A DNA stretch of 64,000 nt from Opisthorchis felineus. Taxonomy: Eukaryota; Platyhelminthes; Trematoda; Opisthorchiida; Opisthorchiidae. Positions 1 to 64,000 of the stretch are shown here, piece by piece. The stretch is from NCBI GenBank assembly GCA_004794785.1, contig SJOL01006408.1:825758-889757 (forward strand). Direction: 5' to 3'. The notes beneath the pieces are model-generated. The model was not told the DNA's origin. It worked only from the letters and a program-made list of their open reading frames with translations, and searched no databases. Positions within the stretch are counted from its first letter, which is position 1, and the number at the start of each line of letters is the position of its first letter. Position numbers and translations under genes: made by a program.

Positions 1-2740
1 TACTTTTGACCCACTGATATTTGGTGTTGGTTGGGAGTCCGTTCGCTTCAACAAAACAAACGTTTCTCTCTTAGTATGACGATTAATCGTGCCGCCGCAC
101 GGTGTCGCAATTCTTTCATTCCTGCGTTTTGCGTTGTTATTGTCCTCATTGACCGGCATCGTTTTGCTCCTTTGTGGGAATTGTCTATTGCTGAGAAATC
201 TTTATCGACGTGACGACACATTAGGCGTTAGTCTGTGGGTGGATTTTGGTAGGTTGTTTGCATGGAAAATGAGTCGCTAGATAACTTGCCGATTTATCGA
301 TCTGTCTATTCAAGGAATTTTGTTTGTGTTCTGCGGATAGGGCGGATCGAAACTGTTCAATATCAGTTGACTTATTTCCTGAAGCGGTTGTGCTTGCGTG
401 AGATGTAACATAAATTACATCGTTTCAACGATATGATCACGATAATGTTATAACGGAATTTATAAAAACCAGCTTGTGGTAACTTAATAACTTAGCTGCC
501 TTCAGTCGAGCGTCAGTAAACTTTGAAAAGTTGATAGCATTCTCCATAACGTTCAGTTTTTTCATTATAAAAAGTCCAGTCTAATTTGTGGTAGGGCAGC
601 ACGTGCTCTGGTAATGCGAAATCCTAACAAAGCTACCCTATTTCGATAATAAAACCTGCTTCCTGGTTGGGAAGAATAAACAAGAATTCAGCAGCCGTTG
701 TGACATCTCCCCAATACCTTCAAGATGCTATGAGTTTTTCAACCGGATGCATCTGTCATGTGGCTGGGTCCATGCTCAGACCAGCATACACAGGAGTTAC
801 ACCACACACTCACTGAAAGTTTTTAATATATGCTTACGAACCGAATTTCATGGAGCCTGGCTATAAACATCCAGGATACCTTCTATGGGTTATTGTGAAA
901 CCTCGTTCTTAGTCACGAAACATGTACCAAGAATAGGTTGGTCCTAGCTGATACAATGTGGCTAACCGAGGAAAGAATAATGGTTGGAGGAAACCTACGG
1001 GTTAGTGAAAGTGGATTAATGACAGGAATTTCAAGAGTTGCATGCTAAAGTGACAACTATCATACAGCAAATCGACTGTTCGCTTATCGGTGCCGCTACT
1101 AACCGATGTATCTTACGTTGGGGTCCTCACCCGAAGCTACGCACGCTGCCAATGCACCGATCTTACCATGGCTTCCCCGTTTGTTGCGACGTCACCAGGT
1201 GATTTCTACACCGCATACAGCTTAAAAAACGGCGCCATTGTCATAGAAGGTCACGTGACACTACCAGGCAGGCCGGTGTTGTATGAATTGTTCATCTATA
1301 GGCAACAAGTTCTTTCTGCTACAAACCGCCTAATATAGGTTGGCGATACTTACTCGAAGTTTCCACCAGATTTGGTGACACGTGACCAGCAAATGACTAA
1401 GTTTGTGTTCTTGTAAATATCTTGCAACCGATCTTGGAATGCCCTGAATAGCGTCATGCTTGATGATCGGGACGTCAACAACCAAAAGAACATACCAAAA
1501 TTCCTCTGGGTTACGACCAAGTGCTGAAATTTGATGCGTCCGACAAACAAGTCAAATGTAACGGTGAGAACTAAACTCAATCAACTCAACTCAGTCTATT
1601 ATGCTGCCTAAAAGCCCGTAAGCTTTCAATCCTGAACAGATGAAGAAAAAAGGGAATTCCTCACTTTCCAGCCAGTCGAGGTGTCCGCTAATTTCTTTCG
1701 GATTATGAATGTTGTGCCCTGCTTCCAGGACACGTGATCAACATTGGTGCTGTGAGGCCAGTGGTAGTAGGCAAGCTGGGTAAGGTTACGCTCAGCAGAT
1801 GTTTGCACAGGTTTCATTGGCCCAGCCCAATCCCTGGAAGTTCAACAGCTCGTTGGTGGACATGTTTTTAATGTGCTTCAATGTAGAAAGCCACAATTCT
1901 GGAATTAAGCAAGTAAGAGCAGCGTTATATAACATGACAAACACATACTGTGCATCCAGCAAGTGTCATTCTTCTTTTGAGATTCGGTGGTCTTATTTAG
2001 AGGAGACGGTCTATTAAGTTGTCAGGGCCATCGAAGTACCACTTCCGGTCTGGTTGTCTGCGCAACACAGGTTGATTCACACAGGGTATACATGTGCGAC
2101 CTGACAACAGATTAGCGTCCTCTGTTCAGGTCACGTGGTTAGTTAGCATGACAAGGTCGGAATTGTTCTCTTTGACGTAAGTAAACTCACTTGTCACACA
2201 GCTAAACAAAGTTCGTATGAAGCGTCCCAAAACTATAGTCGGAAGCAGCCCACCGGATTGCAAAAGCTGCTAGGTGAATGACACTTTCATCGTCATCTAA
2301 ATGAATCAAATGCACTGAACATGCCAACTGATAACATTCCCGAAGACAGTCAGTTCATGATGCAAAAAGAAAATGATAGAAAACTTGCATTCTTGGGCTT
2401 ACTCATCGTTGGATTGCCAAATTGAAAACTACAAAACGAGGGCTACAGAAAAGTGTCTCGTACAGACCAAGGTCGTAGCTAAGTTGTCACAAACGAAGCT
2501 GAATTCGCGCACTTTTGAAGCGGGGTGAGACATATTGTAAATGTACGTAGTCCAAAATCACAGAAGAGGGACGCCTCGATAAATAAATATCCGATAAACT
2601 ACAGCCAGCGAAACCTCAAAAATGCCAAAGTGACTAATTTAACAACAAGGGAAAGCAACGGAGCCGTACGTCTATATAACAATATATAATGCAGCACTGG
2701 TCTACAAGCATCCGAGCACCATGAGACGAGCATTACTGGA
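1..2740. other. No supported gene
   Basis: I see no gene here that I can support. Position 89-280 (+) has a short open frame with a run of hydrophobic residues (LRFALLLSSLTGIVLLLCGN), but it has no start in good context and no convincing splice sites. Position 1090-1338 (+) is open for 82 codons with nothing recognisable. The rest is ordinary AT-leaning intergenic or intronic DNA with stops in all frames. Confidence 0.5.
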
Positions 2741-3285
2741 AGTAAAAAGAGAAATTGACACAATGAATGATAGCAATGCCTTGTACATGGTCCCACGCAA
2801 AGGTCAAAATTGGGTTTGCAGACTGCTGCCGTTGTGGCATGGAAAAGGCATATTACTGGGTCTCAAAAGACGCGTGCATTGTACGGCTGTGAGACTTGGC
2901 CACTTCAGACGGAGGATATGGGTGGCTGACCGTCAATAGCTCAGAACCATAGCTGAAGCCGACGAATTCGCAATGAGCTGACCAGGAAACGGATCTTTGT
3001 TGGAGTCCAATGCTTTTCACTTAACGAATGCATCTAGCTCTACGTGCTAGTGGGACTGGGTCATGTGTTACACATGCAGAGTTACACTCTACCGAGAACA
3101 TCGTTGTGTTTCGTACCTAATTTGGAGTGACAAAAACCTAAAGGTGGACGGAATATGGCACGGCAGAAGGAATTGAAGAATGTTACGAAAAGTTTGCCTG
3201 GTGTCGGCCCTTTTTACCGTCCAGGATGTCACCCAAGTGGCCTTCCCTGTACTTAATTGGAGACAACTAACGATATGGTGGCCAG
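2740..3285 (+). mobile_element. RTE/SR2-like LINE fragment (C-terminal part of ORF)
   Basis: This is a decayed copy of the C-terminal region found after the reverse transcriptase domain in trematode RTE/SR2-like LINEs. Frame-shifted pieces in the right order support it: LWHGKGILLGLKRRV near 2830-2875, ALYGCETWPLQTEDM near 2877-2922, LGHVLHMQSYTLPRTSL near 3050-3105, and QKELKNVTKSLPGVG followed by YRPG near 3160-3230. They match the family pattern (LYG-ETWPLR-EDM, then WLGHVLRMP-RLPRRA, then the LPGWG block) from memory of the family. The copy has many stops and frameshifts and cannot be active. A related copy lies at 30440-31040. Confidence 0.75.
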
Positions 3286-3289
3286 TCGA

Positions 3290-5920
3290 TGACAGTGGCG
3301 TTCGTGCCATCCGTTTCTACCCAGAGTGTTTCATTGAATGTGAAAGGCGTAGACAGCTCAAATGTCTGTGGTAGGTTAACTCTGTCTACCTCCGTGTTAT
3401 TCTCTACTGTTTCTGTCGATGATGGCCACGACATCTTGCAAACACTGCGACAGCCTAACGTGCGACAAACAACAATGAAGTTTTCTACCGGATTTGACGA
3501 ACACAATCTTGATGCAAACAGACACTATCAGTTTTCTCAGGTCTCCGTGCATGAAGTTCAAGACTGACACGATTTTGGCTAGAGAATATTTCACAACGTA
3601 ACTTGAATAAGATGATTCGGCGGTTGAGGCGCAAACTTAGCAACAGAAAGGTCCGCGGTTTGAACCCAACCTGAACATCTCGACTGCTTTTGACTGAACT
3701 TGAGCAGCCTGGTACTTCCTCATGTTTCCCCCAAGTTACACGGCCGCTAGTCACCGTGATGGTGTTAGAGGTGAACGACTATTACTACTGCTATTGATTT
3801 GCCTTGAAAGCTCACTGAGAGAGCCGTCAGTAAACCTAGCTAAATCGATCCAACCTATCGAACATGAAGGAAACAAGACCCCTGGTTCGACGAAGCTCAA
3901 AACTGTACCAGAAACAAGAAGAGGTAGTGGTAGATGGAGCAACCGATTTCATATCAAAAGGACTATTCACTTAGAGTGGAATATGCATCTAAACACAATG
4001 AACAAAAGTGATGAATATACTGAAAAAGAAGGCATCTGATTATTCATTCAAAAGCATGGAAATCATCCAGCACAGGCAGCCAATAAAACTCAAGAAAACG
4101 GGACCCCGCAAAGCAAAATTAACTGAGGACGTGTCAGTCAAACCAAAACAATAACACTAACAAACGTTGAAATCGTCTCCATAAACAGTCGAATTAAATG
4201 GGAGAAATCATAGCGCAACACAAATCCGGACCGACCTGATCTCAAAAGAGGTTAAAACCCTTCAAAAGATCCACGCGGATGCGAGGAATACAAACCACAA
4301 AGCAGAAAAAATAACAAGGGGACCAGCGAGGTTGCAGGAAAGTCAGCCTCCAATCAACCATCTACAATAATAGGTATCGTATGATTTTTTCCCGTGTAAA
4401 CGCAAGCTGGAAAATGCTCGCTCGACCGCTCGATGATGATATCTACTCGTTGGTGTGGAAACGTTGACATGCGAAGTTCGGTCACCGGATCAACAGCCAT
4501 CTGGTTGACAACCGGGGGAGAGGCAAATTCGTTCTTCAGCGATGAGAGGCATTAAACCGGCCTCGTGGATTGCTTGCCTCTTCACTTACAATAATCACAC
4601 GAAAACACGTTTAGTATGTGGGAATCCCGTCTTTGTTTACCGGTATTTTTAAGAATTAAATACTCACCGACTATGGGTGCTGAGATGCTGTATATCTTCA
4701 ACCACGTTTCTTCGAGACTATGATGAAACGTGGTTCCAGATGGATAACGTCTGATTTATCCACACAAAATGAGTGACATGCATGCACTGCGTGAATAGTA
4801 TTTCCCTAGCACGTTTCGTTTAAATGTTTCACGTCAACAAGTCAGATCATTCCATACTCAAAACCAGCCCCTAAGCAAACACACAAGAATGCGAGATTTT
4901 CAAGTTGTTTGCGTAGCATTTGTGGGTGGGACTTCTTCTAAGCGTAGCGTGAGTGTTTTTTCTTGATAAACGTGACTTTTAGGCAGTACCCATGATGCAT
5001 ACAAAAAATCGATCAATCTGTCTACAACCCTGTCAAGTGGCAACTTTCAGGTTTTCGCATGTCGCAGAAAAGTGAATCAGTATATGGCCCAAGGAAAGCA
5101 CTTGTAGTATGTAACGAGGACTCAAATTGATGATGCGGAACAGTATAGATATGCAGCTGGTCACCGAGTACTCACAGCTATTGCATGTCTGGATCCAAAC
5201 TCACTGGATACATCTAGTGAAACGCGAATCTGATGCATCCCGTTGCACCTCAGACAGTGATCTATCAATAGGTTAACTGGTGCACAAAAACACTTGTTGA
5301 GCGGAGCTTTCAGTGTTCGTATGGTAAAGTTTGCGGAACCCTGTTATTCCTAAACGAGTAACGGTCACCCGGGTAATTTAAATTTTGAGTAGTAGATCCC
5401 ATGGCATTTACCTCGCTGTCGGTTTGTTGCGAGCATCTGTTTAAAGGTACTTTCTTACTCTTATACTGAAGTGCGACGTACAAGATATCTTCTGAAAAAA
5501 AGGGTGTCACTTGGCTATCAAACTCTTCCTCTCTTAAGACTCGTTCACTCCATCACGCCGTGGCTCTGAAGGTGCGGCGTCTTTACTATCGATTTCAAGC
5601 AACTCACAGTCCTTTCGTTACCGTTTACCGCCGGTGGTTTTTAAATGTCAGTTCTGTACTTTGGAAATGATTGCTGCGCAAATTTTCCAACAAAACGAAG
5701 CGAAAATGGATCCTTTACACAAGTATTTGGAGACAGAACAAGTTGAACAGCCTGCGTACAAGATCCCCTAGAAGCCGAAAGGAGGCGTCTTTCATTCGGG
5801 CGTTCGCCTGTCCGATGCAGCTGACGTGGCGTTGTAGGTCAGCCGCCTTACCTTTCTTCCCACCTACGTCCATACTTTTCTGTTTTATCGTGCATTGTCA
5901 CTGCTCACATCTTGGCACTG
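3290..5920. other. No supported gene; unclassified sequence
   Basis: Nothing here can be called as a gene. Open frames at 3289-3567 and 3722-4039 are short and show no domain. The stretch around 3620-3790 looks like a dispersed repeat but was not classified. Runs of A-rich sequence at 4030-4380 look like ordinary intergenic DNA. Confidence 0.4.
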
Positions 5921-5929
5921 CCCCTCAGG

Positions 5930-6240
5930 AAGCTGACTTGCACATCTGTGTATATCCTCCGTTACCCCCTGTACATTTATCTATGTGGAACGACAGGTAT
6001 GTGAAAACAGCAATATTCTATCCTGGGTAATTATTCGTGCCGTTAGGATTGCAAACCTTTTGGTCTGCGGAGACTTGAACTGTGCCACAAATGAATTTTG
6101 GGGCAAGCATGGTCAAGGGACATTTACGAGAACATCCTAGGGTACAAAAACAGAGGGAGACGAAAGAAATAACTTTGTATCTAACCCCTAAAAGAAATAC
6201 CACCAATTCTCATATCTGATGGACCCAAATCAAAATTTAC
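5930..6240 (+). mobile_element. Possible LINE endonuclease fragment
   Basis: A short stretch reads LLVCGDLNCATNEFWG near 6050-6100. The CGDLN core matches the GD(F/L)N motif of the apurinic/apyrimidinic endonuclease-like (EEP) domain of LINEs. A preceding LHICVYPP near 5938-5962 sits where these domains usually have a VCVYR-P block. Further downstream the frames break. The match is short and could be chance; no other domain of the element is adjacent. Confidence 0.35.
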
Positions 6241-6249
6241 CACGTTTAG

Positions 6250-7980
6250 CTTGTAACTGCTAGCTGTTGGAACCAAAGCTCCTGACTTGGGGATCACCAT
6301 GTACCCCGAGCGGATCATAAGATATAGGGGACAATTATCTGGCTACTCACAAGCAATCAGAATCTTGGTAAATTAGCTAAATGAGCAACCTCGTGCAAAA
6401 TCACTGAGTCCGTGCGCACAGAAGCAGCCAGGGACAGCACGATATTGGGGTGAGAAGGGTTTAGATTTTGAAACAGATTGTTGCGAAATCCACCTGTTGA
6501 GTCGCAATCTGGAAGGAACGCGCGGTGAATTTTCATCCAAGACCACCCACCTGTCTTTTTATCACAGCCATCCTGTCCAACATGATCTCTTCCGTACAGA
6601 GGGAGACGAAGCCTTTTTCAGTTCCACAGATGAGACTGCCATCTGTACACTAATGTTGACAAACCATGCAACAGTTGCTGTTCTCCAGCAAAGTAGATCA
6701 CGTAATTTGTGAGTAGTATTTACTTATATTCACTGTTCACTTTATGAATGCAAGTTTTGTGCACACTAATCACTGGCCTCAGCAAATCCAGAGCTGAAGT
6801 CATTCCGTCACCATTCACCATCCGTCATCTTGTTCTGCTATGTCATCGCTACTTTCTTATTTCCTACAGGGCGTTAAGGTTGGGTTACTTGGGGGTTGAC
6901 TTGTCAGACACACAGCGGTCTGGCTTCCAGCTCTGAAACCGGCCATGACATAAGGATAGTCTACATCCCCCTATGTTTTAAGTATTACTCCGCAACTTCT
7001 GCCACGTTGCATCAGATTAGGCTGAATAATATTAGTTATAGTTTACTAGCCTGTGATAGATAATGATAGAAGGGTTTAGAGTAAGGATACATGGCGCAGA
7101 TGTCAACTAGTCGTGATGCAAGTTCTTCATTTGTGACGAGATATGCAAACTGGCAGAACGAAAGTCACCACAAAAAGGGGTTTGCTGGACTGAAATTCTA
7201 TGGACATCTGTCACGGATGCGATTCAACGCCCGTCCGACAAATCCACTGAACCCGCTTGGTATGTGCTATATTTGTATCTTATGTGGTCATCCATCTGAG
7301 CGAATCTAAAAAGTAGTCAGATGACACTGCCATTCTAACCACTGCATAGTAGAAACACGAGACCAACTATTGCTTGTCAGGTGTAGTGATTACGGAGTCG
7401 AGTTGCCTTGATGTCCCAAGGAACTGTAGTCAGTCTTGATCCGAGACAGTTTTGTTTAGAAGGAAATTATGATTTGGGCATAAAGAAATGGGTGTAAATT
7501 TTGCACAAGCAGTTATCCCTCCAGAACTGAGAATGTTATCAATTCGTTGTAGGACATTTACGCTGTTCGTAATTGAGGATCACGGTCGTCGCACAACTTG
7601 CGTTACTCACCAGGATCTCTAGTTAGTTGGGAAACGGAATTAAGCAGGTAAATAAGTTAGAACTTGTTGGAAAAGCAACGAATTTCAAGCACTGTTGGGA
7701 CTAAATCCGACAGAACCTCAATTCGAGCATGAAAATCACTAGAACTACCATCCTGTTGATAAGCTGTTGGTTGTTTCCTCACTCTGGTGTATATTTTGCC
7801 ATTCCACTTGAACTGACTGAAATACTTGGGTATGGAACAATCTCCCAGTTTTGAAAGGGTTTCCGCTTTTCGCTTCCATCATGTAAAGGCCAACTTCAGA
7901 CAGCGAGGCTGTACATAAATGCACATTGTTTCGCTCACAACCATAGAAACTGTCCATCAATTGTGACAAATGCCGCATGC
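6250..7980. other. No supported gene
   Basis: Short open frames (6497-6712, 6748-6936 and 7091-7309 on +, 7745-7978 on -) have no recognisable domains or good paired splice sites. I see nothing else in this stretch. Confidence 0.4.
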
Positions 7981-7984
7981 TACC

Positions 7985-8560
7985 GATTAGAATTTTACGA
8001 CTGGCAGGTTACTTATTGATGGAAACCATCTCGAACGGAGACCCAGAAGTAATGGTAACACCAGATCTGAAATTTCAAATATACCAAGTGGCAGGCAGCT
8101 GGGCTACGAAGCTTACATGGATGATTGGAGGATCATTTGACCAAACGTCTCCGATGATCTTGATTACGCACATAAGATCCAACTTGGATTGTGGACAACC
8201 TGCTACATTCCCTCCAATCAACCAGGAGGTCAGGATGCTTCAGCAAGTTCAGAGATCAGGATCTAATTCAGTGGTGAGCTTCAGAAATTCGGAGTGCTCG
8301 CTAGTTTACCGCCGAATTCGAGGTGAACTACTGCACACCTGGAGAATATTGCATGGTGCACTTGGAGAAAAGCTACGGGAGAATCACATTCTAGTTTAAT
8401 ATGCGACCATACACATAAGCTGCTCAAACACACGAGGCTGAGTTTGAACCCTCCCATTACTCTGTCATTGAGAGTAGTTAACATATGGGAAGTCCTACCT
8501 GAAACATATAGTAACCCCAGAATGCGGCGAAGGTTCGAAGCGGAAGTTTGGCAGCCACAT
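7985..8560 (+). mobile_element. CR1/Jockey-like LINE fragment, end of reverse transcriptase
   Basis: This is the thumb/C-terminal part of a non-LTR reverse transcriptase. The frame open at 7977-8399 reads VTPDLK, then ATKLTWMIGGSFD, IRSNLDCGQPA, VRMLQQVQRSGSN and YRRIRGELLHTWRILHG. After a frameshift near 8400-8445, LKHTRLSLNPPITLSLRVVNIWEVLPE follows in a second frame as two short runs. The order matches the CR1/Jockey pattern: VT-DL, then MI-R-F, R-LEY--QAW, LE-VQR, YRR-RGDL--TYRI, RVV--WN-LP. The element is truncated on both sides and frameshifted, so it is a fossil. Family assignment below CR1/Jockey is not possible by eye. Confidence 0.82.
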
Positions 8561-11500
8561 GGGCAGGTGGACCGCAGTGTGCTCTCACATTTGATGTACT
8601 GCGAACATCCCGCTGGGGAGACGACGAATTGCTGGCAACGAATTTACGCTGATTGGCCTGGAAGTTGTGAAGCACAGTGGGGATCGGCCGTTGCGGGCAA
8701 CCACAAATGACAGACTTACTGACAGATTGAGTGAGTAAGTTTGACAATCGTAGTTATGCGTCGTATTTTGGAAATCCCCGGCCTCTGCGTACTTCACCCA
8801 GGTACAAGTGCTCAAGTGAACGAGCTGCGTGAATACACCTTGCGTTCAAAAGCAGTGGATTCGAGTTTCGATTTCAGTTGGATGCATAAGTAGTTCACAT
8901 ACTGTGCTGTAAATGCACCACAGCTGGCAAATGTCACAACTCCAAAAATATTCCAATCACGCATAACCAAACAAAATTGTCGCTGCGTTCTGAACTGACC
9001 GGGGGCATCTACTAGGTTAGTTGTGGGTCAGCTGGTACGTCAGGAAATTGCACATATCTCAGCCAGTCGAAATACCAGTGCACTGCATTGTTTCGCGCAG
9101 GCCACGTAGCTACTTTTCTTAGTCTATCTCGTCTCTTGTAAACTAACTGGGATTGAAGACTGCTCCAATAGCTTGCGCGATGTTGTTCGATTGTGTCAAA
9201 TTCAAGTGTCCTTTAGGTTACAGTTAGGCTAGCCTCACTCCTATAGCACAAAGTAAATGAAAAATTTGCCGCATGTGTGGGCAACACATTCTTTTTTGAA
9301 CTTACCCTCATTTCGAGACGATGCGGTTAATTGGCGTGAAGGGAAATGTCTCGATAGCACAAAACGGAGTGTTAAGGTGGTGGCAAGGTCATGGGACGAT
9401 TGGCCTTGTTTTGGTCGAAATATTCACGCGCGTGTATCCTAGTTACAGGACACGTACATCCTGTCATAACTCGAGCGAAAGTTGCTTGTCTAGGTAACAC
9501 GTACAGCAGATCTGCTGTTGTACATTTGCTTAGTCTGTGGGGAGATGGATATCCGAACCTGAATGCTGTCATCGTTTCTATCGAACTAAAGAATCGATGA
9601 TCGTACTGATACCTCTGAGATTGCTGGTACACCACCTGATAGCCTGGAGGACAATCAGTCGTTTTTTTTTAAATGCTAGTTATCCTACTCACTTACAGTG
9701 CGTTCAGTAAAACACATCACTGTTCAATTTTCAAACCAGATTTGTAGAGAAACAGTGCATGGCCGCTTAATACTTCTGGGTAGCTATGCACAGTGGCACC
9801 ATCCTTGATTGTTTTCCCGCAGTGCTCTTAATGCACAATGCGTTTGGTCTCACGGATCTGTGTCCATTAGCATAAAAGTCACGGTGTTGGCAAACGATGA
9901 CCTTTAGCAGAGGAGTCATTTGAAACGACTCGTGTATACCATCTGAGACAGTTTATGTGGGGTCATACCTAAGTCACATTTGGGAGCTACTTCAGTGACT
10001 TCAGCGCAGTAACGAAGCACAGATACACAATCAGTGAGAAACTGATTGTGTAGTGAAATATTTCTGCAGTGCAATGAAGTAAATGAATAAAACTCTTGCA
10101 CATGAAATGAATTTAGCTTTCATTGCCCCTGTTCCTTTCAGTGTTTGGTTCACTCTCCCTCGAGTCTGAGTCGCTAGTGTATGAGACTTGACATCAGTCC
10201 TAGCCACAGCGTTCTTCTTTAAGTATTCCTTTGATTTAAATTGTTATATGGACTTCAATTTTTGTCGGCCTTCACAAACATCTAGAATGACATGATGCTG
10301 CTTATGGTAGTTAACGTATGTCTCTCCAGATGGTACCTGAGATGCCAGAAAGCAAATTAATCGATGGCTGTATAATCTAAGCCTCGTGAATCAATCTTTA
10401 GCGTATTATCACGTGGTTTGTTTGCTACTTCCTTCTGAGGACATTCACCAAAAAAATATGACTGTGTGTATTTGTGTTCCGTCCAGTATGCTGCTGAGTC
10501 GGTTTTGAATATAGCTTGACTGTTCTGGGCAATAAACTGTTGATCCAGTAATTAAATATAAGTTGTTAACCATCGCACTTTGATGATATTTGCTACCCGC
10601 TGTTGACGAAACATTAACGAAGTGGTTGACGGGTCCTAATGTGGAAGTGAACTGGATCTTCTTAGAGGTTGAACAATGAAGCCTACAAACTACCGCTTAT
10701 TGCGTACTCACGACTCTTTATGTGGCTTCGAATCGGTACCCTTCTGTTCAGAAGTTTAGTGTCTGTGATGTCTGATCAGCATTGGGTACAGCATAAAGTC
10801 GGACAGGCTATGACAACGACGTAGAATCATGTCACGTGACTCATCTTTGGTAGGCTTTATCACTGACAACTCTCAGAGGAAAGCTCATATGAATCGGTTG
10901 AATGCATTGTTTTCTGGAAAGTGACATACGTTTATTGTTACCAGTGTGGAGTGTTTTAGTCTGACCTCCATCTCTCGTTCTGCGAGTCGTTATATGGTTG
11001 ATTAAAAGTGGAAGATTTGATAGTTACGGTTCAGCAGGACTTTTCATTATTTGAATACAAAAGGAAATCGCTCGTGGTTACTAGTTCACAAGATGCATCT
11101 AGTGCATTTAGCCGTTTTTCGACCTTCTCATTCATCCAGTTCTCGCTTCCAACTCCGCATCCGTCATTAAATAATGACTTTCGATCAAAATGTACCTATT
11201 GGTCCTACGACCTGGCATAAATCTGGTTGGTCTTTGCATACGTCGTTCTGATTGGCCGTCGAAATCTGAGAGGCTTTTTATCGCCATGCCCAGTCTTAAA
11301 CGTTACACCAGCTGATAAAGATGTCGCTAGACCGTACGATGCATACTGTGCACACCTACGAATGCTGATCATATGTAAGCCCTTTAAAGATTCTAAGTTT
11401 TTTCGACCACTTTACTTCGAAGGGGGCAATACAGAAAAGTAGGATGTTGCAACTTATTCATTCATTTATTCATCATATTTGTTTTTGCTCGCTCTTAGTG

Positions 11501-12130
11501 GTCGGGCAGCGGATTAAGTGTTTGATCTCTTCGTATGCCGCACCAAATACACCAGAATCACTTTATAACCTTGCATTATAATGGTTGGTGGAACTCAGTT
11601 TGGTATGCGCATGGCTGCACTCACTAATGTGTATAATACATTCAGATTCGGACTCGGGCTTCGGTTCCCAATAGATGCGAAATGCTAATGAAACCAGTCT
11701 AGACATATGGGAAAGCAACCATCAAGTCTGTGTGTACGGTTGGTGATCGATAATCACTCCCGTAATGCAAAAACCGAGCGACCATTGTCGGGAGCGCACG
11801 CCTAGCCTCGGAGCTGATGGGTAACGCACACCTGAACACTATTCAGCACGGGTTAAAGGCTTAAGACATGGCTCGCAGTAAGCAATAATAAGTGTGACAG
11901 TATCTACTGATCACATGGTTGTTTCGCTCATCTGTCCAGGGCACTTTTGACAGTGTTTCACACTTCTCTGGTATACTGTTCCCGGCAGGCCGAGTTCATG
12001 TTAAAAACTGGGGAAGTACCTAATTGTCAGTAGGCTTAACTTATCAAAGCATAAAATTTTATTAGCGTTGTGGGGTAGGAAGTGCTCCAGAAATTAAAAA
12101 AAATTGGAAAAGATCAAAGTTGATCGCCTT
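8560..12130. other. No supported gene
   Basis: I could not support any exon or element in this stretch. Open frames such as 9372-9635 (-), 11008-11220 (+) and 11227-11442 (+) are within chance length. The minus strand near 10735 has a GATTCGAAGCC string resembling a tRNA B box, but no A box or tRNA fold was found around it. Confidence 0.4.
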
Positions 12131-12144
12131 CGTCTGCTCCGACC

Positions 12145-12400
12145 TGACAATTCAGCATGTGCTAATGGAATAGTGGTGACACACTCGCCTGACATATCAG
12201 ATGCCCGGAGTTGAGACTCCGACACAATCAAGGATATGCATTGCTGGTAAGCTCCATTCAGAGAAAAACTCGAGTCCGGTGCATTCCATCTTTGTTGTTA
12301 GATGACCGGAATAATTGTGTCCGGGCTGGAGTTTTAAAACAGGGTGCTGTGCGTGTCAGTTCTACAAACTCCGCAACCACCCACAACAATTAAGCTAATA
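12145..12400 (+). repeat. tRNA-headed SINE-like repeat, copy 1
   Basis: The head looks like a tRNA. AGTGGTGACACACTCGCC resembles an A-box/D-arm region, CTGACATATCAG forms an anticodon-like arm, and CGGAG and CTCCG pair around a TTGAGA loop as a T-arm. The body that follows shares blocks with copies at 57280-57480 and 58165-58330: a GGTAAGCTCC/GGTGAGCTCC block, ACTCGAG-CC, and a block ending GTGTCCGGGCTGGAG here and GCGCCCGGACTAGAG in copy 2. tRNA-derived SINEs are made by pol III and moved by LINEs; that role is inferred from the family. No 3' tail or target-site duplication was identified. Confidence 0.5.
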
Positions 12401-12891
12401 TTCGAGAAACTTCATGAGGCTTTGAAATATCTACACTTTGCTCCAGCTATGGAGAAAGATTTCCTTCCAAATCCTTATGTTGCGCTCCCACACTACGGTC
12501 ATTTTCTAGCGAGTTGAGCGTATTTGCATAGTCTCTAACTTGAGAGCATGAAAACTAACGCACTTTACGTCTCTGTGTGACTTCTAAGAAGAAAAATCCA
12601 ATGCTTCTATCTCTTCTAGGCAGTTCCACATTTTTGCCGTTTAGCTGCAGTGTTTAGAGTTTAAGTTATTTTCAATGCACCACTCGCCACCACTCGCGCT
12701 CCGGTTTGGAAACCGAACTGGGCTTTTGGACAAGTTTGTCGAGACACTAAGGTTTCGTGTGGGCCGGTAATATTCGCCGCGTTGATATGACCAAACCCAT
12801 CAGCACCAGACTCTATTGTCCTCCCGTTGCCTAGACGGCTAGTGCTTTGGTCTACAGTCAACTACGAATGTCTCCGAACTCCCTAAAGTTT

Positions 12892-13215
12892 ATAAAGGAA
12901 ATTACTTACAAGGTTGCTGAAAACTCTTCGACAACCCACGACCGGTTTCGCCCTTCTTGGGGCTCATCAGGTAGGCGCAGTCCCCGAGTTTCCGTCAACC
13001 TTATGTTCTACTTGAACCCAAATTGGACTGATTTCGACAAATACACTCATTTGCAAATCAATTTGGTTTTCACGGGAGACTCAAGTGAGTCTCTCGTTTA
13101 TGATGTTCTTCAACTGAATGTGCTGCACACAGGCCGCCTCATGTTTCAGTTGGTACGATATTCGAGATACCGCAGTATATTTTCATAAAGGAAACTACTC
13201 ACAAGGTTGCCCTAA
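12892..13215 (-). repeat. ~293-bp hammerhead-carrying repeat, best-preserved copy
   Basis: A unit beginning ATAAAGGAA at 12892 is followed 293 bp later (13185) by the same string and the start of a second unit (GAAACTACTCACAAGGTTGCC). One full monomer plus a partial second one therefore sit head to tail. Related copies occur at about ten other places in the window. The monomer carries a hammerhead ribozyme on the minus strand. The layout (short monomer near 300 bp, tandem dimer, type I hammerhead) is that of the Sm-alpha family of schistosomes and newt satellite 2, which spread as RNA intermediates. That link is by architecture, not by sequence comparison. There is no coding capacity. Confidence 0.8.
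12930..12980 (-). ncRNA. Type I hammerhead ribozyme
   Basis: Read on the minus strand, all hammerhead parts are present. CUGAUGA lies at 12970-12964. Stem II is GCCC/GGGC with the loop CAAGAA (12963-12950). GAAA is at 12949-12946, followed by CCGG, then U16.1 at 12941 and C17 at 12940 (a GUC cleavage site). The bases just before CUGAUGA (GCCUAC) pair with those after the cleavage site (GUGGGU) as a 6-bp stem I with two or three wobbles. Stem III is the self-complementary ACCGGU with no loop. That is poor for a monomer but suits dimeric action, as known for short-stem-III hammerheads of retro-satellites. Predicted cleavage is between 12940 and 12939. Confidence 0.87.
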
Positions 13216-15600
13216 AGTTTACTTATCCTTCTGAATCAGCCAATCACCTGAGTCAGCCTAGCTTGGTCGCGCATCCCCCACAAAAACGTATCCTATCCAG
13301 TACTGTTCAGGCGTTATGTGTGGTTATGGTTGCTAAAACTTACATGTAAAACGTCGTCAGGAGATTTTTATGCGTTTGTAGCTCTATGCAGAGGAAATCA
13401 GAATGAACCACTTTTCACTCATCCCTTGAAATCTAATTTGCTGTCAGGGTCCAACGTTCTTAAGACAACCTGCCAAGAGAAACAGCCTTTGTTCAGTCAA
13501 TTCAGTTCTTATCTCCATAAAAAATGTTTTTACTCCACCCCTAAGCTTGACAACCTCCATAAAACACCAATGAGTTGCTTTTTTACACCACGGAAACTTT
13601 GCAAATGAGTTTTTCGTTTTGAATCTGTAAACGCACTTTCTGACGATTTATTACCAAGTCCTGGGATTCACGGGGCGCAGGTTCTGTTTACTATATCTCA
13701 CGCGACTGGCACGTAGATATCAGTTCTCTGTGATTCTGTTGATCAGCCTGACTTCTGCGGTGCGTCGTGGTAAGTTGTCGTTCATTGTCGTCATGATTGG
13801 TCAAACCAAATTAGGCAAGCATAGCACTGAACTTAAAGTACTAGTTGGTCTCTATTGATGCACTTTTATGAGCATACGTTGCATAAAATCTGGTGTTTTG
13901 GTGCCCCTTTGTGTGGAAATGAAAGACCAGCCTGTCGTTCATTACGGGTGCCGCAGTACACTCAAAATTCGTGAAAACTTCGATTCTTCTTAGTGAACTT
14001 TAGTTCATTGTTTGCACAAATGTTAACCATAACATTCGAGGAGAACATCTGTTTGAAACGTTCATCTAAAAAGTTCTGAGGATGCTTTACTCTCCACACT
14101 CAATGCCTATTTGTCTGTTTACTTTTGGCCCACAACAACGACTTATCGATTTCAGTGACTGATCAATTCACATTGCTGCATACAAAGCTCTTCACAATTT
14201 GTACCAGGCACATATTTATTTTTTCATCTCGCACAATTTTCACCAGCTTGTGATTTAGAGTTCAGTGAAACTTCATGAAAAGATGTACTCGAAGCATTGT
14301 GAACCTAATTTCGTCGCGCGTTGGCGGATTGAGTTTGTCGGTTTTTTGGAAATCGAATGACTCTATGTAAATGTGGATGATGCATATTAATTGTCCATGG
14401 TTCGCACTAGGTATGCTACTCTGTGTCTGCTCACAACAAAACCAGCATACAACGGAACCGTGTGTCCTGGCCACAGACTAGACGACGTCGATTAAACAGC
14501 CAATCAAACGCTGAATACCCCATAGTCTGATTTTTGCTGGGTCGCTCACGTCTTAACTGCAATCTGGTCCAGATTTACACTTCAGGTTTTACACTACCAC
14601 TCGCTTAGTCCGTAGGCTGGCGAAAATAACAAAGCGCTTTGCGTTTGTTTTTTTCTTTCTATTCAGTTTCACTAAAAGCTGAACAGGATACAAATTGGGT
14701 ATAGCTTGGTTTGCTTAAAGTATTTGGCGAAGAAAAGCGTCTCAGTCCGAGTTTCAAGCATCGTGTGATCCGGTAGCCCCTGGTTAACGAAAACCTCCCC
14801 CTTACGAGGAGCTCTGTTTGGGTTTTCCTGGTCAATAGGCCAAAGTTTTACACTTTATACCACTCCGAGTAATGCACTGTACTGACTTGCGTGAACCGGT
14901 TGGAAGGCGCAACAGGTCTAAGGGCATGTTAGGAAACCGCAGCTTGGTACCTCTAACATTATCAATGTGTGTGGATTCGCCATTCAGTCTAGATGTAAGA
15001 TCCGGGTGCTTAAGGTTAGAAAGTTATTCACAAACATCATTATGTATTTAAGAATCAAATATCACTCGCCTAATCGTTACTGAGAAATCGCAAGGCATTT
15101 TGTCGAAACGAAGTAGGCCAAAACATGCAGACAAATCATTTCGAGTAGTCCTGAAAAAAGCAGTTTGATGCAGGTTTTTTTTTTGATGGTTGAACTCCAC
15201 CTGAAGTGCATCCACGCAGATACGACAGTCTCCAATTGGTTTTATTCTTTCTATTTCACAAGAAAAAGAATAACACTTGGCCCGATTTAACTCACACTAG
15301 TGTGAACCCTCGGCTCCATTGGGGTTCAGACTCCGATCAGCTGACAGACGAGGCGAACATATGATGTTCGATTTTATTTAGGTAATCACTACCTAGCAAA
15401 GGTTCGAAATGCAAAGCAAAGTTAGCGTGAAATGCTTGTGTTCATGGCTGGAATACGCATTCTTTCATCGCCCAAATGTGTTGCAGACGGGCTCACGAGA
15501 GAGATTAACTGCAAACCACACCCATTCAGTCGTTTTTGGACGCTGTGGTCGTCAGGACTGCGTGATCCCACAAGTGACACCGTTCTGAGACACTATCGCT
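13216..15600. other. No supported gene
   Basis: Open frames at 13318-13608 (+) and 14262-14474 (-) have no domain or paired splice sites. If 15617-15831 is a real last exon, its upstream exons might lie here, but I could not find them. Confidence 0.4.
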
Positions 15601-15616
15601 CTTTTGCCCTTCACAG

Positions 15617-15831
15617 CCAGTTCATCCATACTGCGGAAAGCCCCTGTCACTGTCAGTCGCTCAAATCAGCTGTTGAATGGAAATACACCAGAGTTGGGTG
15701 GTCCTTGGGTCATCCATTTTTGGACCTGGATCATGAGAAGACGCGTTGCTCAAAATTGGGACTACTTTACTGTTATTGCACTCATCATCATTGTCTTGTG
15801 GCTAAGCGTCCGAATCAGTGGCTTTGGTTGA
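15617..15831 (+). CDS. Candidate terminal exon encoding a tail-anchored membrane protein
   Basis: A good 3' splice site (CTCTTTTGCCCTTCACAG) precedes an open frame of 71 residues ending at TGA 15829-15831. The product starts near SSSILRKAPVTVSR, then has a tryptophan-rich stretch with basic residues (WVIHFWTWIMRRR). It ends in a strong hydrophobic segment (YFTVIALIIIVLWLSV) with only about six residues after it. That is the layout of a C-terminal tail anchor inserted in ER or outer mitochondrial membrane. The exon starts with two bases of a split codon, so an upstream exon must end in one base. ATTAAA near 16134 could serve as poly(A) signal. I do not recognise the family and found no upstream exons. 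A PLE remnant starts about 95 bp downstream. Confidence 0.4.
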
Positions 15832-15924
15832 AGACCTCAACCAGCCACACACTAGGATCTGAATGCACTCGCAGGGTTCCAGTACACGATTCGTCCCAGA
15901 TTTCCGGTGGTCGTTTAAGACATT

Positions 15925-16060
15925 GCTTGCGAACGTTTTCCCAAACGTGGATAAGTCATCAGTGCGCGGTTGGTGGTGATGTCTCCTCGTTTGGTGACAA
16001 AGCGTTTGCAAGTTAACTGTCAAGTTTGGTGAACAGATCAACAGTCAGAAAACCAATAGA
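15925..16060. mobile_element. Head-to-head pair of PLE hammerhead-region remnants
   Basis: Two short copies of the PLE 3' region meet head to head. The left half (15925-15966) matches the minus-strand orientation (CTTGCGAACGTTT, then TCATCAGTGCGC). The right half (15968-16045) matches the plus orientation (GATGTCTCCTCG, TTTGGTGAC, GCGTTTGCAAG, GGTGAACAGATCAAC). The same words recur in the PLE at 51.5 kb and in remnants at 48.7 and 60.5 kb. On the minus strand CUGAUGA is intact but stem II and the GAAA region are eroded; on the plus strand the first core base is lost. There is no coding sequence. Confidence 0.55.
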
Positions 16061-16244
16061 AGCACCCCGGCTAACGGTAGTGTTCACCCAAGTTGCCAGT
16101 TTCTCGATTTCTGAGTCCCTTAGTTAAATTTCTATTAAACTTTCCAAACTGACTGCAATCATGTAGACTGCATCAGATTGCATCGATTAGTCCTGTTGGC
16201 TGCCTTGCCTTATATGAGTATATCAGAAACCGTACTCACATTTC

Positions 16245-16885
16245 AAAGGTAGTTCTGCATTTAGTGAGAAAAGTTGCGAATAAGCTTGAACGAAACTGCT
16301 CACAGTGAAAACTCTCCGATATCGCATGGCGGTTTTCGCCCTTCTTGGGGTTCATCAGGTAGGCGCAGTCCCATAGGTTTTATCAACTTTATGCTCTAAT
16401 TGAGCCCGAATTGTACGAAATTTGTGAAGTGCACTCATTTGCTCACCAATTTGGTTTTTACGGGAAACTCAAGTGAATCTCAGCTACATCTCACGTTCAC
16501 GGTATTTTTCAGCTAAATGTGCTGCATAAAAGACGAGTCATGTTTCATTTTGTACGATATTCGAGGTATCGCTGTATATTCTCTTGAAGGATACTACACA
16601 CAAGGTTAGCGAAAACTCCTTCACAGCCCACGACCAGTTTTCCGCATTATTTGCGTTTAAGCCGAAGAAATGGGTCGTTGGCTGTCAAAGAGTTTTCAGC
16701 AACGTTGTTCGTGGTTTCATTCAAGGAAATCTACATCAATACCTCGAATATCGTACCATCTGGAACACCAGACGGCCTATGTGTGGCACATTCAGTTGGA
16801 AAACATGTTAAAGGAGGGCTTCAGCTGGGATTTAGTTGCACATTCCCTAAAAACCAAACTGGTGTGTGACTGAGTTTATTTGGAG
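16245..16885. repeat. Foldback pair of hammerhead repeats
   Basis: The left arm (16245-16640) is a dimeric copy: GAAAACTC blocks recur at 16307 and 16611, about 304 bp apart, with the ribozyme region on the minus strand at 16325-16375 and again, truncated, near 16620-16640. The right arm (16680-16885) is the same repeat in opposite orientation, marked by GAGTTTTCAGCAACG, TCGAATATCGTACCA, CGGCCTATGTGTGGCACATTC and AACCAAACTGGTGTG. The ribozyme copies are damaged: GAAA has become GAAAA, the cleavage GUC is GCC, and the base pair at the foot of stem II is A-C. Confidence 0.7.
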
Positions 16886-17366
16886 AATGTAGATAGACTC
16901 ATTTGGAAGTCGTGGGTCTGTCTCAAGAACGATCGTGTGCGATGCAGCTGTCTATCAGCATGTTTATAAGAAGCCTGAACAGTTGTGCAGCATCCATGTC
17001 GCATGGGAGTTTGCACGAATCTTCATTTTTTTGTCGCCGTTGTTCCGTTAGACCACCCTGCGACTTCTTTTCCACGTGTGATTTATTTTTTGTGGCGTTT
17101 CGGAAAAATGGACCAGGCTAGCATGCAGTGTTTTTAATCACATACTACACTTCTCTAAACTGGAGCTTCAGCACCGGCACTCCAGCCTGAGAAACTCGAT
17201 GCAATGGAGACTAAACAAAGAAGTGTCAGTTTATTTTCGTTCACCTGATTTCGGATCTGCTTTACAGTAACTGTGGAACAGTTAAATAATAAACGTGGTG
17301 AACTCGCGAATTTCCTCAGCCGTTTTATACTGAACGTTCGGTTTTTTAGAGATATCTATATTTCCT

Positions 17367-17617
17367 TCATCTATTTGTGGCAAACTCGTGCAGCTGATCA
17401 TCATTTACTCTCGGGTTGATAAGAAGCAGCCATTCGAGCGATAAATACGGAGCCTGTGGGTACAAACCCAAAGTTGCTTTCTCAGCTTTGTGACCCTCTG
17501 TTTTCGCTGCGAAATAGTCAGTTATCGAGTTTCGAAAGATATTCTGGGGATTGGGTTGTTCTCCATATGGTGTTGCTTGTGGTGGTTCTGTTTTCTTTGA
17601 ATTGTTAAGTAATTTCT
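17367..17617 (-). CDS. Candidate terminal exon, minus strand
   Basis: On the minus strand a 3' splice site (CTGTTCTTATTAATAG) leads into about 82 open codons ending at TGA 17369-17367. A canonical AATAAA follows on the minus strand at 17235-17230, about 130 bases after the stop. The product starts near KLLNNSKKTEPPQ, has a proline/glutamine-rich middle (ATPYGEQPNPQN), then GLYPQAPYLSLEWLLLINP and ends HEFATNR. No signal peptide, membrane segment or known motif is seen. The opposite strand is also open (17551-17955 +), so this may be chance; the poly(A) signal and the amino-acid make-up favour the minus reading. Confidence 0.3.
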
Positions 17618-17649
17618 CTATTAATAAGAACAGAATCATTGATACCCAG

Positions 17650-18630
17650 GTGACTCAAATGAATTTTGGAAGGAGTAAGTCCTCCCGAATGGGTTTGTTA
17701 ACCATACTTTATGGACTGAGAACGTTAGCCTCCCCCTCTCGAATGGGAACACCGCCTGATAATGAATTCACACCGAAACGTGGAATCATCGAGCAGTCAA
17801 CTCAGGTTCGTTGGAAGTATCTATTTCGTCTGGTGGGGAACGTGGCGACGGTGCAGCCACCATCTCTATGTCCATATCCATCTCAAGAACTACTAAACAT
17901 TAAGACCTTCAACCACTCAGCTTTCAACAGGGTCTTCTTCACTGACGTTGAGTAAATAACTGCAGCGGATTTGGCGACTTTACTCAATTCGTAACTTATT
18001 CACTATGCTTCTGACACATTTCAACCAAGTGCTCATAGTGTGGATGAAGCTAGTCTTTTGTGCAGCGCTTTTGAACCGTGATGGGTATCTGCATTAGTGC
18101 GTTGCTCAGGGGTGTCTGAGGAGAATATCAATAAATAGGCTGATTATGCTTGTCGTCCTCAATAAAGCTATTAGCAACTCTTTCATGAAGGAAACTACTC
18201 ACAAGGTTGCTGTTAGGTTGCTATTAGCAACTTGTTTTTTTTTCAAGCACCATTCCGAGCGGTAATCAGAATCCGTTATCCATGGTCTACTTGTTCGCTT
18301 AGTGTGGCCATTTTGCCTCAAGCGTTTTGTCCTCAGTCGAGGTAATATCATCAATGCGTGGCGATTGTGTCACTGTGTGTGACTAGCTTTCAGAGAGAAA
18401 TGGTAGCAGATTTGAGGGGTTTCTCTTTTTTTATCTGATCCGTTCATGCCATGCCATTTCAGCTTGAATGCCCCTGGACACCGCATTCTTCCACTAAAAA
18501 GTCATATTCTTTCTGAACCGTGAATTTTCAATCAATTGCTCTGCGGACGCTTCCTTCGTCACATGATGAATCGAGCGATATTTTTATCAGTATTATTGGT
18601 CAAGGTGCGTAACTGACTTGAAATTCACCT
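17650..18630. other. No supported gene; fragment of hammerhead repeat end
   Basis: The stretch 18182-18213 (TTTCATGAAGGAAACTACTC then ACAAGGTTGCTG) is the junction part of the ~293-bp repeat and shows that a truncated copy once inserted here. A short frame MMNRAIFLSVLLVK near 18563-18605 ends at a possible donor GTGCGT, but it is too short to call. Otherwise I see nothing. Confidence 0.4.
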
Positions 18631-18633
18631 GAA

Positions 18634-18853
18634 ATGTCCGACCGCATGTCCAGCGGAGCGATTGCTGGTTTGGTGCTTGGAGTACTGTGCCTGATCGCAT
18701 GTTTTGGTGAGTTGTGTTCACCTTTTATAACTGATCACTGTTTTGGAGTACGCTACTGACCCGATTTGATTCGATTATTCAGGTGCAGTTTACCTGCCGT
18801 TCGAAAATAACATACGGCGACTACCCGGTGAACTGGTGCGGAGCTGTCGGTGA
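18634..18853 (+). CDS. Candidate two-exon gene for a 48-residue membrane microprotein
   Basis: An ATG in A-rich context (CCTGAAATG) at 18634 opens exon 1 (18634-18706). A GTGAGT donor, a 76-base intron (18707-18782) and an acceptor after ATTCGATTATTCAG follow. Exon 2 starts at 18783 and runs to TGA 18851-18853. The joined frame encodes about 48 residues: an N-terminal MSDRMSSG, a hydrophobic segment (AIAGLVLGVLCLIACFG), then VYLPFENNIRRLPGE and a basic end. The hydrophobic part could be a signal anchor. An in-frame stop 15 bases upstream (18619) fixes the ATG. A pyrimidine-rich AG (ATATTTTTATCAG) just upstream could receive a cis or trans splice. Short introns and tiny secreted or membrane products occur in trematodes (micro-exon genes), but this has no recognised relative. 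Confidence 0.35.
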
Positions 18854-18859
18854 ATTTTC

Positions 18860-20460
18860 AGTTAGCTTATGAGTAGCATATTTCGGCTAGAATATACAAT
18901 CAACTGAATAGGAGTCAAGTGCAGCGTTGTTTGGGTCCGCTATCATGTCTTCGCAGTGGTGTGTTTCCGAGATCAGTTGGCAGTCAGATGCAACCAAAGA
19001 ACGCTGCACTTGACTGTAGGTCTTTTTGAAAAATGCTTTCTACGGCTACCGAAACGTCGGATTATAACACCTTTTTCTACCACGCTGTATTTCAACTTCA
19101 AACTTTCCATATCCTTGTCTGTTTAACAAGATCCGAGCCGAGTCTGGCCCGGAACTCCTAATACACTGGATTCTTGCGAATGCCATGCCTTTGTGCAGCA
19201 CATTCAGCTGAAGAACACCATAAACGATGGATTCATTTCAGTCTCTTGTTAACAGCAGCGTAATTTGCTTGTGAATATATTTCACCGACATACTTATCTC
19301 ATTATTATTATCGTTCATTTTTTGAAGAGCATGGTAACAAATATAAAATGTAAATGCAAGCGATGGATGTGGAAGGGCTACAGGAGAATATACTTGATGT
19401 TCAGAACCCCATCGCTACCAAAAAACTATGTACCACTTCAGTTATTGTCAGTTGCTTACGAATAACGCGTACATTTTGAGTTCAAAATCATTCCGTAACT
19501 GGTCAAATGTGTCTGTCATACCCGAAGGCATTACCTAACTGCTTGGTCCTCGAAAAAAAGCATTGGTTTTCTAGCCTTGAAATCTAAGTAGCGAAAATTG
19601 GTGATCGGGTTTAAGGTGGATATCTTTTGGGTGGAAATGCACACAGTTGTCAATAGACTTGGGCCAGTTATTTACGTAAGCTCGGTCGTTCTCCGAGCTA
19701 GTTGATTAAGATACGTTAACTGTGTCAATTTATACACAATTTCCATCTGCTGGGCTGTCTCCGTCAAAAGTTTTATGAAAACCAAGAGATTGGACGGCAC
19801 GTAAACGCTTCAATAGAAACGAATTCTTTAGCTGTACCCTTCTGAGGCATACATGCTGATCGGGTTGCGTGTCTCTTTCAACCAGTCTGTGGATCACCGT
19901 ATAACTTGAAGGAAAAAAAATTGCGACTGGCTTGGGCTATCGGCTTACGGACGTCTAGTGGAAAACCCCATAGACCGTTGTCACTCAGAGAAACCGTAAT
20001 TTGTCGCAGGCTCTTTTTAGCGATCTAACTTGAGTGATTTGAATTACAACCAGCTATGTGAAGCCAATCCACATCCATCGACCGTTATCAATTTTCATCA
20101 AATGCTAACAGGCTTCCTTTTTCCAATGAAGTCAAATTCCTTTTCAAGCCGTAGTGCTTAGTTCGCACAAGAACGCCCCGAACAAATCGTGTTCAGTTTT
20201 TAAAAAAATACAGCTTTGTGGTTTTTCTTACTCAACTTTAGATGAACTTACGTCAAAGCCTCAACTCTTTTGAGAGATTTCGTCACAGAATGCTCGGTAA
20301 TGCATGTTCAGTCGCCCACTTTGCATACACGCTGGAGAATTTTAAACAGCAGGCACCTTGGATGTGGGACTATTTCAGTTGAGACTTTCATTAATCTTGA
20401 GGATATTTATCAGACCCGATACGGTTGCACACTTCATCAACTCCAAGACAAGTAGGTATT
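18860..20460. other. No supported gene
   Basis: Nothing convincing. The frame at 19265-19465 (+) contains a hydrophobic start (YLIIIIVHFL) and a basic run but no splice or start support. Confidence 0.4.
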
Positions 20461-20466
20461 GATTGA

Positions 20467-20566
20467 TCATCTTTCGGGCTGTCTCATAAGAATAGCCAAT
20501 AAGAGCAAGAATAAGGTCCAAACGAGAAGGATTGTAACATTACGGAAACTGGCTGCACGTTCTTTT
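20467..20566 (-). CDS. Candidate terminal exon with C-terminal membrane anchor, minus strand
   Basis: On the minus strand an acceptor (GGTCTGTAAACAACAG) is followed by about 33 open codons to TGA at 20469-20467. The encoded end is KERAASFRN, a strong hydrophobic segment (VTILLVWTLFLLLLAILM) and the tail RQPER. A short basic tail after one membrane span suggests a tail-anchored or type II protein. Upstream exons should lie at higher coordinates; the minus frame at 20974-21186 is open but unconvincing. No AATAAA was seen close downstream. The family is unknown. Confidence 0.3.
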
Positions 20567-20569
20567 CTG

Positions 20570-22200
20570 TTGTTTACAGACCCGGCTTGTGACCTTGATA
20601 ACAGGAACACTGAAATATTTGATGGTAGTTCGCCCACCAGAGACGCCATATTATTAAAAGGGTATATAGTCAGGTGGTTTCTAGGATTCGGATGCAAATG
20701 ATGTTCATAGCACCATTTAACATCTGTTCTGACGCTATTCAATGGCCTTTGCTAATCTAAGTACTATATGCATGGTTGCGGGGTTCGAATGGTCGACCAG
20801 TACAACCAACAAGGCCATCTGTCTACTCTACTCGAGCCGTTTCTTTTTTCACGCGTTGTTGGCTTTGAATTAGGGTTTAGCCAGTCCCCCTGAAAGAGAC
20901 CACAATAGAAGTTCAGACAAGATTTGGTGCCGAAAACACTGCTAGGAGGGTACAGCTACATTGTAGCAGGATGCTAAGGATGACTTCGGTGGAATGTAAA
21001 GGACAACTTCATTTGTCCTCCAATATGCCTACTTCCAGCTGCAATGTGATGTTTGGAGGTGCAGGCGATCAGGCGGGAAAGTGATTTAAGACGATTCAAT
21101 GTTTTAAAGGTGACAAAAAACACTGCCGAACACGAATACAAAGACGTTCTCACTGTCAGTGTTAAATCGGTGGAATTAGAACTCAATGTTCCCAGGTTGT
21201 ACGCATAATTCAGATAAAAACACCAGTAGGACTTTGTGGTCCTATGGCCTGTCTAGTACATGCTGTTAGACATGCTACTTCTTCGATCGATATCTTATGC
21301 TAAACTGTGTGTATCGCTTGTCGAGGAGCGTGTCCCGGAAACCGAATTTTAGGGGCCAAGCAATTTGACAACAAGACTGTCAATTTTCTCGAAGCTAATC
21401 TAGTGGTATGGGGCTTGAAACCCACGCCCATCGACCTAAAGAAGCAGGTTTTGGTAAGCGCGTGACCTTCCGAAGACACTTTGTAGTGACTTTATCAATT
21501 TTTGACACTGCCCATCTTGAGTGAAGTGAGCTTCACCTGCGAAAAAAGTCTTTTCGGATAGAAAAGCACAGCAGATTAACCAAATGGTAGATGGATCAAT
21601 ATTGTCAGGTGTCAGTCACCCCACAAGTCAGGATTCACCTTATCCGAGTGCGTTACGGTCAATTAAAAATTACGGGAAGCCGAACATGTGAACGACAAAG
21701 TCTGTACACAATTGTGCCTATCCGCCCTGGTTAACCGGTAGATAGATTACGAACTGAAATGCGACCGGATGCGTCAGATTCACGTTTTACTAGATAGATC
21801 CGTGAGCTGAAATCTGGACACCTGATAGTTCTGACCACTCGCGACCAAATGCACATTGATTAGACTTTGTTCTAGGACCTTAGGTTACCGCTAAAAGTTA
21901 TGGGGTTTTTAATGGGATAGATATCAAGCCATTTTTCCTGTGCTTTTTGAAGGCCTAAAATCTACCACGTGACAGGATTTCGATCAGTGGTGTTGCGCAA
22001 CCACTACGTGTATCCCGAAACCCGAGTTACCTTATGCCTCAAACTATCCCCACGCGTAAATGCTTCTCAGAAAGCTTGGCATTCTCGCATTCTTGTGTAT
22101 TTGCTCAAGACAAATGATTGGAGACCACTCTTGCGTAGGGGATGAGCAGACTTTTTTGCTGCTGGAAAGACACTGATCACCCACTACGTGTGTGCTGCTT
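20570..22200. other. No supported gene
   Basis: A GGGGTTCGAATGG string near 20779 resembles a tRNA B box, but no tRNA fold or A box was found around it. Otherwise no exon, element or repeat copy could be supported. Confidence 0.4.
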
Positions 22201-22206
22201 ATTTAG

Positions 22207-22347
22207 GTGGATAAGCAAGATGTTATCCACCCGGAAACATGTTTAACTATAGTCTCAAAAAACGTGGATGAAGATAAACCGTGTTTCACCATTTGTGAGT
22301 TCCAACAGACTTTCGGGTGCTACTCAGCGGCTCAGACTACTCGTAAG
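22207..22347 (+). CDS. Possible internal exon
   Basis: An acceptor (TGTGTGCTGCTTATTTAG) precedes 47 open codons. Two alternative donors end it: GTAAGG after 22342 or GTGACA after 22347; the second keeps a length divisible by three. The product begins VDKQDVIHPETCLTIVS and includes DEDKPCFTICEFQQTFGCYS, with four cysteines, so an extracellular piece is possible. It lies upstream of the five-exon gene on the same strand, but nothing links the two. It could be chance. Confidence 0.22.
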
Positions 22348-22349
22348 GT

Positions 22350-24760
22350 GACAACTTTGATGAGTCGTCTTACGCTTATGAATTTTGGGATATATCTTTC
22401 CAAAAGTGAGGACTGCAACGGTCCGCCCATCCCCAGATTATGACACAGAGCAGCATAGTTCTGGGTCTGTCCCTTCTTGGTGGAAGTAAGCGTCACGTGA
22501 TTGTCTTCCGCATTCAGTGAACGCTTTTGTGTGAAACCAGCCGTAAGCCCTGAAGTTGATGTGATGTTTATCCAGTGGGTCGAACTATAAAGTTCCTACG
22601 GTACACTCACGTGCTATGGGTCATACTGGGAGAATTCAGATAAACAGAGGAGTCCATAATATACATCCTTTACACAAATGGGTGTCCGACCCAGCTTACT
22701 CGATGTGAAAGCAAGAACGAAAACCTATACTACTGAATACAGAATTTTATGGAGTGTAGTAAGTCAGCCGATTAACGATACAATTAAATGTAACTAGCCT
22801 AATCGTCAGTAATGTGGATGACCGAATGAGCGACTCTACTTTTGCACGAAAAAAAATCCTTCTCCAAGATTTCCCTCACCAAGGACTACCATTGGAGTTG
22901 GACCACTGTAAAAGTTGTGTGAACTGGACTTGTTTCCATTTTCGTTTCCGAAAGTACAGTACGCAACCCTCAGTTTGGATTAGCTGCTGCATACTTCTCT
23001 TTATTTGGCTGTCAAATACACGGAAAGGTACATTTTCCCTACTATGAAACGAATGGCCGTGAATATGGGGTTGTACCCAAGTACTCTAACGTACAGTTGC
23101 GCCCACTTCTGGATTTTCTGTGGGACTGTTCAGCAATTTCGTATGCAGTTAGTCAGCTACAAGCATGTTTGCAAGGTCTGAACTAACAACAGATAAGAAT
23201 CAGCACGGCTGGATTCTCAATAACCTTTGCTGTGAACTTTGGCGAGTCTTTTTCCTCTCATTGATCATCAGCCTCGCCAGTGGTATTTCTCAAAACGGCA
23301 CCATCTACAGATGCGACAAACCGCTTGAAGAGAGTTTCCGGATTCTAGAATTTCTATGTACAGTGGGTGCGTAGGCGATACGCATCTGGCTAATCTAGCT
23401 ATCCGCGATATATTGACTTAATCCACCACACGTGAAGTGTGCACACAGCTAGTAGCTTAATAAAGAAGGTACTGTATTTCGCCAACTGAAGGCTATTACA
23501 AAAATTTTGTTCTGGTCGCATTGATTGTGTTCACTGGTGTTCATCCCGATCGGGTTTGCGTGATATTTCCTGAGGTGTGCGCGCGCATTTTATCTGAGCT
23601 TCTTCTAAGAAGTTCCTAGAAAGCTTTGTTCCAAGCAATTGGAGGCGCACAAGTTAAATCACGTGACAAATCGATATATAGTGCTGTCTCCCACTGCCTC
23701 CATTAATCGTGCTTTGAAAAGATTGGGGGTAATGAATTTTATTAGGAATTTCTCACATTCACACATTGGTTGATGCCCAAATATGTGCTGAACTTCACTT
23801 TGGCGTCCAGCATGGGAGAAATTCTTCTGCGATCCAGCTGAGTCGTGCTTGCGTCTGAAACTAACTGTCGGATGGACAGCTGTCTATTACTTGTAGTCAG
23901 CTGAACACTTCATTCAAACTTACTTTCTATTGTATATGCGCTTTTTTGACTGCGAATAAGCTGTATTTTGACCCGGTGGTGTAATTAAAGCTTTGTACAA
24001 CGAGCTACCATCTAAGGCCAGGTTGCTCATTCCGCGGAAATTGTGAATGGAGACAAAACTCTTGGATACATTCCTCCTTGTACAGCAAAAACTCTTTCCT
24101 CCTCATCATTAATATAAATCTTCGTGCTGATGATCATAATCATCATGGGCAGCGTCATTTTATAAACATTGTCATCATCCCAGAAGCTGTGAAAGCCGCA
24201 GCATCGGTGACAGCATCATCAGCGTAGGTGTACTCTCAGTCTGTTGCGTCAACTTGACTCATGTCCCTGAAGTCTAGGCTCTTCCATTTTACGATTGGCC
24301 AGTCTGGAATCACCTCATTCCTGTTGATTCGTCTGGTTTTCACAACAGCGTCTCACCAGAAATATAAGAAAGTTTAACGTGTAGGGTTGACCCATGCATG
24401 TCATCATTGACCTGACAGTCATCAAAAACACTAGTCTGATTGTCACAATATTCTAATGCCCAATGTCAATTGATAAAACGTACCTACATGATGGAACACT
24501 TACAACTTCAAGAAGATATGAGACCATCCCGTATGATATTTCCTTCACTTAGCAGCCCTCACGGATTGTGGCAATCCCACTAACTTGGCGGTCCAATGGG
24601 ATGTTGCTAATCAGCGTGCTCCTAGAATCATTGATCGTCTAGCCATTAATTGCAAAACTAAACATGTTCTGGTGAAATACATTCATTAATAACTTATATT
24701 GGTGCCAACGAGAGCCGCGGCTGAATTTATCGTTTATGACACTTTCTACTGACTGTACTG
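22350..24760. other. No supported gene
   Basis: The frame 23165-23374 (+) has a hydrophobic stretch (WRVFFLSLIISLASG) after 34 residues and a possible donor at its end, which is not enough to call. Some ATC-rich simple sequence lies around 24100-24160. Confidence 0.4.
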
Positions 24761-24764
24761 CAGA

Positions 24765-24905
24765 TGGTTCGTCTCGTATTTCAGTTGGTATAATAATCGA
24801 GCTACCGCACACACACACACTACTCACGATGTTGCTGAAAGCTTTCTGATAGCCTTCTACCGGTTTCATCCCTCTTGGTGACCGCTGGCGTGCCCCCTGT
24901 GGTAA
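24765..24905 (-). repeat. Hammerhead-repeat remnant
   Basis: Words of the ~293-bp repeat are present in order: TCGTATTTCAGTTGGTA, ACTACTCACGATGTTGCTGAAA, CTACCGGTTTCATCCCTCTTGG. On the minus strand GAAACCGGUA survives as the GAAA/stem III/cleavage part, but CUGAUGA is gone. A 13-base CA run (24808-24820) sits where other copies have a TATATTTTCATAAAGG junction, so the repeat junction has been replaced by a microsatellite. Confidence 0.6.
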
Positions 24906-24909
24906 CTTA

Positions 24910-25840
24910 TTCTCTCAACGGTCTTGGCCATCAATGGTGGGCCTAAAATCTAAAACATATCCCTGGGTTTTTCAGCCTTAGCTAAATGAGTCGTTGCATC
25001 GAGCAAGTGTAGTCAAATAAGTCAATAATCCCAAGCGACATGATCGGTTGAAAGTAAATGTAATGTTCCGAACTGTACAAAACTGTACTACTAGTTACCC
25101 GCCTCGGTACCATATATCGGTATATTGGTATCACAGCTACCTGTGAAAACCGAACACATGGAGAATGATGGCAAACCCAGTCGAATGATTTTACATCTAT
25201 TTAGGCTCAAGACCGACAGTCAAAGTCTGACGAATACTGTACGATTTTGCGCAGCTTTTTTCCAGTCTCAGTTTCCAATACCATCCCGCAGTAGACCGCC
25301 CATTCGATTTCTTGGAAAATGTCCCATCCGTAGAAAACTTTTCTCACTTCTACTGTCAGTTACCCACAACTTACAACGTGACGGCAAGGCTGCAGTGCAT
25401 ACTTTGTTTAATTTCTGCCGTTCGACTTGCCCGTAAAGTTCGTACTATCCTTTTCAGCGCGCACCAACCGCTAAATGTGACGTCTCACTGAAGAGAGGAC
25501 AAAAGTGCCTCAACCTAGCCTGATTTTCATAATTTTGAAATCTGCCTTCCTCTCTCGCTCCGATTTTCTCTGACCCCTATGACTTGGTGAGAACCCTCAG
25601 CTTTTCTTACAGTGAGAGGGTTTCTTTTCTATCCGCGGATATTTGCTGTAGTTAATTCTGATGGCTGGTTGTGGTTAATTTCTCTTATACCTTCCCTCAC
25701 GTTAACCGTCAGCACGCTGTAAAAGCCTTTGTATTTAGCATGATGATTATAATAGAAACCAGGTTTTGTCCCCGGGCGTTTTTTGATTGATTATCATGTC
25801 ACACTTCATCAGCGAATGAAACAAGTGTCAACCGGAGACT
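24910..25840. other. No supported gene
   Basis: The frame 25125-25436 (+) is open for 103 codons but has no recognisable domain or splice support. Nothing else is seen. Confidence 0.35.
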
Positions 25841-25844
25841 CAAA

Positions 25845-26015
25845 GAATACCAGCTGGATTACCCGTTCGTAATATTCGTCAACTGGATGTGCTACATACA
25901 GGCTGTTTCATGTTTCGTTTTGGACGACATTCAAGATATCAGTACCACCTGTAGGGTTGATGAAAATTCATGGACAGCTCACAACTGATCTGACTGTTTT
26001 GGGATACATCAGGTT
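25845..26015 (-). repeat. Hammerhead-repeat remnant
   Basis: The block GTCAACTGGATGTGCTACAT, then AGGCTGTTTCATGTTTCG and TTCAAGATATC matches the 3' half of the monomer at 12892-13215. Beyond it a degraded ribozyme region reads CCUGAUGUAUCCC on the minus strand near 26005-26015. It is too eroded to be active. Confidence 0.5.
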
Positions 26016-26739
26016 GGCTAGTCACTGATTTCCCACGAACCTTGCTTCGTACTTTTAGATCGCGGTGAGTGCTTGTGCAGCCAAACAATAAGTTACCTGC
26101 CCAATGGCCTCCAACAATGACAAAACCAATGGTGAGCTGTCTATGAGTTTTCATCAACCCAATAAGAAGTCATTAGTCGGTAATTATTGCCATCGGTAAG
26201 TAATTCACCTTATTTTTTCACGACTTTGTTAAATAACTCAATGAAGCTGACTTACTAGGGTGATTCTCATGGGGTTTCTGATGCAGTCATGAGTAACTCA
26301 ATTACCTACACTCCTGAACAGTTTTCTCCTTATTGCTCGAGGGTTGTATATAAAAGAACCAGTCTGCCTACTTGTTATCTTTCCATGTGCGCTCGCAGCG
26401 AGATGTTCTTATACTCAGACATCGAAACGTTCTATAGGTTACTTTATTTCCAACTCCTCTGCGTCAAGCGTTTGGGCAGAACGTGCCACCAACTTGACCC
26501 ATCTGAGCCAGAATGACACCCACCGGGCCGGGCACTGCAGTTGATCACTCACCATCCTTAAGGCCTGCGCACACACTTGGTATGCACGAGCAAACCTTAC
26601 CCTTGGCTATCACAGTTGAGATTTATTCATTATCAGACACGGTAAAATCACCATTGATACTGATGCTTTATTGCCGCACAATCATAAGGTTTATTCAATT
26701 ATACTTAAGGCCTATCAAAAGCATTCTGAGGTTTCTGAA

Positions 26740-26995
26740 CCCCCAAATGCCCAGTATGAACATCTAGAAAGAAACTGACAACACGGAAGCCACTGACATC
26801 GATTAGCCGTTAGTTCCTGAACTATACCCAGTCAAGCGCAACGGGGTCACAGTGGTCCCATCCTGGAAGACGGACCACACCAACAACACCTAAGATCTTC
26901 GTAATCCTTCCTCACACCCTTCTACCAACTCATACCTTGTCCACCTCGAAATTGGCGCCATTCTGAAGGAGGCACGGTAGACACTGTTTCGGCAT
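26740..26995 (+). repeat. Dispersed repeat B, copy 1
   Basis: Shares ordered blocks with 37210-37490: a C-A-CACCCAGT/CCCCCAAATGCCCAGT start, GCCACTGACATCG-TTA, a GTCACAGTGG/GCCACGTGGG block with TCCTG, and TTGTCCACCTCGAAATTGGC against CTGTCCACCTCTAGGTTTTC. No open frame is shared, so it is a non-coding or decayed element. The class is unknown. Confidence 0.45.
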
Positions 26996-26999
26996 GCGC

Positions 27000-28680
27000 A
27001 GTTATATCTATGCTAATCAAATGAGCTATAAGATAATTTGTGTGTCTGGGCTACGTGATAACGTATAATGGAACGGCACTAGCATCTATAAAAACCGCGA
27101 ATGGTATGTTAAACGCCTTTGTTCAACTCAAGTTTAAACGTATACATAAGGATGCAAATGTGCTTAGTTTGTAAACTCCGAATACCAAGCCCTCTAGTTT
27201 TAGCCCAGAAAGCCCTGTGATGACAAAAGTTGGCTGATAAATGCACCTGACAAATTCCAAAACTCATTTTGCTTGCTGTGGAATGTGACCGAGTCTGGCA
27301 ATAAGTCCAACAAATTTAACTAATTCCTAGGTCATTGACTGATTAGGGTGGAGTGACGTTTGGTCATTTTTCGGGGTCGACAATCCATCATTTTCGTCGG
27401 TCATGAAACTGGTTTCAAACACAAGTCTCGGAATCAGAGCCACACGATTCTGTCACATGAGACGATATCTCCATGAACTCAGTCGTCCAAAGCAGCTCTG
27501 TGAGATCGCCGAAACCAGTGTATTAAATTGCTCTGAAGAAATAATAATGAGAAAGGAAAAAGTAAATTTGTGTCCTAAAACTAGGAAGTACGGAAAGTCA
27601 TACCGCTCTACTAGGGCCAAAACCATCGATAAGCACATACTTCGGTAATATGCGTTGACTAGTATTTGAATTTTAGGTTGGTAATACCTGGAGTTCCTGA
27701 TGCCTAATATGCGGTTGTCATTCGGACAGGAGCTTAACTATTCTGAATTTCATTACGATGGCACCTAATACATTGGTACTTTCCCATTTGAAGGGGCGTG
27801 CGGTTGTCATTTGGTTGATCGATTCGGCGTGCACAATCCATTACCTGAGTACAAAACACAAGAAGGTGCATCCTGTTAGGTAATCTATGATATTCACTTA
27901 TTCTCGATTTTATAGGTTGATGCGAGACCTACACGACCAGTAGTTTACGGAACGTAAGGGAGAAAGCGGTTTGTAAATAAGGACTATGTAGTTTGATGTA
28001 AAATCCTGGAAAAAAAAACCATGACCCACCAGCCAGATTTTGCCCATATAGCAAGAAATTGTCAGGCACTTCAGGTGTTTCAACGGAAACCAAGGAGAAA
28101 TATGGAGTAACACAGTGCAGAACATAAGAAGCGTTTAATCCTGTTTGGCGGAACGGTTCTGAACCCAAGTAGAAATGAGACTGTTATCTCAGGTGTACCA
28201 TGCATTCTTCTTGAATTTTGGCTGTTTTAAATTTTTCTAGGCATACGTAAGCAAGTGTACTTCGGTGAAACGGTCAAGTGACATTTTAGTGGCAACTTAA
28301 TGCTTCAGGGTTTACAAATAGGTTGAATGACCAGCTGGTACACGCAGGCAACCTGAGCTGAAGCCGACCACATTTATCTAGTCGTGACAAATTAAACGAA
28401 TCGAAAGTGTTGCAGTAGACTAACTGAGTTCCCTCACGGTTGGAAGGTTAAGTAAGTGAAAATTGTTCAAAAGTTCTTATCAAGACTCTTGGCTGGTAAA
28501 CAAAAGTTAAGCGCTGTCCCGAAGTGTGAAAACGTTTTCGAAAAAAGTTTACTTGAAAATGGCCATCAAGTTGCCTTTGCAGCATGAGTCTTTTACAACA
28601 TTCACATAAAACCAAGCCCCTGTTTCTGAACCGGGGAACCTCAGGATTTTTTGTGAATATCCACCTCATATTCACAGACA
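27000..28680. other. No supported gene
   Basis: The frames at 27403-27648 (+), 27910-28168 (-) and 28448-28700 (-) show no domain. If the large + strand gene begins upstream of 29363, its missing exons may lie here or further left; I could not identify them. Confidence 0.4.
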
Positions 28681-28689
28681 TAGACTTTT

Positions 28690-28870
28690 GGTGGTCCGGT
28701 TGTTCACCGAGCTTAGGAGCCGAGTTGAAATCATCAGCGCGTCGCTGAGATGCGGAGCGGATTTGTGCGTTGCTGTTAGTGCGCTGAGTAGTGGTGTGCA
28801 CGTGTTCATATATGTACCTCCGAAGTGGGTGACCTTCACTTCTGCATGTGACCCATTCGACGCTCTGGCA
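28690..28870 (-). mobile_element. PLE 3' region remnant
   Basis: On the minus strand this matches the 3' region after the endonuclease of the PLE at 51.5 kb. GAAGGTCACCCACTTCGGAG, then ATATATGAACACGTGCACAC, CACTACTCAGCGCAC and GCGCTGATGATTTCAACTCG run in the same order, ending in AAGCTCGGTGAACAACCGGACC. CUGAUGA is intact but the GAAACG part has been lost. No coding part remains. Confidence 0.6.
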
Positions 28871-29362
28871 CATAAGTAAATAATGTACTATACTTTGAGG
28901 TACACTTCTCCAAACATGTTTTAAGTAAAAGGAGCAAGTGGATGAAAAAATCTTAAAACCGCTGTGCTCTACGCTTTAACAGAACTTGAAATATTTCTGT
29001 CCTCAAAATTTTACGATTTCTTCTATAGATCCTGCCAACTTAGCGGTATTTCACTGTCTAATTTTTGAATGACCAGACGATTATTCGCCGCGATACTCTT
29101 CCGGTGTCAGGTAACACACGGACGATATACACACTCAATATACATAATGGACTATGGCTTGAGAAAGGTCAGAGCTTCCCATATATCACCGTTTGGAAAA
29201 TACAACGTAGTTTTTCAAATTCTGTAACCACTTGATGGCTGTACAAGTGGTTTAGGTGTAGAAGGTGCTCGTCAAAGCAAAGTAAATTTTATAGTGATTG
29301 CTTTCACAAATCGAGTCCTTACTCATTATCATGCTCTTCTTTTATCTCGCTCCTTTCGTTAG

Positions 29363-29779
29363 TTGCGCTTATTGTGTGGCTTATACGATGTCGACATTAC
29401 TGGTCTTGTCAAAAACACACAAAGATGCCAAGTCACGTCGAAGTCGAGGTGCCGCGTGGAGCAGCTAATCAGCTGTATTCATCTGAACCGAGTGATTGTC
29501 GAGTGTCCTCAGGGTCATGGACCAATGATTCGTTTGGAATCGCGAAGATAAACTGGAATAGCGCTCTGTCCAGTTCATCTACTACACAGAGACAATCATC
29601 CAGGGAATCCACAAATTACAGCCGTCAGCAAACAGGTGTTGGGCATGGTCACAGATCCGTCAACTTTGGACATACTTGGGTTGATACCGTCGAACCGCCG
29701 TTTGGAGCGGCTTCCATGCCGTTCACATTCGCAACACCAAAGCGTAGCGTGGATGGCACTCAACAAGCCGCGTGGTTTG
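29363..29779 (+). CDS. Large gene, first visible exon
   Basis: The acceptor is CTCGCTCCTTTCGTTAG and the donor TTTG|GTACGT. The exon begins with two bases of a split codon and ends with one, so an upstream exon must end in one base. It encodes ALIVWLIRCRHYWSCQKHTK, then a Ser/Thr-rich stretch and FGHTWVDTVEPPFG. The frame stays open upstream of the acceptor and would add LSCSSFISLLSLV, extending the hydrophobic run, so the exon could begin further left. The pyrimidine tract favours 29363. Confidence 0.62.
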
Positions 29780-32700
29780 GTACGTTCTTTCTGAACACTG
29801 ACAGTCATGTTATCATCAGTTCCAAACTCCTCAGAAGTTGGCCGTATATATAACTAAAAATGTTAGATGAATTACACATCCGTCTTCATTCCAGTCTTCC
29901 TTCTCGTTCGTTTTGTTTGCAATTTTTTTTTCAACAACGTTATGCCCAGCCCCATGTGCACAATGCTAGGCTTACAATGCCACAAACGTCCTACATGACT
30001 CTTTTCAGCCGTCACTACAACTCATGGACGTTTTCTTCAACGTTAAATGATGCTCTTGAGCGTTCGGTCTTCATCTGATCGACTAATCATCACATTCACT
30101 CATAGCCAGTTAGCTCATTGTTTATCTTCTCTTAAACCTATCCAGCTCCATTCGCTCGTTCGATACGTTCGCTTTGAGAAACTGGTGCCCATCCTGAAAT
30201 CAACGTACACACCGGTCTTTTCGGAGGTTCGACCTTCGCCTTCAGTTAGGGGAGGTAGGCAAAATTTGGCTACCAATACGTGTGGACAAGACCCAAGCGC
30301 AATCTTCCGTCCGGTGGTTGACCACTAATTTATTGACCAAATCTTGGTCTGTTTGCAGTGCAATCAACTCAAAACATGCCTTACCCCATATGATCTGGCA
30401 TTGGCTGTTTTATTGGGGACCAGATTTTAGCTAACGGGCTGGCACACAGTGAGGAGCGTTGCGTTAGATAAGTTCGTCTATCTGAGCAGCTGAATAAGTT
30501 CTAGCAAACTGGTGAAAGACGACATCGAATTGCGAATTGGGAAATTCAGAGGAGCGTTTGCTAACCCCCGGCATTTGTGGCGCCGATGTGATATGAGCTT
30601 GACCGTCAAAGGTAGAGTATACAATGCCGTCGTCCGATCTGTCCTAATTTCTGGATCAGGGACATGGCCGCTGCGTGTGGAAGACCTTCGAAAACTCTCT
30701 GTGCTCCACCAAAAGGTACATTTGAAGCACTGTGTGGGTCTGTTGGGGACATCAGATCGCTAATGCTGAGGTACACTAAGTGGTCTTCGAGAAAATCCGC
30801 CCTCCTTCGATAGACCGGCTGGTCACACTCTACGGTTTGCAGTGGGTGGTTCATGTAATTCGTATGCCACAGAACCGTTTGCCTCGTAGGACCCTCTTTG
30901 CTGAGCCTTCTGTCGGACAGCAACGACATAGATGCGGTCAGTCTATGACTTGGCAAGGAAACACGAAAGCCTTGCCAGTCAGCTGAGTCGCTTTGTTAGC
31001 TGTCGTATTCCCGGATGGGGACTGCGGACGAGACAAAACAATGGTTAGTAAACCTAACCTATATGACTGTGTTACTCAGCCAATGGAGTCTTGCATCATA
31101 ACTATTGCCTTCAATGCGTAGCTGTCACTCCCAGATATACCGAACAAACATATCCATTTTTCGTCAATGCATAGATTAGGCCGTCACCTCCAATGCACTG
31201 CTCTCATTCCCTTATTTTCCTTATCCTCGGTGAACGAAGCTGTAGCAACTAAAAATACAGCATTTTGATGCAAAACTCTCGGGTTACCACTTTGTCAACG
31301 AAGCAAAACCAGCCTGAGACGATTCAACCTGTTATTTTTTGTTTGTTATTACATTTCTTAACCACAGATACCATAAATTGTTGTTTCTGAGACGGCTGAA
31401 ATCCGAAACACAGTTTAACCTCGACCTTTTGAACTCCCTAAATGTTGAATCGGTTTTCTCAGCGTGATATCAACCAAAATATAACCGGACTTTCCATTGA
31501 TTACCCTTTCACGCCATCAATGCACATCAAAAAGCAGCTAGGCATCATCAGCTGTTACAGTAAACTCTTATGTTGTTCGAGATAGCATTATGTCACCTTT
31601 CTTTCTTCACCATACATTGAACTTCCCAAGAACTCGGCAGTTACTTTGCTTGCAAACTTATTCTTTCTGCTTCTAAACATCCCTCGAAGAACTCACTAAC
31701 CACAGCAACTCCAGTTCCCTCCACTTAGAGATCCCTGATCGAAATGACCTACCTTGTAACCTCCAGGTTGACGCACCCCGCCAGTCCTTCACTAATGATT
31801 CCCGCCAGTTTGCTAATGGGCAAACGACTCGACAATCTTTCCCCGTTTATTGCACTGACACAATCAGTACACAGAAGTCTAAGCACGGTCAAATTGTACT
31901 TAACCAAACAATGTAGCTTCCGTTTTGTTTCCTCAGCCTCAAACGTCTTTCCGTACTCACCAGATAGTGTTTTTGCTATTGCGTTTTTCCCATGCCTAAA
32001 AGCACAGAATCGGAGGTCCCCTAATTATGTATCCAACTGCAGGGAGCTTCGTGGAGATTTCCTACTCAATTTTATCGCATGCAAACACCGCAACACATGC
32101 AAAATGCGCTCCACGGAGTTCCTAGTCGACATCATCCATCCCTTTTTTATGTATCTATCTAGGGCTATGTTACTCTCTTTTCCATGTTCAGGAGCGGTGT
32201 TCTCCCGTACAGTGCTTACGTTTTGACAAATCCGCAGCCTCTTTATGCCGTTGGTAAATATCGTCCCTGGTGTTAAACAGCCAGTCGACTTTGAATAATG
32301 TTGAGTTCTTCTGAGAAGTATTTCGGAGGCAATCATCATCTCAAGCTATAACACTCGTTGCTTCCAACGTTGAAACTGTTTTTGGCTCCCACTGCAACGT
32401 GACTGTTTAAAAAACGGCGATTAGCTTAGAACTTGACATCGACACCGCAATAGATGCCGTACAGATACATGACGACAATCCACTTGAAATCACTTTGCAA
32501 CCAGAGTCATTTTTTCATCATTTAATCTTGTTTTCAGGCCCAGAGAGAATATATGTCGGTGACTGCAGCGGTACGGATAACAACGCATTCAACCTTTATC
32601 CTTCACTTTCCTACGTTCCTGAAAATGTGGAGAAGACAGACCCAGATCTTGCAACCTGTCCATCAGGTTCGAAGAAAACCGGACGCGGGGCGACTCTGCG

Positions 32701-35700
32701 GAAGAAACTGCGGGCCAACATGCAAATGATGGCCCGTGCTTCTCAGTCCGAAGTATTTCGCTTCAATCACCAACGTTCCTCCAAGAAATCGGTTACGCGG
32801 GAATCAAAGCGTACAAACCGCTCTAAACGAGGTTCCCGAAAATCTCTCTCAGCCTTCACCTCTGATTTGAGCGTGCTGGGCGACGAGGGTTATTATAATA
32901 TGAATACGTCTTCAGATTGTTGCGTAAGTCTTCATAGCCTTCATGGTTGTCAGGATATCCAAAAGGAATTTCACTTCACTTCGCTTCCTTGTTGATCGGA
33001 AACCCTGTTCTTTTCATGTCATACAAGCAACATGCCCTTCAGTTGTCGGAAAACACAACGGGTGGGATCCGCTATGGTTAGATCAACACTGGGTTGTGCG
33101 GCTTCTGGAGTCAAGTTTTCCAAACTTGCATTGTCGTTGGACCTGCCAGCTAGCCTATCAAATAGCACTAAGTCATGGCACAACAGCTAGTACTTCCTCG
33201 GGTGTACCGAGCAAATTAAGCCGTAAAGCTTTACAGGCGATCCCACTTTTACGGCGCATCTCCATTTTACATAGTTTACTTCATTCCGTAGCTTCACTGT
33301 TTGGTGTAAAGTGACATCGGAATTAGATTTGATCATTTGGAATTCAGACTATTTGGGGCTTCCGAAAGTTTTTGGTTTTTATGGTCTTCTTCTTGCATCG
33401 TTTAGTAACAAGGCGCCGGTTGCTTTGTGGTTTCGCTCATCTTGTCACGTCGTGCAAGTATGATGCATCTCCTTGGTGCAGCCTGTGCACCCCCTCAGAT
33501 CTCTTGAACGTTAGCACTGTGGGATGAGACTCAGGAGACTTTGGATTTTATTCGGTCGGTGTCAGATTCCCACCCTGTTTGATTGCGAGGATAGCCTTCA
33601 GTCCACTTTAAATTTCTTATGCACGACGGAAACTCGATGGATTTAATTGTGACTGATAAGATATTGATATTATTTCGCATAACGTGCAGCACGCAGTCTG
33701 CCTCGAAGAAAACATTCACTGAAGTTTATTTTGTCTCAGTATGGGAAAGTTGCTCAAAATCTGCAGACAGTCCATTATCGGTTTCGCCATGTTCGGGGCT
33801 TATCAGTAAGCCGTGCTCTCTGAGGGCTGGGGCTACCAGTTTCTGACTTGAACTATAATTTAGTCCAGTGTTTACTGCTATTATGCATGATGGGATTACT
33901 GGAGTTTAAGACTCGATCAACTCTCTCGTTGTCAGTTGCATAGGAGAATCTTTCGCAGGTTGAATGTCCTGGTTTCGCCTTGTTTTAATCCCACCGGGTA
34001 AAGGTTTTGGTCCTGTTTGAGTGTCATTTACAGGGCTTTAGGGTTGCAGAAGCGAACGTAATGCTCATATCGTATTACGCTGCACGCCTTTTCTTTCTGA
34101 TCACGCAGAGGTTCGATGATATGGGGTCACTTGACAATGACAATTTTTTATACAGCCTAGAGAAGGCTGTTTTTCCTGGTTTGGGAGACACTAACTCATC
34201 GCTGTTCCCAGCACACCGTAGAGATCAACCGGATTTCTGGTCCCAGAGACCCCACAAGCGAACAAGTTTATCTGTCGTGGGCACAGCATATCCGGGATCA
34301 GACTATCGAACTTTGGCCGGTGCTGACCTAAGCTTGGGTTCCAGCGTGCCCGGAGCCTACTGGGCCACAGTCCACTCGGATACTCTAGCATTCCCCCCAT
34401 TAAACAACACATTCCGTTTTCCTGCTCCTGGTCCTCCCGTCGCTGGTTGGGCGCATCAGCTTGCTCAGTCAGGTTCGCCCACTTCACGGAGACCTGCATC
34501 GCACGCTACAGGCGAGGTACTACGCGATGTGTCGCCTTCGACAAAGGTTGCGCTACCCACCGGAATTATACCACCTCCGTTCAGCCCTGCAGAACATCGA
34601 TCAAGATTTTCCGAGAGCAAGTTGGGTGGACACACGTCATCGGTGGCTATTCCTCGCCGTCGAGCCGCTCAGAAGAATAAAACACGCCAGATGTCTGAAC
34701 CAAGGAAAGAGAGGAAACTCATGGAAGCAAGTGGCACCGAGTTAACGTACCATACACAACAAGGACGAGGTAAGATACATATAGTTTCTGGTTATTTCTG
34801 CGTGAAGTTTGTGCCATACCCCGTTGATTTTTCCCCTAAACTGATGAGAGTTTGAACTGACTTAACATCAGATGTTATGTTAACCAAGACATTTTTTGTG
34901 TCCTGGTTCAGAAGTGCCCAAGGATAGCCTCAGGATTTCCCATAAGGCTCAGACGACCAGCCTTCAAAATCCTGTTTTCTAATCTTGAACTGCTAAATAG
35001 TAGTAGTAGGTTGAGTCACAATTTTTTTTGGTTCAAGACCTTTCACAAGTGAGCATTTGTCATAGTCAGCCAGGTTTTATTTGCAATGTGCTTGTGGGTG
35101 GTATTTTTTTACGGTGTCTGAAAAAGAACTCGGTAATTTGTAGATAGCTGCACGATTTGTAAAATCCACATTCACGTCACTCTCGTTCGAACAGTCTTGG
35201 CGCGGGCAACGATATGCTGCTTATGTTTAGTGTGCCTCTGCACTTCGCTGTAGACCAACCAGAATAATTATGCCAGGATCAGAGGAGGACTGTTCAAAAG
35301 AGAGTGTTGGGAACGCAAATTAATTTAACTGAATCAAACCGAACCGGAAATTTCCCGCGGTTTTTTCCTTGACCAGTGGCGTTACGACGATGCGCGGGGA
35401 GTAACTAATCACCACTGGGCACTAGACATTCGTTTTAGAATGCCTTACCAGAGACCACAACTCACCAGACCATTTGGAGAAACAGGCTCAGTACTTTTTT
35501 TATGCTTGCTGTGGTCCAAGACCACTGACACAGTCAATTATGGATTCCTCACCGAGTTATTAACATCATATGGTCGTTGGTTTGTTCGCTGAGCTAGGCA
35601 ATTTGATTGCGAACGTTTCATCATCTGTGTTACCTGAGCTATCAACATTCTCCTAATTATTGACAACATTATGTTGGATAACCGCCATGTACTATGCAAC

Positions 35701-38700
35701 CTTGGCAACCCTGTAAAATCTCTCGAATCTCTAGGACGATAAAACTGAACCTTCTGACTTAGAATTTTAGCTCTCTACTATTCTGCGTGGAAGGCGAGCA
35801 CTGTCGAGCTATAAATGCTCGACCCTGCTTAGCTGACATTCTGACCAATCAGGGCGGCTTGCGAAGCATCCGTCCAATCGACATGATATTCGGTTATTTG
35901 GAGCGGCTCGCCTCCGGACAGTGGGTCACTAAATTGAAAGTGACCAATTGTGTAGGTCAGTGGATTCTCACCAGTGCTTTGTGTGAGTATTAAGAATGGA
36001 ATATGGGTCGGGTGGTTGGTTGTGATGGATGTACCTGCTTTTGGCCTGATAAGCAAGAAAGTTGCGTGTGTTCGGCGAGAGTGCATTTATGAGTTAAATG
36101 CCAGTTTTTTTGGAGTCGCGTAAGTTCCATAATGACAACGGTGAAGGACTTTTTCTGTGCAGCTTGCAGTGTGCCTTTTAACGTTAGGACGTTGGGGTTT
36201 TCAATTTGATGATGGATTTTCGTCCAATCAAATGAACTTTGTTGTGAACGTTTTCCTGTTCCGAGCCTTTCGAATTGTCGAAATTCACCAAACCTGTTTG
36301 AGTTTACTCGCCTTCTCTGAGGGTCATCACTCAAAGGTTGCTAGTTCACCAATCAAGGTTGAGGTCATCAAATTCGCGAATCAACAAGCCACTTTCGGGG
36401 GCTGCACGCGCAAGAGCGTAACTGACTGAAGTTAGGTCTCTACTCTACAAATTAGCCTGAAGAAATCACGTTAAACAAATCAAGTTAATGCTTTGTGGGA
36501 CGGATGCTCCTTCAAAATATCACCACTAAAGTTTATCAACATTAAAACTAACCGGAAATCTCAGTTTTAACTGGTCAAGATCCGAATTTGTCGACTGTAA
36601 GTCGCAGTCACTTATTCATTTTCACCGAGTTGTAATGCGATTCTCGGAATTGAAGCAAGAGGTACCAAACTATGATAGGCTGCGTATGACTGCAACCAGC
36701 CGGCGACACCATAAGGCCAGAAACATGGACTAAAATGGATAAAACTGCGATCGATCAGCTGTAGTCTCCTTCCTTTGACCCAGTGGCCAACTAACCATTT
36801 GGCGTAGGTGCGGAGAGAATAGGCGTAATAAGTTCACCCTATTCTGATTCACACAACTCAACTAGATGTTGGCTACTGAAAGGTTCGAACTTGGCCTCCG
36901 CAACTGCTGCCGTCATGGTTTCGCAGAACGAGAAAAATGTATATGCTTCGTGCCGTCCTGCATGTGAAGGTCATGGAGGATTCTGGAGAGCCCATTACCT
37001 CTCCCACCCTTCATGAAGCATACCTGGTTGGCCTAGTCCCCGAATTTTCGCCAAGCTAATTTCGTTTTGGAACACCAAATTGTACAGTATCATTAACAAC
37101 ACCAAGGGACAACACTCTTTTTTCAGTGCCATACAACCGTGTTAGTCTGCTTGAATAAATCCATGTATTGGAAAGAAGAAAAAAGGGGACAGGGAGGGTA
37201 ACTTGGGTCAGCCCCCCCATAAACATCCAAGGTGCCTACACGTCCAACACCCAGTCGGACAACCTGAAAAGGAATTGACGGCATGAACGCCACTGACATC
37301 GGTTATCCATCATATTGTCCATTGTGTGCAAACAAGCAGAGGGAGAGCCACGTGGGTCCTGTCTTGGCAGGCGGATGGCACCAACTGCGCGAATACTTTC
37401 GGTAACATCCTATGTTCACTTGTGTTACATCATATTCTGTCCACCTCTAGGTTTTCGCCACTCCGAATTAGATATGAACGATAACGCTCTTATTGGAAGA
37501 CGGTAACTCAGTATGCGTGACGTATGGCTCTGTCATCTTAGCTTGTGGTGCTGAGTGCATCCGCATAATGAACTACCTTCTGCTTCACCAAAGACCCGTT
37601 TTTATCATCATCATCATCATTTACAGCATGATATCAGTGTTCAACGCCGATGCTTCGCTGCCGTACTTCTCTAGCCGATTCCAGCTACATTTCTGGGACA
37701 TATTTTCTGCGATAAACAACTCAATACAAATCTGCTTGACGTTGGTGAGAGGTTCAGTTGAATTTCACCAAAATCTCTCGTTTAGAGTATTGTTTCTCAT
37801 TCAACTGGCTTGAGCAGGTTTTTATGCAATCATGTCATGATAGATAAAGGTGAAGATTAAGGTGGTGAGATGAAGTGAACTGGAAATCCGACGAATACAC
37901 TCATTTGCATTCGAATGTGATTTTCACGGGAGACAACTGAATTCCAGCTGAATCTTTTGCTTATGATGTTCTTCAATTTAATGTGCTACCCAAAAGCCGT
38001 TTTATATTTCCGTTGGCATATTATGCCATATATTGCATTATATTTTCTGGATGCAACATAAGGCTTACAGATATTTGTGGACTGTGCCTACTTGATGACC
38101 TTCGAGAAGGGCGGAGCCGGTCTTGGGCTGTTGAAGCGTTTCCCGCAACCTTATGAGTAGCTTCTTTCATGAAGTGAATATCGTTTGGTTTAGTCCATGT
38201 CACGCAGCTGAGCTAATGTAAAGCTAACATTAATTAATTTGGAGACCAGTGTCCCGTTAGAATTTAATAAACCTATGAAACACTCCATTATGGTTTCTGT
38301 AGGTTCTTCCATAGCTTGCTGCGCCCCATTTGGCGCACTCCCAAATCCCACTGGTAGGCGTGTGGGCTTATGGTCCAAGTCATTTTGATTCTTCTCCAAA
38401 CGTATATTGCAACCAAATCTTTCTTGATCAGGCGCGATTCTAAACTAATAATCCCACTTTCAAACGTTCTTTCCCTTGGCAAAAGTGTGAATGGATTGCT
38501 TGATGGGAAAGTACGGGGTGAAAATAAGTAACTTCTTCTACTGCCAGATGACGTTTGAGTACGCGGGTGTGACCAACATGCTAACACTGGTTCATCAGGA
38601 AAGCCACATTTCTCATGCACTGATAATGTCACCTCAACTGTTGCTGGAACGTTCGCAAGCCTATTGCCGAACTCGGTGAACAGATCCACGACCACCTGAT

Positions 38701-41700
38701 CAACCGTCAAGTTCTCAAGACGTGAGAGAATTATGGAGGAATATCTTTTCGAAAAATCATCCCATGCACGTGCACTGTTAAAATGACTTAACAACTATTC
38801 GAATCGGCTATTCAGCGTATCGTGACGTGAAACAACTTCTCAGCCAGATTGGAACAAAGCCAAGACAACATCAGCTGATAAACACGCAATAAAGGCAAAA
38901 CAAAGATCACAAAAAAGGTCATTCGAAAATAATCACTAATCAATCGCGAAACGTGAGCAGTCGCAGCTCGATTTCTGTCTGTCCTTCTTACTAAAGCTGA
39001 GGCAATTGTAGTGGCCGAATTAGCCGTCTTTGCTTGCACAACTTATGCACCTTAAGGCGCCTTTTAGAATTAAAATCACATGCTGAGTAAATTAACCGAA
39101 ATGTTGTCGCGCTGTGCATTCGTTAGTCCTTTTGGACCAGTTGCTCAATACTGCTTTCCAGTGTGTCTTGGCACGCATGACGAGGGGGGGGGCGCTCAGA
39201 AGACTATTCCGTGAGCCTTAAAAAGGGCGAGTGGGTCGCAATGAGCCACTTGTAGATAGTTAGAAGTGAGCTTGATATATATTTTGGCAGTTAATGTTGA
39301 AGGCTGCTAGTCAAAGGGTGGGCGAATCGAATCAAACCTTAAATCTTCAGTTGCTACTGTCTAGACTAGGGTGACCTCGCAGTATCTCAACCATGGTCAT
39401 GTACCACCGAAGAATCATTGTTTATTTATTGTTAGTTTACGTCCACTTCATAATCAACGTTACAGATCAGTGTATGTTAAACCTTTAGTGGCTCTGGAGA
39501 GAACGTGTTGCCGGTTGGATTCAGGATCAACGTTGGATTGCTCCCCATAGTTTTCTCTAGCCATTACGCGTGGATTCAAGGTATTCATGACAACCTGTGA
39601 AATAAAAAAGCGCACCAAATTTGGGTATCATATTTTCCTCTGCGGAGACTGTCATAAGCAGTTCAGTACAATTAGGTCCTCTCCAAAATGTTCTTAGAAA
39701 GCTTGAAATTCTTTGTGGAACGACGAATGATACACGATGGTTCCAATTTATTGATAAATTCGTTTCAGTAAGAATTGACCGCAGTCACTCGTATGAGGGC
39801 GGTGAATTTTAGCGTTGTTCTGCCGTTAATTAAGTGTGAGGCAATATATTCCAACAAAACACAGTATCCCTGAAAATTCTATATTGAACAAAAGCGAGAC
39901 GAGTACTGAAGATCACGTTAGTGAGACATTCGTGTGACTCCAATGATTCGTTAGAACCATCTGAGTTATTGATATACTGACGAATGAGTGGGGGCAACAT
40001 GCACAACCGGAACTCAGAAGTGTTATGTGTAACAAATGTAATATTGAAAGCATACGTTTGGTCGCGTGGCTGGATCGAATTCCCCCGACAATCACGTAAC
40101 TTCCTCACGGGAATGCTTCTGTCCGTTATTCTCTCGTCTGCTTGATATTCCGAGGAAAATAACGTTTTTCGGAGTAACTGTAACTCCGAAGCTTTTCTTG
40201 ATACGGGCTTTTATGAAGACGAACGGTGTGTGAAATAGTGTTCTGGTGTGAATTGTAAATGCTGGATGGCAAGAAATTCTTCCCACACTGCTGCGATGTG
40301 ACACCATGCGTTATATCTTGCCTTTCTTAAGAAACGTATCAGGTCATGAATGTACCAATTTTTTCGTTTTATCATAAGCATTCCTAAGCTGCTTGGTAGA
40401 TGCGTTCCTAGAACGTAATCAACGTTGGGGCCATTTGTGCATATTGGAATTTTGCTTGCAATTTTCATGATATACCTTAACGCCAGGAGCAGCGAAATAT
40501 ATAAGCCTACATGCCTATTTTGGGTCACTCGCGGCCTTTTCATTTAGGTTGGAACATATATTTCATGCAGCACGGTTAAGACTATCAATGCGGCAGATTG
40601 CCAAAGGTCATGTGCGTCAACTACCAAATGAAGCCGGCTTCTCACGTACAACAGAGGATAACTAAATGAATTTCATGTTTTGACAACTAGGCTGTAATAT
40701 TTTCGGAACGTCTTTTTCAGGATTAGGAAAAAGCTCCATGATGTTAGTCCCACTTTGCTTTACTTGACTCAGTTCGGTCAGGATGGCTGACCTTGAAGCA
40801 GCTGGTCACGAGATCGAAGTACGGAGCATATCCGAATGCCTCCCACTGGTAGCATCATTACTCGATTGGGTCACGTATGGTCATATGCGGAACCTGCTTC
40901 AACGGCTCAAGAATTACAGTCCTGCAACGGAGTCTTCACAATTTTCGGACGGGATTACGACACAGGTTGTGTGTAACACGACACTGCTGAAACTCTCGTG
41001 ACGCTCATTATTTGCTGGCGTTACGACTGACTTTGTGCACCAGAACCTAGAGTGCCATAGTTTTAATTCTCCATGAGTTTTACAGAAATGGGTTTGATTT
41101 AGATGACCACTTTACGAGTGCCTATTGTGCTTTTCATGGCTTGCACACGTAGCCCGTGAGCTTTTATCAGGTAGGCACAGTCGGCTACTCATGCTATCCG
41201 GGCTTTTTTCGGCGCGAAGTTCGATGCTCCTTCGGTGTGCTAATAGTGAGACATGTCTGCCAGTGAGTGAACGGTTTTGTGCATGAGGTGTGAAGACTTA
41301 CGCCGGATTGTTCCTTCGTACGAGTAACAAGATGATTGTGGCATACATTGCTGTTCCTGCAAGGAGGCGCTTGATATTTCACTTGCGAACAGACCTGTTA
41401 CTTTGATGGAAGATCTTGCTGAAAGACTAAGATGTTCCAAACTTTTGTGTAATTTTGATCTTCCCACCATCTTTTCCCCGACCCGCATATCGTTAGTTTG
41501 TCTTCCAATGAGGGCACATACTGGGACACCATTGTATCCTGGCTTTTCAACCAACCAGAATCGACAAAAAGCAATAAAAGGGCTGGCCCTACTGTGCGAG
41601 CCGTGAACTGACATTGTATTTCCCATCTAGAATACTTTGGCGCTGATTATTCTCTGCGCTGCAACGGCAGTTTTACAAATGGGTACGAGTGCTATATCCT

Positions 41701-44579
41701 ACGGCAGCATGCCTGCTTTTTGCCTCCAAAGTGAATAAAATAGTGAGACTCTTGTTTCACTCCATGATTTAGATATTGACAAGACTTTTCAATCAGCACC
41801 TCGTTCAACCCCGTTGGCCATTCAGCAGAATTTCATGAGTGAAACTAATAATTTCAATGTTTCGATTCATTTTGTTTTAAATGGGTGTGTATTTATTTGG
41901 TGGGAACTAAACGTTTCACCATTTTGCGGTTGTGTTATCCTGGTGGGTCAGTGTTTTATCTCTCATGACCTAATAAGCGTTTATCACCCTCACAAATCAC
42001 GTTTTGAATCATCTAAGTATCGTTTGAAATCTATTTGATGTTCTAACGATTTAGTTTCTGTTTTCACCTCACCCTTCTTTCACGTCCACCCTTCACTTCA
42101 CCAACCAGACATGAAAGCTACTCACGCTGTGCATCCTGTGAGTTTTGGGTCGGAAACCACATTGGCGAGTATATTGGATGCGACAATGAATCAGTACCCA
42201 CTACACACCAATAGTATGTCTGATAACCCCGTTGATAGTGGGTATCATGATTCGATGATAGACACTTCGCTAGATTTGTCCACTCAGTGTTCCAATAGCC
42301 CAAGGCGACTGGTTTCACATCAGACAGAGGCAGGTAGATCACCGCCACCACCACCGATCGAGGATTTTCTACTGTCTGATGTCTTTACCAAAATAGGTTG
42401 CCATCCGTTAGAAGACACGGTAAAAACCAGCAGTCAGTTTCGAGCGCAGTTATCACGGGGCCGCCAACGGGGACGTTTACTGCCTGATCTTTCAGACAAA
42501 TTGACCGGACAGTACTTCAGCGCGCTAGCTGATATAACCACCTCTCAAAGTTCGAACGGTACAAGCAATGAGTCTGCAGACAGCAGGACCGTCATGCTTT
42601 CCAATCGTCCAAGTGAGCATTTGTTGTTTTCCAGAAAATGTGTGAACAAATTAATGCGATTTTAAAATTTTCTCCCCTAACCTTGCTTTCATCTTGAACG
42701 TCGTCCTAGTGATATTCTCCGGGATCACCTGATTTTTGGTTTTGTGTCACACACACTAAAGTGTAACATTGTTTTTGTAGTCTCAAGAAGGTTTCCTTTT
42801 CATCAACCTAACCACAAGCCAACCAAATTATCCCTCACCAATATAGACTAACAAACAGGTGGATACTCAGTTCTTCCATCCACACTTTGCTCTTAGTTCG
42901 TTTGTTCGTTTAAATTTTCCAAGTGACCGGTAGAATTTTGAAAACAAATTGACCAAGCAATGAGCAGTTGTGTGCTCTTTACTTCTTATGCGTGAAAACC
43001 CCTCTATGGAAAGTCAACAAGGGAAATTCCGGTATTTGAGTTCTGATTTTTACTTAGAATAACTAGTCAGGTCTCCCAGCTCTATGAGGGTGATTCTCGA
43101 GTAAATCGAATTTTGTCTTCATAGAGGAACCTAGAGGTCATTTTTAGGAAATTTAGTCGTGCTTGTGGATTAGGACCCTGCGGCAGTGCGCAATAATGCT
43201 TACTTTCACTGGCAGTCACGCATTTGCCGGCCTGTTGGCACCACCACTCCTAAAGTTCTCACTAACAGAAAACGCCCGTCTCCTGTCCTGAAATCACACT
43301 TATGTTATCAGCTGTCATCTCTAATAGCCGGCTATCCGTTGACGTCTCTGCGTAAAAGGTGTGCATGGGTTACCGCTGACACGAAAGCTGATCGATTTTA
43401 GCCAATCTACGAAACATTAAATAGCCCTTTGTTTACTTGTCCCGTACACTTCTGCTACTATCTATCGTACCAGGGGGACCGTACACCAAAAGACTAAAAT
43501 GAAAACATCTCAATTCATCCTAATTAGCTTGGACTGATGCGGTTTCTCTAGGCTTTTCGGGCACAACATGCTTGAACAGAATGTGAAAACAGAGTCCGTG
43601 CGAATGGCATCCTTTGAACCATCCGATAAAGTACACGGACATGGACACACTCGAGAGTATTTTAATTGAACAGCGTAAATATTTCCAGGGTTAATATCAA
43701 TCCTGCCGGGATTCAAAAGTTATACAATCAAAGGAATAGCTTATCTGACACTTTCAGTTCTGTGAGTCTATTTTCTCCAACACCTAATGCCAATGTACGG
43801 AAACGCCGGTGGCCTAGGTAAGTGATTTGGGCAAGTATATGGGTATTTGGGTATCTTCATGCGCACTGGGCTGCACCGAATTGGCAAGCAACGGTGACGC
43901 AGTTACATCGTGGTCTACCTGACAATCATACAACGAGTGGAGCAAATAAATGAATAACACGTGATTTTTGGAGCGTCGCCAGGTAGCTTTAGGCCAAGGT
44001 TATGAGAAACCGGAATTTTCTGGTACACGCAGTATGTTATATTTTGAATGGTTGAAGTATAGAGGCACGAAAATGTGAAGAACGTGGTTGAGGCATGATT
44101 TCCGCTCATCTGGCATTATTATTTCTGCGTGAGTACTATTCAGCGAACAGACCAACGACCATCTATGCCACATGAGCTACCAACATTCTCCTCTATAGCA
44201 TACAATAAATTCCTACTGCGATATGCTTCTCCTCGTTTGCCCGAATCTCTCAATCGTAAAATGATGGACTAAATTACTTTCTCATTAATTCAAATTGAAT
44301 TGTTCACGACGTTCCAAAATGCACCACACTGCTATTTTGGTTTTCTTGACAGAAGAACGCAGTACATCGGTATCCAGACAACGTCCTTCAGAACCAGACC
44401 ATTCAATTCAGCAGCATTATCGATCACCAAGTTATCCAGACTTCTACTCTTCTCAATTTTCCCAACCTCAGTCTTTTGTGCAACGGCCTGATTGGTCTTC
44501 AGACATCAATAACCCTTTGGGGTTATTGAGTGCAGATCAGGAGAATATCGAACAACGAGGTTCAGTCCCTGAAACGTGA
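29363..44579 (+). CDS. Five-exon 3' half of a large gene; probable membrane protein with long Ser/Pro-rich tail
   Basis: Exons 29363-29779, 32538-32923, 34109-34769, 42109-42612 and 44353-44579 join with all phases matching (1, 0, 1, 1) and give 730 codons plus a stop at 44577-44579. The split codons make Gly139, Asp488 and Lys656. Residues 1-12 (ALIVWLIRCRHY) look like the end of a transmembrane span whose start lies in an exon not found. The rest is hydrophilic, rich in Ser, with basic clusters at about 221-240 and 449-470 and a five-proline run at 566-570. No enzymatic domain is visible, so a long cytoplasmic tail of a receptor or adhesion protein is my inference. Introns are 2758, 1185, 7339 and 1740 bases and hold mobile-element debris. 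AATAAA at 45176-45181 may end the transcript. The family is not recognised. Confidence 0.72.
30440..31040 (+). mobile_element. RTE/SR2-like LINE fragment in intron of large gene
   Basis: It has the same C-terminal LINE region as 2740-3285 but is better kept. DKFVYLSS near 30472 is followed by VKDDIELRIGKFRGAFA, then PRHLWRRCDMSLTVKGRVYN, AVVRSVLISGSGTWPLRVED, LYGLQWVVHVIRMPQNRLPR and CRIPGWGLR near 31005. The blocks follow the family order. It carries stop codons (near 30761 and 30768) and a frameshift, so it is dead. It is inserted in the sense orientation of the host gene. Confidence 0.88.
32538..32923 (+). CDS. Large gene, second visible exon
   Basis: Acceptor CTTGTTTTCAG and donor TTGTTGC|GTAAGT are both strong. 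The 128 full codons include PERIYVGDCSG near the start, a strongly basic part (SKKSVTRESKRTNRSKRGSR) and the acidic/tyrosine stretch DEGYYNMNTS at the end. The basic cluster could bind phospholipid or act as a nuclear or trafficking signal; nothing decides which. Confidence 0.75.
33740..33850 (-). repeat. Hammerhead-repeat remnant in intron
   Basis: Contains AAGTTGCTCAAAA, ATCGGTTTCGCCATGTTCGG and GGCTTATCAGTAAGCC. On the minus strand the ribozyme core reads CUGAUAA instead of CUGAUGA, and GAAACCGAUAA replaces GAAACCGGUC, so both the core and the cleavage site are mutated. Only about a third of the monomer remains. Confidence 0.55.
34109..34769 (+). CDS. Large gene, third visible exon
   Basis: Acceptor TTTTCTTTCTGATCACGCAG and donor CGAG|GTAAGA. 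It encodes 220 residues starting RFDDMGSLDNDNFLYSLEKA. It has a proline-rich centre (RFPAPGPPVAGW) and a basic end (IPRRRAAQKNKTRQ, then EPRKERK). The other forward frames inside it are also open for 77-94 codons but fit no splice sites. Confidence 0.78.
35565..35665 (-). mobile_element. PLE 3' tail remnant in intron
   Basis: The words GTTGGTTTGTTCGCTGAGCT, GGCAATTTGATTGCGAACG and TTTCATCATC match the minus-strand end of the PLE at 51.54-51.60 kb closely. The part that should carry CUGAUGA is lost. A downstream word GAGCTATCAACATTCTCCT is shared with 44188-44206. Confidence 0.55.
35790..37200. other. Intronic sequence without a recognised feature
   Basis: Open frames on both strands (35787-35993 +, 35829-36334 -, 36157-36429 +) overlap and have no domain. 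I could not class 36720-37020, which reads like old repeat DNA. Confidence 0.35.
37210..37490 (+). repeat. Dispersed repeat B, copy 2
   Basis: Partner of 26740-26995. GCCACTGACATCGGTTATCC, AGCCACGTGGGTCCTG and TCTGTCCACCTCTAGGTTTTC align with blocks in that copy in the same order and spacing. It is non-coding. Confidence 0.45.
37604..37620 (+). repeat. ATC microsatellite
   Basis: A short uninterrupted ATC run in the long intron of the + strand gene. Confidence 0.9.
37865..38185. repeat. Foldback pair of hammerhead repeats in intron
   Basis: The left arm (37865-38045) reads in the orientation of 12892-13215: AATACACTCATTTGCA, TTTTCACGGGAGAC, TATGATGTTCTTCAATTTAA. The right arm (38035-38185) is inverted: GTGCCTACTTGATGACC, AAGGGCGGAGCCGGTC, CAACCTTATGAGTAGC. 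The right-arm ribozyme (38083-38130, +) lies in the sense orientation of the host gene but is damaged: CUGAUGA is UUGAUGA and GAAA is GGAG. Confidence 0.65.
38600..38700 (+). mobile_element. PLE 3' hammerhead-region remnant in intron
   Basis: TCATGCACTGATAATGTCACC, CTGGAACGTTCGCAAGC and CCGAACTCGGTGAACAGATC match, in order, the region at 48.66-48.75 and 51.57-51.61 kb. The core is CUGAUAA and GAAAC is GGAAC, so it is not expected to cleave. Confidence 0.55.
39184..39192 (+). repeat. Run of nine G
   Basis: A homopolymer G run in the long intron; a matching C run of nine lies at 44939-44947. Of note only as a likely sequencing-error site. Confidence 0.8.
39830..40543 (-). pseudogene. Long minus-strand reading frame broken by one stop
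   Basis: A single minus-strand frame runs 238 codons from ATG 40543 to TAA 39830 with just one in-frame stop (TAA at 40213-40211); about eleven stops would be expected by chance. The first part (110 codons) includes PSSLGMLMIKRKNWYIHD and ARYNAWCHIAAVWEEFL. The second (126 codons) includes TYAFNITFVTHNTSEFRL and ESHECLTNVIFSTRLAF. No domain is recognised. It lies antisense inside the 7.3-kb intron of the + strand gene. It could be a decayed retroelement or gene, or chance. Confidence 0.3.
40550..41080. other. Intronic sequence with one unexplained frame
   Basis: The frame from ATG 40783 to TGA 41001 (+) begins MADLEAAGHEIEVRSISE and continues into LLDWVTYGHMRNLLQRLK, with a mildly helical, protein-like make-up. 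A possible acceptor (TTTACTTGACTCAG) precedes it. No family was recognised, and the phase of the neighbouring exons does not need it. Confidence 0.2.
41085..41205 (-). repeat. Hammerhead-repeat remnant in intron
   Basis: TTTTATCAGGTAGGCACAGT with flanking CATGGCTTGCACACG shows the ribozyme region of the ~293-bp repeat. On the minus strand the core reads CUGAUAA and the stem II/GAAA part is gone. Confidence 0.4.
41240..41626 (-). CDS. Unidentified minus-strand open frame in intron
   Basis: There are 128 open codons from ATG 41626 to TAG 41240. The product starts MGNTMSVHGSHSRASPF and has FWLVEKPGYNGVPVCALIG, which faintly resembles the GVP-ALIDTGA block of retroviral-like proteases. The catalytic DTG is absent (GRQ in its place), so if it is an LTR-element protease it is dead. 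No neighbouring RT or integrase is seen. It may also be chance. Confidence 0.2.
   Translation of the reverse strand: MGNTMSVHGSHSRASPFIAFCRFWLVEKPGYNGVPVCALIGRQTNDMRVGEKMVGRSKLHKSLEHLSLSARSSIKVTGLFASEISSASLQEQQCMPQSSCYSYEGTIRRKSSHLMHKTVHSLADMSHY
42109..42612 (+). CDS. Large gene, fourth visible exon
   Basis: The acceptor is CACTTCACCAACCAG and the donor CCAA|GTGAGC. It encodes 167 full codons with DNPVDSGYHDSMIDTSLDLS, then RSPPPPPIEDF. A DSG-Y motif and a proline run are typical of docking regions in signalling proteins, but no specific partner can be named. Confidence 0.75.
42613..44352 (+). other. Last intron of large gene
   Basis: It contains no supported exon. A short PLE tail remnant at 44145-44175 (CAGCGAACAGACCAACGACC) matches the extreme end of the PLE at 51.53-51.56 kb, and GAGCTACCAACATTCTCCTC follows as in the 35.6-kb remnant. 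Confidence 0.5.
44353..44579 (+). CDS. Large gene, last exon
   Basis: The acceptor is TTGGTTTTCTTGACAG. The frame runs 74 codons from ERSTSVSRQRPSEPDH to GSVPET and TGA. It is rich in Ser, Pro, Gln and Tyr (YRSPSYPDFYSSQFSQPQSF). The three-residue end PET is not a class I PDZ ligand (the last residue is Thr). Confidence 0.7.
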
Positions 44580-45830
44580 TATTTTACCCGGCGATGTATG
44601 ATGTTGAGGCAACTTCGCGTAACTGTGTGATCGATTCCTTTGTTGACTTTACTCTTGTCATACCGAACCACCTGTGATATATCTCTAACATTTGCATGTA
44701 TGATTGCTTTAAGAACACTGAGTACAATGTAGGTGAGCTAGAAAGCACAGGACGCACTTTCCTTACTGTTCAGATACCATTTCGTATATATTGTAGCGAC
44801 GGAGTACGGTTATTTTCTTGCAATATCCCACCATCTTGGAACTCCTGATGACCAAGACAAATCCATGACAAACGCGTCTGCTTACGCTGCACAGCGTCTG
44901 GCTTTTTCATTCATTTGGGAATCGTGTGACATTTCGCACCCCCCCCCTATCAAGAGGCCATATCGGTTTACGTTTTTCTATTCGTTTCTTGCGCGACTGC
45001 AATATTTTCTAAGTAGGAGCTTAAACCCCTACAGCATTTTACCTTCCCCTATCCCTACATCCAGACCCTCATCGAGCACCTCTCTGATGTATTGTTCCGT
45101 GGAGGTGATAATCACCCATTTTATGGACAAACAACTCACCGTCTAATCAAAGTTGAATCTTATTATAGTAATCAGAATAAACAAAACCAATATTACTAAC
45201 TGCTGCTTGTTTAGTTCAATATTTTCTGACCTGAGCCACGGAATGAGTCACTAGGGGGACCCAATGCTCCATAGAGTGGCGGCTCAGTGGAGATGTTTAG
45301 CGGCGTCAGAATGTCGGCGCTCTTCAAAACGCGATAGGCTACCAGTTTTCCTTGTTTATCTCCTGTTGTCTTGGATCTTTTTCCGTCCCATACATTAGGT
45401 CATATAGGGTAGATGCTGTTGGCAGCGGCAGCTTCCTACGGTGACCTTTTGTTGTTTGTGCAATTCCCGTTACCGTCCGCATAGAATTGGTCCTGTGGCG
45501 ACAGCTTCAGCATAGTTGTACCAGATCACGCTGTTTCCTTACTGTAATTCCTTACTTGTCTGCATTTCTTCCATTCGATATGATCTAAAGTTCCAACCAA
45601 TTTTAGGTGGTTAACCTGCCTGAGTTAATCTCAAACAGGCTCCACAAAAGTGTATTCCAGATTACACAGGAGAAACTCATAAGTGGCGAAAGAAAGTGTT
45701 TCGTGTTATTACGGCATCAATTAGGACGAAAACGGCAGCTGACTGTCGGCGAGTTTTTTCAGCCCTTAAACGTTTCCTAATTTACATCACCAATGGCGAT
45801 GTCAGGGACCTTCCAGTCAAAAATTTTAGA
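44580..45830. other. 3' flank of large gene, including probable 3' UTR
   Basis: AATAAA at 45176-45181, about 600 bases after the stop, could end the transcript. The frame 44865-45146 (+) shows no sign of coding. Beyond 45200 I see only unclassified sequence. Confidence 0.4.
45176..45181 (+). terminator. Candidate poly(A) signal of the large gene
   Basis: Canonical AATAAA followed by an A-rich stretch, about 600 bases after the stop at 44579. It is the first canonical one I noticed downstream. Transcript data would be needed to confirm it. Confidence 0.3.
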
Positions 45831-45834
45831 CCCT

Positions 45835-46145
45835 AATCACTGGACTATCTCGGGCAATTTGGGTTCAAGTAGAACATAAGTTTGACGGAAGCTGGGGGGC
45901 TACGCCTACCTGATGAGCCTCAAGAAGGGCGAAGCTGGTCGCGCTCCGTTGGAGAGTTTTCAGCAGCCTTATGAGTATACAATGTATACAGTACATTGTG
46001 ATGCCTCGAATGTCGTACCAACGGAAACATGAGGCGGCCTAGTGGGGCACATTCATTTTAAGAAGAACATCATCAAAGAGCGATTCAGCTGGGTTCGAAG
46101 CGAGTCTCCTACGAAAACCGTAGTGGTATGCAGATAAGTGCGTTG
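45835..46145 (+). repeat. Hammerhead repeat, near-complete inverted copy
   Basis: An almost complete monomer opposite in direction to the 12.9-kb copy: GGGTTCAAGTAGAACATAAG, the ribozyme region at 45901-45950, GAGTTTTCAGCAGCC, TCGAATGTCGTACCAACG and GAAACATGAGGCGGCCTAG. The ribozyme keeps CUGAUGA, stem II GCCU/GGGC with loop CAAGAA, and a GUC site. But GAAA is GAAG and stem I pairing is broken at two positions, so activity is doubtful. Confidence 0.72.
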
Positions 46146-46149
46146 GTCA

Positions 46150-48540
46150 AAGGATGCACAACAACAACGGTATAGTCAATAACTTTACTCGCTGTAAAAA
46201 TGATGTCAGGTCATTAAAAATTGCAACATATTTCGCCTGCCTACTTCCATGGTCCAGATGGAGGTGACCAAAGCAAAACAGTGCATGTGACGTCCAGTGC
46301 GCACGAACAAAAGGCCGTAATTGGAGACCTGTTTTTATGCTGAAAAGCATGTGTGTTAGTAAGGATAACCGAAATACAATGAACATACTGTAAATTTGGT
46401 TACGTATATTTAGAAGTAACAAGACGGACTTGAACCGAACAGAACGGAATTGCCATCATGTAACTTGTTCACCCTCCAGGACAACCTTGAATTGATACAA
46501 GAGGTACAAAGCATCAGTCGGATAAACAAACTGTCACAACGTGACAGAGTCACCGCCTGCTACACAGCAAACCCATAAGCGACTTTTCGGGCTGTACACT
46601 CTCGTTTCATTCCAGACCAAACCTAGCTTGCAATGAGTGACGCGGAGACGACGGACAGGTTAATGTTGAATTGTTTGAACTATTTGACCAGTGATTCTCA
46701 CGGACGTACAACTGTCTGCAACTCATCAGTACGCAGCTTCTTCACCTCGAAACGGTTGTGCTGGGAACGTGCATATGACTATATGACGTTGTGACAACCT
46801 GCCCCATGAAAATGTTTGCCAGACAAATCCTAATAAGGTGAAATGCGGCTTGCAGTAATCGGACACACGCCCTCTAGTGTCTACCAATGTCTTATTGAAT
46901 GAAGCGGTTCATAATGTGTATAATTCCATTGAGCCAAGCAAATTTCGGACTCAAGTTTTATTCAATGAATGAGAGAGCTATTTTCCGCCGCATGGTGAAT
47001 GTACACTGAAAACCTACTTGGCCGGGACGATACAACAAATTTAAAAACTTGATTTCACTAAAGCAAACACAACTTGATCCACAGCCTTATTTACAGTTCA
47101 AGGAGAATCTAATCTGAAGGCGCACTAGAACAAGAGCTCTCAACTGCAGCCAACATCTTGATAGTCTGCGGATCTCGATAGTTTTACGAAGGAACATATA
47201 AACCGAGGGGAACTCAAGACTCTTACCGCCACTGTTGTAAGAAATCCTATTTAAAGACGATATACTGAAGGCTGTATATCACTCTGACCAGAGTTCTTCC
47301 CGCTCAACAGTTCGAAACTGGTAAGCAAGCAGACGCTTGTCTTCCCTTAGGCTCGAAGATAGAGTGTCTGTTCATGCCCAGAATACGTCGATTTTTGCAT
47401 AGCGTTTTGCGGCTGCTGACGGCCTGTTGACGCACTGTCTACAATGCGGCTGCTTATCAGACCAAATCACCACGTCACCGCACAGTGGCATTGTAGTGGT
47501 TGAAGGTTTCCTACACCGCCATCCAATTATTTGTCGGAAAGGCGCTTTTTCGCTTTCTGGTCCTACTATCGCAGTCGTTCCCCGCCACACACATTTTCGG
47601 TATTGACCACGCAACCACAGCTCCCCCCGCAATGATAAACTCATGTGGTCTCACTCCCGACCTGAATCAGACATTTGTTGACAGAGGACCAATCGTTTCT
47701 TGCACCTATGTTTGTGTTCGTTTTGCCCACTACATCACATTAGATATAGCTGCTGTCTTGAACTTTGCGTACACGTAAACTTGAGATGACTGCGTAACAA
47801 CGGAGCTAGGTCTGGGTGACCATCGAGCAACTGAAATCGATAGATTGTTGAGACGTACTTGACCAGCAATCAAAAAACTTATATGACATTCATGTGTGAA
47901 ACTATCGTTCATGAACACTGTGTGTTGCTCCTTGAGGTTGAGAACCACTGTCACAGGGATTCATTCCTCTGAATTCTCAGTTGTTGATCTGTCCAGCCAG
48001 CGGTCTTTTTAGGCGTTTTTTCTGCACAATTTATCTTCAGTCATCAGCATCTGCATCCTCACCCAATAACTTCGCAGGCGAGGACGTAGTGTGGAAATCA
48101 CGTAAATCACGCCATAAGGAGAAAAAAGATCTTCGTCTGCAGCTTGAATAACGTGAGTAATAAGAAACGATCAGAAAGCCAACAGGGTTTGAAGACATGC
48201 CTTCCTTATAAAGAGTGTCTTATAAAGAGTTTCCACGATAAATCAGTGGAAGCGGTTGCAAACTAGTCAAAATAGTTGTCCTAGGTAGCTGACTGATGTG
48301 GAGGGTTTGGTGAAGCTAAGGTCTCTGTTGAATTTAAATCTGTCCTGAAGCGTGATTCACTTTACTTTTTAGCTTCGACCCTTCTGTTAATAAAACTGTC
48401 CTAGTTTCAACTACGATACTTTAGTGATTTTGGAGTAGTGTCGTCCAAGGGGAAGCTGAAGAGCTGCTTCGATTTTTTAAAGCTGGAGTGATCCTTATAC
48501 TTGCAGATGCAAGGCTTGTTGCTGGGGAAATTGTTTCCGA
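46150..48540. other. No supported gene
   Basis: Overlapping open frames at 47372-47644 (-) and 47500-47778 (+) are in GC-richer sequence but show no domain on either strand. The frame 46147-46422 (-) is likewise unexplained. Nothing else is seen. Confidence 0.4.
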
Positions 48541-48639
48541 CACTATGTCTACACCGGTGGAAAGTTGGCAACCATTGTCTACTATCGATAACTGATAACA
48601 GTTTACAACATAACGATCATGAATGACGAAGAGGTATTA

Positions 48640-48760
48640 TCCTTAGACCGGTCGTCACAAACTACTTCGCGCTGACGATATTACCGCCATTGGTGACGAA
48701 ACGTTTGCAATCCAACTGCCAAGCACGGCGAACGGACCAACTTCGAAGTCCACTGATTTT
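48640..48760 (+). mobile_element. PLE 3' hammerhead-region remnant
   Basis: The copy reads GCGCTGACGATATTACC, GCCATTGGTGACGAAACG, TTTGCAATCCAACTGCC and GGCGAACGGACCAAC. Compared with the 51.6-kb copy, CUGAUGA is CUGACGA, stem II is partly broken, and GAAACGUU is intact. No coding part of the PLE is attached. Confidence 0.6.
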
Positions 48761-48769
48761 TTTATCTGT

Positions 48770-50420
48770 AGGTTATTCTTGGGGAAACAAGTTGATCAGA
48801 AAGTGGTTGGTTTGAATTCTTCTGGTGGGGTATCAGTCATATCCAGTTGTTATTTATGGTCCGAAAATTTAACCACATGAGAAACTTCAGACGTGAAGAG
48901 AAAAAACTAGTTCGCATACATATTCAACCAAAACATGATCCTGAAAGGTGCGCAGAATTTGAGTAGTTTGTGTAGTATTAGATTCATTGTTTCACTACGT
49001 TACGTAAAGCAAAGTTTCCAGCTTCTACACCAAGCCCAGTGAGGTGAACAAAGTCCTGTACTGATCAACTGGCAACCGCTTTATCCTGTCCTGGGGACGT
49101 ATCAGGTAGGCGTATTCCTCAGGAGCGAATGCACGCAATCTGCAACCTGAGTAATAGTCATACGCGCATATCAGCCTACGCATCCGCACACAACCGCCTT
49201 GTTGTTCAAGCTGTGGAGCTATTCTTTCCAGGGACTACGTCGAACCGACTGCAACCATTGAGAAGGTTGCACTGTGTATAGAGTAGATGAATGACAGAGA
49301 TAAATTTGCACTCACGTAAGTTTTGTTTGGTAAGTCCTCTTCTTTGCCAAACGCAATTACTGTGGCGAGTTCACACCAAAAAGAGAGTAATCACTGGAGT
49401 CGAACTTCTGATCAGCCATGCCCGAACATCTGATATAGGAGCAAGCTTGTTAACACCAATTCACCAGGACAGGCTGGATGCATTCGAATCGTCGAGTAAG
49501 AATAAGTGCTTCAGTATTGGACAGGGATCGAGATTCTACGGATCTCCAAATTATCCACACCCACGGACAAATTTTCTGCCTTCTACCTCTGGAATGTGCA
49601 ATCACATAATGCATGTCCTGGGAGGTGACTCCCGTTCTACTCGTCTTTTTAGCAATATTTGGTGGGCACTTATTTTGTAAAGACATGTTCCTCCAACGTA
49701 GTATAAATCCAAGGATTTCTTGAAATAATGTGAGGACAATCCTGAGAAACTTCACTTCCAAGAAAAACGACCGACTGCACGTTATGTCGAATGTTTGAAC
49801 GATTCGGGCCAAAGTGCAATTCAAGGCCGAATGCTCTGATTTCGTTGTCTGAGCAAAAAACCCCACAACTGCAAAATTAGTACGTCAAAACCTGCGAGAA
49901 CTGTAAGTTTTTTCTACAAATCGGGACAGTCAGAGAATGAGAAGACAGCCTACGCGAGATGAACGCTTCTATCAGACAAATGGGTAGCGAGCAAACAGCC
50001 AAAATCGAACATGCAAATGAATACTAGAAACTCTAATACTGACTAAAAAGCGCGCGGTTTAGGTCATACAGACCAGGATAGATGTGTCTATTTGTCTCAG
50101 CAAGTTAAATTTGTCTGGAATATTTTGGTTTGCAAACGTTTTAAGGAGTTGGGCTACCGCATAAATTGCCGAAAACGATAACGAAAAAATTGTGACAATG
50201 CTTTACATGTGTCAAGATGCTATGATGATCACGGATACGGTGCTGGTTCTCCAAGATTGGTGCATGAGGGCTTGCAGGAACAGAGCAAAATTCTGTGGCT
50301 TCAAAATTATCTGCGTTGGGAAGGATAGGTTGTCCGGCAAGATGGAAAGTGTCGCCACCTTATTCTGAAGGCAATTATTTTTCTGATAATGTGAAAATTG
50401 GGAGTTTTTCATTTCGTCCT
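48770..50420. other. No supported gene; small hammerhead-repeat remnant
   Basis: At 49055-49150 the words AACTGGCAACCG, GGGGACGTATCAGGTAGGCG mark an eroded copy of the ~293-bp repeat (minus-strand core CUGAUAC). Open frames at 49291-49680 (+) and 49450-49866 (-) overlap on opposite strands and neither shows a domain. Confidence 0.4.
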
Positions 50421-50424
50421 GTAG

Positions 50425-50579
50425 GCAAGATTAATCTAAGCCAAAAAGCCGAGAAGCACTGTACAGGCCTACGTTTACAAATCCTTTCATATTATCAACA
50501 AACTATAAGTAGCTCAGAAGGAAGAACCTTCCGTAAACCTTCGCTCTGTAAAGTCATCACTCAAGGAGTCGTTCAGCAG
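50425..50579 (+). CDS. Possible internal exon
   Basis: Acceptor CATTTCGTCCTGTAG and donor GTTCAGCAG|GTAACC bound 51 open codons that end in phase 0. The product begins KINLSQKAEKHCTGLRLQ and includes YYQQTISSSEGRTFRKPSL. A second open stretch follows at about 50821-51021 with donor CTCAC|GTAAGG in a compatible phase, but its acceptor is poor. No domain is recognised. Confidence 0.25.
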
Positions 50580-51039
50580 GTAACCATCTGAAGTGGATCC
50601 TCTGATTAATAGATGGGTGGTGCCTTATCTCATCCAAGTGCGAGTTGATCACACTGCTGATCAATTTCAACTGCTTCTTCAACTGCTATCCATGGTGTGC
50701 GAGTCCGAATATTCCCGGGGTTTCTTGAGATACTAGTCAAGAAGAAAGAAGCAACCGTACAATGCTTCTAGGCTTTTCAGCACACAGTGATTTCATCTAC
50801 AAAGCTGAATCTTGATAGAGAAATACTTGTCACGCCTGTGCAAACTTCTAGCAAAAAGTTATGCGTCTCGATCAGTCGGGCAGCCAGATAATACATCGTC
50901 ATCTAGTGATGGCGATTGCTTCATTATGTGTCGTGTGTACACACGAATACTAGTTTATCCCTTCATGTCCGTAAAGGAGATTTTCCTCCGTGGAAAAACA
51001 GCAATGGTCAGAGCTACTCACGTAAGGTGATATATATAT

Positions 51040-51525
51040 CCACCGTATCTCAAGTTTGCGTCGTCACGTGACTATAAAGCCGTATTACCAAGTTTAGACC
51101 AATGAAGAGTACCACAGAATAGGCTTCCTCACATTCTGTCGGGCCATTATGCAAAACGACCAAGTGCAATTTCTGCCCAAACGTTTTTGGCCCAACTGCC
51201 CCAAACAAACAACTAGCACTGTAATTAGCCACATTGGCTTCGGTGCGGATCACTTTCATAGATAGAAGACTCAATTCAACGACATAAATCGGGGGCTTTT
51301 AGCATCAGGAGGAACAAAAAACTGAAATTAAGGATGAGACAGCAGCTGATCACTAGTGTGCATTACTGGTTTATTGCTATCAATGGAGAAAAGAGCTGAC
51401 CAAGCAAAAGCTTGTGTTAACTATAGTGGGCGTTTTAATAGATTCGTTAACCACTCATCCCGGACAGGATATACTTTATTCGATATCCGAAACACATGAG
51501 GAAAATTGGAATACACCACGAACAC
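51040..51525. other. No supported gene
   Basis: A short TA run lies near 51030-51040 (GATATATATATCC). Frames on both strands (51050-51274 -, 51414-51620 +) are unremarkable. Confidence 0.4.
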
Positions 51526-51567
51526 CGTTGTGGCTGGCCGTTGGTCTGTTCGCTGAGCTGGGCAATT

Positions 51568-51615
51568 TGACTGCAAACGTTTCATCACCAATCGGGGTGA
51601 CATCATCAGTGCTTT
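51568..51615 (-). ncRNA. PLE hammerhead-like motif
   Basis: On the minus strand: GCA before CUGAUGA (51609-51603), one extra U, then GUCACC and GGUGAU pairing around CCGAUU as a 6-bp stem II with one wobble, and GAAA (51583-51580). CGUU follows, giving a loop-less two-pair stem III (AC/GU) and a GUU site. The next bases UGC pair with the GCA as a short stem I. Hammerheads with very short stem III are known in PLEs. The extra U between the core and stem II is not standard. It occurs in the sister copies (48.7, 60.5 kb), so it is a family feature. Confidence 0.62.
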
Positions 51616-51877
51616 GTTAGGGAGTGTAGTCGTGCGTAACGATGGGCTGGTGGTTGTGCGTTGAGTAGTGTTGCGTGTGTGTTAATATACGTGCTGCCAG
51701 TTGGGGCTGACCTTCGATCACGGTTAGTTGTTCAGTCGGGCGGTTCCATTTGTTGCTTTGTGTCCTCGTTCATCGATGCCCACGTGACCTCTGAGATTGG
51801 CATCCCCTGCCCTCGTACTCTGGTCGATGCCGAAGTGACCTCTGTTCTTGACCCTTCCAAGCTCCGGCTTGTGCCCT

Positions 51878-52468
51878 TTATTGATTTGACTCCAAGGCGT
51901 TCCTTGTCTCTTTGTTTGTGAATCCAATAGTCGGTTCTTCTTGAGTATTCCGGTGGAGATGTTGGTCCTTTGCATGTAGTGGTGTGTAAATTGGATCCAG
52001 CTCAATGCGTCGGTTGATCGAGTCCGCCGTGGAGTACCATGCTTCCAGAAATTCTCTTCCGTGTCCCGTGTCTCTATGTGCCAAACTTTTTGCGTTTTCC
52101 AGATTGAATTTGTGGCCTTCTTGGTCGTCGTGTATGGATAGTAAGGATAGGGGGTAATGTCTCCTGACGGCCGCGTTGTGTTCCTTTATTCGGGTGCATA
52201 ACTTCCTCCAGGTTTGTCAAACGTAGAATTCGTTGCAGTCGTCACAGTTGATCTGGTATATCACATTGTTCCTCTTGGTTTTGTCTCGGTTGTCTTTCGG
52301 TCTTGAGATTAGTTTCCTTAGAGTGGTATTCGGTTTGTGGGCCACGAGCATTCCTTTTTGAGCTATTGATCTGGTTGCGAATTCCGATATATTCTTGATG
52401 TATGGTGGAATTACCCGTCTGGTGGCTTGTGCTTGCTGTTGCTGCTGTTGGGAAGTCTTCTTCTTCAA
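51878..52468 (-). pseudogene. PLE connector and GIY-YIG endonuclease with one nonsense codon
   Basis: One minus-strand frame runs 197 codons from 52468 to the TAA at 51880-51878 with a single internal TGA (52219-52217). It starts in a glutamine run (SQQQQQQAQATRR) and continues with PPYIKNISE and LRKLISRPKD. The GIY-YIG block VIYQINCDDCNEFYV follows. The stop replaces the Gly of the YVGQT element (GGA to TGA), and QTWRKLCTRIKEH and the conserved HRDTGHGREFLEAW region follow in the same frame. The CDDC pair fits the usual Cys motif of PLE endonucleases. One point mutation separates this frame from being open. Confidence 0.88.
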
Positions 52469-52787
52469 GCTTTTCTTGGTAAAAATCCTGGAATATCCAT
52501 TGTTCTGTAACGCGTTAAATAGATAGATTTATTCCTTCTTCCGTAGTTCTGTGGCGCTGTAGTTTGTCTCCGCCTTCTCGAACAGGGTCTGGACACAGCT
52601 CTTCTTGTGGTTTAATGGATGATTACTGTTGTAGTTCAGTATTTGATCCGTATGTGTCTCTACGGTTTACGCAGGTTTCCAGAGTCTCATCCATCTTCCT
52701 AATCACTAAAACGTCCAAGAATAGTAGTCGGTTGTTCCTTCTAATTCGATCGTAAACTTATTATCTTCAAACGTGATGTTGACCAGT

Positions 52788-53230
52788 TCATGTGCATTGT
52801 GTACTGAATCTCGTGTCGTCTACGTAGCTGATCCACGGCTTTGGATCCATGATTGGCAGTACTGCGCGCTCTAATCTTTGCAATACCGCCTCAGCGATAA
52901 ATCCTGATATTGGAGCTCCCATTGGAGTCCCTTTCAGCTGTTGATATATTTGTCCATCGAAGGTAAAGTATGTATACATGCAAAAGTCAAACAGCTTGCA
53001 TAGACTTTCGGGTTTCATAGTTTCTGTCGTGTTTGCATTATTCTGAAGCAGCTCCGCTATGGCTTCTCCGGCGAGGCTGTGGTTGACTGAAGTGTACAGT
53101 GATGTGACATCAAATGCAAGCATGATTTCGTCGCCTCTATACTGACGTTCCGTAGTTTGCGTAGAAATTGACCAGCATTATTGATTGTGTTCTGATCCAG
53201 AGATTAAGTGTTCCAATCTTCCCGTTTCCT
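52788..53230 (-). pseudogene. PLE reverse transcriptase, C-terminal part
   Basis: The open frame 53123-52788 has three RT motifs in order: FDVTSLYTSV (catalytic Asp, motif A), GTPMGAPISGFIAEAVLQRLE as motif B, and SYVDDT (motif C, the paired catalytic Asp). Upstream, in another frame, NNAGQFLRKLRNVS and then YRGDEIMLAFDV continue the domain. Beyond YVDD the frame stops at TGA (52790-52788); the usual NQLPFLDVL block appears in a different frame as RLLFLDVLVIRKMDETLET. Truncated and frameshifted. Confidence 0.9.
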
Positions 53231-53254
53231 CTATAGAAGACCGTTGTGGCTAAT

Positions 53255-54960
53255 ATCACATTTTTGGTTAACTGAGTTCATTTACTTGTTACGTTGATCC
53301 TTATTCGTTGGGTCCATCTTAAAAGCGTGTATTTTCCACTTCCCAACATGATAACCTTCCAAAATTAGGTAAATTTTGGCCGGTTCCGAATATACACGCT
53401 CTTCGGAGAAGTGATTTTCCCAACAAAAATACACCGGAGAGAATTAGTGAGCGTTTTTACTATATTATTTAAGTATATGCACAAGACTGAGCCTTGACAC
53501 CTCAGCTGTGGTGCACCTGGTTTCCGTGACACCTTGAGGCACCGCAAAACCCAACATGATGGTATAGCTGACAACTTTTTGATACGTAGAGCAGATGCTA
53601 GGCAAAATGCTCTGGAGTGATCAAAACTCATTTCTGTGTCGGGACGATATACAGGATTCATTCCTTTTTGGCATGTTTAAAGCACTTAATCTGCTATGTA
53701 ACCAAACAGTATCCAAGCTGTTTACGCTGGCGCTATCTTTACATAAAATAAATGCCTACAGAAGGGAGATTTTCTAACTTTGACCAATGATGTCACATGA
53801 ATACCAGTCCTTAACTGCCGTGAAGATTTTATCAGGCAGAAGGAACCAAACACGTTGATTACTTCGGTTCAAAGGCTCAGGGACGTGTTTGAAACGCTAT
53901 ATTTCAAGATGGACAGCTCTAGGACGCTGAACAGTTTACAAGAGTGTGGGTGACTGCCATCACAGAATGCTGAATATCGATGAGGTTGCCTAAGAGTGAG
54001 GTGGCTCAAGAGGTATAGGTATACAGCAAAAGGTTTCAATTGCACCATGCATGAGCTACAGTCTTCGAAATCAGGAGGGGTTTGGTCTGGTCCAATTTGG
54101 TCGGGTGAGTAATCTAAAAGTACTCTAATCAAATCTAAAAGTAATCTTAAAAGTTCAGCAATCCTGTTTATCTGGGTTTGTGTTGTCAAAGCATCAGTGG
54201 CCAAAAAACGCAGGCTGTCACAAGAGGGGCAACAGTGGTCGCTTTTTTCTGGACAAAATCTCCGTATAATGACCCATGGAGCTTAACACTCATTCGCATA
54301 TTGCGACGTGTTACTTAAATCAATCTCTTGTTTGCGGTGTGGTTCACCCGAATATGGCGGACAAAGGCCATTTTATGTTTTTATTGGAACACTATTCGAC
54401 CTATTTTACTTGATGTCCACCACTCATGAGGCTTGCCTGAACCGTAAAGGTAGGATGACAGCAAAACAGATTGTAAGCTCTTTTCCCAACCACATTTTGG
54501 CTTTTATTTCAGCTTACACCTACTGAAAAGTTTAGGCGTATAGGTGCAGTTTTGATGGGCTTGTTTTTCGTAGAAAATAAACATGTGAAACTGGAATTAG
54601 GGAAATTGTGGTCAAATAAGGAATGAGTGATCAAACGATGTTCTTGAGATTTTTATAGCTATTGGCGAACTTAGCAACCGCTTACAACATGGATTGTCGG
54701 AACCAACACACCAGTAATACATGCTGGTGCTTCACTGCCATAACAATCCTCCACCGAGTTTCCGAGATGCAGCATACGTCAATCGATAGAGTATCTTGAT
54801 TAAACATAAAGGTAGCTTGCCAGCCGATCTGTCCATGTGTTCTAGCGCTAAACGCCGAACGAAAGTTGGAGGACGAAACATAAATAAAGGAGGCGGGTCG
54901 TATACGTTGGTGGTGACGTGCAATGTGCCGATTTCATAGGTGCCGACTGACGCACCTACA
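53255..54960. other. No supported gene
   Basis: Frames at 53365-53661 (-), 53869-54204 (-) and 54308-54526 (+) have no recognised domain. The upstream end of the PLE may extend a little into 53250-53350 but could not be traced. Confidence 0.4.
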
Positions 54961-54979
54961 CATGGAAGCCACATAATGG

Positions 54980-55500
54980 TGATTGTAAAGTGCGATAGGA
55001 CGTGCGTTAAGAGATATTACTGAAGAAAGATGGAAGGCCCCAACAGTCGTGTTTTTGCCTATCCACTACGCTGTATTCAGCCAATAATACGACCCGACTG
55101 ATGTCACCATGTGACGACCAGTGTGGCAACAAGGTACTTTTCTCCGTAAAGTTGATGGTTGTTTGTAAGTTGAGATACTACCCAAGCCTAGACAGCAGAA
55201 AGATTTGAGTCCTCAGCCGAAGCCTCTGGCACAAAAGCCTGATCACAAGACAACGATGATCGGCTCAAGACTATTGCAGTAACCCTAATTTTAAGGAAGG
55301 AATTGTTAAAAATCTTCGAAATCCACAATCCGGAACGCCAGGATCCTTTGTTTCCCAAATTTTTATCTATTGCCCAACTAGTTGCATGCTGTATGGGCAT
55401 CTTCCATCGCAACTCGATAGGTTACTTGGATATGCAAGCCGCCACGATGAGTCTTACCACAAGGTGCAGACTGACCTGTTTGAAAAACCCATGGCGTCCA
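54980..55500 (+). repeat. Dispersed repeat C, copy 1
   Basis: Shares an ordered series of blocks with 60840-61290: ATTACTGAAGAAAGATGGAA/ACACTGAAGAAATATGGGAA, CCGAAGCCTCTGGCACA/CCAAAGCCTCTGACACAGAA, ATCGGCTCAAGACTATTGCA against TTCATTTGAGACTACTCGCA, AATTTTAAGGAAGGAA/ACTTTTAAGGAACAAA, and CCGGAACGCCAGGA/CTGGAGCGCCATAGGA. The two copies differ by many indels. No shared open frame is seen, and the element class is unknown. Confidence 0.45.
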
Positions 55501-55504
55501 TTTG

Positions 55505-56375
55505 TTCCATCAAAAGCAATATTAACGATGACAAGCTGGAGCAAATTTTGCTCTAGACTACAGGCACATCACAACTTATTGCTTTATTATTTGAACACTT
55601 GTGCGAATTTTGCGCCACAAATTGTAAAGAAACACGGTTCGGTAAGCAATGTTTTCGGAAGGCTTTCTATCGAACTGTGTTGTTCTGAAACAACAACCAA
55701 GCAAACGCATCTGAACGAAACGCTGACGCAATACAAGGCAAAATATTGACCAATAAGGGGCAAGGATAGTAGCGTCACATGACTGAAATAAATTTTTTGC
55801 CTCGGTAGAGGATCGATAGTCAAAGGAGGCCAAATGACAAACAAACCACCTACTTGCACAGGAAATTGGTTTTGACAGTCGCAATGCAATTACTTCTGGC
55901 TTATTCGAAATAAGTTTTGTATCATTTACGCAACACCAATATAAACAAGAATGGACTGTTGAAACGGCTATTATGTTCGTGCTACCTGAGTTTCGAGATG
56001 TCACGCTGCCGTATGGGAGGAGGGTTTGCCTAATTTGTCGCATGGGATGCAAGTGAGGAAACGATTTTTCGGAACCAGCTGTTTACAGGTGTTCCTTCTC
56101 CTCATCCAGCATTGGTAGCCATACACTTGATCTGAAATGCGTGAAATACCAGTGTGTACAAGGCAACAAAAGCAATGGAAGTGTTGCCCATTTAGTCCAT
56201 TGCCTTTCAGTAAACCGATAGGCAGCCTGTCATTCAGAAAGCCGACCAACTTCCTGTCAAATATGCAACATTACACGTGGACCTTGTCAGAACGCAATAT
56301 TCTCTTTTCCTCTTCTGGAACTATGAAACAGATTTGAATCTCCCTTGGTGTTCAACGGCAAACTCAACCAAATAT
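55505..56375. other. No supported gene
   Basis: The minus frame 55576-56052 is open for 158 codons, the longest minus frame here. Its product has no recognised motif, and a second minus frame overlaps it. I do not call it. Confidence 0.35.
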
Positions 56376-56384
56376 CAGCTGAAT

Positions 56385-56875
56385 CTGCCGTTCATGCTAT
56401 TCTTCAACTGAATGTGCTGAAAAACGGTCACCTCAGGATTCATTTGTTATGATATTCGGGATATCAAAGTACATTTTCTTGATAGAGCACTGCTCACAAG
56501 TTAGTTAAAAACTTTTCAACAACCCACGGCCGGTTTCACCCAATTTGGGGCTAATCAGAGAGGCACAGTCAATCTTATGTTCCTTCTTGAAAATATATTG
56601 CAATATCCCGAATATCGTACCAACTGCATCGTGGAGCGACCTTTTGGCAGCTCATTCATTGGGAGAATATCATAAGTCGAGATTCAGTTGTGTCTTCCAC
56701 TGAAGCTGAATTTGTGCGCTAATGAGTGTCTCGTGAATTGCGTCTAATTTGGCTACAAGCAAAGCATGAGATTGACTGAAGGGAAACTAGGATAGTGCGC
56801 CTATCTGATGAGTCCCAAGAAGGATGAATCCGGTAGTGGGTTGTTAAGGGGTTTTCAGCAACATTATAAGACCTT
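56385..56875. repeat. Foldback pair of hammerhead repeats
   Basis: The left arm (56385-56590) runs as the 12.9-kb copy does: CTTCAACTGAATGTGCTG, CACAAGTTAGTTAAAAAC, CAACCCACGGCCGGTTTCAC, with an eroded minus-strand ribozyme (CUGAUUA; GUC changed to GCC) at 56521-56570. The right arm (56600-56875) is inverted (ATATCCCGAATATCGTACCA, then ribozyme 56797-56846 on +, then GGGGTTTTCAGCAAC). This is the third inverted pair of this repeat in the window. Confidence 0.7.
56797..56846 (+). ncRNA. Hammerhead copy with diverged but paired stems
   Basis: The plus strand keeps CUGAUGA (56805-56811). Stem II has changed on both sides yet still pairs (GUCC with GGAU, loop CAAGAA). Stem I GCCUAU pairs with GUGGGU using wobbles, and a CCGGUA site follows. 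The one core defect is GAAU for GAAA (position 15.1, which would face U16.1). It is less likely to cleave than 12930-12980. Confidence 0.5.
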
Positions 56876-57279
56876 ATGCAGTAAAGGAGGTCAGTCGGTA
56901 TTGCAAAAGCTGAGGAGCATTGCACAATCTTTTCTTCCTGGTAGTCTACCATCAGTAGCGTGAATCAAAATCTCTCCGGGCGCATGAGGGGAAATATACC
57001 ATAAGTTGAATAGGTCTTCCACCTGAGAAGCCGACCAATGCCGGATCACATGACGTCAACTGCGGGAGTGAAGGCTAGTAAAACTAGTCTCATTGATGAT
57101 TAGTCAATCGAGGCCCAGCGGTGCGGTATTCGAGAACCGACAGTAAGGTTTCGGAATCTGATTTTGCTCAAAGGAATATGCTACCCAAAACACTGAATGC
57201 GAGACAGCTAAGAAGAGTAGTTGTGATGGAATTAAACGGAGGAACGCCTGACACAACCATGGTGTTATCAACCAAGTGG

Positions 57280-57480
57280 TGCTCAACGGTACGGCGACCT
57301 TATTCGGCTCGAACACACTCGCTCTTCAGGTCAAATGTTTAGAGTTTAAATCCTGGCACAGTCAATAATACGCTCTGATGGTGAGCTCCAATAAGAGTGG
57401 AACTTGGGTCAGTGCTTCCCTCTTTGGTGCGGACTATCGAGGATAATTGCGCCCGGACTAGAGGACGGCCGTTCAGACGA
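57280..57480 (+). repeat. tRNA-headed SINE-like repeat, copy 2
   Basis: GAACACACTCGCTCTTCAGG, then AGAGTTTAAATCCTGGCACA (T-arm/B-box equivalent), GGTGAGCTCC, CCTCTTTGGTGCGGA and GATAATTGCGCCCGGACTAG match copy 1 at 12145-12400 in order. An insertion separates the A-box-like AGTGGT (57275-57280) from the rest. Confidence 0.5.
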
Positions 57481-58164
57481 GAGTGATGCGAATGTGGATT
57501 CTAATCCTGTTCCCCAAAATAGCGTTGTCTGGACATTCGGTAGGTAGAATCGGACACAATCGCGTAGAATGCGACTGTTTCCTCACAGGAATTTCGGCTG
57601 CAGATTGTCTATCAAAAATTTTCCAAAACGTATGTACCTGACTGTTGTGTTAGCCGTTAAATCTTAGTGATTACTTTGAAACAGAGATGGATCGGTTATT
57701 ATTATGACAAGATTTGAAGCAGATAGAGAAGTTTGAAAGGACTGATAAGCAACTGATATAGACATAGTTCTGCCTTTGGCACAGAAATCTCGTTTGTTTA
57801 GATCAGTGGCTGGTCGGTGCTAGAGCCACACCGAGAAACGGTCAGCAAGATCCTTCTGGACTAACCCACAAAATCGGCGTTGAGTGCCGATTCGAAGTTC
57901 AGGATTGTTGTAACACTTAAATACCGATCTTTATTACTGCCATGCACGATGATGATGACGAGCGCACTCCAAAATAAAAAAGCACTGGACTCGAATTTCA
58001 CTCTTATTAGAACTCATCAGAAAGCCCGCGTTGATAAGGGGCTGGGAGATCTTGATAGGCGAAAATCAGGACAGCCACTGCTTTTTTGTCACAGGTACCG
58101 GGTAAACCAACAACGTAGGTGTAGTGTGAATACATTGATTGGTTCAGGTGTGATAATTCGGGTG

Positions 58165-58330
58165 CGTCCAGCTTGCGCTGGTCGAGTGGTGTTAACACGC
58201 TCGCGTCGCATGTCGGACGTCTGGAATCCAAACCGGGGAACCGCCAAGAATATGCTCTACGTAAGTGGGAAACTCGAGCCCAGCGGTTCTCTGTTTGGTG
58301 TGGTGTCGCCAGAATAAATACCCCGAGACG
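58165..58330 (+). repeat. tRNA-headed SINE-like repeat, copy 3
   Basis: TCGAGTGGTGTTAACACGCT, CGCATGTCGGACGTCTGGAA and TCCAAACCGG form the tRNA-like head. AAGAATATGC, GTAAGTGGGAAACTCGAGCC and TCTCTGTTTGGTGTGG give the body shared with copies 1 and 2. The copy is truncated near 58330. Within it GTAAGT and an upstream TTTTTTGTCACAG at 58077-58089 imitate exon borders. Confidence 0.55.
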
Positions 58331-58334
58331 GAAA

Positions 58335-60465
58335 GAAGACTGTTGAAATCAGACTAACTTGTGTACACATTCTACAAATCCTGCAAACCCTGTAGCCTAA
58401 TGAGTCTGTTTTGCATGCAGCTATAAAGCGAACTTTTGATTTGGCTGATGGCTGACGACACTTCATTGGACTGATTTCACTATGGGGACAGACAGCTAAA
58501 GTAGACAATCTGAGATGGACTAATATGTTCTTGCCGACGGAGTTGAGGGTGGAACCTGAAGTTAATCTAAACTGATTGTGTACAATCCAAGGTTTCCTAA
58601 ATGTTAAAAAGTGCACATGACGGAAACGGTAGATTTAGAAACCCCTACCAGGTGCAGGTATTTTGATTGATCCAGACAGTGGCAGGCGCCTTGGTCTTTC
58701 GTACACGGGACTCTAATGTTTTGGTACATAAGACCTGAAGTGAACGCAGTTACGAAATTGTCCAAGTTTGAGCACTATAATTAGTAATAAAAGGTCTAAA
58801 TGTGGGTAGGGGTAACCGAGCGCAAGAACAAGACAGCTATATCACTGGAATTGCTGAAGGTTGGTTGATTAGAACTGAGTGCAGTTTTACAAGAGTAAAT
58901 TCCGAATGAGACTAGCTCCATAAAATTTCACCATTTCTGATGGTCGAAATTCCACACTGCTTTGGTTTGGTTTTGGCACCTTGGACGGACAGATACGCTA
59001 AGCTAAACGCCCCTTAACCTATCTGGTTCCTCGGTCATCCAAGTTTTCGTCTCCCTTCAAATATTGTTGTTTCGTTTGTGTTGTGTGTTGATACCCAACT
59101 AAACGCCACCAAGAAATCATAGGTTAAGAGAAGGGGACTACTTGGTGAGGCCGCTTGCAACCTTGCTATGACTACGTATGGAAAATGAAGTTGTTACTCT
59201 CTGTTTTCTATGCATTAAGGTTGCACTGCTTATCTAAACAGCGGACCGGTGTGCGTTTTAAAAGAAATTTACGCCTATAGTTGAGCGCAGTCACATTAGC
59301 CAGATTCCAGTGTACGCTAGGACGTAACTCACTATTTATTGCGATATCCCACTGCCAATAAAACAATGGAGGGTACAAAAACAGTCGAAACGTAGTAGTG
59401 CTTTCTCACCTGAGCCAGACTCAAGTTACTTACCTAATCCGGATAACAACGCAGTAAGATTTACTTAGTGCGTATCATATTTTGGCTTTAGAGTTATCAT
59501 CCACAATCCATCAAGAGCAAACAGGTGCCATCGGTAGGTGTCAGCAACCAAAACATGTCCACAGACCAATCGGAAGCCCTACGAAAACATACATAGACGT
59601 AAGTGTCAAGCAGGATACTCTACAACCAACAGGGTACGAAGGGTGTTACCTTATTTGACAGTACAATCTTCATGGGGCCACTAGAGAAGGTTACCAGGAA
59701 ATTGGCTCAATTTGGTGGTTTGCCCCTCAAAAGCAGTCACAGTCGATCGATATAGAAGTGAAAAGGGGAAGGCACCAGTTTTTGGTAATCTGCCTTAAAT
59801 TCAGAATACGTGTACCTAAAATGGGTGCACCAGCTACAGAAAAGCTCACTAAAACCTCGAGGTTTGTTTTTCTCGGAAACTTATGTTTCAACTGTGCTCA
59901 TGGAGTTTGTGTTCATTCACAGCACATTACTCTAGCTAGACTATATATTGCAGAGGTGTTAGGTTAGATACCAGCACAAGTGCGAAAGCAAGTCATCACA
60001 CACCACTAGAGAGGAAGTTTTTCACTGAACTTGTGTTCAGACATGTTTCTGGAACGATACAGCAGGTAGCATACACGCACAACGATGACTACTACTGATG
60101 AAACATGCGAGTGGTGTCTGGTTAAGTGTCAAAGCGCCGTTCTTTCATCTGATGGAAGATTGATATGGAAATTATTGAGCCACTTTGCAGCCAAAAAAAC
60201 AGAATGTGCCTAACGGGCCAATCAAATAGTGCGCACTGTTTCGAAAACAACATGCGACAAAAAGCACATTGGGCCAATCCGAATATAGAAATAGAGGTGT
60301 TGAAACGAGCCCACTTGAAGCAAAATACGCACACCACAACTCAACGCCAGTCCCAAAAAGACCAGGCAATTTAAATACCAGGCTATTCTTAAGCAACCAT
60401 TTACCTTAAAGACAATGGCTACGCTTTAGCAAGCATTAAGATGCAATCATACGTGGAGGAATCAC
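58335..60465. other. No supported gene
   Basis: No exon or known element could be supported. The frame 58257-58616 (-) overlaps the SINE and is not a gene. Confidence 0.4.
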
Positions 60466-60469
60466 GCAT

Positions 60470-60565
60470 CCAACCAAACACTGATGATGTCTCCTCGCAT
60501 GGTGCCGAAACGTTTGCAATCCAATGGCAAAGTTCGGTGGAAAGATCAACCGCCATCTGACTGAG
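60470..60565 (+). mobile_element. PLE 3' hammerhead-region remnant
   Basis: CTGATGATGTCTCCTCGC at 60481, then CATGGTGCCGAAACGTTTGC, CAATGGCAAAGTTCGGTGG and AAAGATCAACCGCC. CUGAUGA and GAAACGUU are both intact, but stem II has two mismatches (GUCUCC against GGUGCC) and stem I only two pairs. There is no coding part. Confidence 0.6.
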
Positions 60566-60839
60566 AGTCCAGGTTTTGACGTTTCGTGTTGGTCAGTGAA
60601 TAGCTCCGTGCCTGAGATCGCTCCTCCCTTATCAGACCTGTTTCTAAGACGATACAATGAATGCCATACAGGTAGCCATGTTGTCAGTCATTTAAAACAC
60701 ATCATGTGTGATTTGTGATTCCTTGGACAGTTCAAAGGTGCAGTAGGGGATTTCGTGAAAGTCTTTTCTGTCGACGACAGTTGAATCCCGATTTAATCAG
60801 CTATTGAATGCTGGTATTCATCATCGTAGCGAGTCGCAG

Positions 60840-61290
60840 AGTTTTGCAAAGCGGAAAATGTCAGTTGTGAGGTAACACTGAAGAAATATGGGAACCTTCA
60901 GCAGTCTTATGATTTAATCTATCCACCTGCTGCATGCAGAAGACACGGTTTATGACATGGCGTGATGGACGAAGTGAAATGGAGGCCATTTGGTCCGTAG
61001 AGTTCGTGGTTTTAAGTCGGTTAAGATATCATCAGGGCGCCCAAACCTAAACATCATTATCAACCAAAGCCTCTGACACAGAAAAAACTTACCGCTAGGT
61101 CACGGTGGTTCATTTGAGACTACTCGCATAGCCCAACTTTTAAGGAACAAACCGCCACACTTGTTGCAAACCCCGCTCTGGAGCGCCATAGGACTGTTTT
61201 TACCACACACTTGACCACCGCCTAAACTGGTGACGGAAACTATGTGGATGCTGAGTGGGCGTCACCAAGTATAACTCAGTAGGGCCTTAA
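60840..61290 (+). repeat. Dispersed repeat C, copy 2
   Basis: Partner of 54980-55500; see that entry for the shared blocks. It is non-coding, with frequent stops. Confidence 0.45.
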
Positions 61291-61294
61291 GGTT

Positions 61295-62370
61295 TGCAAA
61301 AGTTCATGGCACAATAGGTTCCAGTTTGTTCGGATGGTTCATCAAAAAGCTGAAAATGCCATTCCACATGGGGTCCTCATTTTGAAGACAGAGAATGACC
61401 TGGTAAAACCCACTAGAGCAGACCATCTCTTCAAAAGGGGTTACTCTCCAATCTCTCTCCCTCCATGGTAAACCTTCTTCACATAGTTGCCAGTGAACGT
61501 AGACTCGGTAGAATTCTGCTCAGTTTCGCATAGGAAGTTGCATCCAAAAGAACCGGTTTTTGGAAATATCTAAACAATTTTACCTTATCGGCAGTCTAAC
61601 AACCAAGCTCTACTCAGCTCCCATCGGTTTGACTGTTTCTTGGATGATCAGTAAGGATGGATAAAGTATTTTTGGGAAAACACCCATAGATTATTAGTTG
61701 CTTTTTTTTGGTGAATGAATAACCGCTAGTGATCACAAGAACACGAGAAAAAGACGAAATATTAGTGTCATTGAATCCGGGAATGGGAAGGGTCAGCATG
61801 AAATTAAGTTATTTTGCCCCAGTTTGAACGACTGCCTGAGGTAAATCATACAATCTTCTGTCGGAATGTGTTTACTGACCGTGTTGAACCTGTGCTCCGA
61901 GTTATTTTCCTCTACTTAAGTACTTAATGCCTTGTGCCAATCCGTGTTCCAATAAATGCAGCAGGATTCTGCGGACACTCTTGTCACTTCAGCTGCCCGT
62001 CAGGTGCAGAGTAAAAGGCAAGGTATGATTAAGGTCGTCTGTCTTCAAAAGATATACGCTGAATTATCACCCTTCGAAGCTATCACGTTTTTCGATGAAT
62101 TTCCCCGGACTGTCTTTGACAATGGAGCCACTACTAAGCACCTGTCGCTTAAGTGGTAGGTTTTTGGAAGTTAGAATTTTTGCTTTTAGGTCAAATGGGG
62201 TTCATGCCAAGCCATGCAGTTGGCACAACACTGTTTGATTTCAAGTTTCCACGTGCTCCGGTATACAGACCAGTACTAGATAAGCAAGAAATCGCGAAGT
62301 GACGGGATGTCTGTTCCTTCGTAAGCATTGAAAAAACGGTTGAGGGATAGTGTTTGGTAGAAAGACTTCA
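61295..62370. other. No supported gene
   Basis: Short frames (61614-61799 -, 61956-62159 +) without features. Decayed parts of the integrase-bearing element at 62379-62600 might continue here on the minus strand, but nothing is readable. Confidence 0.35.
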
Positions 62371-62378
62371 GGTGCAAT

Positions 62379-62600
62379 TTATTCTGAGTTGGATGTGGGC
62401 GAAGTGATGCACGTAGAGAACAAGTTATGCCATGTCATCAGCAATCTGGCTTCTAATGGTTGCACGGACATTTGGACGCCTTGATCCGTCATTACGTCTT
62501 CGAGAACAAAACACGTATTGAGTGCATGTGAAACAAACTGAGAGGCGTACCAAGTAAAACCACGCCAGAGCGACCTGTCAGTATGCACCTCGAGAAGGGT
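62379..62600 (-). mobile_element. Possible Ty3/Gypsy integrase core remnant
   Basis: The minus frame 62693-62379 contains RSLWRGFTWYASQFVSHAL, VMTDQGVQMS, LLMTWHNLFSTCITSPTSNSE. TDQG is the block around the second catalytic Asp of retroviral-like integrases, and T-----P-SN-E stands where the TTAYHPQSNG-VE block with the catalytic Glu is expected. The family pattern is from memory. The frame stops right after the Glu, and no RT or LTR was found, so this is a small dead fragment at best. Confidence 0.4.
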
Positions 62601-62699
62601 TGCTCGAGACGGACTATTTTGTAGACTGGTACATTTTCTCTGAATCAGAATGTACAGTTTTATAAAATTTGTGAATGCGCTGATATCCGTCAAAGGTGC

Positions 62700-63930
62700 C
62701 GTCCTTCAAAATACCAGTTTAGCGAGTGTATCAGATTGTGAATGTGCCAATCCCATCAGCCAGACTTCTATAACGCTCTGGTCGTTAAATGTATCAAGTC
62801 TTTATGTGTACCTGTATTTCACTGAACTTTACTGTAAAGTTCGTATGTTAACTGGGTTCCATAAATTAGCAAGGCGTGTTTTCGGGGTCTATACATATCT
62901 ACTTTTCGTGCCAATGTAACCCTCACCTGTTTCTAAATTGTTTTATGCGCCTTTTAGCTTTTCAGTAGTTTTTCTCAAGATCAATCCAAAAAAATGCCTT
63001 TGTTTTTTATAGACTTTGTCAGTAGAACTTTGCCTGCGCAATCATGGTGGCAGAAAAGATGAGGATGTGCTGAACATGCCTCAGCGAAGCATCAAAGTTG
63101 GACACTGATATGCTCGAATTCTTAATTTTGTTTACATGTCTCAGGATATATAAATTTGGGGCCAAACAAGATATCTGTAAGGGAACGTTACAAATTTAGG
63201 TTGCAAATGATTGTGAAGGTTTAAATATTTTGGCAAACATTTAAACTCATTTAAGTAGAACAAAAGTTAAATATACAGGGGATGCCACTAAATTCGCAAA
63301 ATAATGTTAAGTCAAGTACAGATTTGATAAAAAAAGAAAGGGACTCACGATGCTACCAAGTTGTGATGAAGCAACACAAAACTTCATATCACAAAACTCA
63401 TATGTCGTGCTGAATATACGAATAGAGTAAATATCGGACAGAGATTTTGTGATCGAGTGATTGGTTCATCGAGTTTCGGAAAGAAGCCCTTGGTCCAAAT
63501 GACTTATCTAGTTCCGTGAGTAAGCAAATAGGACTGATTTCCGCGATCAGAGTATACGAGAAGAATTGAAGAACTGAAATGAAAAAAATTTGAGTAGAGA
63601 AATTTTTCCTGCAGTATGGACTTACAGAACTAGGCAACGCTTGCGTCCTAAAACCCGAGATATTTATGAACGAAGAATAAAGCGAATGTTTAAAAAATCG
63701 GATGTAGAATTTGTAGAAGAGTAACCGGTTGAGCGGGATATGGAAAACGATAAAAGCCTACGCAGAATATCTGATACCCTGATAAAGCCACATGGACCGA
63801 TTCGAGCGAAATCTAAACAAAAAGATTCTAAAAAAACTGAATGTTCACCAGTGGGACGCCTCAAGTTTCAGATCGTCCTACGATATTCCAGATGTGGATA
63901 TACTTTGATTAGACGTAATACACTACTCGT
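62700..63930. other. No supported gene
   Basis: AT-rich sequence; frames at 62650-62919 (+) and 63398-63637 (-) have no domains. Confidence 0.4.
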
Positions 63931-63934
63931 AAGT

Positions 63935-64000
63935 TTGCTGAACAAGCTTCGATAGCCCACGATAGGTTTGGACCTTCGCTTTGCGCTGGCTAAGCAGATA
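63935..64000 (-). repeat. Hammerhead-repeat remnant at window edge
   Basis: AAGTTTGCTGAACAAGCTTC, AGCCCACGATAGGTTTGG keep the arrangement of the 12.9-kb copy (TTGCTGAAAACTC, ACCCACGACCGGTTTCG). The repeat continues past the window end, so its ribozyme part is incomplete and appears mutated. Confidence 0.45.

Follow-up and report, generated by a model that had tools for sequence, protein, structure and literature searches.

A 317-nt insertion in the genome of the trematode Opisthorchis felineus, hereafter element A, is best explained as a non-autonomous, retrozyme-like retroelement that carries a type I hammerhead and was target-primed, most likely through the reverse transcriptase (RT) and endonuclease of a Penelope-like element (PLE) of the same genome, a reading to which we assign a probability of roughly 0.65. 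The insertion was found in a 64,000-nt stretch of contig SJOL01006408.1 (assembly GCA_004794785.1, positions 825,758 to 889,757), referred to below as the window, along which all positions are numbered. Its features are listed below.

12893-13209, minus strand: whole retroelement A, 317 nt, comprising a 293-nt unit and a 24-nt overlap, bounded by the duplication
12881-12892: target-site duplication copy 1, 12 bp, at the 3' end of element A, identical to 13210-13221
13210-13221: target-site duplication copy 2, 12 bp, identical to 12881-12892
12889-12917, minus strand: terminal direct repeat, 3' copy, extending a few nt into the duplication (repeat search)
13182-13210, minus strand: terminal direct repeat, 5' copy (repeat search)
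12908-13005, minus strand: long hairpin, the extended stem I around the hammerhead (fold)
12928-12982, minus strand: type I hammerhead with core and stems I, II, and III (pattern, Rfam, and a family model scoring 84.4 bits, this copy being among the 19 sequences used to build the model)
12971-12976, minus strand: stem I 5' strand GCCTAC (sequence reading, pairs counted)
12964-12970, minus strand: core CTGATGA (sequence and strict pattern)
12950-12963, minus strand: stem II GCCC/GGGC with loop CAAGAA (sequence and fold)
12941-12946, minus strand: stem III ACCGGU, self-complementary (sequence and co-fold)
12934-12939, minus strand: stem I 3' strand GTGGGT, with cleavage presumed between 12940 and 12939

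Element A is a single copy, not a head-to-head pair, and its duplication is perfect, the 12-mer occurring just twice in the window. An earlier note on this DNA had proposed a retro-repeat with an intact type I hammerhead, which is borne out on both counts: the insertion is bounded by the 12-bp duplication, and the motif is complete, with core, stem I, stem II, and cut site all in order. The note's '~293-bp repeat' stands as a spacing of 293 nt, but the 29-nt direct repeat (90% identical) that sets this spacing marks the two ends of one element, and its satellite-type tandem repeat had to be abandoned, as neither the locus nor the window holds a tandem array and element A is a single dispersed retroelement.

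Positions 12976-12934 of the minus strand read GCCTAC, CTGATGA, GCCC, CAAGAA, GGGC, GAAA, CCGGT, C, and GTGGGT, as transcribed previously. This copy has the CUGANGA...GAAA core, A15.1-U16.1, and the NUH cleavage site of a type I hammerhead, as well as stems I and II with the open end on stem I, as in that type. At the gathering level Rfam gave 0 matches in the window, and the copy lies below the type I hammerhead threshold; its best match is Hammerhead_HH9 (RF02275), which reaches 34.2 bits where the gathering score is 52 (E 8.2e-5 in the 64-kb window); this match includes the extended stem I, although stem III is looped in HH9. Stem II pair 21-32 is UG, CG, or UA in all 19 chosen copies, with two-sided changes not beyond those of shuffles (119/500), and no covariation beyond shuffles was found in 17 matches from the window and unselected DNA (78.3% paired vs. 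79.5% shuffled).

Stem III is predicted to favor a dimer, in agreement with the earlier note. By folding energies that leave tertiary contacts out of account, two 55-nt molecules co-fold into two hammerheads with a common 6-bp ACCGGU stem III (− 41.5 vs. 2 × − 18.7 kcal/mol), stem III of a single molecule is limited to an A-U closing CCGG, the imperfect 98-nt hairpin that encloses the hammerhead (12908-13005) reaches − 41.7 kcal/mol (z − 4.04), and the 293-nt unit folded as a circle reaches − 88.7 kcal/mol (z − 4.3 vs. 100 shuffles). In the minimum-energy monomer fold of 12908-13005 the CUG of the core is paired with CGG and the core is not formed; the hammerhead is therefore not the predicted preference of a single molecule. 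The best reading of these models is that the hammerhead of element A would act mainly as a dimer. A newt-like stem III of this kind is already known, and to call it one of the shortest possible forms was an overstatement: axolotl HHR_Amex1 has a single-pair helix III with a palindromic tetraloop and is better as a dimer, and Penelope hammerheads are described as being without helix III, in the sections of PMC7229834 and PMC7761336 that treat them. Compared by description, element A resembles newt satellite 2 and HHR_Amex1 in its one-pair stem III with a palindromic tetraloop (here A-U around CCGG) and in being expected to work better as a dimer, and differs from them in host and tandem-repeat setting. 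Sm-alpha of Schistosoma mansoni, also compared by description, is alike in that its type I hammerhead lies within a short, non-autonomous retroelement (parts of PMC6155905 and PMC8490949); its full hammerhead is reported there to be very fast, and Sm-alpha, which had been cited as acting as a dimer, is thus a poor example of a dimer-only ribozyme.

Metazoan non-LTR retrozymes are described as carrying a type I hammerhead in units of 170-400 nt of low GC content, with platyhelminths named among the hosts (Cervera and de la Pena 2020, PMC7229834, in the part that defines them). The non-coding unit of element A, at 293 nt and 45% GC, falls within these bounds, its longest stop-free run when tripled being 37 codons on the RNA strand and 125 on the other, and the likeness extends to duplications of more than 4 bp, as those retrozymes require, and to co-existing PLEs. 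The copies of the unit are dispersed, mostly of at most about one unit, and include many opposed pairs, in contrast to the dimers to long tandem arrays described in that source. No array was found in the window, where partial second laps occur, as in copy B below and at L016 and L027 elsewhere in the genome (L numbers denote loci outside the window). The ORF for RT and GIY-YIG endonuclease of a PLE is absent from the 317-nt element A, which on its sequence is best regarded as retrozyme-like and non-autonomous.

The repeat is abundant. Down to a 32-nt scrap, 14 family insertions were grouped in the window, and two other contigs of the 630-Mb genome (43% GC), sampled without selection over 100 kb, held 11, one of them a 48-nt scrap; as a rough guess from those two contigs, scraps included, 11 per 100 kb extrapolates to tens of thousands of copies. 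Besides element A, the window holds the following copies.

16284-16905: copy B, head-to-head, hammerhead 16316-16370 (minus) broken
56326-56871: copy C, head-to-head, broken hammerheads 56516-56570 (minus) and 56793-56847 (plus)
45846-46151, plus strand: copy D, unit in the other circular order, hammerhead A15.1 changed to G
37872-38180: copy E, hammerhead arm 38052-38180 (plus) against a body arm (minus), 10-bp duplication, hammerhead 38080-38134 (plus) broken
24666-24878, minus strand: copy F, decayed
25806-26177: copy G, head-to-head, decayed
33580-33930, minus strand: copy J, decayed, core CTGATAA
54283-54431: copy K, upstream of the window's PLE remnant

Nothing is read into the position of copy K, since unit copies are so common. 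The family model found 7 hammerheads in the window at E 1.8e-6 or better, of which the six besides that of element A are altered at conserved positions. Among 17 family-model matches from the window and unselected DNA (one of them, the partial L029:73-103, may come from a different family), 4 have intact cores and 13 are broken or incomplete. Rejection of the motif in most copies had been named in advance as evidence against the ribozyme, and in terms of core intactness most copies do fail, a result that we read as the decay of dead copies. The subfamilies differ in length (293 vs. 306 nt), and an alignment artefact arising from this difference probably accounts for part of the apparent excess of arm starts near reference positions 100-127.

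A search of the organism's own genome with the RF00163 covariance model gave at least 21 matches, a lower bound, from 74 candidates scored out of 115,518; 16 of the matches exceeded the cut-off, and 0 of 14 control genomes had any. The 20 stretches fetched cover all 21 matches, these loci being thus selected by hammerhead, and 15 of the 20 clearly place the hammerhead within the family of element A. The match of L017 to the unit family is weak, and its three hammerheads have another look; other hammerhead families are present in L010 and L018 (at least two of the 16 places over the cut-off), and no core was found by a simple pattern in L026 and L028. The nearest relatives of element A are L027 (91%) and L024 (89%). 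A pattern scan of viral contigs gave 0 matches.

Several further observations were made alongside. A second hammerhead family is represented in the window at 57982-58026 (minus; neighborhood 57400-58700) by the core CTGATGAGTTCTAATAAGAGTGAAATTCGAGTC, which is decayed and has relatives in L010, L018, and L042; chance was set aside as a source of this core at 58020 (minus), which belongs to that other family. Like that of element A, stem III in L042 and L010 is a palindrome (ACTCGAGT), and the flanks of 57982-58026 match L042 in opposed pieces and may likewise form a head-to-head insertion. At L017:2200-3640, three cores of a further look, one with stem III ACAGCTGT, were found on both strands inside a 1.5-kb segment and are separated by inverted repeats. 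An insertion with a 14-bp duplication at L014:2288-2724 has two intact hammerhead cores head-to-head on opposite strands, so that RNA transcribed from either strand would contain both a ribozyme and the sequence complementary to it. The same hammerhead insertions recur in a segment duplicated about 5.8 kb apart at L019:1848-3047 and 7669-8912, 98.7% identical over about 930 nt around the core. At 50320-50460 (minus) the window holds what is perhaps a truncated retro-copy: its first ~30 nt are similar to the U2 snRNA 5' end, and over its full length the match scores a weak 24.2 bits, the gathering score being 46.

Less expected than the newt-like stem III was the insertion anatomy of the family, with its two fixed 3' ends and head-to-head pairs. 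In a pairwise comparison of 18 hammerhead sequences (17 loci and one from the window, a set selected for hammerheads), homology usually stops ~65-82 nt from the first C of the core, and the 5' ends vary; the exceptions are the L013 minus and L014 plus arms, which run to 241-244, and the two L019 copies, which match throughout. Counted by whole insertion (those of at least 60 bits, with one duplicated L019 set dropped; 54 groups in all), 42 insertions gave 59 outer 3' ends, 32 of them at a site P (reference positions 295-345), 22 at a site Q (450-500), and 5 elsewhere, the chance level being about a third for two 51-nt windows in a 293-nt unit. Site P lies 47 nt past the presumed cleavage site and Q about 150-160 nt further on. 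Opposed neighboring arms within 70 bp form 17 head-to-head and 0 tail-to-tail pairs, with 5 of the 17 coming from the 11 insertions in unselected DNA. By program, 14 pairs end at P and Q, 2 at P and P (L011, L017), and none at Q and Q; one end of copy B, placed at reference position 585 by profile, falls at P by a separate reading, which brings the P/Q pairs to 15 of 17 (p about 0.001 against random pairing of ends). Copy E, L009, and the first pair of L022 did not pass the program's overlap filter; manual reading adds them as three further P/Q pairs.

Duplications scoring at least 10 flank 8 of 41 insertions compared to 7 of 1,514 mismatched flank pairs (Fisher 6e-10), in a test that omits weak insertions, edge insertions, and the L019 duplicate and in which the bounds of A, L009, L022, and L027 were set by hand, favoring them; in the other 33 of the 41 a clear duplication is missing. 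The eight are A, E, L027, L012, L014, L022, L009, and a pair at 36692 of the joined L034-L038 stretch. Six of the eight are head-to-head pairs with the duplication flanking the whole pair, which indicates that such a pair arrived as one insertion; one of the six (L037-L038 region, 13 bp) comes from unselected DNA. The family thus shows, unlike the single copy A, head-to-head inverted copies with duplications as PLEs do. Arms ending near one full lap (inner starts at 2, 3, 6, 16, and 19, plus A and L027) would suit a circular template, a multimeric linear one being the alternative.

We tentatively propose, at slightly less than even odds, that one unit RNA is commonly primed at P and Q by both cut target strands at once, a single round of the PLE machinery then writing the unlike-ended head-to-head pair. 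The pairs could instead stem from fold-back self-priming of the cDNA or from one inherited inverted master copy, which we consider rather unlikely as a general account, though either may explain part of the pairs. Self-priming is the explanation preferred for PLE palindromes in the relevant part of PMC3846280; it would also be expected to yield inner arm starts within 15 reference positions, as seen in 5 of the 17 pairs, and L011 and L014 align across the center. In the remaining 12 pairs, however, the arms join more than 15 positions apart, by arm bounds that are imprecise owing to the nearly palindromic hairpin, and 14 or 15 of the 17 pairs end at two different sites. A fixed inverted master copy is disfavored because the inner joints vary.

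The proposal of a PLE machinery draws on the PLEs of the same genome, one of which is present in the window as a remnant.

51881-53177, minus strand: decayed Penelope-like element, with an RT piece at 52791-53177 and C-terminal pieces at 51881-52528

The RT piece matches RVT_1 at E 4.6e-6 (26.9 bits, under the Pfam cut-off of 29.6), and the C-terminal pieces resemble what we take, judging the motif by eye, to be a GIY-YIG endonuclease. Against its own genome the RT piece gave at least 150 matches (150 of 1,319 candidates scored). Long open frames contain many of them, and the 15 match rows that share one identical score suggest a recent PLE spread. Two matches, L046 and L049, lie in stop-free frames of 4,871 and 5,323 residues, and a second PLE group in the genome has an RT ~53-56% identical. 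Among the fetched PLE relatives L040-L058, a minimal hammerhead core was found by pattern in 17 of 19 (not in L049 or L055), and their 3' ends past the presumed hammerhead cut, compared with L050 over the 19 loci, lie at 40-46 nt in 10, at 67-88 nt in 6, and at 23 nt in L045, with L050 and L051 reaching the edge of the fetched sequence. In an uncontrolled count, repeats of 8-15 bp were seen on either side of L040, L041, L042, L043, L045, L048, and L056. L054, flanked by a 14-bp duplication, is a head-to-head pair whose ends differ; the ends of L057 also differ, but no duplication turned up there, and L051 is a near-palindrome outside the two-ended scheme. Opposed PLE RT neighbors within 5 kb were head-to-head in 6 of 6 cases, judged by eye among the 150 of 1,319 candidates scored. 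For PLEs, the corresponding part of PMC3846280 describes inverted pseudo-LTRs (pLTRs) arranged head to head, one of which may bear a tail, together with duplications of 8-10 bp.

The unit accordingly resembles PLE pLTR hammerheads in a cut ~40-47 nt before a fixed 3' end and in two alternative 3' ends, and PLEs in head-to-head pairs, duplications of ~8-16 bp, and 5' truncation. It differs in being without an RT-endonuclease ORF, in its fuller hammerhead with a long looped stem I, in the much greater distance of Q from P compared to the PLE tail, and in sequence, with no clear similarity to the PLE copy L050 (best E 0.068). The shared insertion marks and the existence of a second, more distant PLE group, the pLTR comparison having covered one group, leave room for the unit to be itself the pLTR of an autonomous PLE in this genome; its copies would then be pLTR remnants, solo or paired, and the unit would belong to a PLE instead of forming a retrozyme-like element of its own. 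We regard this as unlikely: as the pLTR of the window's PLE group the unit is rejected by sequence, that group having a different pLTR with a minimal hammerhead; unit matches occur in 3 of the 19 loci of that group (L048, L056, L057); and tblastn with the window's PLE pieces (E 1e-4) found no RT or endonuclease beside units in L009-L028 or in the 100 kb of unselected DNA.

It is more improbable still that the unit is a pol III SINE moved by a LINE, with the hammerhead merely carried. The fixed 3' end, 5' truncation, and duplications would fit target-primed reverse transcription in general, and the unit has a stretch that we take, by eye, to be B-box-like, but the 3' end of element A has no poly(A) or simple tail, and opposed pairs with two 3' ends resemble this genome's PLEs, with which the comparison was made. 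Chance resemblance to a hammerhead, for which it speaks that no Rfam match in the window reaches the gathering score, can be dismissed, given that the strict core and stem II pattern has a single match in the window and none in 100 dinucleotide shuffles and that similar cores recur in the same repeat at 15 of the 20 fetched stretches.

In the retrozyme-like reading that we prefer, a multi-unit transcript would fold two hammerheads onto a common ACCGGU stem III and be cut, giving rise to unit RNA, perhaps as a circle, that the PLE machinery would take up. Reverse transcription would start at P, 47 nt past the cut, or alternatively at Q, in keeping with the two recurrent 3' ends, and often both target strands would prime, one at each site, with the two cDNAs joining head to head into one insertion flanked by a duplication of ~9-16 bp. 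One insertion machinery acting on unit and PLE RNAs would best explain why marks are shared without shared sequence, and we infer that PLEs supply it. Several points count against this explanation: locus A, having one hammerhead, cannot by itself release unit-length RNA; the unit shares no clear sequence with L050; the pLTR of the second PLE group may be the unit; and the absence of covariation beyond shuffles, the 5 pairs with close inner arm starts, the 33 insertions with no clear duplication, and the near-palindrome L051 weigh on the same side.

The mobilizing enzyme of metazoan retrozymes is left open in the pertinent section of PMC7229834, which names PLEs as a strong candidate, and among the papers found on twin priming and Penelope none was on retrozymes by its title. 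A hammerhead element and the PLEs of one genome that share insertion marks provide a testable link between retrozymes and PLEs, with P and Q as concrete RNA sites for an in vitro PLE assay of the kind described in part of PMC11167929. If true, double priming at P and Q would be a direct structural sign of who mobilizes metazoan retrozymes.
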